From the NCBI GenBank assembly GCA_002049455.2, contig KV918891.1, forward strand, positions 124,001 to 188,000: a DNA stretch of 64,000 nt, read 5' to 3'. The stretch is from Porphyra umbilicalis (taxonomy: Eukaryota > Rhodophyta > Bangiophyceae > Bangiales > Bangiaceae). Positions 1 through 64,000 of this stretch are shown in pieces; position 1 is the first letter of the stretch; every line of letters begins with the position of its first letter. Both the position numbers and the translations under genes were made by a program. Below the pieces are notes generated by a model. The model searched no databases. It was given only the letters and a program-made list of their open reading frames with translations, and was not told the DNA's origin.

Positions 1-3000
1 CGGTGGTTCTGACCGTCGTTGCAGCCTCTCTGAGCTCGACGTCGGCATCTCGGAAGACGCACTTTGCCCCGTGCACGTCCCTCCCTCCCCTCCCCACAGT
101 ACGTCCGTCCCTTGCCTTCCCCTTTCACATCCCTCTCTCCCTCCCCTCCTATATGTCCCTCCCCCCCCCCCTCTCACGCTCCTTCTCCGCCCCTCCCTGC
201 TCTTCCCTTTCGCCTCCCGCCCTCTCCTCCCCCCGTGCACCCACCGCGTACTCGGGGGACATGACACACTTGCAGGTGGATGGGTGCTCCACGATGGGAG
301 CTTCACCAGCCAGTGTAGAGTTTCCGCGCCCCGGTGCTGGACGGGTCGGTGGTGGCGTGGGGGTGAAGGCTGATGAGATAGAAGGAAAACGGGGGGGGGG
401 GGGAGGGGAGGTGGGAGCGAGGAAGAAGGACGGGGGAGGCGGTGTCGCTCAGCCAAACTAAGCTACATGGTTTCATAAAATGCTTAGGTCATAAGATCTG
501 CCAACTCTTATCGTCCAATTGTAGTTGAAAAGGCCCCCGCCAAGTAATGGAACAGAGAACGATTCTCCGTCTCAGTGGCCAACGGGAGCGCTCATCACGT
601 GGCCATTGATTGGCCAGCAACTGTCCACGTCTTGGTCACGAGACAGGCCTTTTTGACGTTGAATGTGGGATACTCGAACCACCGTGAATGGCCTTTCCTG
701 GGGGGTAATGCGGATCGCTTCAACCCCTTTTTTGACGTCAGAAAGAGGGTCGAGTGTTGGGAGTGTTTTTCGATGCTCGGGTATGCAGTCCCGACCCCTC
801 CTGGATGCCATTTCAGCCGGCACGGTGGCCATATTGCGCTTGGGACAAGGGGGGGGGGGGGGAGGCGTGTCATCGCTCTCATAGCAGCCATTTAGCCAGC
901 CGCGCCCCTCCGAGAGGCTGCGCTTCGCCGAGTGATCACCCGAAAGACCGCAACAGACGTCCAACACCACACAATCTGTCACATTTTGGCGACAACGAGG
1001 TGTGCGACAGCCGCGGCGACTGCCGGCGCGTCCAGCCGGAACGCGGATGACGACGATCGGATTCATCCGCGGATTCGGAATGCCAGTCTCTTCGAAAACC
1101 TCGTCGACGATCGATTCACAAATTCAATGGCAATCGACCCTGAACTCGAAGGCAGAACACGCTGAGCAAATTGAGACCAATCATCCTGTGGTATTTGATT
1201 TTAGGGACTTGCGGCTCACAGGAACATCCGGCTTGCCACCTGGCTTGAGAGCCGATGCATCGCTGGATCTTCGTGGAACCGACGCCGCTGGTTGCTGGCA
1301 CACGGCGTCTCGCGCGGCAGTCAAATTGGCAGTAGGCCCGCCACACCAGTTTGTGATGACGAGGTCGCCGTTGAAGTTGCACATTGGCAGTTTGCTGGGA
1401 GGTTTGTCATTACCACGTGGGCAGTTTCTTTTGCCACGACGTCAGTTTGGCACCACTCGTCCGTGAAATAAGTAACATGTCGGTGTCACTGTTGGTTTTG
1501 GCCGACTGACGGGTTTTTTGTGGAACGACTGTATGTGTCATTTTCTTGCTCTTCTTCCCACAAGCGTACGCCCGAGGCTGTCAGTTGCGCTTAGTTTCTT
1601 TGTTGATATGTAGTTTCGAAAGTATACGAAGCTCATGCACACACACACATCGAGCTTCCATGCACGGGCTTCATTCCACGTCCACGTTGTTTTAATGTCG
1701 TACGTTACACATTATCGTCCATGGTGAAACTCTGCGTCGCCTTGGGTTAGGAACTCGGGCCGGTGCGTCTGCGCGACGTGCAATTCCTGCAGTTGACGTG
1801 TGAGGAGAACGGGTCTTCAGTGCTCCCGAACACTGTACCTCTGGTGCGGGCATTGAAATCACCAACGAGTGGGCTTTGCTCTTCGTGTTTGTCTGTCGCG
1901 GGATTGCTTGGGCGGCCTACGCTCTTGGAGCCGTCATCACCAGATTACCGATGGTCCATCACGGCGGAGGCGAAAAGCTTAGGGTCTGGTTGGGGTCGCC
2001 GCCATCACCCCTTCACGGCTGTTGGACGGATGGTGCGCACACCGCAGGCGTTCTCTTCGGGAGCCCCCGCCCCGCCCGATCCCCGTGACAGCCGACTGGG
2101 GGCGGCACCACATGTAGTAGCTGGCGATGCGAGCGACGAGCCCCGTTGCTCAAACCGCTGACCCATGAGCAGTTGCCGCCACGGTGCGGGGTGGAATGAG
2201 TTCGGCGCGTGCGCAAGACGGATAGTGCGGGTGGGGGTGGGAAAGGCGACGGCAGTGTCGGTGCATGGGGTCTCGGTCGCCAGATCACGCGTCAGAGCAG
2301 GACCAGTGCAGGGACAGACGCTGCGCTGTCGCTACTACTCAGGCGAGGGTGTGTACTCCACGAGCACACGCACGTGCCGGAAAATGCCATGTATGCAGCT
2401 GTGATGTGCGCGCAGATAGGAGGCTCCGGCACGGATTGTTGCCCGTGAGGTGGTCGCAAGTGGGCGGAAGCAACTGGCAACAAAAAACCTGCCATAATTT
2501 CAATTCAGACGTCATATTTATGCTAAATGTGAAAACACACAAGCCAGGACTTGCCTACACAGCATCGGAGTTGTAGACATTTACTTGACAAATCACTCTG
2601 AAAGTGACCCCCGTTGTCGTTCTTTTGCTTTGTGGACCAAAACGTTGACTAAGCCGGTCGTAAACTTAGTGCCGCGCTATTAGGAACCGTTGAGTCGTTG
2701 GGGACAGGCACCAGCGACCAAGTCGATACATTGCGGGCACTCCGTTTCTCGAAGAAGCGCATGTATGACTCACGCACTCAAGATGCCAGCCCGGTATTGG
2801 CCTTTGCGTGTGCCCTGCCATCATGACTCGAGGTGTGAAAAAGAGCGTGTTTAATAGACATAGCTATACGTGTCGCAAACGGGAAGAGGAGCAATGAGAA
2901 AAGCAAAAGAAAAGACATGACAGAATGGCGCCCCCCTCTTCTGCGCTCCTCTCGAACGGAGCATCAACAGCAGGGACCTTGAGAAGCGTCGATCCGCCCG

Positions 3001-4655
3001 TCTAGACGTTCAGCATGTCCACCGTCCAGCGCATCGCGGACTCCTCCGAATGAGGCATCTGAATGGGCTGAACAAAAGCCCAACCACAGAGCAAACGTCC
3101 CCGACCTGTTCCTACAATCATATCAAAGAGCACGAAAGCAACAGAAAATGTCCCAGATATCATAGTCACGCCCACAATGTCAGTGTCAATATTAAAGCAC
3201 ACCTCACAGCGGGACCGTGCAGGTACACGTCGCATTCGGACGAACATGGCGAGGGCGTGGGGGGTGGCAGCAGAGGTGCGGCAATCAAAGAGAGCGACGA
3301 AAGGTCGGGTGATGGAGTCTTCAACGAGCCATGCGCGGCAGCAGGGGGGGGACAAAGCCTCAGAACATTCACGTGTGCAACCGTACTCATGCATCTCTTA
3401 ATTAAAAAACATACACATCGACACGTGCTCATCATGCCGATGATCCCAGTGCCCGCCCACATACCTCATGCAACTGTGCAAGTGGTGCAACAGATCGGAA
3501 GCACATTCCAAGAGCGCGGGTGGCGTGCCGTGGGACACCATTGCGTTCATCAGGGGCAATGCGGGACGAGGCGAGGAAGACGCGACAACGACGTCCACGA
3601 CGGGGACAGCCGTCGGGAGGAAGGAGATCGTCGATGGCTCCACCGTCCCCAGCAGGGTGGCGGCGTTCCGATCGGACACACGGCACCCTTGACTGATCTG
3701 CTTTTCTATGAATCAAAGCGGGCCACAAAAGTTTACAGCATCGCAACACATAATTAGAATTCGATATCGGAAAAGAAAGGTTTGGAGCCAATCTGTCACA
3801 ATTATGAGGCATCGACAGGTCTTTTGATCGCTGGGTTGCGAAACGAAATTAGTCCGTCGATCACACCGGACTTCTCAGTGCTTCATCGCTTTCGCCTCTT
3901 ATTCCATTCTAACTAGTAGCAGTGACCACGTTAGATACTCTGCATACTGGGAATGAGAGCAGTGCTTCTGAGGCCGTCGCGCACGACGCGACCCGTCCTT
4001 ACTGCAAGGGCATATCGAAGTGGCCACAGGAAAAATCCGCCGCATCCCGGACGATCACGCAAAGCGGTTCCTCAGGCGTGAGCGCGCACCGCGGCTCCCT
4101 AAGGCCATTCGTGCAAAATGGGACAAGCGCGCCACACTGGGCCAACAAAAGTGCTGCCGTGGTCCATCCTTTCGTAAGAGCACTCAGCCCGTCTCACAGA
4201 CGCGTCTGGGAGGGCAACTTGTGGAGAACTGTTGATGGCATCTCTTGCCGAAGATACTCATTTCTGGGCGCTCATTGGTCCGAAGTATTCTAGCATGGGC
4301 GCCGTAGCCAGGCGGCCAATGAACGCTGACTGACCTTGGCACATTTGCGGCAGAGTTTCTGACCCACTGCGACGACAGTCCTGTGTCCTGTTGCCCCAGA
4401 CGCACACAAGCTGATCTTAACAGCGGCTGCAGGGGCCACGTCAGCATTCAGGGTCTGAATGGGCCAAAACACCTGCAGTGAGGCAGAGAACAGGACCGTG
4501 TGTCTCGTGAGGGCGTCCCAAGACAGCCTCTCACTGCTCATGCAGCGTGGTGATCCACAGCCAACGTTAACCAGATCATGAAAATGAGCTGCCTCGCACT
4601 GAAACCAACTTGAAAACCGTCGACTTTGGTCGAAGTGTAACTGTTGAAGGACATG
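1..4655. other. no recognisable gene; C-rich and G-rich tracts
   Basis: I recognise no gene here. Open frames are short, overlap on both strands and show no familiar motif. A polypyrimidine stretch at about 80-235 and G-runs near 392-405 and 850-862 are the main compositional features. A short CA run lies near 1638-1648. Confidence 0.6.
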
Positions 4656-7080
4656 ATAACATGTGGGACTGAGGGATTTTTTGGAGAACGACTGTAGACG
4701 ATGTCATCATCTTCTCCGAAAACGCGGAACAACACGTCAAAGAGGTTGACACGGTTCTTTACCGTCTCCGAGAAGCCGGGGATACCCTCAACTTGGAAAA
4801 GTGCACGTGGTTCTCCGACGAGGTCGAGAACCTAGGACACATTGTCCGCCCCGGGCAACTGCACGTGCACAGCAAAAACGTGGATGCTCTGAAGCATGCC
4901 AAGTTCCCAACTACAAAGACCCAGCTGAACAGCTTCTTGGGCATGTGAAACGTCTATCGACGGTTCGTCAAGGACTTTGCCAAACGAGCGAAGCCCCTGA
5001 ACCCCCTGACTAGGGCCGACATCCCACTGGATCTATCACCACCGACGGACGTTGCCACCGCCGTATTCGAAGACCTTCCCAACGCACTGTTGTGCCCACC
5101 GGTACTTGCCTTGCCGACGGCCAATCGGAAGCTCGTCGGTGACGTGGACGCCTGCGCCGACCAAGTTGGTTGTACCCTCCTCCAGGAGGAGCCGGGCGAA
5201 CTGCTTCATCCTGTCGGATATTGGAGCCGAGGCCTCAATGCTGCAGAGCAAAACTACTCCACCACGGAGCGCGAATGCCTCGGCGTCGTGTGGGCTGTCC
5301 TCAAGTTGAGGCACTTCCTCGATGGGCAACGGTTTCTCATCCGAACGGATCACCAAGCTGGATTTACAGCACGACCGACTCAAGCGGACGCTTGATGCGA
5401 TGGCGACTTCGCCTCTCCGAATACACATTCGATATGGTTTATAAACCAGGTGATTCTCACCACTTGCCCGACTTCCTGTCGCGCGCCTCTACGGTGGCGC
5501 CGCCAGAAGATATCCATGATGATATACCTCGTCTGGCATTGGTTGAGACGGCCAACGGCTTAAGAACGGGGAGGTACACGGGTACCGACACACCGGAACC
5601 GGTGGAGTTCGACGATGTTGTCGCAGCACAACAAACAGACGACTTCTGCGTCGAGATGTCCACTCGCGTGGAGCGCGGAGCGGCCAAGGCCTTCTTCCGC
5701 GATGAGCATCACGCTCTGTACCGCTGTTCGCCTTACGGCAATCAACTGGTTAATCCAAAGTCTCTGCGCGAACGCGGGTTGACCCTCGTGCACCACGCAA
5801 CCGTGGCCGCCCATCCTGATATGAACCGGATGTATTACACAATGCGTAAGGCATACTGCTGGCCTTCAATGGTGACGGATATTCATTCGACCATAACCAA
5901 ATGCACAACGTGTGCGCAAAATCGCCTCGCCTTGCGGCGACACACCACGCCCTTGACCCTGTTCCAGGCTACCGAGCCTCTCACGGAGCTGTCCGGTGAC
6001 ATCTTCGGGCCCATCCCGGCCTCCAAGAAGGGCAATCGCTTCATCTTGGTTATCACCGACCGCTTCGCCAAGCCCACCAAAGGGGTCGCCTTGCGGCGAA
6101 TCACGGCCATGTCCGTGGCGTCAGCCATCATCGACGCGTGGGTGTCAGCCTACGGGCCACCGGACCGGATCCTATCGGACCAAGGGCCCCAGGTCATGTC
6201 GAACTTCTTCATCGCTGTGGTGAAAATGCTTGGCATTGAAACGGTTCGCACCACGGCGTATCACCCCCAAACTAATGGGCAAGTTGAACGGTACAACCGT
6301 ACCATGGCTACTCAGCTGGGACACTACGTCGCTGATGACCCATCAAGATGGGACGAGCTACTCCCGGTCATCACCATGGCGTATAATAGCCAACCACATC
6401 GGTCGACGGGCATCGCCCCATTTGAGCTCGTAATCCCAAAGCGGATCCCCAACCTCACGGTTCGCAACCTGCCCCCGGGCATGCCGCTTACCAATAAGGG
6501 AACGCTCAAGGATGGGTCACCCCTAGCTCGCAAACGCGAGTTCATGGCACGCCTGCGCAAGCAAATCCCCATCGTAGTCGAGGCCTTGCGTAAGAAGCAA
6601 CAACGTTACAAACGTAACTTCGACCATCGGGTCGCAACCCGCAATGCGGACGTCAAGATCGGCGACTTCGTATACACGACCAACCACGACCGGCAAAACA
6701 AGCTGCAAAGCAAAGCCATTGGACCCTTCGTGCTCATCGACGCAGACGCGGACGCCTCCACGTTTGTCATTGACATTGACGGCGAGAAGAAACGCGTCAG
6801 CAGTGACCATGTCACCCCAGCTCCTCGTCCAACGACGGCGGACACCCTGCCGCACCACTTACTAGATGGTCTAGACCAACGCAAGTCACCCCCGGCAACT
6901 GCCGATGAGTATGTGATCGACAAACTCCTGGGCTGACGCCAGACGGGTGACAGCTACAGCGCTAAGGTGCGCTGGTTCGACTACGGGTCGAAGGACAACA
7001 CCTGGGAACCCCTGGAGAACCTCCCCCGCAACCTGGTGGTGCGTTTCCTTCGACAGAAGAAGAAGCATGTACCCGGGTAG
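4656..7080 (+). pseudogene. Ty3/gypsy chromovirus pol remnant (RT-RNaseH-INT-chromodomain)
   Basis: Decayed Ty3/gypsy polyprotein. The reverse transcriptase begins abruptly at the catalytic turn (VDDVIIFSENAEQHV, from 4694), so gag, protease and most of RT are missing. RNase H follows in the same frame (YWSRGLNAAEQNYSTTERE near 5219). Integrase then continues in another frame: an HHCC zinc-binding region (HHAT...CTTCAQNR, 5791-5925), three catalytic residues in LSGDIFGPI (about 5990), ILSDQGPQ (about 6172) and TNGQVERYNRTM (about 6274), then a chromodomain (KVRWFDYGSKDNTWEPLENL) ending at 7080. Breaks: an in-frame TGA at about 4947, a frameshift near 5350 just after RTDHQA, and an in-frame TGA at 6934-6936 inside the chromodomain. 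No LTRs were found. The chromodomain places it in the chromovirus branch. It cannot be autonomous. Confidence 0.93.
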
Positions 7081-7131
7081 GAATGGCAAACGCCACCGCG
7101 ACGAAGTCGCCGACAGGCCGGGCTCACGACC

Positions 7132-7677
7132 GTGGCCAACATCGTCACGGACTCCACGTGGATACCCACTATCCAACATGTCCATGTTACCGGGGAAGGA
7201 GTTATCCATGCCGATGTCTCGTGGACAGATTCAAGTACAGCCGCCGCAATTAAGGAAGTAATTCCTGGCGCGTCGCTCAAGTCCACTCTGCCGTCCATGA
7301 CGCGCAACTTTGCGTATGACCCCCAACTTGCCTTGCGGCATTTCCCTCGGCTGAACCGCGTTTACGGTCCTTACACATATGTGTGGCCGGAATCCGCGCA
7401 GGCGACACTGATCGGGAGCGATCCCTCTGTACCAGTGCTCCCCAACGGGTTCCTTGTACCCCCGGTACAGCACTTGGACTCAGTCCTTCGACGCTTGGTG
7501 GCAACCACAGAGGAAGCAACCGTGGTCATACCACAATGGACCAACACAAGTTGGTGCGCTACAGCCATACGCGCATGTTTCGAGTACCAAGTACTCTCAT
7601 CAACAGATGCGAGGGATGCAAATCCCACACCATGGGCCATGCTGGCCTGCCACTTCCTACATCGCTATGATTACTGA
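7132..7677 (+). CDS. extra ORF just downstream of the gypsy pol remnant, unknown function
   Basis: An open frame of about 181 codons with coding-like composition begins 50 bp after the chromodomain stop. It first overlaps another frame of the same region. The middle and C-terminal parts are hydrophobic and Trp/Pro-rich (YTYVWPESAQATLIG near 7376, then EEATVVIPQWTNTSWCATAI near 7512). The latter loosely resembles the VVP-W-W segment found in some retroelement polyproteins, but I cannot assign a family. It is not a normal chromovirus domain, so it may be a lineage-specific 3' ORF or a fragment of another retroelement abutting this one. The first codon is not a secure start. Confidence 0.4.
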   Translation: MANIVTDSTWIPTIQHVHVTGEGVIHADVSWTDSSTAAAIKEVIPGASLKSTLPSMTRNFAYDPQLALRHFPRLNRVYGPYTYVWPESAQATLIGSDPSVPVLPNGFLVPPVQHLDSVLRRLVATTEEATVVIPQWTNTSWCATAIRACFEYQVLSSTDARDANPTPWAMLACHFLHRYDY

Positions 7678-7989
7678 CGGGAAACTGCGAAGTAGATACG
7701 CCGAGTGTGCGCGCGAGCACGGTTGAGGACGCAAATGTCGTACAGACTCTGGTCAGCAATGACCGGGATCCCATCGACCACCTCGGTCGGGCCAACGTGC
7801 GCGTAGAACGAGCCGCGAGGCTGAGGCTGACATACATCTCCGGGTCGGTGGACCGATCGACATCGGGTCCGTCACCCGCAACGGCGTGAGTCACGTGCGC
7901 CTCGCCGTTGGCGTTGCCGCCGTCCACCGCCATCGCTGCGGGGTCAACCATGCTGGTACCTGGGTATACACCCTTCCCACCTCCGTACG

Positions 7990-8880
7990 TAGCCGCAAGG
8001 CAAACTTCCCGCGTCGCAGGCCGATGCCGCCCTTGTCCGCTCCGCCGGCGCTCGACGCCCGCGCCGCAAGGCGAATCGCCCGCGTCGCCGGCCGTTGCCG
8101 CACTTGCCCGCGCCACAAGGCGAACCGCCCGCGCCGCAAGGCGAATCGCCCGCGTCGCGGGCCGTTGCCACCCTTGCCCGCGCCGCAAGGCGAATCTCCC
8201 GTGCCGACAGGCGAACCACCCGCGTCGCTGGCCGTTGCCGCCCTTGCCTGCGCCTCAAGGGAATTCGCCCGCGACGCCGGCCGTTGTCACAACGCCGCCA
8301 GGCGAACCGCCAGTGTCGCTGGCCGATGCCGCCCTTGCCCGCGCTGCCGGCCCTCGACGCCCGCGCCGCAAGGCGAATCGCCCGCGTCGCCGGCCGTTGC
8401 CGCCCTTGCCCGCGCCACAAGGCGAAACGCCAGCGCCACCGGCTGATGTCAACCGCGCCGCAAGGCAGAAACCGCCCGCGCCGCAAGTCGAATCACGCGC
8501 GCCGCCAGTCAGACCGCCCGCGCCGCGGGCGATTGCCGCCCTTGCCCGCGTTGCCGTCCCTCGACGCCCGCGCCGCCAGGCGAACCGCCCGTGCCGCCGG
8601 CCCTCGTTGCTCGCGCCGCAAGTCGCACTGCCTATGCCCCCGGCCTCACCACACGTGCCGCCGCCACGCTTAGCCGCCGGGCGCGCCGCCCGCACCGCCG
8701 GCCTTGCCGCCCTTGCCGCCCTTGTGCTGTGCCGCCCTTGTGCTGTGCCGCCCTTGTGCCTTGCCGCCCTTGCCGCCCTTGCCGCCCTTGCGTCTTGTCG
8801 CCCTTGCGCCGCCGCCGCCGCCGGGCACGTCGCCCCCGGCCGCCCCGCTTCCCCCCCCCCCCCCCCCCTCACTCGCCGGG
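7990..8880. repeat. GC-rich minisatellite
   Basis: The core CGCGCCGCAAGGCGAA recurs at spacings of about 21 and 49 bp (for example 8061, 8110, 8131, 8180 and again 8363, 8412). It is interleaved with a GGCCGTTGCCGCCCTTGCC segment. From about 8700 it passes into shorter TTGCCGCCC units and ends in a C-run at 8851-8870. Because stops are rare, several frames stay open on both strands; I do not consider these genes. Confidence 0.8.
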
Positions 8881-9930
8881 TCCTTAACCTCGCGGTTGGC
8901 CACCTCGCGGTAGAGCGCCCCAACTCAAGCTTTGCCGTTAGGCCTCAACCTGTGCGCGAGCAAGATGACAATGGATGGTCCCGTGCCGACAAACGCAGAC
9001 CCGCACTAGTCACGGTGGTAACCGGCCGCAGGGTACGCACCCCCCCCCCCCCTCCCCCCTCGGCAACACAAACCCGCGTCTTGGCTTTCTCCTTTTCGCC
9101 GGGGTAGTCAAACCCCGACGAAGCTGGCGCCGCACGGCACCGACGATGGTCACCCCAGCACGTGCTGCTCGACGCGCCGCCGCGAACACGGGTCTTAACC
9201 CTGGTCCCCGCGCCCGCACCCGCACCAACGTACCCACACGCGTAGAACAACGCCGACGCCGACTCGCCTGCGCGGGCGCGCGTACGCGCAAGCGCCGATC
9301 GGACCCGCAGCGCCAGCTGCCCGCCACCCACGCCCACGCGTGCGTGGCCGGACGGTCGCGACCGACGATGGCGAACCGCCACCTCCCCCCAATCGGGACT
9401 GGGCGGCGCGCCCCCCCACGGCTCCCGCCGCCTGGGCGGTTGCGCCCGCGCGGGCCCGTAAGAGGCCGCGATCGCCCAATCAGGTTTCACCATCCTCGGA
9501 TCTCACCGGGACGGTTGGAATCTCGCGTTGGAGGTATGTAGCATATCTCTGCTCCCAATTGGCAATTGGCCGCGAGTAGCCCCCTTGACTGGCCGAATCC
9601 ACGGATTTGTGTGACTCGGCTTGTGGCACGCCCTTTGGGGGGTTACTTCCGCATTGTTTATTTTTTATTGTTTGTTTGCTTGCCTGTCTTATCTGTCTGC
9701 CGGCACTCATTACGATCGATTGATCGGATGGTCGATCGACCAGTGCCGTTGTTTGTATTAAACCACCGTGGGTCCGGCGTCGCCGTCGTGGGCGCCACCC
9801 GGCTCCCCATCGGATGCCCTTCAACAAAAAGTCTTCTTCCTCGCCGTGACGGCGACAGAACTCGCTTTATTGCGTGGCTACGGTGGGTCTCAGTACACTG
9901 GTAATTGAACAAATATTATTAATACCACAG
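8881..9930. other. no recognisable gene; GC-rich, with G/C runs
   Basis: Overlapping open frames occur on both strands but none carries a motif I know. There is a C-run at 9041-9058. The stretch 9650-9700 is unusually T-rich for this window. Confidence 0.5.
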
Positions 9931-10160
9931 CTGCGGCCGGCCGCCTCCACCGCTTCTGGCCGCACCCTCTCCGTTTGCTGCACCGCCGCTGCTTGCCGCC
10001 GCCGTCGCCGGCCGCCGCTGCCGCCGCCGTCCGCAGCCGCCGGCCGCCGCCGCCGCCGCCGTCCGCAGCCGCCGCTGCTTGTCACTGCCTCCGCGGCCGG
10101 CAGCTGCCGCCGCCGCCGGCAGCCGCCGCCACTGCTAGCGACTGCTGCTGCTGCCGACCA
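9931..10160. repeat. CCG/CNG trinucleotide-rich tract
   Basis: Imperfect GCC/CCG and CTG-type trinucleotide repeats dominate (for example 9985-10060). All three frames are open on both strands as a consequence. Confidence 0.75.
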
Positions 10161-10806
10161 CAGCATTCGGCCGTTGTCGCGAACGCCTCTCCAAAAATTG
10201 TTGTGGATGGGGTGGGGAGGTGGGGCACTGGGTGTCTCTGAACCATGCGAGCATCCGAAGAGCTGCAGTACCAGGCATGGTAATGGGGTGATGAGGACAG
10301 ATAAGACGTTTTTGTTGGGAGTGCAGAAAACATGATGAAGAAATCGTCTGCGAGCTTTGCCAGTAATACCATGGTTCTCAGGGCCCTCAAGAGCCCCGGA
10401 CACATCTGGGAAAAGGCACATTGTCGATGTGACATCATGTGCCGTATGCACCATCGTTCTCGATTGGTCCACCCATCGTTCCGGATTGGTCCATCAGGGG
10501 CCTCAGATCGGTAGGAACGAGGGGTGCGCAAGATACATACGCATGAGAAACGAGAAACGCGGTTTTTATTATTAGTCGTTTCTGGGTATATCGACTGCGC
10601 TATGAAGCGTGGTATAGGTGGCTCAGCGCACAAACAACTGCATCATGTTCAATTTTACCTCTCAACATGACAAAAACAAACAACCTATGCCCAACCTTCC
10701 CTGGCCCACGACCTGCTGCCAACCCTCTGAAGTCAGTCAGTAAAGCCCTCAGATCCATCAGCTAACATGCAAAGCAGAAGAGAAAAGCAACACAGCTAGA
10801 CTCCTG
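10161..10806. other. no recognisable gene
   Basis: I see no coding motif, tandem repeat or convincing terminal repeat in this stretch. Confidence 0.4.
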
Positions 10807-11458
10807 TAATGGCAGGGGGCCGCAGCAAACGGCTAGGGTGGCGGCCGGAAGCGGGAGCGGCAGCCAGTAGTGGCCGGCAGCGGGGTCGATGGCCAGCGAC
10901 AGGAGCGGAGGACGGTGGTGGGGACGCTGGCCAGCAGCGGGGGCGGGGGCGGGCGGTAGGGGCGGCGGGCAACAGCAGGGGCGGCGGACGACAGCGGGGG
11001 CGATGGGCGGCAGCGGGGGCGACGTCCGGCGGCGGTGTCAACGGCCGGCCGCGCGAGCGGCGGGCGGCAGAAGAAGCGGGAGCCGGCAGCGGCGGCGACG
11101 GCAAGCTGCGCGGGCGATGGGCGGTAGCAGAAGTGGGAGCCGGCCGCAACGGCGGCAGCGGGCGATAAGAGGAACGGGCGGCAGTTGGGGCGGCGGGAAG
11201 CGGCTGGAGCGGGTGTCCGGGGGTGGGGGCGGCGGGCGGTAGCCGGGTCGGCGGGCGGCACATGGGGCGACAGCGAGCGGCAGGAGCGGCGAAGGGCAGC
11301 GGGGGCGGCGGCCAGCAGCGTTGGCGGCGGCCAACAGCGGGAGCAACGGCCAGCAGCGAGAGCAGCGGCCAGCAGCGGTGGCAGCGGCCAGCAGCAGGGG
11401 CGGCGGAGAGCGGCAGGAGCCGCGGGCGGCGGCGGGGGCGGCGGCCGGCACCAGGGCC
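10807..11458. repeat. GGC/AGC-rich minisatellite abutting R2
   Basis: Degenerate tandem units of the type CAGCGGGGGCGGCGG fill this stretch and stop immediately before the TA at the border of the truncated R2 element (11461). The right-hand R2 copy is not bordered by this array, so the array is host or unrelated sequence at the insertion site. Confidence 0.7.
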
Positions 11459-11462
11459 CCTA

Positions 11463-12242
11463 AAGTCTATCCCATTCTATTAGACACCTGTTGTTTTGGA
11501 GCCTATCGCTGGCGTGCTTGCTCCAAACGGTTTCAAACTTTGTAGTAACCTTCGATGACGGGTTCCGCGTGGGCACACCAAAGTCACGTTGAGAAGCGCA
11601 GTTCATCGGCCGCTGTGGTGTGTACACCTCCGGCGGCATCGATCTGGTCACACCGATACCGTCCGTTCCGGACCATCTCAGATTTGGTCGAATCCGATTC
11701 GAATTTGATCCCAACTTGATGGGCTACTTTACTCAGATTCAAAGAGACAAGAGATCAACACGCGATGCTCGCGCGACCACATCCAAGGGTCTTCGATGCC
11801 GGAAGCGCCGCGCATCATAAATTGAAGCGTGGGGGGTCAGGGGCGCAGGGGGGCGTGGAGGGGAAGGGCGTTGGGAGAAGGTGCGGGGCGGAGGGGCGCG
11901 CGGGGAACCAGAAGGGCACGACACAGTCGGGGGCGGCCGTGGCGCGAGGCGCAGCGCACGGGCTCAGTCGGCCACAGCAGCCCGCAGTGTGCAAGGCTGG
12001 GGCAAAAAAAGCGCGCGCGCGCGAAGCGCCTGATTGCCCAGCCTCGCCGACCTCGGATCAAAAACGCGCACTCGGCGGATCATGAAACCTTCAAAGTAGC
12101 CCAACAGTTCGGATGGATGATTGTCAATCGTTACAAGATTATTGCGCTTCTTTGCTACGAGCTTCTTGGCAGGCCTCTGCAGACCTTCATGTCAGCTGGA
12201 ATACCGCGACCACTGGCCAGTACGACTCGACAAGATATGGGG
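11463..12242 (+). mobile_element. R2 element, 3'-truncated copy
   Basis: This is a copy of the 1.05-kb TA-flanked element found complete and inverted at 43167-44214. It starts at the same terminal repeat (AAGTCTATCCCATTCTATTA) preceded by TA at 11461-11462. Near-identity with the right-hand copy runs to about 12242 and then stops, where a small palindromic element begins. No transposase is encoded; the open frames are conserved between copies only because the DNA is. Confidence 0.8.
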
Positions 12243-12243
12243 A

Positions 12244-12484
12244 TTCCCCTGATATTCAGGATCAATTGATCCTACTTACGAGAAAAAAAGGAATATTTCT
12301 TCCTTGCCGTGCACGTATTGGTGCCTTCAGGTGCCCTTGAACGGTCCGACAGGTAAGACGGGCACGCTGCGTTCGCCTGTGTCGAAAAAACAAAACTAAA
12401 CGGACGTCAGGAAGGTTCTTCTCTGAGATGCCCCATATGAGGATCAATTGATCCTCAGAGGATCAAATGATCCCCTCAGGGGAA
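12244..12484. mobile_element. small palindromic element (MITE-like) at the R2 breakpoint
   Basis: About 240 bp begins TTCCCCTGA and ends TCAGGGGAA. Just inside each end lies a copy of the palindrome AGGATCAATTGATCCT (about 12259-12274 and 12440-12457). It sits where the truncated R2 copy loses similarity to the intact one. I see no clear target duplication, so it may be a short inverted-repeat element or a rearrangement scar. Confidence 0.45.
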
Positions 12485-12648
12485 CAGACGCTAGGCGTGC
12501 CGCAATACGAAGAGAGGTCAGATTGGGGCCTCATCTGAACCAGCAACGTGGGCCCTATCGTTTCATCGGCCAGAGTGCTGTCGATGTTCGATATGACCAA
12601 TTCCACACCGACGTTTGGGAGATGGGGCCCCCAGAATGGTCTTTCCAT

Positions 12649-13190
12649 TCCAGGCACGTGCGTGCAATACCCCGGCATTCCGGGCGGTGGCGCGCTCAGC
12701 GACGCATCGATACCGGGCACGCCGGCCGGCTCCATGGCCGCGAGTACGCATGGGCGCACGTGCAGAACGCTGCCGTAGCGGGGGGGGCATGGGGCGGGGA
12801 AAGGGGTGGCGCCGCCGCCACCGCAACGGCGGCGGCCCGCTGGCGTGGCGCAACGCCCACGGGCGGGGCCGTCACCCCGCCACGCAGCGCAACTGTGCGC
12901 GGCGGGCAGGGCGGCCGACACGGCGCACGGCTGGGCGGATGGGATCGACCGCCGCGCGACAGGGCGCCTGTAATCGCACCGTTATGTGGCGTCAGCAACC
13001 GCCGACCCGCCGCCGCAACAGAAGCCGGCGCGCAGGCACGATCACGCGCGGGGCATCTGGGCGCTTCGATCCCCTGAAGTCGCTGCGCGCGGTCGCCGCG
13101 CGCAACTCGGGGAGGTTGGGGGGGGCAGGGGGGCAGGCGCCATCCGGGCTCTGTGACCCTTGTGGGAGGACAGTCCTTCTCAGCCACATA
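12649..13190 (+). mobile_element. R1 repeat, 5' portion (split copy)
   Basis: Homologous to the reverse complement of about 48225-48785. Similarity begins near ATTCCAGGCACGTGCGTGC and runs, with GC-rich divergence, to the sequence CAGCCACATA at 13181-13190. The matching remainder of R1 resumes at 23000, on the far side of the pogo-like element. R1 encodes nothing recognisable. Confidence 0.8.
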
Positions 13191-13218
13191 TCCGTCCAGC
13201 ACCAGTTTTTCCCAACTG
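13191..13218 (+). repeat. left terminal inverted repeat of the pogo-like element
   Basis: Starts TCCGTCCAGCACCAGTTTTT directly after the TA at 13189-13190 and matches the reverse complement of 22972-22999 with one mismatch. Confidence 0.88.
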
Positions 13219-13520
13219 GTTCATCAAGAGGCTTTTTCCTCATCCCCTGTGAAAAAATAAAAGATAAACCGCCTCCGGAGAGTCTCACGAGCAAGCTCAT
13301 GTTTTCCGCTTGCTCTGAAGGGTCTCCGTTCGTTGGTTGCAAAATGCCCGCAAAAAGGGGCCTGTACCAGCTCTTCCCAAAAATCAAACTCCCGTCAGAA
13401 TGTCCCTAGAACGCACATTCCGAAAAGAAAACTTATGTTGAATCAGAGTATTTGACTGATTGGCGTTTTCCAATGTGCGTCTGGTCCGATCGCCTCTCCA
13501 ACTCTCGCTATCTTGCAGGC

Positions 13521-13892
13521 TGTTGAGCATGGCTCAGCAATTCCATTTGTCGGTACTTACCCGGTTGAGCATTGGGACTCAGTTTTGGGTATTTACCTAT
13601 GCACTTGTTGTATGTTTTGTACTTGTGTGTACTTGATTTGTTGGTCTCGTAGTGGGCACTCTCTGCTGGGGTGAGCTCGGGGGGGGGACTTGTGTGGGGA
13701 GGTGCATGCCCCGTTCTGGGAGGTGCGCCGCGGCCCGCGCGCACTGAGAACTGAGGCACGTGGGTGTGCTCCGAGAGCGGGCTGCACGACGACCTGTCCT
13801 GGGGCCGCCTGGGGTACATTAGGTGGCTGGACACGGCCCAGGACCTCTGCCATAGTAAAACAACGCACCCACTTGACCACACCGACTTCACA
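13521..13892 (+). repeat. copia 5' LTR
   Basis: 372 bp, begins TGTTGAGC and ends CTTCACA, with the usual TG...CA ends. It carries a G-run at about 13680-13688. Confidence 0.96.
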
Positions 13893-13907
13893 GGTTATGG
13901 GCCCAGT
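13893..13907 (+). promoter_or_regulatory. copia primer-binding site, internal initiator-tRNA type
   Basis: GGTTATGGGCCCAGT follows the 5' LTR directly. It does not start with TGG, as a site for an intact tRNA 3' end would. It is complementary to the anticodon stem-loop region of initiator Met-tRNA, the arrangement known from Drosophila copia, where a cleaved 5' half of the tRNA serves as primer. The match to that known site is from memory. Confidence 0.75.
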
Positions 13908-14048
13908 GTCGCTGGTGGTCATCGTTGTCTTCCGTGCCGTTGTTGGCGGGACGACCTTGGTTGGGTTGCCGTGTGTTCCGGCGTCGGGCAGGTGGGTATA
14001 GCCTCCCACGTCGTCAGTGCCGCGCCTGCTGGCGTGGTTGTCATCGTC

Positions 14049-17000
14049 ATGTCGGAGTACGGCCGCTACGCTGGCCCTCGCTTCGCGCAGCTGGACGACG
14101 ACTACAAGGTCTGGGCTGTGTACTGCCGTGCACAGATGATCAAGGAGAAGGTTTGGGCTGCGGTTGTGACGGACCGCCCCGCGTCTGGGAGCGGTGCCAA
14201 GAGCGACGTTGCAGCTGAGGCGTGGGACCTCATGAACGAGTCGGCCCTGGCGACTATCCAGATGTCGGTCAAGCCGGTTCATCGTTATTCGGTGACGGCG
14301 GTCAGTACGGCCAAGGAGGCGTGGGATGCGCTCAAGGACATCTTTGAGGCGCGGGACAACGCACGCCTGCTGCAGCTCATGCATGAGCTGAGCAACCTCA
14401 AGAAGGGCAGCGACGAGAACATCATCAAGTACACGTCGCGCGCCAAGGGCATCCGTCAAGAGCTCTCCATGCTGGGAAATCAGGTGGACGAGAACACGCT
14501 TGTCCTGCAGATCCTGTCGGGCCTTCCGGCCGAGTATGACATGATCAAGACCGTTCTGGAGAACATGGACGGGAAGCGCAACCTCGCTGACGTGAGCGCC
14601 AAGCTGCTCACTGTGGAGCAGCGGGGGAGCCATGGGCGGTCGTCCTCGGCGACCGGCGTCAAGTCGCAAGCGTTTGCGGCAACGGCTTCTAAGAAGCGGT
14701 GGGACAAGCGCGCGGTCGTGTGCTACTACTGCGACAAGAAGGGGCACATGAAGCGCGACTGTCTCAAGAAGAAGGCCGACGACGCCAAGGGCAACAAGAA
14801 GCCAAATGGCGGGCGTCGTGAGGGTGGCGGTGGAGGTGGTGCACCTCCCCGCGCCGCATTGGCCTACGCTGCGTCGGCAGGCCAGGCCGGGAAGCTCAAC
14901 GCTTCCGGGAGCACCAGCGGGTCCTCGACCTGGGTGTTGGACTCGGGTGCGACCAGCCATATGGCCGCCCAGGACGCGGGTTTCACCGTCAAGACGACGG
15001 GGAGCGGGGCCAAGGTCACTCTAGCTGACGGCCACAAGGTGCCCATCAAGGGGCACGGATACGCGTCCATGGACGTGGGGAAGGGAATCACCACGGCTCG
15101 CATGGTCCTCGATGAGGCCATGCTTGTGCCGGATCTGACAGACAACCTTCTGTCGGTCCGAGCGGTCGACCGCTGTGGCGGTGCCGTGGTGTTCGTTGGC
15201 GACGCCTGCTATATCCTCAGTGATGGGGAAGCGGTGCTCGCGAGCGGAGTTTTGCGCAACGCGTCTGTCGTCGGCTCGGTCAACGAGTCGGAGAACTACG
15301 TGCTCAGGGTGACTCCGGTCACGGCGTCGGCCAGAGCCGCCTCCACGCACATGGACGGCGAGGCAGAGCTGTGGCACCGCCGGTTCAACCACTTGGGTTT
15401 CGAGAACCTCAAGCGTGTGGTTGGGATGGTCGATGGGACTCCATCGACGGTAGCCGACGCCAAGCGCGTTCCTGGTACGGTATGCGTGCCTTGTGTCGAC
15501 GGAAAGATGGCGCGTTCTCCGCATCATCGCTCGACAACGACCACCACCAAGTGCGAGTTGGTTCACACGGACGTTGATGGGCCGTTGACGGCGTCGCTGG
15601 GCGGCTCTGTCTACTTCGTGACTCTGATGGAAGACTCCACTGGGTTCATCACGGCGACGCCCATCAAGTCCAAGGGCATGGTTCCGGATGTCCTCAAGGC
15701 CCGCATCAAGCAGCTAGAGACCCTAACTGGGCTTAAGGTGAAGCGGGTTCGTCACGATGGCGCCAAGGAGTACGTGAGCCGCGACCTCCAAGCCTGGTAT
15801 GAAGACAAAGGCATTACGTCTGTGAAGACGGCGCCGTACTCTTCGCAGCAGAACGGGAAGGCAGAGCGCGCCAACCGGTACATCATGGAGCGCGTCCGTG
15901 CGGCTCTTCTGGACGCCGGAGCGGAAGAGGAGCTGTGGGCGGAGGCTTTGTCATCCGTCATCCACGTGCTCAACCGATCCCCCAAGGCGGGTCAAGATGT
16001 GACCCCGCTGGAAGCCCTCACGGGGAGACGCCCCGACGTGAAGGGATTTCGGGTCTGGGGGAGCCGGGCATGGGCTCTGAAGCCCAAGCAGCAGCAGCGA
16101 AAGCTGGAACCCAGGACCGACGTCGGCCGTTTTGTCGGCTACACTGTTGGTGGCAAGGCCTACCGCATCCTAGAGGATGGCTCAAACAAGGTCTTTGAGC
16201 GCCGAGATGTGCTCATGGAGGAGACCTCAAGCAAAGCCATCAAGATGACCTCTGTCCCTGGCCCTGCTTCCACCCCTTTCCTGACCAGACAGACGGATGG
16301 TGACAAGGAGGACGGCGCCATGGACATGCTGGAAGCGGAAGCCGCAAGCGGGGACGAGTATGCCTCGCAGCAGTCGTCAGAGAGCGACGTTGACCCGGAC
16401 GAGGCTTCCGGACTCGACGCAGAAGACGGAGATGACAATGACGCCGGCGAGGACGCGGCGGATCATGATGGACACGACGTGCTGTCTGGATCCACCACAG
16501 AGAGTGGTGACGACGGGGTGCAAGCACTCCGGCGGTCGAAGCGCAAGCCGGCACCCAAGGTTACCTGGTGGGAGCGTAACCCAAAGGCATACGCTGCAGA
16601 AGGACCCAAGGGCGGAGATCCGTCGGGATGGGACCTGACCAAGGCGCCAGCCAATGCGAAGGAGGCGCGTGCGCGATCGGACTGGCCGCGTTGGAAGGCG
16701 GCTGAGAAAGAAGAGTACCTCGCACACAAGAAGCTTGGTACCTGGTCCAATACCAGGAGCAGCAACAAGCGTAAGGCTGTCCAAACGCGGTACGTGTACG
16801 ACATCAAGCACGATGCTGAGGGCAACATGACTCGGTACAAGGCGCGACTGGTGGCGCAGGGCTTCAACCAAGTACCGGGGCGCGACTTTGATGAGACATG
16901 GGCACCAGTGCCGAGCTCGGCCACGACACGCGCGCTCTTCGCGGTGGCGGCGGCCAAGGACTGGGAAGTTCACCACGTGGATGTGAAGACGGCCTTCCTC

Positions 17001-18233
17001 AACGCAAAGATGGACAAGGAGATGTACATCAAGCTTCCGGTCGGAGCCGAGCCGGGGGAGGAAGGTGATGTCCGCCGTCTGAACCTGGCTCTCTATGGGA
17101 CCAAACAGGCGGGACGATTGTGGGGCATCAAGCTTAACAAAGAGCTCAATGCCATCGGAGCGGTCCGGTCCAAGGTGGACCCGTGCCTCTACACGTGGAG
17201 CCACCCTGTGCACGGGCTTGTCTACATCCTCGTCTACGTGGACGATCTCATTGTGGCTGGAAAAAGCCTCGAAGGGGTCCAGATGGTCAAGGCCTCGGTG
17301 TCGGCGTCTTTCGACGTGCGCGACATGGGTGAGGTCAAGGACTTCATTGGCATGAAGGTCATGCGAGATCGGGCTGCCAAGGTGATCACCCTGAGCAATC
17401 CGGGGCATGTCAGTTCCCTGCTTGAGGCTTTCCAGATGGACAAGTCTGCGCCTAACAAGACGCCAATGGTGTCAGGTGCCAAGCTTTGCAAGACGGGGGA
17501 GAATCTACTGCCCGAGGGCAACCGGTACGCCGAGCTTGTTGGCTCGTTGCTGTACCTCTCCACGACGACGAGGCCGGACATTGCCTTTGCCGTGGGCGTG
17601 CTCTCCCGCTACATGTCATGCCCCGAGGAGGACCACATGCGCGCGGCCAAGGGGGTGCTCCGATATCTTCGCGGGGCTACGCGACTAGGGGTCGTGTACG
17701 GCGACGACAAGCCTCTCCAAGGGTACGTTGACGCAGACTGGGCAGGCGATATTGACGCTCGTCGGTCGACGACGGGCTTTGTCTTCACCCTCAATGGCGG
17801 GCCGATATCGTGGACGAGCAAGCGCCAGTCGACCGTGGCGACGTCAACGGCCGAGGCCGAGTACGTCGCCGCCGCTATGGCGACCAAGGAGGCGCTGTGG
17901 CTGCGCAAACTTCTGTCGGAGCTGGGCGTCGACGGGGACGCCGTGCCCATGGGGGAGGACAACCAGGCGTGCCTCGCTTTGGTCAACAATCCCGAAGCCA
18001 CCGGGCGTACCAAGCACGTAGACGTTGCGTACCACATGGTGCGCGACTACGTCGCGCGTGGGGAGGTTGCCTTCTACTTTCTTCCCAGCGCCGACATGCC
18101 CGCAGATGGCATGACGAAGCCACTGCCGGCTCCGGCGTTCACCACATTCCGGGGCGTCATCGGCGTTGGCTCGGATCTGGGCACTTCGGGGAGTGGCGGC
18201 ACGCGGGCCCTACGTCCTGCGCCGCAGTGCTGA
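14049..18233 (+). CDS. copia gag-pol polyprotein
   Basis: One uninterrupted frame of 1,394 codons from the ATG at 14049, chosen because the Gag domain starts there (MSEYGRYAGPRFAQLDDDYK); the frame itself is open upstream into the LTR. Order: Gag capsid (UBN2/retrotran_gag type, residues about 1-200); zinc knuckle CYYCDKKGHMKRDC (about 225); aspartic protease WVLDSGATSHM (Asp about 298); GAG-pre-integrase with HHCC (AELWHRRFNHLGFENL, about 440); integrase core (TDVDGPL, HDGAKEY, QQNGKAERANR); reverse transcriptase (VDVKTAFLNAKMDKEMY, then YVDDLIVAG near 1063); RNase H (GYVDADWAGDIDARRSTTG near 1225, EDNQACLAL). It ends after MTKPLPAPAF. Integrase before RT is the copia order. Every motif needed for activity appears intact. 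Confidence 0.97.
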   Translation: MSEYGRYAGPRFAQLDDDYKVWAVYCRAQMIKEKVWAAVVTDRPASGSGAKSDVAAEAWDLMNESALATIQMSVKPVHRYSVTAVSTAKEAWDALKDIFEARDNARLLQLMHELSNLKKGSDENIIKYTSRAKGIRQELSMLGNQVDENTLVLQILSGLPAEYDMIKTVLENMDGKRNLADVSAKLLTVEQRGSHGRSSSATGVKSQAFAATASKKRWDKRAVVCYYCDKKGHMKRDCLKKKADDAKGNKKPNGGRREGGGGGGAPPRAALAYAASAGQAGKLNASGSTSGSSTWVLDSGATSHMAAQDAGFTVKTTGSGAKVTLADGHKVPIKGHGYASMDVGKGITTARMVLDEAMLVPDLTDNLLSVRAVDRCGGAVVFVGDACYILSDGEAVLASGVLRNASVVGSVNESENYVLRVTPVTASARAASTHMDGEAELWHRRFNHLGFENLKRVVGMVDGTPSTVADAKRVPGTVCVPCVDGKMARSPHHRSTTTTTKCELVHTDVDGPLTASLGGSVYFVTLMEDSTGFITATPIKSKGMVPDVLKARIKQLETLTGLKVKRVRHDGAKEYVSRDLQAWYEDKGITSVKTAPYSSQQNGKAERANRYIMERVRAALLDAGAEEELWAEALSSVIHVLNRSPKAGQDVTPLEALTGRRPDVKGFRVWGSRAWALKPKQQQRKLEPRTDVGRFVGYTVGGKAYRILEDGSNKVFERRDVLMEETSSKAIKMTSVPGPASTPFLTRQTDGDKEDGAMDMLEAEAASGDEYASQQSSESDVDPDEASGLDAEDGDDNDAGEDAADHDGHDVLSGSTTESGDDGVQALRRSKRKPAPKVTWWERNPKAYAAEGPKGGDPSGWDLTKAPANAKEARARSDWPRWKAAEKEEYLAHKKLGTWSNTRSSNKRKAVQTRYVYDIKHDAEGNMTRYKARLVAQGFNQVPGRDFDETWAPVPSSATTRALFAVAAAKDWEVHHVDVKTAFLNAKMDKEMYIKLPVGAEPGEEGDVRRLNLALYGTKQAGRLWGIKLNKELNAIGAVRSKVDPCLYTWSHPVHGLVYILVYVDDLIVAGKSLEGVQMVKASVSASFDVRDMGEVKDFIGMKVMRDRAAKVITLSNPGHVSSLLEAFQMDKSAPNKTPMVSGAKLCKTGENLLPEGNRYAELVGSLLYLSTTTRPDIAFAVGVLSRYMSCPEEDHMRAAKGVLRYLRGATRLGVVYGDDKPLQGYVDADWAGDIDARRSTTGFVFTLNGGPISWTSKRQSTVATSTAEAEYVAAAMATKEALWLRKLLSELGVDGDAVPMGEDNQACLALVNNPEATGRTKHVDVAYHMVRDYVARGEVAFYFLPSADMPADGMTKPLPAPAFTTFRGVIGVGSDLGTSGSGGTRALRPAPQC

Positions 18234-18332
18234 ACCCCCTCGGGGGGGGCGGCGGTTGGCGGCGGAGTGGCGGTGTCGGCGGCCCGGAACGGCTTCGGGT
18301 CGATTGGGCGGTTTACGGCGAAGTCGGGGTCT

Positions 18333-19009
18333 GGGCTGTATCAGTACAGCCCTCCTCGGAATCGGGATCCGATTGTCGGCGGGCTGTACTGATACAGCCC
18401 GAGTCGGATTCGTGCCGAAATTCGTCGATCAAGTCGACGTTTCGCCGATTGAGTCGGGGGCGGCCGGTCGAATCGATGTCTACCGAACGTTTCGTCGGAC
18501 GATCCGATCAACATTGGACGACCGCGTCAATTCGATTTTCGGCTGGGCGGTAGCCGTTACGGCTGTACTGATACAGCACCAGGCCCTTGCATCGCTACGA
18601 AGGCAGCGGCTTGCGTCGCCTTTACGCCCACTGGGTGGCCTGCGGCGGTCGGGCGGTCGGCTAAGGGCTTCTCCGATGCTGTCCGCGTCGACCGAGGCGG
18701 ACTTGGCGGACATCGTTTTTTTTTTGTTTTCAGTGGCGGGGGGAGGGCTGTACTGATACAGCCCAGCTTCATGCGTCTCTACCAAGTCGGCGGTTTGCGT
18801 CGACTTTGCGGCGGTTGGGCGGCTTGCAGCGGCCTGGCGGTCGGCTGGCGGGTGCTCTGATGCTGTCCGAGTCGGCGGTTGTCGACTTGGCGGTGGGCGG
18901 TTTTTTGGCCCACATCGCGTTTTGCGGCCAAGTCGGAGAGGGGGGGTTCTGTATCAGTACAGCCCAAAACTCATATGGCTTCCCGAGGAGGGCTGTACTG
19001 CTACAGCCC
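18333..19009 (+). repeat. six-copy hairpin repeat in the copia 3' non-coding tract
   Basis: Six copies of a short perfect or near-perfect dyad, GGGCTGTACTGATACAGCCC or its reverse complement, at 18333-18352, 18381-18400, 18561-18577, 18745-18764, 18949-18965 and 18990-19009. Each folds as an 8-bp stem (GGGCTGTA/TACAGCCC) around a 4-nt loop. The intervening sequence differs, so this is not a simple tandem duplication. The tract 18234-19112 holds no gene. Being in the genomic RNA between pol and the 3' LTR, the repeats could act at the RNA or DNA level; function is unknown. Confidence 0.9.
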
Positions 19010-19102
19010 GGGCCCGAGCAGCGGCGATCGGGAAGCCAAATCAAGCTGTAAGCCGGAAGCCGGGCTACCTTGCATCCGGACTCCGGAACCGTCACAATGT
19101 AA

Positions 19103-19112
19103 TTGGGGGGAG
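19103..19112 (+). promoter_or_regulatory. copia polypurine tract
   Basis: TTGGGGGGAG lies immediately before the 3' LTR, the expected site for plus-strand priming. Confidence 0.8.
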
Positions 19113-19485
19113 TGTTGAGCATGGCTCAGCAATTCCATTTGTCGGTACTTACCCGGTTGAGCATTGGGACTCAGTTTTGGGTATTTACCTATGAACTTGT
19201 TGTATGTTTTGTACTTGTGTGTACTTGATTTGTTGGTCTCGTAGTGGGCACTCTCTGCTGGGGTGAGCTCGGGGGGGGGGACTTGTGTGGGGAGGTGCAT
19301 GCCCCGTTCTGGGAGGTGCGCCGCGGCCCGCGCGCACTGAGAACTGAGGCACGTGGGTGTGCTCCGAGAGCGGGCTGCACGACGATCTGTCCTGGGGCCG
19401 CCTGGGGTACATTAGGTGGCTGGACACGGCCCAGGACCTCTGCCATAGTAAAACAACGCACCCACTTGACCACACCGACTTCACA
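19113..19485 (+). repeat. copia 3' LTR
   Basis: 373 bp. It differs from the 5' LTR by an A for C in the CTATGNACTTG segment, one additional G in the G-run and a T for C near 19386. Confidence 0.96.
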
Positions 19486-19490
19486 CAGGC

Positions 19491-20398
19491 GCTTCACGCG
19501 AGACTGCGACATGTCAAATATCGTGACCCTTCCATACATGTGCTGACAGCGGTCATTTGGCACACGCCTCTGCTTCCTCTTGCGCCCCTCTTCAAGCTAC
19601 AGTCATTATTCGGTTATATCCATCGCCATTTGTTTACAGTTGCGGACAGTACTTAAGTTCCTCTGGCTCGACTTGCGATCGGCTGCCATGAGGTCATTTC
19701 AATACTACTGGGAAGAAAGAGAAGTACGAAAGAGAGCATTTACTGTGAACTCGGACGAGATCAAATCCAATTTTACTTCCCTTCGCAGAACCTGATCACG
19801 CAAGAGTGTGCCTCGTACCGACCCACCATGCCCCATCACTCTTCATCGTCCGCACCAGCCAAGACCACGTCAACCTTCACATCGATGGCCTCAACATTGG
19901 TCTCAGCCACCACCCAGCGACGCATCACCTGCGCATGGTCTTCACCGCTTGCGCTGTCGATCTCGCAGTGCAGCGTCATGTTGGCCATCATGGCTACTAG
20001 AGAAGACACGTCCAAGTTTTTGTTGTCAGCAATAGTCTGAACGTCACCAGGCTGGCGTCTGAGCTCAGTATCGGCCCTGTTGGGCAGGCAGTCCGCCTTC
20101 AGGCAGACCGGCGGGCAATTTGCGCGGGCAACATTGCGTTCCAATCCTGCAGGATGAGCTAGGATTTGTGTAAGGTGATCCTACCTGAGAATAAGTTCAA
20201 AAGGTCGACCATAAATGTGATTGCAATCCACATTCCCTGTTCTCTCGGCGCCTGTGGTGAGTTGTTCGGCCCGGTTATATTCACTGTGGATATAAGCGGG
20301 ACGGATTTAACCGACTGTATCCCTGCCAGGCTCAATCTCGTACGCGGGGGTGCAACCAGTCGCGCTGCCCAGCAGGCACACCCCCACCCCACAAGTGG
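19491..20398. other. pogo-like element, non-coding 3' part
   Basis: Downstream of the transposase stop and upstream (in window order) of the copia insertion site. I see no further gene here. Confidence 0.5.
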
Positions 20399-22440
20399 CT
20401 ACATCTGTCGCTGGCCCCCAACCCGTACCGCTTCACTCGCCACCACCCGCCATAGCACACGAGGAGGTACGGGGGGCATACGCAGTCGTGCGGCTGCCAG
20501 TCGCCGACGGGTTTTGGCTGCCACTGGCAGAGCCAATCCCATCATCCGCAAACGACAACCCGCCTCGTGTGACGCTTCGCTTCCAATATCCACCCACGCC
20601 ACGCGACGCGTCTCCTCCTCCTTGGCTTCCACCTTTGCACGCTTGGCCTTTGCAGCTGCAGCGTTCTTAATTTTCCGGTCATCCGCACGCTGGTCACGAT
20701 CCCGCTTATTCGCCTGCTTGAGCGCCTTTGCGGCCACCTTTGCGGCCGCTGTCTCGTCCAGTGCCGCCATAATCTCATGCGCCGTCAACACAGTTCCGCG
20801 GCCGGCCGTTGACAGCGTCCCATTGACGACGACTGGACGCGACATATCCTTGCGCACGCGCGGGATTAGACGTTGTGTCAGCTTAGCGAGGTCCACGTCT
20901 TGGACGGTTGCGTCAGCGCCCTTGCTGAGCTCCGCCGCGCTGACTACCGTGGGGTCAAGAGGCCACATACCAACGCGTCGAAAAGCGGTGGTGAGGGCGT
21001 CCACTGTCAGCGCCTCCGATGCCGCTCGCGCGATACACCGCATCAGCTCGGGGGTGTTAAATGGTCGACCCGCCTCCCGGCACTCGAGAGCAATCTCCCG
21101 CACGCGCCGCCAGACCCTAGGCTGGTACCGACCAAAGGCACTGGGGTTGTCCAACGCTTGCAAAATGTGAGACATTTTCGACGGCTCGGCCACGACGTGG
21201 ACCCGCGCCTTCAAAAGCGTAGGCAGCCCCGTTGAGGAAAGGTGCACCTTGGCGCCGTCCAGTGATAAAATCTTGTCCTCGTCGAGAAAGTAGGAACGCG
21301 CAAACTTGGCGAAAGTTGAAGCACAAACGTCAAAGACCGCTTCATCAAAGCCGGGGGGGGAACGCTGGGGTTGCCCAACGCTTGCAAAATGTGAGACATT
21401 TTCGACGGCTCGGCCACGACGTGGACCCGCGCCTTCAAAAGCGTAAGCAGCCCCGTTGAGGAAAGGTACACCTTGGCGCCGTCCAGTGATAAAATCTTGT
21501 CCTCGTCGGGGAAGTAGGAACGCGCAAACTTGGCGAAAGTTGAAGCACAAACGTCAAAGACCGCTTCATCAAAGCCGGGGGGGGAACGCCGCCAAACGAC
21601 CGCTCCGTCATTGAGATAGGAGGACAGTGCCTGCTCCGTCCTAGACCCGTCCGCCTCGGTCTCCGACACGTACGCGTGGCCAGGCGTTTGACCATCGACA
21701 ACGATAAAATGAGGCGCCACCACGCCGGCCGCGGACACGCAAAACACCGCCGTGCACGCGCCCGCCCCCGACGCGAAAGCAGGCAAGCTGATCTCGGGCT
21801 TGACCATGCCAACCCCCCCTAGGATTCCTTCTCGCCCGCTCATGGCCGACGTTCGAGCTTGGACGTGGGTCTCGTCCATGTTCCACACCTGCCGGGGGGA
21901 TGTCACGCGATAGTCGCGATACAGCAGGGTGAGAATGGAAACCCAGCTGGCCACCACTTCGGGCCGCCCGTTTCTTGCACGGCCCTCCTCCCGCGTGCCA
22001 GCGCGGTACCTCCGCAGCTCGGGATGTCGCGAGAGGAAGCATTTCACCCAGCTGCGTCCAGGCTTCAGCGTGCCACCAAACAGCTTTCGAGCCGCCGCCT
22101 GGCGCTCTGCCGACAAATCAGCGAGATACTCGGCACGCACCCGGCAAACCACCTCTTGCGCGAGACCTCGTCCAATGGTCGCGCTGTTGATGATGCACTC
22201 GGCCAGCAATGACTCCTCTGCAGCCGAGAAGAACGGTGCCGGACCGCGCCTCTTCGCAACACCTCCAGTGTGGATGTTGTAGCGGGCGCGGTCGTAAGAC
22301 ATGTTGAATCGCGACGCAAAAGATTCGACCGTCATACCGCCCGCCTTGACCGTCCGCATTGTGACCTGCATCGTCTCGTGAGCCACAGAACTGACGCCTG
22401 CCGTACCGGCCGACGGCGTGGAGGTGGCCTTGCGATGCAT
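20399..22440 (-). pseudogene. pogo/Jerky (DDE_1) transposase, broken by a 224-bp tandem duplication
   Basis: Minus-strand gene from the ATG at 22438-22440 (MHRKATSTPSAG). The N-terminal part carries helix-turn-helix/CENP-B-like segments (MTVESFASRFNMSYDRARYN; FGGTLKPGRSWVKCFLSRHP). The DDE domain has a first Asp in QVWNMDETHVQAR, a second in ILSLDGAKVYLSSTG and a third in SHILQALDNPSAFGRYQ. A 224-bp segment is tandemly duplicated (21141-21364 and 21365-21588). Since 224 is not a multiple of 3, the first copy shifts translation out of frame; the second copy continues in another frame to a basic, Lys/Ala-rich C-terminus ending at 20399. The first copy also has Gly at the third catalytic Asp position (LQALGNP). 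The gene is therefore inactive as it stands. It is the transposase of the enclosing element. Confidence 0.85.
21141..21588 (-). repeat. 224-bp direct tandem duplication inside the transposase gene
   Basis: Two adjacent copies, 21141-21364 and 21365-21588, differ at a handful of positions only. Both cover the region encoding the second and third catalytic Asp. Few differences imply a recent event. Confidence 0.95.
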
Positions 22441-22971
22441 CGTGGCACGGCCAACGATTGGGCAGTGAGAAAGGAGAGGTGGGAAGGGGGAAAAATGCTC
22501 TAGAATGTGGACGTCGCAAGTGTGCACCCAGGATAGCCCCAGAGAGCCGTGAAGCGGTGCTTGACTCAGGGCGAGGAAGCTCACGTGCGCAGCGCCCGCA
22601 GTGAGGGTCGAAAGGGTGGACGTAGTGGGCACACAGTCGGAAGCAGGCGGTGTTGCGGCCAAAAACTGCACCAGATGTGCCGCCTGAGGCGGTAGTTGAA
22701 AGTAATTTGGTTCACAAGAGCGCGCCCTTTCTCCCTCTTGGACAGCCCTTCAGATTCGGGAGAGGGGACTTTTTGGCGGCTCGACAAACCATTGGGGAGC
22801 CCTTGAGTTGGCGCGTACAGGGGTGCGCGGCACTGTTGCATATCTTTTTTTGGTGAGTAAAAATAATCCTCCAAACGCAGTGCGTGCCCTTTGTTGGTCG
22901 TCCCAAGAATCGATTTTCCTGTGTAAACACTGTGAATCTCCAACACGAGCCGAGATTGGGAAGAACTGGTG

Positions 22972-22999
22972 CAGTTGGGGAAAACTGGTGCTGGACGGA
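22972..22999 (-). repeat. right terminal inverted repeat of the pogo-like element
   Basis: The reverse complement starts TCCGTCCAGCACCAGTTTTC. Just inside it a second related motif (CACCAGTTCTTCCCAA, reverse strand) repeats the CACCAGTT core, as expected for paired transposase-binding sites. Confidence 0.88.
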
Positions 23000-23170
23000 T
23001 AACTCCATTCGCTTACAGCGTCATCGCGACCCTTGCAGCACTGACACGCATTCAGATCCCTGAGAACACGAATGCAGACTGCCACCTCTCAAACGGAATG
23101 CAAGTCCCTTGATTTAAGTATATGTGTGCATCACTACACTTTGAGAGCACCCTGTCCTAAAGGCCAGAGA
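23000..23170 (+). mobile_element. R1 repeat, 3' portion (split copy)
   Basis: Matches the reverse complement of about 48065-48225. It begins TAACTCCATTCGC at the second TA copy and runs to GTCCTAAAGGCCAG. Together with 12649-13190 it reconstitutes one R1 copy of about 0.71 kb. Confidence 0.85.
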
Positions 23171-23406
23171 ATTCAGTGACTCACACGTTGCTCCTCCAGA
23201 TGGGAAGATGGGGCCGACGTTGCTGGAATCAGGGATGAGAGGAAATAATTATCATGTCATGGTTTCGACGATAAATGTGGAAGAATCATCCTAACCATCT
23301 GGTCTGTGGGATGATATCATCACTACGTGGCTTCCTCACGCCCACAAGATTGGCCGATCCACTACTGTACGTGAAGGAAACGGGTGCCGGTGTTTTCGCA
23401 GCTAGT

Positions 23407-23788
23407 AGAGAGTTTTTGCAGCACGCGCGAGAAGCACTTCGTGAGACGGTCGTGACAGCTCGTTTCCGGACAGGTTTGTGTCCGAACGGGCTGGACTGTC
23501 CACAATTCTAGTATCGGTGAGCGGGCAACTTTATTCCGTGAGTTCTCACGCGGATCGAGGCGCGGATGTGAGACGGAGAGGTCGCGGGAATGGTCCGTGG
23601 ATGCCGGTCGGCCTTCTCACGGTCGTGACAGATCCGGGAAAATGATCACGACCCGTGAGAAGCTGTGAGACGGAATGCTGTATCCGACTCACATCCAGTG
23701 CCCGGTTGTGCGTTTGAGATGCTTCATCCGACCGAAATTCTCACAAACATCTCACAAACCCTTCTCACACGCGTTGCAAAAACTCTCT
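23407..23788. mobile_element. 382-bp MITE with a 3-bp target duplication
   Basis: Terminal inverted repeats AGAGAGTTTTTGCAGCACGC (left) and AGAGAGTTTTTGCAACGCGT (reverse complement of right) continue to GAGAAG. The 3-bp direct repeat AGT flanks both ends (23404-23406, 23789-23791). Internally it is rich in dispersed GTGAGA/TCTCAC motifs. It encodes no protein. Superfamily is not clear. Confidence 0.75.
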
Positions 23789-23791
23789 AGT

Positions 23792-25054
23792 GTCCATTCT
23801 ACTGCTCGCGAGGCTCAAATGAGCCTCGGATAAAGCTCACTTGAGCCTCTGTTGGAATCGGCGGTTCTACGCCACCTGAGTAGTAAATCGGGCATTCTGG
23901 CGCATACAAACCAACGTTCTTGCTTGTCTTAGCCATGCTACAGGGCGCTGCCACGGTTTTCTCAGTGCAATGTGATCGTAACCTCTTCAGGAGGCCTGTC
24001 ATGTGCGGAGTGAAGCACGGTGTACAGAGATCAATGCAAACAAGCAGTACGAACAGCGGCACCCCCCGCCGAAAACCATGTCACGGGCGGAAGAAACGCG
24101 TTGACTCTCAAACAGTGCTACAATCGACGGGTGCTGAGGCAGCTCACCCCGTTTATTTGAGAAACCCCTCTGACCTATGGACAAAGTCTTGCGCACTCAG
24201 TGCCGCTGTTGGCCCCCAGAAACACGGCTCGGTGTGGCTGTGCCTTGCGTTTCCGGACTCGCATATATGCCTGGCACTGACGACTCCACCCCTTGGCCTC
24301 TGCACGGCCTCTCATCGCGCCCACTGTTGGCGAGAATGAATGACGAGAACCATCAGGTGCAGCGCTGAATCACGACTCTGCTGCCACGAACTACCTCTCG
24401 GCATGTATGTGTTGGGCATGCATAGTACTGACCGCGCACGAAAGCCGGACGGCGCAGACCACGATGATACCGCTCGCATGCGGACATGAGAGCGGTATGA
24501 GGAGAAGCCGCGCGGGCACGTGTACTGGGCGGAACAGTTCTGCGGGCGTGAGAGTCGCCCGATATCAACACGGCGTCTGGTGCGTAGTTGAGTAACAGGA
24601 ACATTTCTACCTGTTACGCATGACGAAAGCTGAACTGTTGTACGGACAGTCCTGGCCGGCGGGGATGGTGGGGGGACGCATAGGGAGTCATACAGACTGT
24701 TGTTTCTCCTGGCGCGTATAAGCCCTCTTTGGAGCTCGTACGGCTGGCAGAGATCGACCGCAAGAGGCGAGCTGGCATCTCATTCCGCCGTTGCTCCCTT
24801 TCCACATGGCTAGGGAGTAGCAGAGAAGAGGAGATAGCCCACGTGTGTACGAAAAACGCATCGCCCTTGTTCTCTGGGTAAAGGCATGAGGGTAAGGCTA
24901 TCCCTCTCTACGCAGGCGTGGCAGCGGTCAAGCAGCGCGTCCATCCCTCATCCAGAGAAGATTCGACTCTCCTTTCAATTTCTGTGTCATTACAATCAGT
25001 TGTACTTGAATTGCGAAGGACACGTGTATGACGTATCAGGAAGTGGAAAAGAAC
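23792..25054. other. no recognisable gene
   Basis: Contains the short palindrome GAGGCTCAAATGAGCCTC at about 23813-23830; a related GAGGCTCAAATGAG motif occurs at about 42820. Under the giant-element hypothesis this stretch would once have been contiguous with 40031 onward, that is, just downstream of the piggyBac gene. I find no TTAA-bounded terminus in it. Confidence 0.4.
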
Positions 25055-25056
25055 TA

Positions 25057-25108
25057 TGGCGCGTCCCAGAAGAATGATCGGATCCGAGAAAAGCTCACAG
25101 CAAGTCAC
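25057..25108 (+). repeat. left 52-bp terminal inverted repeat
   Basis: Starts TGGCGCGTCCCAGAAGAATG directly after TA and is identical over 52 bp to the reverse complement of 39979-40030. A related CACAGCAA motif follows at about 25116. Confidence 0.85.
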
Positions 25109-26289
25109 GTCCGGTCACAGCAAAATTGTTGGTAAATCCTCCAGCTGTCAGCACTTTCTCTAGCACGCGATTGGCTGAAATCCGCAATCCACTCATGAGC
25201 ACTGCAACGAATCGTGATTTGCGTCCATGTGAGATCTGTAAACATCTTCCGACCTGACTGATGACAGATCTGCAAAAGGAGACGGGGTTGACCTGTGTGT
25301 TGAGTTCCGCTGGGGACTGCTGTTGGCTGCTGTGGCGGGCTGTGGACCAGCCGTCTCCGACATCTTCCAATCTTGCTGCCATCGTCGAGCGTTGATTGGT
25401 CAGATGCGGTCTCTCGTGCTTTGTCTTCCAAGCACAGTGTTGCTGTGGGTTGCTGCGGATTCTCTTCGCAACTCACAGCACGCTCCACAGCAAGAAATTC
25501 CTGCAAGAATTGGTTCTGGAGGCATCCGACCTCATCGCTTGGCGCCACGTTGCCCAATGACCTGGTTCCTTTCGCAGCTGCTTCAGGGATGCACTCTGCA
25601 GCAGAAGCACCTCAGATCCGAACACCGAGTCCTTCCCCGTCGTTCTTCCCTCCGCGGCCTCTGTCGCACCACGTCCTCGTCCTTCACCGTCCACCTTCTC
25701 GTGCCCCCAAGATGGGGGCCCGTACTCCCTCACCTGCGGATGGCACGGGCGTACGAGACACCGCGACGTGCCTGCTGTTTTTTTCGTCGCCCCCCCCTTG
25801 CGTTACCTTCGCCCGAAGCGCGCCAGCGCTGCCCCCCCCCACCTGCCAGTGAACGATTGCATTCTGGCGCCTCGCTGCTGCAGAAGCAAGCAACCCCCCC
25901 CCAACATGAGCTCTCCCCAACGCCCCCCCGTACCCCGGTGCACAACCCCACGAGAATCACCACCAGCTGCCCAAGTGGTTCAGTCTGGTGGACGATCGAG
26001 AGAAGGCTTGCAAGTCTCAGATCAGATCAGTTGATTCTGATCCACATCCAGAAATTCGAGTGTAAGCCCTGTCCTGTCGCGATGCCTGCATCAGATTGTG
26101 TGGCCCGCTCGACTTGGAGCCGGTTGGAGGGGGGACATGTTCAAGGCCGATCAAGGAGGAAGGGACGAGGACGTCCGAGTGCGCATGGTCGCTACGACGG
26201 TGAGACTTGCAATCAGATTTCCACGGAACTACGGCAACCACTGCCAATTACTGCAATCAATACAATTCGCGTAGTTATGCGCGTAGCAT
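25109..26289. other. no recognisable gene
   Basis: Open frames on both strands, none with a recognised motif. Runs of C at about 25791-25798 and 25832-25840. A minus-strand frame at 25105-25557 runs into the terminal repeat and is probably fortuitous. Confidence 0.4.
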
Positions 26290-29200
26290 TCTTGGTGACG
26301 AGACTACGCGCCGTTGACGCCGCCCGCCCAGCACCACGACCTGCGGCGCCCCCGCGTCGGCGGCGCCCGTCAAGACCATCAAGAGACCGTCGTCGCTCGT
26401 GTGCTGGGTGGCTCGCTGTTACTACAGCCGCTGGCTGCGTTCGTGGCGCTTCTAAACTTTAGCGGGTCGTCGGCGGCGGCGCCGCCGACTTGGCGGCGCT
26501 CGACGGCATCACGGGTGGCGCACACGCCGCGCCGACGGCGGCGTCGCCGGCCGCCTCACACTCAACAAGACGCCGTTGTTTTTGGCGGGCGCTGGGGAGG
26601 GCAGGTTCTGGGAGCTGCCCTTGTGCGTGGGGTGGTCGTCGTCGGCGCCGCCGGCGAGTTGACCGCGCCGGACGGCGTTAATGGCGGCGCGCCTGCGGCG
26701 CCGGCGGAAAAGTTGACGGCCGCTACACACTCGCCAGGACGCTGTCATTTCTGGCAGGCACTGTGGTCGGCAGCTGATGCTGCTGGCTCCAGCGCGGGGT
26801 GCGGCCCCCGCGCCAAGTGGTGCGTCGGCGGGTTTGCTTGAGTGCGGGGGGGGGCTGTCGGCGGCGATGCCGCCGCATTTGTCGCTCTCGACGGCGTGTC
26901 GGGCGGTGTGTCGTCGGCGCCGACTGCCGCGTTGCCAGCCAGCGCCCATAAACCAAAACTGTCTAGAGGTGTGCGCTCCTCGGGGGTGGGCCCGTTGTTG
27001 CTGCCGCTTGCAGGAGATGTCACCTCGTCGACCGGCGGGTAAGAGGGACAGTTGGGGCACGTGGGGTAGTCGTCGTCGGCGCCGCCGGCGAGTTGGCCGC
27101 GCCAGACGGCGTCTACGACGGCGCTCCTGGGGAGCCGACCGCCACATCGGCGGCCGATGCCACTTTTCAGGTTTTTGTCGCTTCTGGCGGGCGCTGGGGA
27201 TGGCGGCTGATGCTCCTCCTGCCGGTGCGTGGTGCGACCGCGCCAGCTGGTCGCTCAGTGGGCCTGCTCGAGTGCAGGGAGGGGTTTTCAGCAGCGCTGA
27301 AGAGGCATTCGTAGTCATCGAAGGCGAGTTGGGCGGTGCGTCGTCGGCACCGATCGCCATGCTGCCAGCCGATGCCCCCAAAACCAAAATGCCGTCGCGG
27401 TTTTCGCTCGCCGGGGGGGGGAGCTGTTGTTTCTGCCGCCAGCAGGAGGTGTGGCTCCGCCGACGGCCGGGTCGGAGGGGACGTTGCGGTGCTGGGGGCG
27501 GCTGCTGCGGTGCGTGGGGGGGGGTATTCAGCAGCAGTGCAGCCGAATTGGCGGCGCTAGGCGCTGTCAACGGCGGTGCGCATGCGGTGCCGCATGACAC
27601 GTCCCTGGCCGACACCACCAGAACCCAACAGCTTCCGTGGTGTGCGCTCGCGTTGGAGGGGCTGCTGCAACTGCCGCCAGCAGGTGGTGTGGCCCCGCAA
27701 ACCGGAGAGTAGGGTGGGCTCTTAAGGTGCGGAGGGCGGTCGCCGCCGCTGCGGCCGCCGACTTTGCCATGACCGACAGCGTTTCGGGCCGCGCGTCGGC
27801 GCCACTGACCGGCGCGTCGCCGCTCACCGCGACTAGAACTAAAACGCCAAATTTCTGTGCTCGCGCGCGCGGGGGGGGTGACTGTTGCTGTCGCGCTCGG
27901 CGGCGCAGACCACCAAGTTTCTTGCGGCCGCCGCCTGAACAACTACGCGGTCGTCGATCGCGCCATGGGGGGGGGGAGCTGTTGCTGTTGCGGTCGGGGC
28001 CCTTGCGTCAGTGGCCTCCACCAAAGCTCCCTTGTCGAGCGCCGCGCCGAGCGCCGCGTCGGCGGCCGCCGCCACCCCCACCACGTCAAGCGCCTCGACG
28101 ACGGCCGCCACCACCGCCCTTTCGTCGACAGCCGCACCGCGGGCGGCCGCTACGCCCACTATGTCAAGGGCCTCATCCGCGGCCTTCATCTCCTCTTCTC
28201 GTTGAGGGCCTCGTCGACGGCCGCCGCCTCCCCCCACTCGTCGAGCGCCTCGTCGGGGGCCGGCACCGCCTTCATGACGCCGAAAGCCACGTTGGCGTCC
28301 GCCGCCACGCCAAACACGTCGGACGCCTCGTCGGCGGCCGCCGTCGTCCCCCGCTCCTTCGAGCCCCGCGTCGGCGGCCGCCGCCTCCCCGCACTCGTCG
28401 AGCAACGCATCGGGGGCCGGCGCAACCTCCACCACGCCGACCGTCGCGTCGGCGGCGGCCACCACGCCAAACACGTCGACCGCCTTTTCGGCGGCCGCCG
28501 ACGGCCCCCGCTCCTTCGAGCGCCGCGTCGGCGGCCGCCGCCTCCCCGCACTCGTCGAGCGCCGCATCGGGGGCCAGCGCAACCTCCATCACGCCGACCG
28601 CCGCATCGGCGGCGGCCACCACGCCAAACACGTCGGCCGCCTCGTCGGCGGCCGCCGACCGCTCCCGCTCGTCGAGCGCCGCGTCGGGGGCCGGCACCGC
28701 CCCCACCACGCCGACCGCCGCGTCGGCAGCCGCCGCCACGCCAGGCACGTGGACCGCCTCGTCGGGGTCAGCCGTCGGCCCCCGCTCGTCAAGCGACGCC
28801 GCAGAAGGTAACGGCGTGGCCCGCGGCGCGTCGGCGATGCCGATGGCCACGTCGCTGACGGCGACCACCACCAGAAATGCCGTGCGCAACTGTTTGTGCG
28901 AGCGGTGTGGGGTCTGTCGTTGTTGTGGAAAGGTTTCAGCGTGGCCCCGCCGATGATCGGCCTGGCGGGCACCGTTGGGGTGCGCGGGGGAGGTCTCGGT
29001 TCCGCCGGCACCGAATTGAAGGTGCCGGACGGCAAGTAGCGCGACGAGCTGGCGGTGCCGTCGGCCGCGTCCCCGACTGCCACCATCCCAAAAAATGCAA
29101 TATCGTGCTTCTCTGCGGGGGATGTGGGGGATGCTGTTTATGTGGCAGGCTGCCGGCGTGGCCCCGCGGACGGGCGGCCTGGTCGGCGCCGCTGGGGTGC

Positions 29201-29480
29201 GCGGGGTAGTTGCCGGCGTCGCCATCGCCGCATTGGCGGTGCGCAACGGCGTGTCGCGCGCCGCTGCGGTGGCGACAGTCGCGTTGGCCACCGCCACCCC
29301 AGAAATCGTGCTGCAGTTCTTTGTGCGTTGGGCTGATGGGCTGCTGCTGCTGCCCCAGGCTCCCTTTGTTGCCCCGCCGACGGACGAGCTGGTCGCTGCC
29401 GCCTATGTGCGGAGGGGGATTGTCGGCGCCGCCGCGGCTTTTTGCCTCTTCCGTCGCTGCCGCCGACCCGGGCGGCGCGC
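26290..29480. repeat. 3.2-kb degenerate GC-rich repeat array inside the giant element
   Basis: A recurrent module of roughly 210-240 bp has a CTGTTGxTGCxGCC core followed by a GxCCCCGCCGACGGGCGG-like segment. Its cores fall near 26990, 27420, 27660, 27885, 28912, 29128 and 29338. Between about 28000 and 28860 a second, tighter array interrupts it. The long open frames here on both strands follow from the base composition and repeat periods, and I do not call them genes. Confidence 0.65.
28000..28860. repeat. inner tandem array (units about 115-155 bp)
   Basis: Units contain GCGTCGGCGGCCGCC, CTCGTCGAGCGCCGC, a TCGGGGGCCGGC segment and CACGCCAAACACGTCG. Copies of the TCGGGGGCC segment lie near 28254, 28408, 28567, 28684. 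On the minus strand the units read as an acidic Ala/Asp-rich repeat, but a stop-free frame is expected from this composition. Confidence 0.65.
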
Positions 29481-29761
29481 GGGTCGATTCTCCGTCCAAC
29501 GGCGCGCGGTCCGTCGCCGCCGCCGCGCACACTCCCGCCTCTCGCCGCGTCGGTTGGCCGCCCCCGCACGTCATGGACGCATCTGGCGGCCGGGCGCCAG
29601 GAGACGACGCCTGCCCCGACTGTCGACCCTTCACCTGCCACGAGGATGAGGGCTCGGAACACTTGCGAAAGGGGTGGGGGGGGTGCACGTGGTAGATGTC
29701 GGTGCGAGGCTGGGAGACGCGTCTGTTGCATCATAAAACAGGACAATACACAACGGCTTCT

Positions 29762-31186
29762 TTAACGACAGCCCGCCTTTTTCCAGGAGATAAGGGTGGT
29801 GTCCTTGAGCATATCAAACTCAGTAAAGCCCTCCGACAAAACGTAGACATGCATACGCCAATGGGGCTCGGAAGAAGGGTTCCCAGCACCAGCGTGGACA
29901 GCATCCCCCCTGAAAACAACGCAGCAGCCCACCGGCACATGCAAAACAAAGCAATCCTCCTCTGTCGCAGCACATGTCGCCTCGTTCTCAACGACGGGCT
30001 CAAACGTCTTCGCCCTCCTTCCCGTCCTCTTTCCCCTCCCCCTCGCCTTGGCAACGGTCTCCCCCGCCCCCGTCCCCCCCGCGCCCACAGCTGGTGTCAG
30101 CTGCACCCCCGGCCACGTACGCAGCTGCGTGTTATCCTGGACGGCGAGGAGGCCCCCAAGCACGCGTGGAGCACCATTGCCGACGAGCGACACAGGCGCC
30201 GCGTCAGTGTGCGCAAGCTGCTGCTCAGCACTGGGCTCTGAAAACAGTAGCACAGGAGAATACGAAAAGTAGGGGATACAAAAGAGGTGCGCAAGCAGAA
30301 AGCACATACCGTCCATGGCGGCAAGTCCGGCCTGCAGACCCGGCACCAGCCCCAGTCTGGCCAGATTCCCAGCGTCCAAGGCGAGTTGACGACGACCGTT
30401 GTCACCGCCTGCGCCGCGCTCCTTCGCCTCCGCCGCCGGCGTCGTATTAAATATGACCTCCATCGTACTCTGCACGACCTCCATTGCCTCGCCGAGCGCG
30501 AGAGCCGCCCTTTGCGCACCCAGTGCGCCGCCGAACACCCAGAAGCCGGCACCGCCCCTGCTGAGCGCCTTGTGCACCACGTCCACGGGCCCGCCCAGGG
30601 CCCAGGTCCCAGCACGCATCACGTCGACTGAGCGTGCGGCCGCCAAGGCGCCATCGACGGAACGCACCAAAATGGCCTGAGGGCACGCTACAGGGCCACA
30701 AAGTGCGAGGGCTTGCCGCAGCTTGAGAGCGCCGGCGCCGCAGACCGCCGCAAACTGTTGTAGCTCGGGCTCTTCCTCAAAACAGAGAGTCGAAGGGGGA
30801 AACTCTGGAGCGGACCGTGGAGAATCAGAATGTGGTTCCGACCCAAAAACCAATGGTCCCGACGCGGTGGGGTTAAGGGGATGAAGGGGGGCGGCTGGGG
30901 TGGTGGAGCCCGAGTCTGCCGCCGGTGTTGGCGGGGGGGGGTCGCGAGCCGCACGAAAACGGGAGAGTTCATCTCGGGCTGCGCAAGTGGCAAATTCCTT
31001 CGGAGCCCATGATGACGAGGAAGAGGCGTCCACGGCTTCACCGCGCAGTGCCCGACGGCGCTGCAGCTTTTCGGCGTTGGCTCTGGCGTTCCAGGCCCGT
31101 TTGTACGCCGAGTTGTAGGCACGGGCCCAGACAGCCTTCTCCTCCACAGTCATCCCCGCCAAGGTAGGAGGTCGCCCCGGCACCAT
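29762..31186 (-). CDS. 2-oxoglutarate/Fe(II)-oxygenase-like protein, one intron
   Basis: Minus-strand gene of 450 residues from the ATG at 31184-31186 (MVPGRPPTLAGMTVEEK). A 72-bp intron at 30238-30309 (GTATGT...TTTTCAG) is removed; it is a multiple of three, so the frame is also open through it. The N-terminal 60 residues are Arg/Ala-rich and the next 100 Pro/Ser-rich. The C-terminal third has the arrangement of a double-stranded beta-helix oxygenase: an HxD pair (QQLAHTDAAPVSLVG), a distal His in VVFRGDAVHAGAG and an Arg 13 residues later (PHWRMHVYVL) suited to a co-substrate carboxylate. Related proteins of the TET/JBP and AlkB groups modify nucleic-acid bases, and TET/JBP homologues are known to travel with fungal KDZ transposons. 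Substrate here is unknown. It lies inside the candidate giant element. Confidence 0.6.
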   Translation of the reverse strand: MVPGRPPTLAGMTVEEKAVWARAYNSAYKRAWNARANAEKLQRRRALRGEAVDASSSSSWAPKEFATCAARDELSRFRAARDPPPPTPAADSGSTTPAAPLHPLNPTASGPLVFGSEPHSDSPRSAPEFPPSTLCFEEEPELQQFAAVCGAGALKLRQALALCGPVACPQAILVRSVDGALAAARSVDVMRAGTWALGGPVDVVHKALSRGGAGFWVFGGALGAQRAALALGEAMEVVQSTMEVIFNTTPAAEAKERGAGGDNGRRQLALDAGNLARLGLVPGLQAGLAAMDGMCFLLAHLFCIPYFSYSPVLLFSEPSAEQQLAHTDAAPVSLVGNGAPRVLGGLLAVQDNTQLRTWPGVQLTPAVGAGGTGAGETVAKARGRGKRTGRRAKTFEPVVENEATCAATEEDCFVLHVPVGCCVVFRGDAVHAGAGNPSSEPHWRMHVYVLSEGFTEFDMLKDTTLISWKKAGCR

Positions 31187-31389
31187 GTGTGTCAAGGGTG
31201 GCTCCAACAGGAAATGCGCGACGGAGAACGCCGCGTCGTCCGCTGTCGAGCGCTCGAACGAGACCTAGGCTCAGGCGCTCACCTAAGGCTCTCAGCGAGC
31301 CTCGGACGCTTCACGCACTCAAAGAACGCACAGCGCACAATTCCTCTCGGAAAAATGCTGAGCACCCAACTCTCTGTCAGTAAGAACGT

Positions 31390-31666
31390 TTTTTGGACCG
31401 CTGTGAGCCAATCGTTCCCTCGGATTGCCTTACATGGAGGTTCTTTGGACGCGTAAGAGCCAGTGAATCCCCGTGGAGTGACATGCTGCGAGGAAATTTG
31501 GGGACCGCTTCAATGACCCCACAGAGTGTCAACAGTAAGCCTGTGCGGCGCTTCAGAGCGAGACGAGGCCGTCCAGTGGGCTGCCAGTGAGTTTCTTGGA
31601 CTCTTGCGAGCCATTCGTTTCCTCCAGCAACCAGCAAGACGTTTCTTGGACGCCTCTGAGCCAATG
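31390..31666 (-). promoter_or_regulatory. four-copy TTGGAC-N6-GAGCCA repeat upstream of the oxygenase-like gene
   Basis: Copies at about 31390-31412, 31438-31463, 31591-31617 and 31641-31666 share TTGGAC-N6-GAGCCA with conserved flanks. The motif has a TTGG...CCAA dyad, reminiscent of half-sites bound by a dimer. They sit 205-480 bp upstream of the predicted start of the oxygenase-like gene (transcribed leftward). A regulatory role is inference from position. Confidence 0.5.
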
Positions 31667-31669
31667 GCG

Positions 31670-32311
31670 CACTGTCAAGTGGCATGACGTGACCACCTGG
31701 TGGGTCGCCTCTGTCGTCCTCCCCAGCGCCAGAGCGTCGGCTGTCCGTCGTCTCCATGCGTTTTTCACCCACTCTGGAGTCAGACGTCGTCGTCAGACAT
31801 TCTGGGCGGCGGCGCCCGCCGCGGTGCTGCGCCGGCCAACCCCATTGCTCCATCGTCCCTACGCACACTGCCTCCCGAAAGCTCAATCCCAGCGGGTGCG
31901 GGTTGTGGGCAGCGGGCCTCTGCGGGGACTCCTCGGCGGTATTCGCCATCGCGCATGGTACAACCGCCGCGCCTCAGCCCCCCCACCGCTCGCGCGACTG
32001 ACACAAGCTACACAGAAGCAGTGGCCACTTTTGTTGATGAGGTCACCATAAATATGAAAAAGAAAACTACGTACCTGAACGCCAGTTGCCTTCGTCGGCG
32101 ATACATACGCAGTCGTCTCACCAATTCATCACTGTGAACCCGGAGGGGTCTCTGTCTTCTTTGCTTGACTGTCTTGCGCGCGTCCATCTGCTTCCTAAAG
32201 CAGAGTGCATGAGCAGCAGGAGACGTCAGAGAAAAAGAAAAAAATGCGGCAGACAAGCAGAAAATACAACAAACAGGCCGAAACAAGAAGAAAAAAAACA
32301 TAACTAGCTCA
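31670..32311. other. no recognisable gene; A-rich 3' flank of the transposase
   Basis: No coding motif seen. The segment 32215-32305 is A-rich, contrasting with the surrounding GC-rich DNA. Confidence 0.4.
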
Positions 32312-32319
32312 CTCTTCAT

Positions 32320-32561
32320 CAGGGGTTGTCAGGATAAATATCCGATATCCTGGGCTACTGTAATTGCAAACAAAACGACTATATTCGACGTCATTTTACC
32401 CGAGCGGCTCGGGATATTGACATAGTGACGTCCAGAGCATTCCGTAGGTGGTCTTTTTTTCTTCAGTGGACAATCATGGACGAATATTCTGCGACATATT
32501 CTGGATAATATCCGTATTCTGGCCCGGATACGGCCAAAAAACCATATTCTGACAACCCCTG
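32320..32561. mobile_element. 242-bp hAT-type MITE inserted at the transposase stop codon
   Basis: Ends are CAGGGGTTGTCAG and its inverse (CTGACAACCCCTG). It is flanked by a perfect 8-bp target duplication CTCTTCAT (32312-32319 and 32562-32569). CAGGG-type termini with an 8-bp duplication are diagnostic of hAT elements. It lies across the 3' end of the IS630-like gene. Removing it and one duplication restores GAT GAA GAG TGA, the original end of that gene. Confidence 0.88.
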
Positions 32562-33743
32562 CTCTTCATCCATGAAGTCCTCGTCTGCACCATCTTCTTC
32601 AAGCAAGTCATCTTCTCCGAGCTCCTGGTTGTCTTCCTCTTCTCCCTCCCCGTCCCCACCGCCGTCATGTCCCGCAGCAGCTGCGTCTTGACGAAGCCAC
32701 TCCCAATAAACCCTCCAGAACTGGCTCGCGCACTGCTCCGTCGTCAGCGACCCCAATCCCACCTCAACCATCAGTCCAACATGATTGCTCATGCGCTCCC
32801 CATTAGGCATCACCATCCCGCCCATCCGGTCCTCCGACGACTCGGCCGCCAGCCACTGCTTCAGGATAGAGAAGACCCCCTCGACTGGTGCGAAGTCCGG
32901 CGAGTACGGAGGGAGGCGGAGCACAAGGATGCCGTACTGGTGCGCCAGGTCATCCGCCTCGTCCGAGTGGATGGCGGCGTTATCAATGAGGAGGACGGAG
33001 CGAGCATGCTGCGCCTCCCACTCTTCCGATGGTATGTCAGGATTCCACTTGCCCATTGACGGTGCGAGTTGGTGGATGAAGAGCGTGTAGTCAAGCGCAG
33101 TGTAGGACGGCGGCACGGCGCAAGTCATAGTCTCCACGACTCCATCGATGCTCACGGCAGCCATCACCGAATAGCGTGGGCTCTTGCGAGGGTCTGAGAC
33201 CAGCACCTCGTCTCGCACACCGCGCAGCGCCCAGCCATAGCGACGGTAGCTTGATGAGCCGTCCTTGTGCACCTCATCCATGCTCACTATGCATTTGATT
33301 GGCACGCGGCGTATCTGCCGGGCAAACTCCCGACGTCGATGGGCGCAGCGCTCACGGAAGTGGGTGATGATGCGCTTGTGGGTGTACCCGACAGCGCGCA
33401 ACACACGTGACACGGTCGACGGCGAGTGCGGCAGCCCTTCCAAGCCTGGTAGCTCCGAAAGTTGCCGCAAAGTCTCGGAAATCTCACCCAAAAACGCCTC
33501 TGGGGAGTCCACAATCAGAGACGTGACGGCTACGAGAAAGTTGGGGTTGAAAAGGGCATTGTCATGGTGTTTTTGACCGAGGGCATCATCAGGCCAAAAC
33601 GCTCCCGTCCTACGGAACACCCGGTACCACCGCCCCACGGTCGCGACGCTCACACCCCCCAGCTCTGCAGCGTCCTCCCATGTCATCCGGCCCGCAACCA
33701 ACCAGGATATGACAAGCACACGTCGGTCCTCCGCAAACGTCAT
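32463..33743 (-). CDS. Tc1/IS630-type DDE transposase
   Basis: Minus-strand frame of 426 codons from the ATG at 33741-33743 (MTFAEDRRVLVISWLVAG). Upstream codons are open but not family-like. N-terminal helix-turn-helix (MTWEDAAELGGVSVATVGRW, residues about 19-38) and a second winged-helix-like part (SPSTVSRVLRAVGYTHKR). The catalytic domain has Asp in IVSMDEVHKDG (about 154), Asp in LLIDNAAIHSDEAD (about 252) and Glu in SPDFAPVEGVFSILK, with 33 residues between the last two, the DD-E spacing of the IS630-Tc1-mariner group. An acidic tail follows (EEEDNQELGEDDLLEEDGAD). The last 33 residues come from the hAT MITE at 32320-32561; the ancestral protein ended at MDEE. Catalytic residues are intact. 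It is the best candidate transposase for the TA-flanked giant element. Confidence 0.92.
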   Translation of the reverse strand: MTFAEDRRVLVISWLVAGRMTWEDAAELGGVSVATVGRWYRVFRRTGAFWPDDALGQKHHDNALFNPNFLVAVTSLIVDSPEAFLGEISETLRQLSELPGLEGLPHSPSTVSRVLRAVGYTHKRIITHFRERCAHRRREFARQIRRVPIKCIVSMDEVHKDGSSSYRRYGWALRGVRDEVLVSDPRKSPRYSVMAAVSIDGVVETMTCAVPPSYTALDYTLFIHQLAPSMGKWNPDIPSEEWEAQHARSVLLIDNAAIHSDEADDLAHQYGILVLRLPPYSPDFAPVEGVFSILKQWLAAESSEDRMGGMVMPNGERMSNHVGLMVEVGLGSLTTEQCASQFWRVYWEWLRQDAAAAGHDGGGDGEGEEEDNQELGEDDLLEEDGADEDFMDEEQGLSEYGFLAVSGPEYGYYPEYVAEYSSMIVH

Positions 33744-34148
33744 GTCGACAGCGAAGAATCCCGACGGACGATCAGTCCAGCGCAACACCGTGTGGACGCG
33801 CCCAGGAAAAATGCTGCCACAACTAGACACGAGCACACGCGTCGCTGCTGTGAAGGTCACGCTCCAAGACGTACGTCCAGGTCTTTCGTGGTGGGTATAG
33901 CCGTAGCCCTGTTGATGCACAGACAGGCAGAGCTCTCTGCTTCACGCACCCGACCACCAAGCGACAAGGGCATGCAGTTCCCTCATCCACGGTGAAACTC
34001 ACGGGTGCGCCCAGGCAATGCATGGGGGCGCATTGACAAAGCGCGCGGCACGCCCGCAGACGCCCCCATACCCCTTGGAAGCCATTCCAACCAACAATCA
34101 AAAGGCGCAAGGAGCCGCGCAACAAGGGTCACCGTCCAATCCAGAACT
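33744..34148. other. transposase upstream region
   Basis: Open on the minus strand in frame with the transposase to 33920, but without family similarity. I found no separate terminal repeats that would delimit a small IS630-like element here. Confidence 0.4.
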
Positions 34149-34189
34149 GAGTGCATCCAAACTGACAACGTGACGCCCCCCAGTCACCA

Positions 34190-35283
34190 GTGTCAAGGTG
34201 GGAGTCAGTAAGCGTCCCATTGCCCCCCCTCGCCTTCTTCTTCCAAATACGACAGACTCTTACGGGTGGACCACGACAGCTGATTGCAGTCGGTTTCCGT
34301 TTTTTCTTCGAGGACCACGAAAATCTCACCGCAGACGGCGAAAGCTGCCAAGCCGCACCAAGATGTGGGTTGCTCCTCAAAATAAAGGCCCCTCGGCTTG
34401 ATTCCTGCTCTCTTTCCAGAAAAGGTAGGAGACCCCCTGACAACCCCGCTTGCGAGGCAAGCGTAGAGCAGTCCAGGAGCCACTACGTGAGCAGCAGACT
34501 GGCCTCACAAAAAACGACCGGTTGGCTTCTAGCGGACTGTGTCACACGTGCGCCACGTAGATGGCCCTGTGGGTTACGACTGGCACACCCCTTCCAGACG
34601 GATCAGTTGCAGGACCGGTGCCACCTTACCCACGTGAAGTGGGTGGTGGCGTGCCAGCGCATCCAGTGGCGCAAAAAAGCCGGCTGTAAACGTGATACCG
34701 GACCCCCCGCCCCTCTGCCCCATTCAGGGCGGTCAAGGTGAGGCACCCTGGCTGACGGCATTGAAAATAGCCATTTCTGCCACATTTCCCCATGCCATGA
34801 GTTTACAGCACTCCGTATCCATCCCAGCAGCATCCGCTATCGTCGTGGGGTCCATTGTCCGCACACGCGCCACCGTCGAAGCGCTGTTCTTCCCCCCCGC
34901 CTCCCTCACGGCAGCGTTACTACTCCACACCGTCTACCCTGACCGTCGCCATGCACAACACGCAGCTAGCGTACGAAGACACCTGATCGGCCGAATACAG
35001 GTACGCAGCACTACTAGAGGGCCTTTTGAGTAATTTTCTTTTGCACGGATGCACCAGCGGCGCGGCGACAGTTGCTGCCGCCCGTATTTTTGACTCGCTT
35101 GCAGCAATTATTAACAAGAGCGCGACCGCCTCGGATGCAACTGCCGCTGTGGCAATAGCAGTAGTGTCTGTGGCGGACGCCGTCGAGGCGATCACCACCG
35201 AGCACCTGCGCAACCGTATGAACCATGGTGAGGCGGGGCAGGGAGCCATGAATCCCTTCTTCATCCGAGAACAGGACCATTGA
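34190..35283 (+). CDS. unknown multi-exon gene, copy 1 (left palindrome arm)
   Basis: Three plus-strand frames look like exons of one gene: 34190-34741 (Cys-containing, for example CHLTHVKWVVACQRIQW), 34692-35033 (GEAPWLTALKIAISATFPHA...) and 35026-35283 (AIINKSATASDATAAVAIAV... ending IREQDH). Plausible GT/AG sites exist near 34985-35060. No domain recognised. The opposite strand of the same arm is also open and reads GLYFEEQPTSWCGLAAF (antisense of about 34360-34410), so the coding strand is not settled. The stop-proximal part is Ala-rich and helical. Confidence 0.3.
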
Positions 35284-35594
35284 GGCCGCATCAGCTTCTA
35301 ACTGTTTGTTTTTCTTCTATGGGTCATTGGCATATGGTTCTGCAACCAGGCGACTGCCATGTTCCGTGGGGGTAGCCTTTCACTCGTTTCCCAGTCCTCG
35401 TCTAGCTTTTGTGCTCTTTTCACGGTCCCTGTAGAGTCTTGAAGGACCCCTTACGCAATGCCTCACTGCTTTGTCGCTGCTGTGGGCGTGTGGCAAGGAC
35501 GTCAGTGCGCCTGGTGCAATGGCGTGTCCGGTTTTGCGGCGACGAAGAGTAAAGACGTGCTGGCGTCCCAGCAGTAGCGTAGTGTTTCGACTGT

Positions 35595-36127
35595 TGTTTG
35601 GTGGATTTGAGCAGAAGTTGCGCTCTGGTTTCGTGTTTTGTTTTGTCTCAGTGCAGCTGCTTTGGCGTACGCATTCGCTCCTCATGTCTTGGTGTCGTGC
35701 TGACATTTTGTACGCGGCAAGAAGCCTTCGTGCATCCGAGGGCTGGCCGTAATCTCGCCCGTGTTGGCTAAGACGACGCGCTTCTTTTCTCTCTTGTGTT
35801 CAGCCGTCCATGCTGTTGACCATTGGTCACGCGAGGCGTGCTCTCTGTATGAGCCAAAACTCGGACGCGCCTCTATCTCCAACGCGCAAATCTTCGTTAA
35901 CATTGCGTTCTGACCCGCCAACATCATGAGGCCAGACAACGAAGCGTATCTATGCGTGCTTCTGTCTGCCTGCCATGCACTGCCGTATCTTCGTTGCCCG
36001 CCGTCACTGTCGCGTTCAGCACGCAGATTCGCCACTCATCGAGCGGTGCGTGCGTAGTGCGGTACGGGCACTGGTGCATGAAACCTCGAGCCCAAACGAG
36101 ACCCTGCGCGTGGAACGTTCTCGAGAC
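35595..36127. other. palindrome spacer, no recognisable gene
   Basis: Separates the two arms. Short overlapping frames only. Confidence 0.5.
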
Positions 36128-36438
36128 ACAGTCAAAACAGTACGCTACTGCCGGGACGCCAGCACGTCTTTACTCTTCGTCGCCGCAAAACCGGACACGC
36201 CATTGCACCAGACGCACTGACGTCCTTGCCACACGCCCACAGCAGCGACAAAGCAGTGAGGCATTGCGTAAGGGGTCCTTCAAGACTCTACAGGGACCGT
36301 GAAAAGAGCACAAAAGCTAGACGAGGACTGGGAAACGAGTGAAAGGCTACCCCCACGGAACATGGCAGTCGCCTGGTTGCAGAACCATATGCCAATGACC
36401 CATAGAAGAAAAACAAACAGTTAGAAGCTGATGCGGCC

Positions 36439-37532
36439 TCAATGGTCCTGTTCTCGGATGAAGAAGGGATTCATGGCTCCCTGCCCCGCCTCACCATGGT
36501 TCATACGGTTGCGCAGGTGCTCGGTGGTGATCGCCTCGACGGCGTCCGCCACAGACACTACTGCTATTGCCACAGCGGCAGTTGCATCCGAGGCGGTCGC
36601 GCTCTTGTTAATAATTGCTGCAAGCGAGTCAAAAATACGGGCGGCAGCAACTGTCGCCGCGCCGCTGGTGCATCCGTGCAAAAGAAAATTACTCAAAAGG
36701 CCCTCTAGTAGTGCTGCGTACCTGTATTCGGCCGATCAGGTGTCTTCGTACGCTAGCTGCGTGTTGTGCATGGCGACGGTCAGGGTAGACGGTGTGGAGT
36801 AGTAACGCTGCCGTGAGGGAGGCGGGGGGGAAGAACAGCGCTTCGACGGTGGCGCGTGTGCGGACAATGGACCCCACGACGATAGCGGATGCTGCTGGGA
36901 TGGATACGGAGTGCTGTAAACTCATGGCATGGGGAAATGTGGCAGAAATGGCTATTTTCAATGCCGTCAGCCAGGGTGCCTCACCTTGACCGCCCTGAAT
37001 GGGGCAGAGAGGCGGGGGGTCCGGTATCACGTTTACAGCCGGCTTTTTTGCGCCACTGGATGCGCTGGCACGCCACCACCCACTTCACGTGGGTAAGGTG
37101 GCACCGGTCCTGCAACTGATCCGTCTGGAAGGGGTGTGCCAGTCGTAACCCACAGGGCCATCTACGTGGCGCACGTGTGACACAGTCCGCTAGAAGCCAA
37201 CCGGTCGTTTTTTGTGAGGCCAGTCTGCTGCTCACGTAGTGGCTCCTGGACTGCTCTACGCTTGCCTCGCAAGCGGGGTTGTCAGGGGGTCTCCTACCTT
37301 TTCTGGAAAGAGAGCAGGAATCAAGCCGAGGGGCCTTTATTTTGAGGAGCAACCCACATCTTGGTGCGGCTTGGCAGCTTTCGCCGTCTGCGGTGAGATT
37401 TTCGTGGTCCTCGAAGAAAAAACGGAAACCGACTGCAATCAGCTGTCGTGGTCCACCCGTAAGCGTCTGTCGTATTTGGAAGAAGGAGGCGAGGGGGGCA
37501 ATGGGACGCTTACCGACTCCCACCTTGACACT
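36439..37532 (-). CDS. unknown multi-exon gene, copy 2 (right palindrome arm)
   Basis: Mirror copy of 34190-35283 in convergent orientation: frames at 36981-37559, 36689-37030 and 36439-36696 on the minus strand encode nearly identical products. If transcribed, both copies would run toward the spacer and give complementary transcripts. The plus strand of this arm offers an alternative frame at 37239-37580 (from CLASGVVRGSPTFSGKRAG to HVGCTPF), which runs in the same direction as the following gene. Which reading is real cannot be decided from sequence alone. Confidence 0.3.
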
Positions 37533-37872
37533 GGTGACTGGGGGGCGGCACATGGTCACGTTGGATGCACTCCATTTTGAAAGTGAGGCCGGGCTCCGAA
37601 TCCACGCATGCCCTCTTTTTTGTTTTGTTTTCTATTGATGACCGTCGTTCACCTGTTTCCTGCGTGCTCCTGGCTTTGGACCTTTGCACTGTGAGGGGGG
37701 CAAGCGGGCGCGGACCTGTTTTACCTCGAGGTGCAGCGGCGTCGTAGGGGCGCCAAGGCTCAGGGGGTACTCGGCTTGCGGTGTTTCTTTTTTTTTGGGC
37801 TAGTGTTCATGTGTGTCGTGCTTCAACAGCGCGGCTACTACATCTTGACGAGCGCCTGAAGGCATATTCGGC

Positions 37873-39320
37873 ATGGGCAGCCGGCAGCGGGCGCCTGCGA
37901 CGTGCAAGTTTTGCGGCTACCAGTCGCAGGAGGGCGGTGCGAAGCACGACGCTCGCGACTGCGACATGGTCACCATCCAGTGTCCTTGCCAATTGAGCCC
38001 AGAGAGCGCCCTGTTTGAGACGCCCCCGCGCCACATCAAGTCGTGCAAGATTCAAGCAGGCGGTCCTTCCACGGCGCACTGTGACCTTTGCGTCCAGGAT
38101 GGGCACACAGCCATGACGATCAAGTATGACTCGCTCTACGAAAAGGTGAGGGTGGAAGCCCAATCTTATTCCGGGACAAAGATGAGCAGGGAGCACATGG
38201 ACTGATCTGTGCCCTCGTCCTGTTTCTAACTTTCTACGGCATGCGACCTGCTCTCGTTCGCCTTTCTTTCTCTTGATTTTCTGCTGCGTCTGGATTATGG
38301 ATGTCTCCTCTTTGCGTTTCGTTCTTTCAGGCCACCGAGAAAGGCAAAGTCGTTTTCCGCCACAAGCAAAACTTCACCATGTCTGCCACGGTGATGGTTT
38401 GTGAGGCGGCCACCATGACGGACGACTACGTCAAGAGCGCGCGGGAGGCCGCTCAGAAGCGGTATGGGGAGAAGGACGATAACCACCGCAAGGAGAAGGC
38501 CGCGAACAAGGCGTACCACACTGCCCACCCCATGGTAGTCGCGCGCGACGGGGCAGCGGCGGGCTCAAGTGCCGCAGGGGCCACCGGGGATCGGTCCTAC
38601 GCGGCGCGTGACCTGGAAAACCTGATGGCTATCGCCAGCCGCCGGGGCAAGGCCACGGCCGCCACGCACGTGAAGAACCACGACAAGCTGCGTGCTGCGT
38701 TTGCCTACCGCGGGGCAGGGCACTCTTCTACAAGCGCGAAAGTATCGGCGGCCGCCGACGAGGCGGGCGGATTGCCGTTGTTGCCCGACGGCGGCCCTCG
38801 TCGCGGGCGTGACGTCCTGCTTGGCGTTGACACGCCGCTCAAGAAAATCCAGACGGCTCTGTCTGTGCACGGGGCGGCCCGCTCATCCGCACGGGCGCTC
38901 GCTCTGGCTTCCTCGCCCATGCGCCTACGAGCACCGACGACGTCTCCAGGGAGTCGGCTGGTGGCCAACGGAGTTGTGAACACCATCGACGACGACGAGG
39001 AGCCATCTGCTGCTGCACGAGACGCGTCGGTCGCCGGGGGCGCAGTTAACTCGGTTGGCCTGCTGGACCCAAGCGGTGTCTTTGACCTGTTTGAGAAGCA
39101 GTGCACAATCAAGGACGACTCTGTCTACCTCGGACTGATCAAAAAGGTACTTGTGGAGGAGGGCATCTCAGGGGCAGTGGTGATTGATAATGATACGCCT
39201 GTAGGAGAGCTTGTCGGGATTTTTGAGTCTACCATGAAGGATGCCAAGCAGTGGACCTTTGGTCACCAGCGTTCTTTGGATATTTTCTTCCGCCACTGCC
39301 GGGAGGTCGTCGTGGTTTGA
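37873..39320 (+). CDS. cysteine-rich (zinc-finger-like) protein, one intron
   Basis: ATG at 37873. Exon 1 37873-38145, intron 38146-38330 (GTGAGG...TTTCAG), exon 2 38331-39320; phases match and give 420 residues. The N-terminus is rich in Cys/His in zinc-finger-like spacing: CKFCGYQSQEGGAKHDARDC, then CPC, HIKSC and HCDLC. Next comes KGKVVFRHKQNF and a basic stretch (AQKRYGEKDDNHRKEKAANK). The middle is Ala/Ser-rich low complexity, with a short acidic IDDDEE. The C-terminal 90 residues are well ordered (GVFDLFEKQCTIKDDSVYLG, then LIKKVLVEEG). I recognise no named family. Its position between the palindrome and the right terminal repeat suggests a DNA-binding accessory protein of the element; that is inference. 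Confidence 0.6.
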
Positions 39321-39978
39321 TGTTGTGTTTGTTTCATTGGTCTCGTTCTGTTCGAGTCTCTTTGCAACTTTCTGGTCCCACCTAGCGGCGGCAAGCGCCG
39401 CCCGCCGTGTGCGCTCTCCCCCGGCCGCGGGCCTCACTCCCCGCGGACAAGTTCTGCTCCATGGGGGCAGCGGCCTTCGCCGGCTTCCCCCGGCTCCCGC
39501 CGGCCACTTCCCTCTTGAGTGAGGGGGAGGGTGCAAACAGCTCACCGCCATCGCGGCGTCAGCCCGTAAGCCCACCGTCCCGGCTCCACCGGCCCGGCGC
39601 GGAGGCCGGGTCGCTGCCAGACTCCGCGCGGCAGCCGACACCACCGGTTGGTTCCGCCCATTGGCTTATGACGCGGTCGTCCAGGTGTCCGCTTCCACCG
39701 CCCGGTCCTCCGCCAGCGTTGCAGCGCCGTCAGTACTACAACATACAGCGCGGAAAGGTCAAAAAGCGTCTGTTTCTCTCGCTTGTGATATGTCCCTCCC
39801 CTGCACAAATGAGGTAATGCAACCACATGACTTGCCTTCAGCCGTGCTGTCGTGCCTCTACGTGTGACACACTGACGGGACGGCAGGTGGGCAGTGAGAT
39901 TTTCCCGATCGGGATCGAGCGGCTGAGATTGTCCCGCGTCGAATTACAGTGCCTCGCCCGAACTTGATGTGACTTGCT
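39321..39978. other. no recognisable gene; right subterminal region
   Basis: Contains the 3' flank of the preceding gene. Tandem TGACTTGCTG motifs occur just inside the right terminal repeat (39970-39989). Confidence 0.45.
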
Positions 39979-40030
39979 GTGACTTGCTGTGAGCTTTTCT
40001 CGGATCCGATCATTCTTCTGGGACGCGCCA
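39979..40030 (-). repeat. right 52-bp terminal inverted repeat
   Basis: Reverse complement identical to 25057-25108, followed by TA at 40031-40032. The piggyBac stop codon lies 17 bp to the right. Confidence 0.85.
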
Positions 40031-40046
40031 TATCGTGTTGTCAAGC

Positions 40047-42464
40047 CTACACGTCCAACTCATGCACGTTGCGAAGATGCCCATCAGAACACTTGCGCCC
40101 CGTCTTGGGGCCGCACAAGAACACGCCCCCATTGTCGCCTCCATGGCAGCCCGAGCAAACGTAAGACGACTTGTGGCACTTGCACTCACGACACGTGCGC
40201 TGCGCCCGGTGATCCCCGGGTGCCGCGCCATTCCGGCGCTTCCGCGTGGGCATGAGGTGAATGCCGAAACCGTGGCGGAGTAGAGCTGTCGCGCCATCCT
40301 GTGGAGAGGTCGCTGAGGCGGTGCGGGCACGGACACCGATGGTGGTGAACGTGTTGTCAATGAGCTGCGCCGCCAGGTCCTCATAAAACTGCTTCTGAGT
40401 CAAGATGGCGTCCGCCCCACGCGCCCCCGAGTAGAGCACCCACGAGTCGACCATACACATTCCCAACAACGACAGATTGACGCGCATGGACCAATCGTGC
40501 GTCGCCAGCTTGTGTTCTAGGCGGAGGTCATTCTGCCGACAACGGTTGTGCTTGTCGATGGCCGCACAGCACTCGTAGTATTCCTTAGCGACTTGCGGCA
40601 GCTTGACTTTCAGAGCCACCCGCTCGGCATGCTCCCCCATCTGGCGCCAGCGGACACGATCGTGGGGCTCGCCCTGCAGCGAAGGGGATGTTGACGCGAT
40701 GAAGTACCGGCGCTCACGGTCCACCCACATCAACGCCATCAGGTTCACAGCCCCTTCTGGCGTAGAATGGGTGTACGTGGCATGGTCTCCGCGAGTATCC
40801 ACCTCTATCGTCGAAAGGGCTTGCATAGGGTAGCCACGTGTCGCCGTCTTGACCACGCCGATGAACCGGAGCCCCATTGCCAACAGCTGGGTCGCGGTGG
40901 TGATGCTTGCGAAATAGGAGTCCGCGCAAACTACGCGCTGTGTACCCGACCAGGGAGGTACCAGGCGCTTCAGTACGGCGGCGCCATGATGCAGACCGTC
41001 ATCGTGGGTCGGACCAGTAGCTCGCCGATTCTCTGCAGAGGTCACAACACTCAGCCGTAGCATAATCCCGCCCCTCCCGCACGCCGCGTTTTGTATGTCA
41101 CAGCCGTTCTCAGGCTTGCGGTCAATCGCGACGTACATGGGCAGCCCCCGCTTGATCCAGGGACAACCCGGCCCATACCACTTGCACATCGATTCGTCGA
41201 CACAAATGTACTCGCTGGGAGACACGTGGGCGTCGCGGTGGGTGTTAATGGAATCAATAAAGTCCGTAATTAACTCCCAACGGCTCTGCTCCGAGTCGTC
41301 ATCACCACCGCTCTTCTGCTCACTGAAGGCCACACAAGACGACAGGGCATCAAAGCGGCAGCGGGAGAGGCCGGTGCGTTCACCAAAGAATGGCGCCACG
41401 AGGTACGGGTTGCGCGGCTTGGTCGACCACAGCTCCGCGCGCGAGACAAACTCGTATCTGGTTGCCAGGACAACCATTCCGATAAACTTGAGCAGCTCCC
41501 CCCGGGTAGTCGGCTGCAATCCACGGGCATCCAGCTCGGACGAGGTCAGGTGGGCCATGCGCGTCAACTGCTGCATCGGGAACATCGTGAGGAGGTACTC
41601 GTTGGGGGTGCGCGTCGTCCTCGGCAATAGTGCGTCCCCGTCCTCCAATATGACCTTCCCCGGTAACGTCCACACTGACCAGGTCCGACGCGCCACTGGG
41701 CCCCCGATGGGCTGCTCGACAGCCCCTGCAGTCCATGTCAAGCCATGGGCAGTGGTCGTTACGAGGGTGGCAGCGGACGCGTGCGAGGCTGGCTCCCCCG
41801 CGCGCGCGCCGATGCTTGGCGACGGCGTCACTTGGGAGGAGGAAGGGGGCAAGCTCGTCATGGAAGAGCGAGTGAGGGGGGTCAGGGGGGGGTGGCCACC
41901 GTCCTGCGGAACCGTCGCATCCTGCGACCCCTGAGTCACCGGCGAGGCAACCTCGATGCCGGTGGGAGGGGGTGTTGGAGCCAACGCGGGGGGGGAGCCA
42001 GCCTTGACGCTCCGCAAGGACAGAGTCTTGTCCAACAATCTTGTCTTGACCGTCCACATGACACGCAGGTCGGTCTTGCGGCGTTCGTCCCTCTGCGCCC
42101 CCGGCACAACCTCCATTACCTGCCCGCTCACGAACTTGCTCGACGCCAGCGTCCCAAACAGGCGCGAGCATTCAGCGTAGTTGGTGACGTTGGTGGCCTC
42201 CGTGTGCACCACCGCGCCAACTTCCAGGCGGGCGTCCTTCCCAGGCCCCTTGCATCGGCGGCGAGAGGCGGGGGGCGGGGGGGAGAGTGCGGCGGCGACA
42301 GGGGGAGGGGGGATGTGGAGTGGCCGGAAGGCCGGCGGGATCCCGCGCCCTTGGCCATGATTCCGTACCCAAGGGTTGCAGTGGACTGCCGCACCCGAGG
42401 GGAGAGAAAGGGGGGGGGGGGGGGGGGGCACACGCCGGCGTGGGACAGAGAGGCAGGCGGCCAT
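40047..42464 (-). CDS. piggyBac-family transposase
   Basis: Minus-strand frame of 805 codons from the ATG at 42462-42464. The first ~300 residues are Pro/Ser/Thr-rich and poorly conserved; an internal start is possible. The core has a first catalytic Asp in YICVDESMCKWYGPGCPWIK (about residue 422), a second in RVVCADSYFAS (about 513), and the conserved KHNRCRQNDL segment (about 638) that holds the third in this family. The C-terminus carries the cysteine-rich domain typical of piggyBac (CRECKCHKSSYVCSGCHGG ... CGPKTGRKCSDGHLRNVH). No stop or frameshift. I did not find TTAA-bounded termini; the 3' flank appears interrupted by the element ending at 40030. Confidence 0.93.
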   Translation of the reverse strand: MAACLSVPRRRVPPPPPPLSLPSGAAVHCNPWVRNHGQGRGIPPAFRPLHIPPPPVAAALSPPPPASRRRCKGPGKDARLEVGAVVHTEATNVTNYAECSRLFGTLASSKFVSGQVMEVVPGAQRDERRKTDLRVMWTVKTRLLDKTLSLRSVKAGSPPALAPTPPPTGIEVASPVTQGSQDATVPQDGGHPPLTPLTRSSMTSLPPSSSQVTPSPSIGARAGEPASHASAATLVTTTAHGLTWTAGAVEQPIGGPVARRTWSVWTLPGKVILEDGDALLPRTTRTPNEYLLTMFPMQQLTRMAHLTSSELDARGLQPTTRGELLKFIGMVVLATRYEFVSRAELWSTKPRNPYLVAPFFGERTGLSRCRFDALSSCVAFSEQKSGGDDDSEQSRWELITDFIDSINTHRDAHVSPSEYICVDESMCKWYGPGCPWIKRGLPMYVAIDRKPENGCDIQNAACGRGGIMLRLSVVTSAENRRATGPTHDDGLHHGAAVLKRLVPPWSGTQRVVCADSYFASITTATQLLAMGLRFIGVVKTATRGYPMQALSTIEVDTRGDHATYTHSTPEGAVNLMALMWVDRERRYFIASTSPSLQGEPHDRVRWRQMGEHAERVALKVKLPQVAKEYYECCAAIDKHNRCRQNDLRLEHKLATHDWSMRVNLSLLGMCMVDSWVLYSGARGADAILTQKQFYEDLAAQLIDNTFTTIGVRARTASATSPQDGATALLRHGFGIHLMPTRKRRNGAAPGDHRAQRTCRECKCHKSSYVCSGCHGGDNGGVFLCGPKTGRKCSDGHLRNVHELDV

Positions 42465-43164
42465 GGGCGGGTAGCAGTGTGCCCTGTTAGCACGCGAACA
42501 AGCAAAAAGGAGCGTGTGCGGGGAGGAGCGCTCGCAGCTGGCCGCGAGGACCCGTGGCGGGGGTTGCCCGTGGGCAATAGGCTCATGGTGTGGCTTTCAG
42601 GCTCGGAGGCTTTGTTGGTGGTTGCAGGGAGGCAGCGACTGTGCGGCGCCGGGAAAAACCGCGCAATGCGAGATGAAGCCCTTGTGTTTGGATGCACAGA
42701 GGTTCTCCCAGGGCTAAACAGTCTGCGCTGAGTCCATGTCTGGCATCAGATTTTGTCTCCAATGAGCAGAACATGGTGAAAACGGGCACCGAAAACGAGG
42801 CTCAAACGAGCCTATGAGGCTCAAATGAGGCGGTCAGTAGAATGAACACGAGACCTGCGAAAGTGACCAGCGAAAATGAGTTCAACGATGAGATCGCAAT
42901 ACGGCCTGGCGATTGAGCCCTCCTGGCCGCAACCGATTGCCGCCAGCGCACCGCGCGCCAGACCTCCATGCCACACTCTCGAGAGCTTCGGGTCAGTGTG
43001 GTTGCCGTCAGACCTTTTTCTTGTCGACCCATTCTATCCCATGTTATTATTAGCAGCACTCCTATTCCTGTTCTTACCCCTCAATTTAGAATGCTCCCCC
43101 AGCCCAGCAGCTCCCGTGCCGCGACCCGGGTGGCGGGGGTACCCCCGCTGCCCACCGCCGCCCC
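42465..43164. other. piggyBac upstream region; no other gene
   Basis: A G-run of about 17 bases lies at 42412-42428, just inside the start of the piggyBac frame, and might promote sequencing or replication slippage. The motif GAGGCTCAAATGAG at about 42820 resembles the palindrome at 23813. Confidence 0.4.
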
Positions 43165-43166
43165 TA

Positions 43167-44214
43167 AAGTCTATCCCATTCTATTAGACCCCTGAGAACA
43201 GGAAATTTTTGTCTCGCTATAGCTCGGCCGCATCGACAGCTTTTTGCAAGCGGGTTTCTCGTGCGCAAAAGAGACCCACTCGACATCCTTGTTACAGAAA
43301 ATGGGACGCATAAGCATTCGAAAAGCGTCTCATCGTCGTGCCTGAACACAGGACAAAACTGTCTCTGGGGGCTTTTTGCCGTCGCTACCAGACAAGAAAA
43401 GACACCAACCAGGAACTTGGCCCCCAGCCGATGTCCCCATATCCTGTCGAGTCATACTGGCCAGTGGTCGCGGTATTCCAGCTGACATGAAGGTCTGCAG
43501 AGGCCTGCCAAGACGCTCGTAGCAAAGAAGCGCAATAATCTTGTAACGATTGAAAATCATCCATCCGAACTGTTGGGCTACTTTGAAGGTTTCTTGATCC
43601 GCCGAGTGCGCGTTTTTGATCCGAGGTCGGCGAGGCTGGGCAATCAGGCGCTTCGCGCGCGCGCGCTTTTTTTGCCCCAGCCTTGCACACTGCGGGCTGC
43701 TGTGGCCGACTGAGCCCGTGCGCTGCGCCTCGCGCCACGGCCGCCCCCGACTGTGTCGTGCCCTTCTGGTTCCCCGCGCGCCCCTCCGCCCCGCACCTTC
43801 TCCCAACGCCCTTCCCCTCCACGCCCCCCTGCGCCCCTGACCCCCCACGCTTCAATTTATGATGCGCGGCGCTTCCGGCATCGAAGACCCTTGGATGTGG
43901 TCGCGCGAGCATCGCGTGTTGATCTCTTGTCTCTTTGAATCTGAGTAAAGTAGCCCATCAAGTTGGGATCAAATTCGAATCGGATTCGACCAAATCTGAG
44001 ATGGTCCGGAACGGACGGTATCGGTGTGACCAGATCGATGCCGCCGGAGGTGTACACACCACAGCGGCCGATGAACTGCGCTTCTCAACGTGACTTTGGT
44101 GTGCCCACGCGGAACCCGTCATCGAAGGTTACTACAAAGTTTGAAACCGTTTGGAGCAAGCACGCCAGCGATAGGCTCTAAAACAACAGGTATCTAATAG
44201 AATTGGATAGACTT
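43167..44214 (-). mobile_element. R2 element, complete copy with TA target duplication
   Basis: 1,048 bp with terminal inverted repeats AAGTCTATCCCATTCTATTA at both ends (one or two mismatches in the right one) and TA on each side (43165-43166; 44215-44216). Orientation is opposite to the truncated copy at 11463-12242. No transposase; a non-autonomous TA-target element. GC-rich in the middle with a GCGCGC run at about 43655-43664. Confidence 0.8.
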
Positions 44215-44316
44215 TAGTTTGTCCTGCTCTTCTGGGTCTGAGCTTTACACGAGACGTTCGAAAATGGTTCCTTCAACGTGCTAAATTCTCAGTGGTCGAG
44301 AGAGCGTAATCCCTCT

Positions 44317-44378
44317 CACAGAGGCCGTAGGGCCAGACTTGCCTACGCGTCGCCAATTATGCCTATACGGCCTCTGTG
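44317..44378. repeat. perfect 13-bp inverted repeat (hairpin)
   Basis: CACAGAGGCCGTA at 44317-44329 pairs with TACGGCCTCTGTG at 44366-44378 across a 36-nt loop. Role unknown. Confidence 0.7.
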
Positions 44379-45062
44379 CGAAGGGTCGCCGGAACAGGGG
44401 ACGCGACACGAACCGGGCTGTCCGGCCGATGTGAGGAGGGTCTGCAACAGAGAAAGAGCCGGGGACGGCGTGTGACTTGATCGGCCGGATCAAATCTTGC
44501 CCGCGCGCTGCTGCGCGTTGCGCCTGCAGGCGATTCAGAAGCCACTTAGCACTCTCTGTGCCGTTGCCGTCTTCCTGTGGTGGTTCTCAAAATGATGGAC
44601 GACGATTAAGACCGGACGTAAGTTCTGTTGTTGTGTAATGTTTGCTCGTGTTCACAGCACAAGCACACCAACGGAGGGTCAACGGGGCTGGCGGGGTTCG
44701 ATAAATTCGTACTGGGCTGGACGGGCGCAAGATGGACGCGTTGAGCACGCAGAAGGAACTGACGCTCACCTTTTCCTCCTATACATGTCTTCAATCTATT
44801 GCCTGTCACCGTGCCACCTGTCCATTTCGCTGCATCTTGAAACTACACTGTGAAAAGGGCAACCGAAGCAGACATTGGCGTTGCGTTCAGAGGCACAGTG
44901 TGGGCCTTTCAATGCGTCGACTTCATGCTGCTCCTCTTCAAAGCCACAAAAGGGATGCAGGCGTGGCGGGAGTGGGCTCACTCTCACCCTCCTGGCTCAC
45001 CTCATGCCGTCGTTGCCAGCCTTCCAGTCGTATTGTGCAAACAAGGAGCCCAGGTGCTTGGC

Positions 45063-47572
45063 ATGGACGCGTCTGGCACTCCCCGCGGCCGTTGCGGCAA
45101 GTGCTATGCCAGGTGCACACAAGCGGCACGTCGCGCGGCGCCCGCTACACGTGCTACTCCCACCCCCCACTTGCCCGCCTCAGCCGGCGTGCGGGTTCGC
45201 GTTCGGGGACCCTCTACGTGTCCAGATTTGAGCACGATGGCTACGAGCGCGCCGGTGGTCAACCTCATGCCTTCAGGGGGATGCTCAGATACTTCCGCAT
45301 CCGTTGGCAACGCTCGGGTCACGGACGAGCCAGATGACGCGTGTCATCAACAGGCACGGAAAGAGCGAGGCTGTGCTGTGGCGCCCATGCCTGGCGAGGC
45401 CGCAGACGCGCAGCTGTGTCCCCTGGCCAACCCCCACGAAGGTACGCCAGCTGCGACGGGTGGCGCGGAGACTTTACCCTCTCCGACGCAGGCGGCCGAG
45501 CCTGCGGCAATTCTAAGCTGCAAGGATGTCCTTGACTGTCTTGTGGATGGGAAATACGGCGGGGAGAAGGACAAGTCGGTGCTGGAGGCAATTGCCAATG
45601 CAATTTTGCTTCGTGGCAAGCGCCCCCAGATCCGGCTCAAGCACAAGAATGGACGCGTGGTCGTGTACGCGTGGAAGATGTCGCCGCGAGAGACTGTGGT
45701 CAAGAGCAGTCATGCAATCAAACGACGCGCTGCCGCGCGTAAGCTGCAGGAAGACACGCGCGGTGGGACCGTAGGGACGAGGCGCGACAGCCCGCGACCC
45801 GCCCGAGAGCCTGTGCGGCTCACTGCGGCCGAGCTGGTGGGCCTGGCAGCGGCCCTGCGACTGAGTCATATCGGGTTCAACCGGTGGCGCTTGGATCTGG
45901 GGGGGCGCCGCAGTGGCTTAGCCTGATTTTCTGTGCTCCGGGACGCGCGGCGGCACCTCTCCACTTTACCGGGGAAGCAGGTCATCGTCACGGGCTCGGG
46001 CGCCCATCTGGCATCCCTCACTGTGGCCATCCAAGAGAGGGTCTCAGCTCTGTGTGACGCGGACGCCTTCGTCGAGAGACCTCTGGCTGACAACCAACGG
46101 GAACCCAGTGGCTCCACTGGAGCCACCGGCGGTCGCGGCACTTCTCGAGTCTCCCTCTTCGTCTGAAGTCGTCATGCAGATCACCCTCGGCCTCGACAAA
46201 AGAGGCAACCCGGGGACGGTGAAAATTGTGGCAACAATTATAAACCAAGCCCACACCAACATTCCATCCAAAACGATACTGGTGGCTGTTTGCCCCTGCC
46301 AGGATGACAATTACGAGGAGCTTGCGGCAATGCTCGAGAAGCTCCTCCCGCAGGTCGACGCTCTGCTTCGGGACGTGGTGTTGGTGCGCGGTGTGCACCG
46401 ACCAGTGCGGCTGCTCCTCGGCAGCGCCTACGCAGCGCAGTGCAACGTCCTACGCCACAAGGGTGCGTCTGCGACGCAGCCTCTTCTGGAATGCAAGAGC
46501 ACGCGGTGTCCGAGTGTAGCGCAAGCCGTACGTGACGATGCCTATGGCACCTTCCAAGACGTTGACACCCGCAGGCACCTGCGAGAGGCAACGCACTTTG
46601 CCGATCGGATGGTTGCTGAAGGCGCTGCAGCGGTGGTGGGCGAGCCCGGCACAGCCGAGCACCACTGCTCGATGGAGCGAAGCCCCCTACCTGCAATCAA
46701 CCCGCGGCAAATCGTACTAATTCCACTGCATTGCACGCAAAGAACAAACCATTGGTATTTGTGGCTTGCTGTTGAGATGGTGATGGTCTTTCGGAGCTCA
46801 ACTGACATCGCTGCTGCTGGGCGACAGGCGGGCGCCAGCTTTGCCCTCGAGCTGTTTGGCCTGCTGCACCAGAAGGTGCGCGTGCGGCCTACGCCGTATC
46901 ATGGCGGGCTCTTCATTGGCCGCGACTGTCACACTATTGGGGACAGCAGTGCGCTCGTGTGTAACGCGCTCAAGGAAGAGGTCTCACAGAGCCACCGTAA
47001 TGCCCACAAACAGGCGTGGTCGCTGCGGAATCTGGTGCGCCAAACCTCTACAGTGGGCGTCGATTATCTCCCGCGCTGAGGCCGCGATCTTTAGGGCGGA
47101 CACCGCTGCAATGGTGCGCTTGCTGAAGGGAAGCTTTCCTTGGGTCTCCATCTCACCAAAGTTGCACATTCTGATATGCCATGCTCCGGATCTTCTGGAG
47201 TCCTTTGGAAGTATCGGGCTGTATGTGGAGCAGGGCATAGAGGTGTGGCACGGCCGCTACGGCCAGAGTGCTGTTAAGTACCCCGGTGCCACGGAGCTGG
47301 GGCGTGCGGCGGCAATTATGAGGGCTATGGCATTCGCACTAGAGGCAGGGGCTGATGTACTTGCGCGCTACACGCCGAGACGAAATCCTGCTGTACCGGG
47401 GGCCCGCATGGCTCGGAAGGTCGGTGACAAGCGGCGGCGGAAGAACAAGCCGCATCTCCCAATATGTGAGGCGGAGAGCCGAAAAGCCGTGAAGAAGCGC
47501 AAGATGTGGGCGGCGGGAATTACCAAGGAGGCGGCTACAACAGTTGGCGCGCACATACAGCGCGCCATCTGA
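45063..47572 (+). pseudogene. transposon-associated protein of an uncharacterised family, frame-broken
   Basis: Read in three blocks: about 45063-45926 (an upstream GTG-led extension to 44850 is possible), 46054-47079 and a different frame to 47572. Block 1 has a CGKC-YARC motif and a helical C-terminus (LVGLAAALRLSHIGFNRW). Block 2 has ITLGLDKRGNPGTVKIVAT, a NVLRHKGASATQPLLEC segment, a PLH motif and YHGGLFIGRDCHTIG. Block 3 has SPKLHILICHAPDLLESFGS and LYVEQGIEVWHGRYGQSAVK. I associate this series (GA..PC..C, PPLH, YHGG-F-G..CH, PKLH, EQ-IE-H) with transposon-like proteins widespread in aquatic eukaryotes, without a superfamily name. The LLLGSAYAAQC segment has Ser where relatives usually have Asp. 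Frame changes near 45930-46060 and 47020-47080 could be small introns or mutations. Confidence 0.5.
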
Positions 47573-48064
47573 CGGTCAGGGCAAATAAAACACAATCGAT
47601 ATGCCACAAGTACGTCTGCGGCTCTGAGAGTCGCTCACAAAGAGAAGTGGCAGTGACATTAAAACGACGGTCAATATTTTTCCTGCGACATTTTCATGTT
47701 CATGTGTGCGCACAGCAGCGTTTCTCTCACCGAGACCTATCGAACGAGCTATAGAACCCCTCCATAGAATAACCACAGCCAGAGATAGTCGCACTTCCCA
47801 CCCCGTGACCACTTGCACCCGGTCACATTCTGAGTGCTGTGCAGTATGGGCCACGCAGGCCACAATTGCAGAAGTTCCTTCTATAAGTACATGGGTGTTG
47901 AGGGGACGCTGAGTCATGATCTGCCGTCAGAAAGTGATTCTGAGCACGTCCGCGGCTCTGAGAGTCCCTCGCACGGGACAGTGGCGATGGTATTGGACCT
48001 GTCATACGATCCGTTGCGCAGTGTTGCGGGACGTCCGGAAGAGGCTCGGTCTCGCTTCCTTTTC
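47573..48064. other. no recognisable gene
   Basis: An imperfect direct repeat of about 48 bp (GCGGCTCTGAGAGTC core) occurs at about 47613 and 47948. Confidence 0.4.
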
Positions 48065-48790
48065 CCTGGCCTTTAGGACAGGGTGATCTCAAAGTGTAGT
48101 GATGCACACATATACTTAGATAACGGGACTTGATCTCCGTTTCAGAGGTGGCAGTCTGCATTCGTGTCCTCAGGGATCTGAGGGCGTGTCAGCGTTGGAA
48201 GGGTCGCGATGACGCTAAAAAGCGAATAGAGTTACGTGGCTGTGAAGGACTCTCCTGCCACAAGGGTCACAGGGCCCGGACGGCGTCTGCCCCTCTGCCC
48301 CCCCCCACCGCCCTGAGTTGCGCGCGGCGACCGTGCGCAGCGACTTCCGAGGTTCAGCGCGCAACGATGACCCGCGGGTGATCGTGTCTGCGCGCCTTCT
48401 TCTGTTGCGGCGGCGCGTCGGCGGCAACCGCGGTTGCTGACGCCACCTAGCGGCGCGGTTGGAGGCGCCCCATCGCGCGGCGATCAGTCCCACCCGCCCG
48501 CCCGTGCGCCGTGTCGGCCGCCCTGCCCGCCGTGCACAGGTGCGCTGCGCGGCGGAGTGACAGCCCCTCCTGTGGGCGTCGCGCGACGCCGGCGGGCCGC
48601 CGCCGCTGCGGTGGCGGCGGCGGCACCCCTTTCCCCGCCCCACATTCTCCCCGCCACGGCAGCGTGGCTGTACGTGCCACCGTGCGCGCTCGCGGCTATG
48701 TAGCCGGCCGGCGTGCCCGGTGTCGATGCGTCGCCGAGCGCGCCACCGCCCTAAAAGACAGGGTATTGCACGCACGTGCCTGGAATTCGT
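48065..48790 (-). mobile_element. R1 repeat, uninterrupted copy
   Basis: About 0.72 kb. In reverse complement it aligns first with 12649-13190 and then with 23000-23170, giving the empty-site reference for the pogo-like insertion. The middle is very GC-rich (CCGCCGCTGCGGTGGCGGCGG at about 48600). Imperfect direct repeats GCCTTTAGGACAGGGTGAT and GCCCTAAAAGACAGGGTAT lie near its two ends (about 48070 and 48748). No coding capacity recognised. Confidence 0.8.
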
Positions 48791-50203
48791 CGGATCAACT
48801 CGAAACAATCGCTGGCCGACTGGTCGCAATGCGTCAATGAGAGCGGGTGGGCTTGGCCACGTTGTATTTCGCCATGGAAATCTGGCGCATGATTCGAAGG
48901 ACGGCCCGAAGAGCTGACAAAGTGTGAGGTGACCAATGAGCTATCGTATTTGGGACGAGGAGCCAACCAGGCGCATCAGTGCCCTTGAATACATACAGTC
49001 ATTGCGCACTTATATGTCCCCCGCTTATAAGATCTTGCATAGTTTCCGCGTTCGCGCCCCTCCCCAGCCAACTTTATGACCCGAAAACCAACATTCTTCA
49101 CTAAATTCACCCTGCACCCCCGCCCAGGTACGCACCACATACTTTTGACACCCGACCCTCTTGGGCCGTCTGTATAGCCTAGGCCTGTACAGTTTCGCGG
49201 GCCTTTGCACTCGGCTTGCAGAGATACAGCCCCAAAACCATCGTTCGACGCTACGACGCCCAGGGCCCCCCGCATCTCTGCAAACGCACGCGTTGGGCGC
49301 ATTGGACCCTTCTTCCCCACCTTGAGAATAATCGTGGAGAGTTTTGCACCCGTCCGACACCTTGCGTCAGAGTTATGCTCGTCGCCGTACCCCAAGTCCC
49401 AATCTTAGACATTCCCCCCCAAACCTTCCTAAGTTTGCTCAACCTACTTTCAGTATCAACTCCAGTAATCCCCAATTGGGGTCACACTTTCCCCAACCCA
49501 CCTCTGTTCGCCCATACACCCCCTAAACTCATACGAGACATACATTCTAGACCTCCTTCTCGCCCTCTACCCGTTTCCGTCGAGACATTGGGCGTTCCGC
49601 ATAGTCCTCGTGCCCATGCCCATCTTATAACTGAGAGCAACTCGATCGCTCCAGTGCGGGGCCCCACACGCATGAGAGCACTTGAAAGCGATCTCGCAGG
49701 CTTGATTTGCGTTCGAGTATTTTGATATTCTAATTAGACCCAAGGGATCATGGCGCCCCCCCACCACGCCCTCTTCAGAAGCGCTTGTTGAGGAGTACCT
49801 TGTCCTTAGATTCCTGATCTGTCCACTTGCCGCCGAACTCCACGATCGAGCGTGCTGTTGGCCTCTGATCCTGTTGGTTTCAGACTGGATTGTCCAATAA
49901 ACTGTAATTTCTTACGCGGGCTACAAAGTGCGCCACCCTGCTTTACAAGCGGACAATGACTGTACCCAGAAGAGCACGAGCACTCAGTGGTAACTAGGCG
50001 TGGCGGGTAACTAGCCAAGCGACGATGGCTGATGTGTCCGAAACCGATTGCAGATCGTGCAGAGATTGTCATTAGATTCATTCGAAAAATAGGCTCGGGC
50101 ATGCCACGCGATAAAGAATTGAAGCACAGTACAGTGCGTTTTCGTTATAAGAGATTCGTTTACAAGAAAATATGGGTCGCGAGTCTTGCGTTCCAGTCCG
50201 TGC
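48791..50203. other. no recognisable gene
   Basis: Lower GC than its surroundings and no motif recognised. A possible splice acceptor (GTTCCAG, then GTGCAG) precedes the UFL1-like stretch at about 50190-50204. Confidence 0.4.
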
Positions 50204-50968
50204 AGGCCACCACCGGGCGCCTCCCCCGGCTAACGCCCTTCATTGCCGGCGACGCGCTCTACATGCCCGATGGCCTCGCGGCCGCCATGGCAGCGTCGGC
50301 CACTGCCGCCCGCCGGGCGGGCGCGGCGGACCTCGCGGCGGCCGTCGGCGTTGACGCGGGCGCGGTTGCGGCAGCGGTGCCCACCAAGCTCGCAGCGTCG
50401 CGGGGAACCCTCCTCCCCGTCCGCGGGGGAGACGTGTTGTCCGCTGCCGCCATGGCCGACGCGGTCGCCGGCGCGGCGACGGCCGTCGACGGCGCCGCTG
50501 ACGGCGAGGCGACCGTCGCGTCGCTCGCCGCCGCCGCCAATGTGCCCGCCGCCGCCCTCGACGACGCGCTCACCGTGGCGCTGGCGGCAAGCGGGGGGCA
50601 CGTCGGCGGCGCGGGAGGCACCTACCGCCTCGTCGGCGGCGTCTTGACGAGCGGCGCCCGGGCGGGGCGGCACGCTGCCGCCGCCCGCGGCGCCCTGCGC
50701 GGCGTTGCCACACCAACGGGTCTGCGCGCGGTGGCGGCTGCCGTGCATGCGCCGCCGCGGGCGGGAACCGCCGCGGCGGCGGCGGCGGCGGAGCGGGGGG
50801 AGGGGCGCCATGGGGGGGGTGCCAATCGCGAGGACGGCGGCGCGTGTCGCGGCCGCCGCCGCGGCGTACGCGGCGGCGGGGTATGTGGCGTGCGCAGAGC
50901 TGCCAGAGAGGGGGGGGGGGGTGCCGCCGCGGGCGTTGGGGGGGGACTTGTGCGAGGTGTACGCGTGA
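50204..50968 (+). pseudogene. UFL1: UFL1-like fragment (E3 ligase of the UFM1 pathway), frameshifted
   Basis: The translated segment follows the order of the N-terminal part of UFL1: ALYMPDGLAAAMAASATAARR aligns with its EYITPAQI-type start of a winged-helix region. Then come VRGGDVLSAAAMADAVAG, the ATVASLAAAANVPAAALDDA segment and GVLTSGARAGRHAAAARGAL-RGVATPTGLRAV. After a G-rich stretch (50795-50820) the similarity continues in another frame (MGGVPIARTAARVAAAAAAY-AAAGYVACAEL) to a stop at 50968. UFL1 proteins are about 800 residues and essential for UFMylation at the ER; this piece covers under a third of that and is broken, so it is either a pseudogene, a partial duplicate or the remains of a gene split by insertions. 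Extreme Ala content makes the assignment tentative. Confidence 0.45.
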
Positions 50969-51602
50969 CAACGACGAGAAAATCCAAATTCGGTAGAGGC
51001 TCAGGATCCTCAAGTTCAATAAGTTCGTTTACGTTTAGTTTGGTTAAAAGCTGAATTATACTTGATTCATTGAACCATCCGATGGTTCACCAAACCAACG
51101 CAACCCTGGGGAGTGCCTTTGGCTTCAGGCCCCACGACGCAGGTGCGAACTGGGTCTAAAATATTTTGGTGCGGGCGACGCCGCCGTCCGTGATCGTGGA
51201 CGTCCGCTAAAACAGGAGAGAGCCACATGCTTCAAGTCGCTGCCTGACCAAGTCACACGCACCCACAGCGACAGAGTTTACCGAATTGTTGTACTGGACA
51301 AACAAAATGGAGCGAGAAACGGGAAACTGAAGCTCTCCTGGCAAAATACACAGGTTCCGGGCAGTACGGCGACACGCGATGCAATACCCGTCAGCCCCGC
51401 CATCCACCCGACAAGCTAAACACCAGCACCGACCTGTGCACCCCACTTGCAACTGTATGGAGCCAAAGCCGCGTTCCCGCGAGCAAACACCCAGTGCTCA
51501 CGGCTTCCCACTCGCACCCACTCAATGCAGCCCGTCCCCCCACAAAACTGCAACCTCCTGCCAAGACGCCACTCTCGTGGGGAGGAACACAGCGAGCGCC
51601 GC
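50969..51602. other. 3' flanks; no recognisable gene
   Basis: No coding motif seen. Confidence 0.4.
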
Positions 51603-52845
51603 TTACTGCGGATCGAGCGCGACGCCCAGGAGTACGCACACGACGCCGAGCACGACGAGCACTGCCAGTGCAACCTTCTGCGTGCTGCGGTCGTTGCTGT
51701 CCTCAACGTCGACCATGCACTGGGCAAGGTCGTTGACCTTCTTCTCCTTGGACACGTCCGACACGCGGTAGATCCAGGTGCCCGGCGGCGGGTTGCTGGA
51801 GTCGATGAACGTGTATGAGCCGCCTTCCGAGCCCTTGGACTGCAGCTCCGAAGGGGCCGTCTGGTAGTCGGCAACGAACTCCCACTTGTCCGACTTGCCC
51901 GCGCGGCGCATGACCTTGAAGCCAAGGTTGTTGACCTCCGTGCCCGTATCCCACCGCAGATCCACCTCGTCGCCAAGGATCCGGCCCTTGAGGCCGACGC
52001 CGGCCAACTCCCCGGCCTGCGGGTCGTTGGCAAGACGGCCCTTAGCGTCGGTCTTTGGGGCCTTGGCCTTGAACTCGGACGGTTCCTCCACAAGGCCACC
52101 CATCCACGGCGCGTAGGGCGTGCCGTCGGGCTTGAGGAGCGACTTCTTACCGCCGACTTTTCCCTTCTTCTCGGGCCTCACAAGACCCTGTGGCAGGAGA
52201 AGGCAAGAAAAAAATACCACAAAAAGAAGAGACTCAAAAGTGCAGACCAGAGACGTATGATACATGAGGGGACCGCCACTCGTTAGATGGTTGACCAAAA
52301 CGCGAACCGCGTCAGATGCGGTGACGGTACCGCCGAGACAAGCAGCCTGGGCACCGCGAACTTGCCCATGAGCACAGCACAGACCATGACAGTGTCCCGC
52401 CACATGTCGTCCCGCAGGAGAGCTGCAGTATGATTCACAGCGCGGCGAGACGCCAACCGGCATCCGATGACGTGCTCCTTCCCGTGCGTCTGAGTCTGCC
52501 ATCATAGCCCGAGACAGACGAGTTCAGCCCCAGTCATTCCACCCCCTCGCCGCTCAAAGACCCGATGCTCGCGTGCTCCTCTCCACCCTGGGCGACGCCA
52601 CTGGCAAAAAACACAAGCGGATGTCCGCACGCACGAGACGCGCATGCCGACCGTACCTCGGGGGCCTCAGCTGCGGTCTCCGTCTCGGACTCGGCCTTGA
52701 CGCCCTCCTCCGCCATGCGCAGGCTAGATGTGCGGCAGCGGCGACTGCGGCGAACGGCGACGCCCGACGGCCGCAGCGACGAGACACTACCCAGACGGGT
52801 CGGTGCCCGGCCGGGCAGGGCGGCGGCCGCCACAAAGGCCGTCAT
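51603..52845 (-). CDS. plastid-targeted single-pass membrane protein with an FN3-like domain
   Basis: Two exons on the minus strand: 52657-52845 and 51603-52187, with a 469-bp intron (GTACGG...CCACAG) in phase 0; 257 residues. The ATG at 52843-52845 opens MTAFVAAAALPGRAPTRLGS and a Ser/Arg-rich stretch (SRRCRTSSLRM), a typical chloroplast transit peptide. The mature part begins with an acidic segment, then GLVRPEKKGKVGGKKSLLKP and DGTPYAPWMGGLVEE. A beta-rich fibronectin-III-like region follows (GDEVDLRWDTGTEVNNLGFK, YTFIDSSNPPPGTWIYRVSD). The end is one hydrophobic helix (VALAVLVVLGVVCVLLGVAL) and a four-residue tail. It probably sits in a plastid membrane. No specific function can be given. 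Codon use and splicing make it the clearest host gene in the window. Confidence 0.85.
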
Positions 52846-53211
52846 GGTTGGATAGTAGGGAGGGGGGCGAGAGGAGGGGCTACACGGCGACAACGGTAGG
52901 GATGGATGCAGGACTGCAGTGGGATGCAGGGGAGAGCGGATGGTAGAGCGGATGGGTATGACGGTCGTGGTTGCAGCGGTGGTGGTCGAAGCGCTGTGAT
53001 AGTAGCAGCGGGTGCACGCAAACGTTGACGGAGCGATGCGGTGGGGCACCAAAAGGCCTGTGGCGTGGGGGAGGGCGTGGCCAGGGGCAGCCGCGGAATC
53101 TCGGTGGCGCCCCAAGGGCTTGGCATTGAAGCGGAAGCTTGACTCCACAGACTCCGCAGATGGGCGTGCTGACTGGGGAATGTGAGGTCCTGAGGTAGGA
53201 TTCGACAATGC
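52846..53211. other. promoter/5' region of the plastid-targeted gene
   Basis: No further gene recognised. It must hold the promoter of the leftward gene, but I identify no specific element. Confidence 0.4.
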
Positions 53212-54000
53212 CAATCACATTGCAAAAATCTGCAGGGGGGGGGTGGCCCTTGAGCACGCCACGTGGAAGGGGGGGAGGCTGATTTCGGTGCTTCTGGGGG
53301 GGGTGGTCAGCGGGATCGCCGGTTGGGGGGGGCCGCCACGTACTTGGCTCTGTATTTAGGACCTTGTGACAGTCGTGTCCATGATACTAGTGTCCAGTAT
53401 ACTGGACTGCGTCAGCCCTCGCAATTTGGGGTGCTTGCCGCTGCCTCGCAAGGTCTTCGTGACACCTCCCCTCCTGTGCGCTCCCCTCTACTTTCCCCAG
53501 TATTCTTCGGCCGGCAGCACTTCCGCTCCACGCACCACCGGCAGCGGCGCTAGCAGCGACAGGGGCCGGCTGTGGCGGCAGGCGGGGGCTGCGTCGGCAG
53601 GGGAGGCGGCGACAGGAAGCGGTGGCAGTGGCGGCCGGGGGCGGCGGGGGCGAAAAGTAGCGGTGGCGGCGGCCGGGGTGGCGGCAGCGGCAGCCCCGGG
53701 CGGCGATGGCGGCAGCCGGGGGCGGCGGCGGCGGTAGACAGGGGCGGCGGCGGCAGCCAGCGGCGGCGGCGGCCGAAGGCACGAGCGGCGGCGGCGGGGG
53801 CGGGAGTGTGCATCACCATCGGTACACTCCCTCTCCTCCCTAGGAATTCTATCAGAGAGTAAATTCCAGCTGCCCGGCAGTGGAGCGCTGGGCGCCGCTG
53901 TGGACGCCACGTGCTGGGCGCCGAGAGAGTCAGCCACAGGCTTCGAGTGCTCACAGAGCTCCTCAGAGAAACCCAACTGCAAAACTTTACAATGTGATTG
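53212..54000. mobile_element. non-autonomous element A with inverted termini
   Basis: Begins CAATCACATTGCAAAAATCT; its right end, reverse complemented, begins CAATCACATTGTAAAGTTTT. The interior shares G-run landmarks with element B (GCCACGT, then GATTTCGGTGCTTCTGGGGG) and a GGC-rich minisatellite at 53560-53830. No target duplication is evident and no protein is encoded. Confidence 0.6.
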
Positions 54001-56027
54001 AGATCAGTGAGTCCTAGGAAACATGGAGGTCCTCCAAAGCAGGAGGTGCAACGTCCACCGCAGCGACCTCCAAGATGCGGGCTGATTGTATGGCGGCAGC
54101 CAATGGCCAGCAGGTTGGGTTGGATCACAGGAAGGCGTTTCCACCACCCACAATGCGGGGATTCTTGTCAGCCTGAGTCATCGTGTGCACGTTGCCGCTG
54201 ATCCACCACACGCACGTGTGTGGAGTCCACGTCCAGGCTGTGTGGCGTACGGCCTGACGCTTCAGCCGCCTTTGCCGTAGACAGCCCATACGACACACGC
54301 TTGCACTGCGGCTTTGGAGCACGATATGGGAACTAATGACGAAGGAAGGGCGCGCATCACCATCCGGTAGGGGTGGACTGGGTGCTGGGTAGGAAACACG
54401 TAAGGGCCGGACGCGACACGAGGCAACCGCGACCACCACCCTCAGGGGGGTGATGGGAGACAGGCAGAGAAAGGAGGGCACGAGAGGCCGCGGCAAAATA
54501 GCAACGGAGTTGCTTGATGATGCCAAGCCACACACTCCGCACGAAGAGCACCCCGCGCCCCACGGTAGACTGCACGGTCTCACAGTACAGTATATGCAGA
54601 ATACCACCCCTCGTTCAAGGGCTCGAAAATACGTATCCGGCAGGCGTGACCGGACGGAGTGGGGAGGTCTGACAGCGGTGACATCCATTTCAGCCAAATG
54701 TAAGCAGCTCAGACAACCACGCTTCCTCATGTCTGAGCGTACGTCTGGACACCCATGTCTGGAGCGCGCCAAGGTCCCAACAGTTCTTGTCTGGGACTCA
54801 GTCCTCGGACCACTTGCTTCCTCCATCCGCTCCGAAAAAGCAGCAATGTGCGAAGAATACACTCGGTTCCGGTCGCTCGCCCCACATGCGCACTTTCTGG
54901 AAGCACTGAATACAGTATGGGGGCTGGTGGGAGTGGTGGGGGAGAGAGAGTGGCTGTGGTAGCGTCGGTCTGGGCTTGGAGGGCGGGGGGCGGGGGCTGC
55001 AGTGGGATGGCAGCACCGTTGGTCTCTTGGATGGATGGGAGCGGGCCAGCCTTGCTCGTTTGGAAGTATGCACGGGAGTGGGGCAGGTCTGCTCTTCTGG
55101 GAGACTCGCACCGGCGCGCCTGTACGGGTGCATTCCACGGTTATCTGTGTGGTTCAACTCGTTCTCTTGTCCTGCGCGCTACGAGCACCTTTGTTGTCTA
55201 TCCGATGCGTGAATCAACAGACTCTTGCTTCCGCGCTGCGTGGTGGCCGGGGAGTGCAGGGAGCGCACGCACGTATGGTACGGCACGTACCTACCATGAA
55301 TGCAGGCAGTATCGAACCACGCACAGGCCGCGAACGAAGTAAAGAAGAACAATGAGTGATGCACAAATAGACACAATTTCGTGCACGGGCCCACGCAGAT
55401 CCGGGTCGGCCGACTGCACTACTGTAGATACATGCATTTGTGTCCCACCCCCCACCTCAGGCCCAGTCTTGACGACGGGCTCTCAGCGTGCACGCACGCG
55501 TGTGAACCAATGAGAGCGCTGCGTTCCAATCACGGCTGCTTCATTTCTATAAATCTGCCTCGAACGGCAGTTCCGCTCACGCAGGACTTACGCTCAAAAC
55601 AGGCTCCTTTTGGGACGATTGTGGTCGGGACGTGAGCGTGTGCGAGATTTTCTGGAATATCTGGCACACGAACATGCGTGGCAAGGCCATCAGATGATCC
55701 CCGGTCGGTTTTTGGACCCGGGTCGACTGTCAGAAAGTAATGCCCACACGTGACCGACCACGATACGAGGCACCACACAACGTGGGCAGAGATGGACAAT
55801 CGTCACTGATTGGGCGCTTGCGGCCACGGCTCTCGCCTGTTTCACAGCAACCGAGATCGCGTGGCTGGCGTCCATCGATCTCTTTTTCACCCGATTTGCG
55901 AACATTTCTGCTGCGCCGTCAAGACCACCCCCACCCCAGCACGACGAAAAACAGGACTTAGACGTCATATTCGGGTCGATCACGTTCACATGTGATCACC
56001 GTCAAGACAAGGCCTCAGGGCATGGAG
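54001..56027. other. no recognisable gene
   Basis: Several overlapping frames on both strands, no familiar motif, no tandem repeat. Confidence 0.45.
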
Positions 56028-56029
56028 TA

Positions 56030-56081
56030 ACTGACCACGCCGACTCGACGAATGTCGAGTCCTTCCTCCGCCAATGGCGGG
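56030..56081 (+). repeat. element C left terminal inverted repeat
   Basis: Matches the reverse complement of 60786-60837 with a few substitutions and one indel. Confidence 0.75.
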
Positions 56082-56650
56082 CCGTCATCAGATCAATTCA
56101 ATTCACGGTCAGGAAGGACGCTCTCCCCGTGGGGAGAGGACACTCAACATATTTAGAGTCTCAACAATATTTGTTATCTACTTGTTGGATATTGCTCCAA
56201 AGCCTCGTACATGAGACACGACGGTGTACCGTGTACCCGATTTCAACCTGCCCCCTTCTCTATCGTCCCCTCCTCCGACTACCCTTCGTTCTTGTCTATT
56301 GTGCATGCTCCCTCCCCGTTCCTCTTTTGTCCCTAGTCTCCGCCACAGCCACCCCCACCACCCCATTCACCCTGCAGGTCGCCGCCACCCCCCACCTCAA
56401 AAGTACAGTAGCGACGTCGCATCACCCCCCCCAACCCCCCCCCTCGCCCACTATCAAACTCTGCAACCGCAAACAGGGGGGGGTTATCCAAGGTGGGGGA
56501 AGGAAAAACGTGATGGGTGGTGGCGGGAGGGAGCAAGATAGCATACGAGAACGTACGGTACGCGGGAGCGGTGCAGCGGCCACAGCGGCGTGTGCCCAGG
56601 GACAGGTGGTGGTCGACGCCCGACTCGGCGAGGTAGTATTTGAGAATGCT

Positions 56651-59600
56651 GATCACAATGCAAAAAATCCGCATGAGGTGGTGGGGGGGGGGGGGAACGC
56701 CTGTCGTGCCGCCACGTGGGGGGGTGGGGGAGTGGATTTCGGGGCTTCTGGGGGGGGGGGGTTCGAGCGAGGATGATGCCACGTGAGAGGAATGGTACTT
56801 CGGTACACTCCTTGTATCCCTTGTACTCGTGTCTGTGCATGACCGTCTGCCTCGGTATTGCTCCAGCGCGTCCAACGCTGTTGCTGTATCCCCCTCCTCA
56901 GCTGCTGGCAGCCGCCATCGCTGCTGGCCGCAGCCCCCTCCCTGCCGACCGCCTCCCCCCCCTTCCTGGCTGTCTCCCCCCCCCCCTTGGTAGCCGCAGT
57001 TTTTGCGCGCTCGCTTCTGTCGCTGACCACCCCCCCCGAGCTTTTGGCCACGCCACTGGCTGTCGCTCCCACTGCTGGCGCCGCCCCCGCCGCTAGCCAC
57101 CGCCCCACAGCCGGGCGGCACCCTTGCTGCCGGCAGCCGACCGCGCGGCCAGCCACCAATCCCGGCTATGGACGATCCCCCCGCCCTTAGCGGCCGCCCG
57201 CGCTGCCGGCCACCGCCCCAGCCCCTCGTCACCGCCCCCGCACTTGGCGGCCGCCCGCGCTGCCAGCCACCTCCCCCGCCGCTGGCCGCCGCCCCCGCCC
57301 TTGGCCACTGCCCGCGCTGTCGACCGCCGCTGCTGCCCCTGGCCGCCGCCCCCGCCGCTGGCGACCGCCCCCGCTGGCGGTCGGCGGCGGTGACCCCGAC
57401 GCGTGGGCGGTCGGCATGAGAGCCGCGGCGGAGAGGGGAATCAGTGGCGATCGGGGGGATCAGCGGCGGTAGGGGCCTCATCGGCGGTGAGGCGGGCCAG
57501 CGGCGGTGAGGGGGACCAGCCACGGTCGGGGGAAAGTAATAAAGATGGGGGGGGCAGCAGCGGGGGAGGGTGCAGCAGCGGGGGAGATGCAGCAGCGGGG
57601 GGGAGACAGCAGCGGCGGGGGAGGCAGCAGAGGACGGGGGAGGCAGCAGTGGGCGGGAGAAACAGCGACTGTAGGGGGAATCCAGCGAAGAAGCATCACT
57701 GCTGGGGAGAAGAGATGGGAGACGGGGGCAGGAGGGAGGTGGAACCTTCTATCAGCACGTCAGAAACAACGCAACGGAAAGAAAGGCACTGACGACGGCA
57801 GTCGTGACCGTCGTGGCAACCAACTGAGGGGGGCCTGGCGGCAGATCAGGCTCGAGATGACTCCACCAAGCAGTGTGAATGGACCCCCGCTGACAGCATC
57901 TCAGATCCAGTGTATTCGGCAGATCGACACTTACACTGCCCAATCCAGTTGATCACTTGTTTTTTCTGACACTGTTCCATCCAGTGGGTTGTGACCCTGC
58001 GCTTCTCTTGCGGCCTACAACAGTTCTGCATATTTTTTTGCAAAGAAAACAACGTCTTATGTCTCCTACAGTACCATGTCCCCATTTTTTTCAACTTCGG
58101 TGGGGATCGGTATGGTCTGGTCACCACGGCGTTCCTCGCTGCCATATGGTCCAAGAAGAAGGAGCATACGGCACGTCCGGGCCGAACTCGACCAAAACAA
58201 CACTTTTTCAGAGAGACTCGTTTCTGATGCCCTGAAGGGTCCTGGAAAGGAAATAGTGAGTCGCTAAGCGCACAAACGCTTCCTTCCTTCTCTTTTCGCC
58301 CGTCCAAGTTCACAGCGGCGAGATACTCCGCTACCCCCCCACGACGCCCGGCCCGTCTGCTGGCCAACTTTCTGTGTGCATTAGCTTTGCTACATGGTTT
58401 ACTCCTGATAGAGACTGAAAAGCCACGCCAGTACTGTCATATGATGCCCACTGCGCGTAACGTGCTTTCAGCCTTCCCAGCCACCCCAATAGCGAGCGTA
58501 CGAGCCTTCTGCGGAGGTGGTATGCCGCCAAAGCACTCTGGGCCCTCCCTAACAGTCCCATGAGAGCCTCACGCACACTTATCCGTGGGCCATCACTCGT
58601 TGTGGGCGGTTGTATCACCGATATACTCTGGAACCCGCTGGTAACAGGAGGCCACTAACGGCCCACTCAGTTGTGTACAGTGGTCTGTGGGGACACAGTG
58701 GACACACACTGCTATGTGCATGGCTTCACAAGCACCGCAGCCGCCAGCAACAGCCGAAAACAGATGACGCATACCCCCCCCCTGCGTGACCCCCTCTCAC
58801 CCCTACCTACTCTCGACACCAGCTACCCCTGCCCGCCTTTGCTTCGCAGAAGACAAAACAATAGTCATGCTTCTGATCAACAGCTTGGCCTTTATAAAGC
58901 CGCTGCTCGCCGACCGACCCCGCCGCCGGCCGCTACCGCCGCCGGCCGCCCCCACCACCAGCCACCACCACCAGCCGCCCCATCCACAATCGATGGCCTC
59001 TGACCACCCGGGCCAAAACCCGCCACCACCAGCCGTCACCGACAACCGGTACTCCCGCCGACCGCCCACGCGTAAGCGCCGCCGCTGGTCAGCCTACTCG
59101 CCGGATCCCCCACGCCAACAGCCGAGACCGGGAGCGCCCCCGCTGCCGCACCCCCCCCTGCTTGCTGGCACCCGACGCCGGCGCCTGCGCCTCACCGCCA
59201 AGCACCGCCACCGCCAGCACGAGCCGCCAGAGACCGCCTGCCACCGGCGAGGGGCGCCCAACCCCGCAGCGAGGGGAGGCTGGAGGGAACGCGGGGAGCG
59301 GCGGGAAGACGAGGTGCGGCAGGCCGCTCCGCCGCACACCGCCCTGTCACCTGCCAGTCCTGTCGCCTTTTGGCCCCGCCGCCTGCCCGCACAGCCGTCC
59401 ACCCGTCGTACCTGCCTAGCTGGCGCAGGGGGGAGGGAAAGCGGGGGCGGCAGTCGCAGCGGCGCGGGTGGCGCGGCGCGGCGCAGCGGGGAGAGGGGTG
59501 GTGGCCGCCCGCACCGCCGGCCCCCGCTGGTCGGAAAGCGCCAGCAGGAGAGAGAAGAGCAGGAAAGCGGGAGCGGGGGAGCAGAGGGAGCAGATGGGGG

Positions 59601-60016
59601 GGGCGGGCGGGGGGGGGGCCGGGGGGGGGGGGGGGCGGGTGGGGGGAGGGGGCGGGCGGGGTGGGAGGGCGGGCGGGCCAGGCGGTGGGTGAAACGGTCG
59701 CAGATACGGGCATCACGGCCGATACGCCGGTCGGAAGGCGTGGATCACAGCAGTGTGCAGGGGGGGGGCGTGGGCCGCTCTGTAGAGGGGGTGCCGCACG
59801 GCACTCCACAGGGGGGGGTCGACCATGAATGTCGTTATGACCACCGACACCACACGCCAGGACATGGTATTGCACCAGCCACACAGTAAATGCAATGGTC
59901 AAGGCATTCCCGCGTAGCTTCTGGGCCACGTCCTCGACGCGCAGTGCCAGCCACGAGCAGCGAGCGCTCTTAGAGATCCTCAGGGACCACCCCATGCAAA
60001 AGTTTGCATTGTGATC
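56651..60016. mobile_element. non-autonomous element B, related to A, G- and GGC-rich
   Basis: Begins GATCACAATGCAAAAAATCC; the right end, reverse complemented, begins GATCACAATGCAAACTTTTG. Near the left end it shares GCCACGTGGGGGG and GATTTCGGGGCTTCTGGGGG with element A. Most of the 3.4 kb is low-complexity: CCGCCCCCG-type repeats at 56880-57400, GGGGGAGGCAGCAGCG-type at 57540-57680 and G-rich runs at 59590-59680. Long open frames on both strands here are compositional. Confidence 0.55.
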
Positions 60017-60733
60017 GAAAGCCCCAGATACTACATGGACTCGGCCGCCCCGAGGGCAAATCGCGCGCGCTGTTGCCACTTGGTGATCGGATTGCAAGTG
60101 CTGCCGTCGCTATCTGTGACGCTCTCATTGGCTGAATCTATCGAGGTGTCGGTGGTCGACAATCGACTGGCCAATCAGAATTTTGCGCGCCCAAAGGGGT
60201 TGGCCACGTCAATACGCGTCTGATCAACGGGGGCTGGCCCCCGTCCGCTCAGAGACGGCTCTGTGGCAGCCGCCCTTCGTTCCTGTCCCCCTCGTCTCGA
60301 CCCCTCCCTCCGCTCCTCTTGTTGCCCCGGTCCAGCATCCTCCGCCGTCGCCCCCACCTCTTCCCTCCACCTCGTCCCCCCTCCCCCTCTTGATGCTTCG
60401 TCCCTCCCCCACCCCCCGCCCCCCCGACCCCCGGCCCCGCTACCCTTTTATGCTTTTTTTTTTTTGTCCTGCTCTGGTTGGAGTAGGCGACGATGCCGCT
60501 GGGGGGGGGGGGGGGTGGGGCTGCGGAGTTTTAGGGCGGAGGGAAAGGTGACGGAAGGTGCTGCGACCATGGACAGTAGGGGGCTGGGCGTCCGCCGACC
60601 AAAAAGGGAGGGAGGGGGGAGAGGGAAGGAGGAGGGATGCACGCGCACGGTGGCAGTCCAGTACCGTTCAAAACATTGTTCTTGTACCCTGTACAGCCTG
60701 CTGCATTGCTTTGAACTATTTGGGTGAGGCACC

Positions 60734-60761
60734 CTTCAAATGTATAAGTCACATTTGAAAG
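60734..60761. repeat. short hairpin near the right end of element C
   Basis: CTTCAAATGT and ACATTTGAAAG form a 10-bp stem around a 7-nt loop. Confidence 0.6.
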
Positions 60762-60785
60762 CCCGTCGGGGGGCTTCGCAGGGAG

Positions 60786-60837
60786 GCACGCCATTGGCTG
60801 AGATCGACTCGACATCCGTCGAGTCGGCGTGGTCAGT
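60786..60837 (-). repeat. element C right terminal inverted repeat
   Basis: Partner of 56030-56081, followed by TA at 60838-60839. Confidence 0.75.
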
Positions 60838-60839
60838 TA

Positions 60840-61900
60840 CACCCTCCCTCAGAGCACGCCCAACAACGTCGGTTGCGAACCGCTTTTGCGTATTATTCGT
60901 TAAACGTGGCATATTTGCCAGTTATGGGCAGAGGTATGGGAAAACCGGTCATCCCACCAACGTCGCGAACCAGATCTGCGAACCGAGCTACTGGTGGGCC
61001 AGATATAAGTCCAACCGGATAATGTGGCGCTGGTTCGCAGGAGGTTCGCATTTTTCCATCGGCCGACCATACCACTGGCGTTTGGGCAGACGTTTGTGCA
61101 TTTCCGAACTTTTTGCGAACCGAATCTGTCTACAATTGTGTCTAAACGGGGGTCAAACACCCAAATCGGGACGATCGCAGACAAACACACGTTGCGTTGA
61201 CGATCGCACAGGCGTCTCGAGATCTGATATTCATGAGCATGCGGTCGCGAGTGGCCGCAGATTCCGTTCGAGGCGCAGGCGGCGCTCATTGTCGGGCCCT
61301 GTGGGGGGGGGGGCCGGCGGGACACGGTTTTTTCGTGGTGGACATCCGCCGCCACGCGCGATTCTGGGTCGGCCCCCCCACGGCTGAACGGTTTGATTAG
61401 GGGGGGGGGCCGCCTAGAGGCACTGTCGCATGGGTTGGCGCGCGGCCCCAATGCGGTCGTGCAGCGGCATTCTTTGGCGGGGTGGCCCCCAGTTGACGCG
61501 CTGCTGGTGCCACCAACCTGCGCTGGGAGCCAATCGGGGGGGGGTTCCGCGCAGCGTAACATTGTGTGGCCGGCATGTGACTGTCCGCGCGCAGCCGCAC
61601 CGGCGGGAATGGGCCGTGCATGGGGGTTTTCAGGCAGCGCCGCGCAGCCCACATTATTGGTCACGCGGCCGCCCTGGACCTGCCAATTGCGCTTTCTGTG
61701 GGGGGGGGGGCGCGGAGCGACAGATCGACGCGGTGCGCCCGCCACCAGCGGCGCGTCGATCACACCGTCGTCGTCGGGGGGAGCGCGATTGCGGCACCGC
61801 CGTCGTCGGCGTCGTCGATCCCGTTTCCCCGTTCTGCCCGTCTCCTTCGCCGGCGCAGCGGCCGTGAGCGGCCGTGAGCGGCCGTATTGACGGCCGCATT
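60840..61900. other. no recognisable gene
   Basis: Several short G-runs; open frames without motifs. The sequence AGCGGCCGTG repeats tandemly at about 61857-61885. Confidence 0.45.
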
Positions 61901-61953
61901 TGCGGCCGCTTCTGCGGCCGCTCTAGCTCTCCTGACGTCGGCTGCACTTGTGG

Positions 61954-62577
61954 ATGGAGATGGACGCGTCCACTGATGATGGGTCTGGGTCGTCGAGCGA
62001 TGACGGCCGCGGGCAGTCGGAGGGCTCCGCGGACGAGCTGCTTGCGGCCGTCATCGGAGCGCGATCTCTGTTCCTGACGCGCCGCCATCGCAGGAATGCG
62101 GCGCATGGAGCGCGCAGACGGCGTTTTGTCGGGTCTGTGGCCGGGCGGCGTGCCAACCGGCCACGTGATTTCGACCAGGGTATGCGCGGCATCATGCGGG
62201 ATTATTTTGGTGTGGATGGGCAGCCGCCTGTGTATGGAGAAGAGACGTTTGAGCGTCGCTTCCGTGTGCCACGGTCTCTGTTTATGAGCGTTTACGAGGC
62301 CATTTGCGACAGGCCGTGTGGGCGGCAGAGTATCAATGCGACGAGGCGGCCACGAGCTCATGTTCTGCAGAAGCTGGTGGCCGCTTTCTGTGTGGCCGCG
62401 TACGGGGGGTCGTTTAATCGCGCGGATGAGTATGTTCGGCTGTCCAATTTCACAACTGACGTGGCGACAAAGAAGCTGGTTGAGTTCATCGCTGAGGAGG
62501 GGGAACATGTGTACCGACGGCCTCCTATCGAGGAGGAGATCTCTTCGCGAAGACCTGGCAGCCCATATTTCCGCTGA
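61954..62577 (+). pseudogene. Harbinger/PIF transposase, N-terminal fragment
   Basis: 207-codon frame from the ATG at 61954 (MEMDASTDDGSGSSSDD). After an acidic start and a basic stretch (RRHRRNAAHGARRRR) it shows the N-terminal region of plant/algal-type Harbinger nucleases: RDFDQGMRGIMRDYFGVDGQ, YGEETFERRFRVPRSLFMSV, LQKLVAAFCVAAYGGSFNRA and DEYVRLSNFTTDVATKKLVE. Family members continue with a DDE_Tnp_4 catalytic domain, which is absent: the frame ends at 62577 and I see no catalytic motif downstream. It is therefore a truncated or abandoned copy. Confidence 0.75.
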
Positions 62578-63060
62578 TCGCGGGTCCCTTGCGGAGCCGT
62601 ATGTGTAGTCTTCAACGGTTGTTTTTTTCGCCGTCATGGCATTTTTTCCTCACATTTTTGCACGTTGGCCGCGGCCGCCACGTCGACTTAGGATAGTTAA
62701 GACTCATGGGCGGCTTCCACTTCTCTGGAAAGACAGGCGAGGCCACCGCTCTGTCTGGCGTGGGCGTATGCCCGCGAGCTTCGTATAATATCATGCTGCA
62801 ATGTAACTGATGCATAAGTGAAGGGATCGTGCCGTGCTGGCTTCTCGGACAGAGTCGGTGAGTCGGACAGAGTCAGAGAGTAGGAAAAAAAAAACCGGCA
62901 AAGGGAAAAAAAAAACGTGTATTATTGTGGTACACTAGCCGAACACTCAACGCGCAGAGAGGACTCCGTCTCGCCAATTAAAAGAGTCACAACTCAAGGC
63001 AAGTCACCATCCGCGACATCGCTGCCACTAGTGCCACAGGAAGCGTCCCACTCGTCGTCG
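62578..63060. other. no recognisable gene
   Basis: Lower GC; contains a short direct repeat GTGAGTCGGACAGAGTC-like at about 62855-62880 and two A-runs (62884-62891, 62906-62914). Confidence 0.4.
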
Positions 63061-63374
63061 CCCGAAGCGCCAGCGGCCGCATTCTGCGGCCGCGGCGTCA
63101 CGAAGCGACTTGGACCTGGGACGGAGTCCCCGCCCGCTGTGAAGGGGCATGCTTGGTCTGCAGCGAGTTCAAGCCGCGCGCCTTCCTCCGCTTGACAGAT
63201 TAAACACCAGCAGAAGCCGCAGCGCGGCGGGCAACGGCCGCGCTGGCGACCGCAGCTGGTGATGCGCAGGCACACGGCGACGCATGGGAGCCGCCACTGG
63301 AAAAAGGTGCAGACGGAAGCCATGCGGCCACACTCGCGGCCGCGCCGGACGCCGGGGACTCGACCGTACGGCCC

Positions 63375-63692
63375 GTGGTCGACGCCGACGCGGCCGCTTC
63401 GCGGCCGTTCACAGCCACGACGCCGGGCGTAGCGGGCGGTCCGCCAGACCCAGGAGACGCGGCCGCACCGGCACATGCAGAAGCCGCACATGCGGGCGAT
63501 GCGGCCGCACCTGGAGCCCCACCTGCGGCCGCAGCCGCCGTCGCCTCAGCGGCCGCATTAGCGGCCGCAGAGGTGCCCAATACAGACAGCGCCGTCGTTG
63601 TCAAGAGGGACGCGAGGCGTGACTACGCTGCTTTGGCCTTGCGCAGTCTTGCACTGGACAGCAGCAGGGTGTGTCCGGCTGGATGCATATGA
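63375..63692 (+). CDS. Ala-rich ORF with a charged C-terminus, possible accessory ORF of the Harbinger element
   Basis: A 105-codon frame, Ala/Pro-rich because of the GCGGCCGC octamers (encoding AAA), ending with a non-repetitive segment VVVKRDARRDYAALALRSLA. Harbinger elements usually carry a second, Myb/SANT-like ORF; I cannot see such a domain here, so the link is by position only. The opposite strand is open as well. Confidence 0.2.
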   Translation: MVDADAAASRPFTATTPGVAGGPPDPGDAAAPAHAEAAHAGDAAAPGAPPAAAAAVASAAALAAAEVPNTDSAVVVKRDARRDYAALALRSLALDSSRVCPAGCI

Positions 63693-64000
63693 ACAGCGCG
63701 TCTGACCAATGAGCATGCGGATCGCTGACACGAAAATCGGATGTGGCCGCACGATTCTGCCGCTGCGCGACGGGCGCTATCGTACGTGACCCCTGCCGGG
63801 TCTCGGCAGACTCGCAAGCCCGGCCACCCGACCGCCGCAGGCGGCCGCGTGGGAGCCCGCCCTGCGTCACGGTGACTGGCGGACACCACGCGGCCGCCTC
63901 AGAGGCAGACACCACGCGGCCGCCTCACAGGCGCTTCAGAACAAGAATGCTCCAGTGTCCATCGAGGCGAAAGCGCCACCAGATTGCATGCACGCTGTAC

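What the first reader, a model, noticed from the sequence alone, without database searches (positions are those of the whole stretch)
25057..40030. Candidate 15-kb giant TA-target transposon carrying an oxygenase, a palindrome and a cysteine-rich protein
Seen: two identical 52-bp inverted repeats with TA outside each, 15 kb apart, enclosing exactly one TA-type (IS630/Tc1) DDE transposase with intact catalytic residues, plus an oxygenase-like gene, a duplicated unknown gene and a spliced Cys-rich gene. Known: IS630/Tc1/mariner elements duplicate TA and are usually small. Inferred: this is one mobile unit with cargo, possibly comparable in concept to KDZ elements that carry TET/JBP oxygenases but on a different transposase backbone. 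This is my best candidate for an undescribed system.
Basis: partly seen in the sequence, partly recalled or inferred. Interest (0 to 1): 0.88.

Follow-up and report, generated by a model that had tools for sequence, protein, structure and literature searches.

The report
Giant mariner-type transposon with oxygenase cargo
A 15-kb stretch of this genome is a real jumping gene of the mariner kind, several times larger than usual, which carries an oxygenase-like enzyme, a spliced zinc-finger-like protein and a large non-coding mirror-image DNA block that its relatives in the same genome also carry.

Summary
The unit is 14,978 bp (25055-40032), with 54 identical terminal bases including TA. At a paralogous site on contig C3 the flanks lie joined at one TA within a 2,772-column, 95.9% alignment. 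Like termini bound five elements read whole (14.2-19.1 kb) and a sixth seen at both ends. Of 14 loci with this transposase clade, 12 hold the zinc-finger-like gene, 12 the oxygenase-like gene (one a fragment), 10 all three. All three genes show purifying selection (dN/dS 0.09-0.24 between divergent lineages). Correction: the 'duplicated unknown gene' is a palindrome with no coding signal; its arms are 96-99.5% alike within an element, 62-72% between lineages. It lies between the divergent transposase and zinc-finger-like genes in 6 of 6 copies. The transposase is IS630/Tc1/mariner type (DDE_3, DD33E). The oxygenase keeps HxD...H...R but matches no Pfam family; models were poor. Multi-gene Tc1/mariner elements are known from ciliates, TET/JBP cargo from other fungal superfamilies; ten literature searches listed no mariner-type element with an oxygenase. 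A new, large variant of a known kind.

The parts
25055..40032 (.). whole transposon, 14,978 bp including the TA at each end
   Evidence: termini; empty paralogous site with one TA; related elements
25055..25108 (+). left terminal inverted repeat with TA
   Evidence: 54/54 identical to the right one; aligned with ten element ends and two MITE ends
39979..40032 (-). right terminal inverted repeat with TA
28048..28799 (.). GC-rich tandem repeats (39/117/157-bp units) in the left part; no conserved coding frame seen in this part
   Evidence: a comparable larger array (397-bp unit) in the C63 element
29762..31186 (-). oxygenase-like gene from the ATG that aligns with the start in C63 and C71b (listed ORF starts at 31207); HxD, H and R kept
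32320..32561 (.). 242-bp hAT-like MITE inserted in this copy at the end of the transposase gene, flanked by CTCTTCAT; not part of the family
   Evidence: absent from C253 and C299
32562..33743 (-). IS630/Tc1/mariner-type transposase, 394 codons, DD33E
34149..35594 (+). left arm of the central palindrome, no coding signal
35595..36127 (.). spacer of the palindrome, 533 bp
36128..37572 (-). right arm of the central palindrome, 99.0% like the left
37873..38145 (+). exon 1 of the Cys/His-rich (zinc-finger-like) gene, 91 codons
38146..38330 (+). intron of that gene, 185 bp, GT...AG
38331..39320 (+). exon 2 of that gene (420 aa in all)

Best explanation
An autonomous cut-and-paste DNA transposon of the IS630/Tc1/mariner group, 14-19 kb long. 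Shown: it inserted as one unit at a TA and duplicated it, has terminal repeats of about 54 bp, and belongs to a family with a fixed gene order (oxygenase and transposase on one strand, palindrome, Cys/His-rich gene on the other), each gene under purifying selection. Inferred: the DD33E transposase cuts at these repeats, and transposases of the family move the 220-240-bp MITEs that share them. The Cys/His-rich protein is an accessory DNA-binding factor. The oxygenase is an Fe(II)/2-oxoglutarate dioxygenase (about 0.65) that helps the element escape silencing by acting on modified DNA or chromatin (about 0.35). The palindrome is a duplicated 5' region, homogenised by gene conversion or flipping, that gives the two divergent genes the same regulatory sequence (about 0.4). 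That it is one mobile unit of this group I hold at about 0.97; the confidence below is for the statement as a whole.
For: Empty site with one TA, 2,772 columns at 95.9%. Five elements read whole with paired termini and TA, one more seen at both ends. Transposase clade at 14 loci, 12 with the Cys/His-rich gene, 12 with the oxygenase, 10 with all three, order and strands alike in 10 of 10. dN/dS 0.09-0.24 across lineages. H, D, H, R kept in 6 of 6 oxygenases checked, three of the six at 32-40% identity from other loci of the genome and one more such (identities). Palindrome arms: 400 sites fit homogenisation and 0 separate descent between C131 and C299; placed 276-482 bp from both start codons in 6 of 6.
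Against: The oxygenase matched no Pfam, NCBIfam or PHROGs family; models had pLDDT 41 and 42; it is open in 3 of 7 copies examined, so it may not be needed for every transposition. No substrate, expression or transposition data. Oxygenase relatives also occur at more than 20 loci without this transposase, so the enzyme family is not confined to the element. The MITE ends look more like the C63/C20 ends than the window's. C63 and C71b share 579 bp of right flank at 99.8% while their left flanks differ, so these two are not clearly independent insertions. Between the closest pairs the palindrome counts are slight (5 against 4; 12 against 2).
Confidence: 0.6

Rival explanations
1. The ends and transposase are mobile, but the oxygenase and Cys/His-rich genes are passengers caught by chance between two ends.
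For: The oxygenase has many relatives elsewhere in the genome and is broken in 4 of 7 copies examined.
Against: The same three genes in the same order at 10 of 14 loci, down to 56-75% protein identity, and dN/dS of 0.16-0.24 for the two accessory genes across lineages.
Confidence: 0.1
2. The oxygenase-like protein is not an Fe(II)/2OG dioxygenase, or is one that acts on a metabolite and benefits the host or the element in some way other than silencing.
Confidence: 0.35
3. The palindrome is not a shared promoter but makes hairpin or double-stranded RNA, or is a structure needed for replication or transposition, or is re-created by repeated duplication.
For: It is long, near-perfect, non-coding and kept in all six copies compared; nothing here shows a promoter; Rfam gave no match in 25000-40100 at E up to 0.5.
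Against: Its place between the two divergent genes is constant and the homology of the outer edges runs on toward both genes.
Confidence: 0.45
4. It is the remnant of a virus-like element (Maverick or similar) that borrowed mariner ends.
For: Size of 14-19 kb and several genes.
Against: Only three conserved coding genes were seen in the alignable parts. Viral-contig scans with the oxygenase and the Cys/His-rich alignments found no relative, a limited test.
Confidence: 0.03

Closest known systems
Sardine and Thon, Tc1/mariner elements of Paramecium (PMC3464196; passages seen)
   Same: IS630-Tc1 type DDE transposase with further genes on one element; palindromic DNA in the element.
   Different: Sardine is about 6.7 kb with up to 4 ORFs, carries a tyrosine recombinase and has palindromic TIRs of 425 bp (Thon about 700 bp). 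Here 14-19 kb, an oxygenase-like gene, short TIRs of about 54 bp and a central palindrome.
TBE elements of Oxytricha (PMC4724952; passages seen)
   [quoted passage not shown] purifying selection on the genes.
   Different: TBE target duplication is given as ANT and the TIRs bear telomeric repeats; no oxygenase. No sequence comparison between the two was made here.
Fungal DNA transposons with a TET/JBP dioxygenase (PMC12730594; abstract, outline and 4 passages seen)
   Same: A dioxygenase gene carried by a DNA transposon; proposed there to help escape silencing.
   [quoted passage not shown] 'mariner' and 'IS630' occur 0 times in its main text. The present enzyme does not match Tet_JBP.
Ordinary Tc1/mariner and IS630 elements (recalled: usually 1-3 kb, one gene)
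   Same: TA target, terminal repeats, DDE_3 transposase, MITE derivatives.
   Different: Several times larger, three conserved genes, central palindrome.

Membership tests
IS630/Tc1/mariner transposons | insertion at TA with duplication of TA | tested here: met
   TA at both edges of the elements read; empty site with one TA
IS630/Tc1/mariner transposons | transposase of the DDE_3 kind with a D-D-E/D triad and a short D-E spacing | tested here: met
   PF13358 61.6 bits against a cut-off of 28.6; D215, D313, E347 of the listed ORF, 33 residues between the last two. Told against it: the NCBIfam IS630 model gave 91.7 bits, under its cut-off of 100; nearest PDB sequences, SETMAR, only E 0.18
IS630/Tc1/mariner transposons | terminal inverted repeats | tested here: met
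Fe(II)/2OG dioxygenases | HxD...H iron ligands and a following R | tested here: met
   H333, D335, H438, R451 of the listed ORF; kept in 6 of 6. The meaning of the motif is recalled
Fe(II)/2OG dioxygenases | match to a curated family model | tested here: not met
   no family for the window protein in Pfam, NCBIfam or PHROGs at E up to 1; of four relatives in Pfam at E up to 5, three none, one HTH_63 below cut-off. So it is called oxygenase-like, not filed as a member
Fe(II)/2OG dioxygenases | double-stranded beta-helix fold | tested here: inconclusive
TET/JBP dioxygenases | match to Tet_JBP (PF12851) | tested here: not met
   not among matches. The genome search with PF12851 found nothing, but nothing rang in the 14 control genomes either, so that search says nothing
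KDZ transposons | KDZ-type transposase | tested here: not met
   the transposase matches DDE_3; no KDZ model among the matches
ciliate Tec/Sardine/Thon elements | tyrosine recombinase gene in the element | tested here: inconclusive
   no such match among the ORFs scanned; a spliced or fast-evolving gene could be missed
ciliate Sardine/Thon elements | palindromic terminal inverted repeats | tested here: not met
   TIR similarity ends at about 69 bp; the palindrome is central

The most novel reading that the evidence does not exclude
A lineage of giant mariner-type transposons has recruited a new family of Fe(II)/2OG dioxygenase as its own counter-silencing enzyme, works with a dedicated zinc-finger-like helper, and keeps its two divergent transcription units under one and the same regulatory sequence by holding them at the edges of a self-homogenising palindrome. 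This would be convergent with the TET/JBP cargo of other transposon superfamilies.
Probability: 0.3. Interest if true: 0.8.

Novelty: new variant of a known kind. Interest (0 to 1): 0.62.

Why it matters
Mariner-type transposons are the textbook minimal element, one gene and two ends (recalled). A family that moves 14-19 kb with a selected three-gene set shows that this machinery can carry a large load in nature. If the oxygenase acts on modified DNA or chromatin, it adds a further transposon superfamily to those that bring their own counter-silencing enzyme. The palindrome is a natural case of concerted evolution inside a mobile element whose role can be tested directly by transcript mapping.

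Tried and rejected
Rejected: the arms as a duplicated gene (no coding signal; no Pfam match for two arm ORFs). Rejected for now: coding function in the GC-rich left part (no strongly conserved frame; among the 10 ORFs scanned one weak match, FmdA_AmdA 17 bits against a cut-off of 27, in a tandem-repeat ORF).

Led nowhere: the protein database search for the oxygenase was not possible, so relatives outside this genome are unknown. PDB sequence searches gave nothing significant for the oxygenase or the Cys/His-rich protein. Both structure models were poor; the second is of the core of a paralogue at C116, not of the window protein. The empty-site test for the C299 element is weak: repeat copies run through the joined TA, but with only about 10-16 bp on the left. 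Joined flanks of C253 and C20 were prepared but not searched. In a first control the maximum, 584, exceeded the observed 54; one search shows which inverted repeats of the window cause this. A 20-kb stretch of C68 was fetched and not analysed. Of the MITEs whose flanks were printed, three (L021, L022, L027) lie in the same repeated flank, so they are not independent insertions.

Literature: ten searches in open-licence PubMed Central, of which I saw listings; three papers were read in passages. Most subscription papers and Repbase reports are not held.
Full report
Observation. The window is G000:C131:124001-188000 of an 83.8-Mb, 665-contig genome. At 25055 and 40032 lie inverted repeats, identical over 54 bases with the TA and 93% alike over 69. 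GC is 0.617 in the element and 0.611 in the window, so composition does not set it apart.

Mobility. The flanks of the element, 200 bp on each side joined with one TA, match C3:411094-411493 at 96% across the junction. Extended, the two loci align over 2,772 columns at 95.9% with 2 gaps, and the junction reads as a single TA. This is a paralogous site, not an allele. A piggyBac-type ORF (40047-42464, DDE_Tnp_1_7) ends 14 bp beyond the right terminus. The whole 15 kb therefore arrived as one unit with a TA duplication.

Family. The terminus search listed 42 places (40 of 159 candidates scored, so a lower bound). Elements with two termini and TA, read whole: C131 14,978 bp, C253 14,601, C299 14,247, C63 19,081 and C20 17,430. 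C71b shows both ends, 180608 and about 197625, but was read only in part; it shares 579 bp of right flank with C63 at 99.8% while the left flanks differ. Main collinear blocks are 95.5-98.8% alike between C131 and C253 and 71-87% between C131 and C299; C63 and C20 are 65-81% like C131 where they align, their terminus more. Ten smaller places were fetched: eight have both ends (seven of 240 bp, one of 220 bp), two showed one end only. The seven 240-bp copies are 97.9-100% identical; three of them lie in the same repeated flank. Their ends look more like those of C63 and C20 than the window's, so the mobilising transposase may be that of a sister element.

Gene set. The transposase clade (64-100% identity; the next hit has 44%) occupies 14 loci: C131, C253, C299, C63, C20, C71 twice, C321, C194, C208, C91, C8, C65, C315. 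The Cys/His-rich gene is at 12 of 14 (not C208, C8), the oxygenase at 12 of 14 (not C91, C315; at C321 only a 90-residue piece), all three at 10 of 14. In those 10 the order and strands are alike: transposase then oxygenase on one strand, the Cys/His-rich gene divergent. The Cys/His-rich gene also occurs next to a terminus at C68 and as pieces at C148, C1 and C269, without the transposase clade. Oxygenase relatives, most at 24-49% identity, occur at more than 20 further places.

Coding evidence. dN/dS of the window copy against divergent lineages: transposase 0.14 (C299), 0.09 (C63), 0.10 (C20), 0.09 (C71); oxygenase 0.16 (C299, part) and 0.23 (C63); Cys/His-rich exon 2 0.19 (C299) and 0.21 (C63), exon 1 0.22 and 0.24. 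Against the near-identical C253 it is 0.27 (transposase) and 0.45 (exon 2) at dS 0.02-0.03, with few changes; against a paralogous oxygenase at C116 it is 0.28. The intron keeps GT and AG and exon 1 its frame in 6 of 6 copies. The oxygenase is open in the window, C63 and C71b copies and broken in those of C253, C299, C20 and C71a, 3 of 7.

Cys/His-rich protein. Exon 1 has a run of Cys and His (such as C-x2-C-x9-H-x4-C) kept in the other lineages, with one Cys lost in C71a. I call it zinc-finger-like by eye; no Pfam family reached its cut-off and no PDB sequence matched.

Palindrome. In 6 of 6 copies (C131, C253, C299, C63, C20, C71a) an inverted repeat lies between the divergent genes, with left arms of 1446, 1446, 1710, 761, 757 and 785 bp and within-element identity of 99.0, 99.2, 99.5, 98.9, 97.8 and 96.4%. 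Between lineages arms are 62-72% alike. Between C131 and C299, 400 sites fit homogenisation of arms and 0 fit separate descent; between C63 and C20, 12 against 2; between C131 and C253, 5 against 4. No stop-free frame of the left arm compared with C299 showed an excess of synonymous change, while the transposase did. A search with the arm found 8 places, all in these elements: two each in C131, C253 and C299, one each in C321 and C208; C63-type arms were below its reach. Each lineage has thus kept its arms alike, by conversion, flipping or renewed duplication. The arms lie 406-482 bp from the transposase ATG and 276-413 bp from the Cys/His-rich ATG, which is why I favour shared 5' regulation; no expression data test it.

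Comparison. [quoted passage not shown] Dioxygenase cargo is reported for ten fungal transposon lineages, none mariner (PMC12730594, abstract and passages). The present element joins the two traits, is larger and has a central palindrome. Ten searches of the open literature listed no such element, which does not exclude one in print elsewhere.

Noticed in passing
window 40047-42464: piggyBac-type transposase ORF of 805 aa (DDE_Tnp_1_7); its stop lies 14 bp from the right terminus, and the related sequence at C3 serves as the empty site.
   Followed up: partly
window 32320-32561: 242-bp hAT-like MITE with 8-bp duplication inside the end of the transposase gene; it displaces the stop codon and adds residues to the ORF of this copy.
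   Followed up: partly
window 13764-18233 and 5170-6936: ORFs of 1489 and 588 aa that read like copia-type and Ty3-type polyproteins (names from recall, no search run).
   Followed up: no
window about 11-13 kb and 43-45 kb: a second long inverted repeat pair, exact matches of 59-201 bases, outside the element on both sides.
   Followed up: no
L071 (C116), L072 (C279), L060 (C372): oxygenase relatives at about 32-35% identity to the window protein and about 95-99% to each other; C116 and C279 share a 3.8-kb block at 94.6%, so this branch too is multi-copy and perhaps mobile.
   Followed up: partly
G000:C63 about 214222 and C71 about 180607: the right flanks of two elements are 99.8% identical over 579 bp while the left flanks differ: segmental duplication, rearrangement or assembly.
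   Followed up: partly
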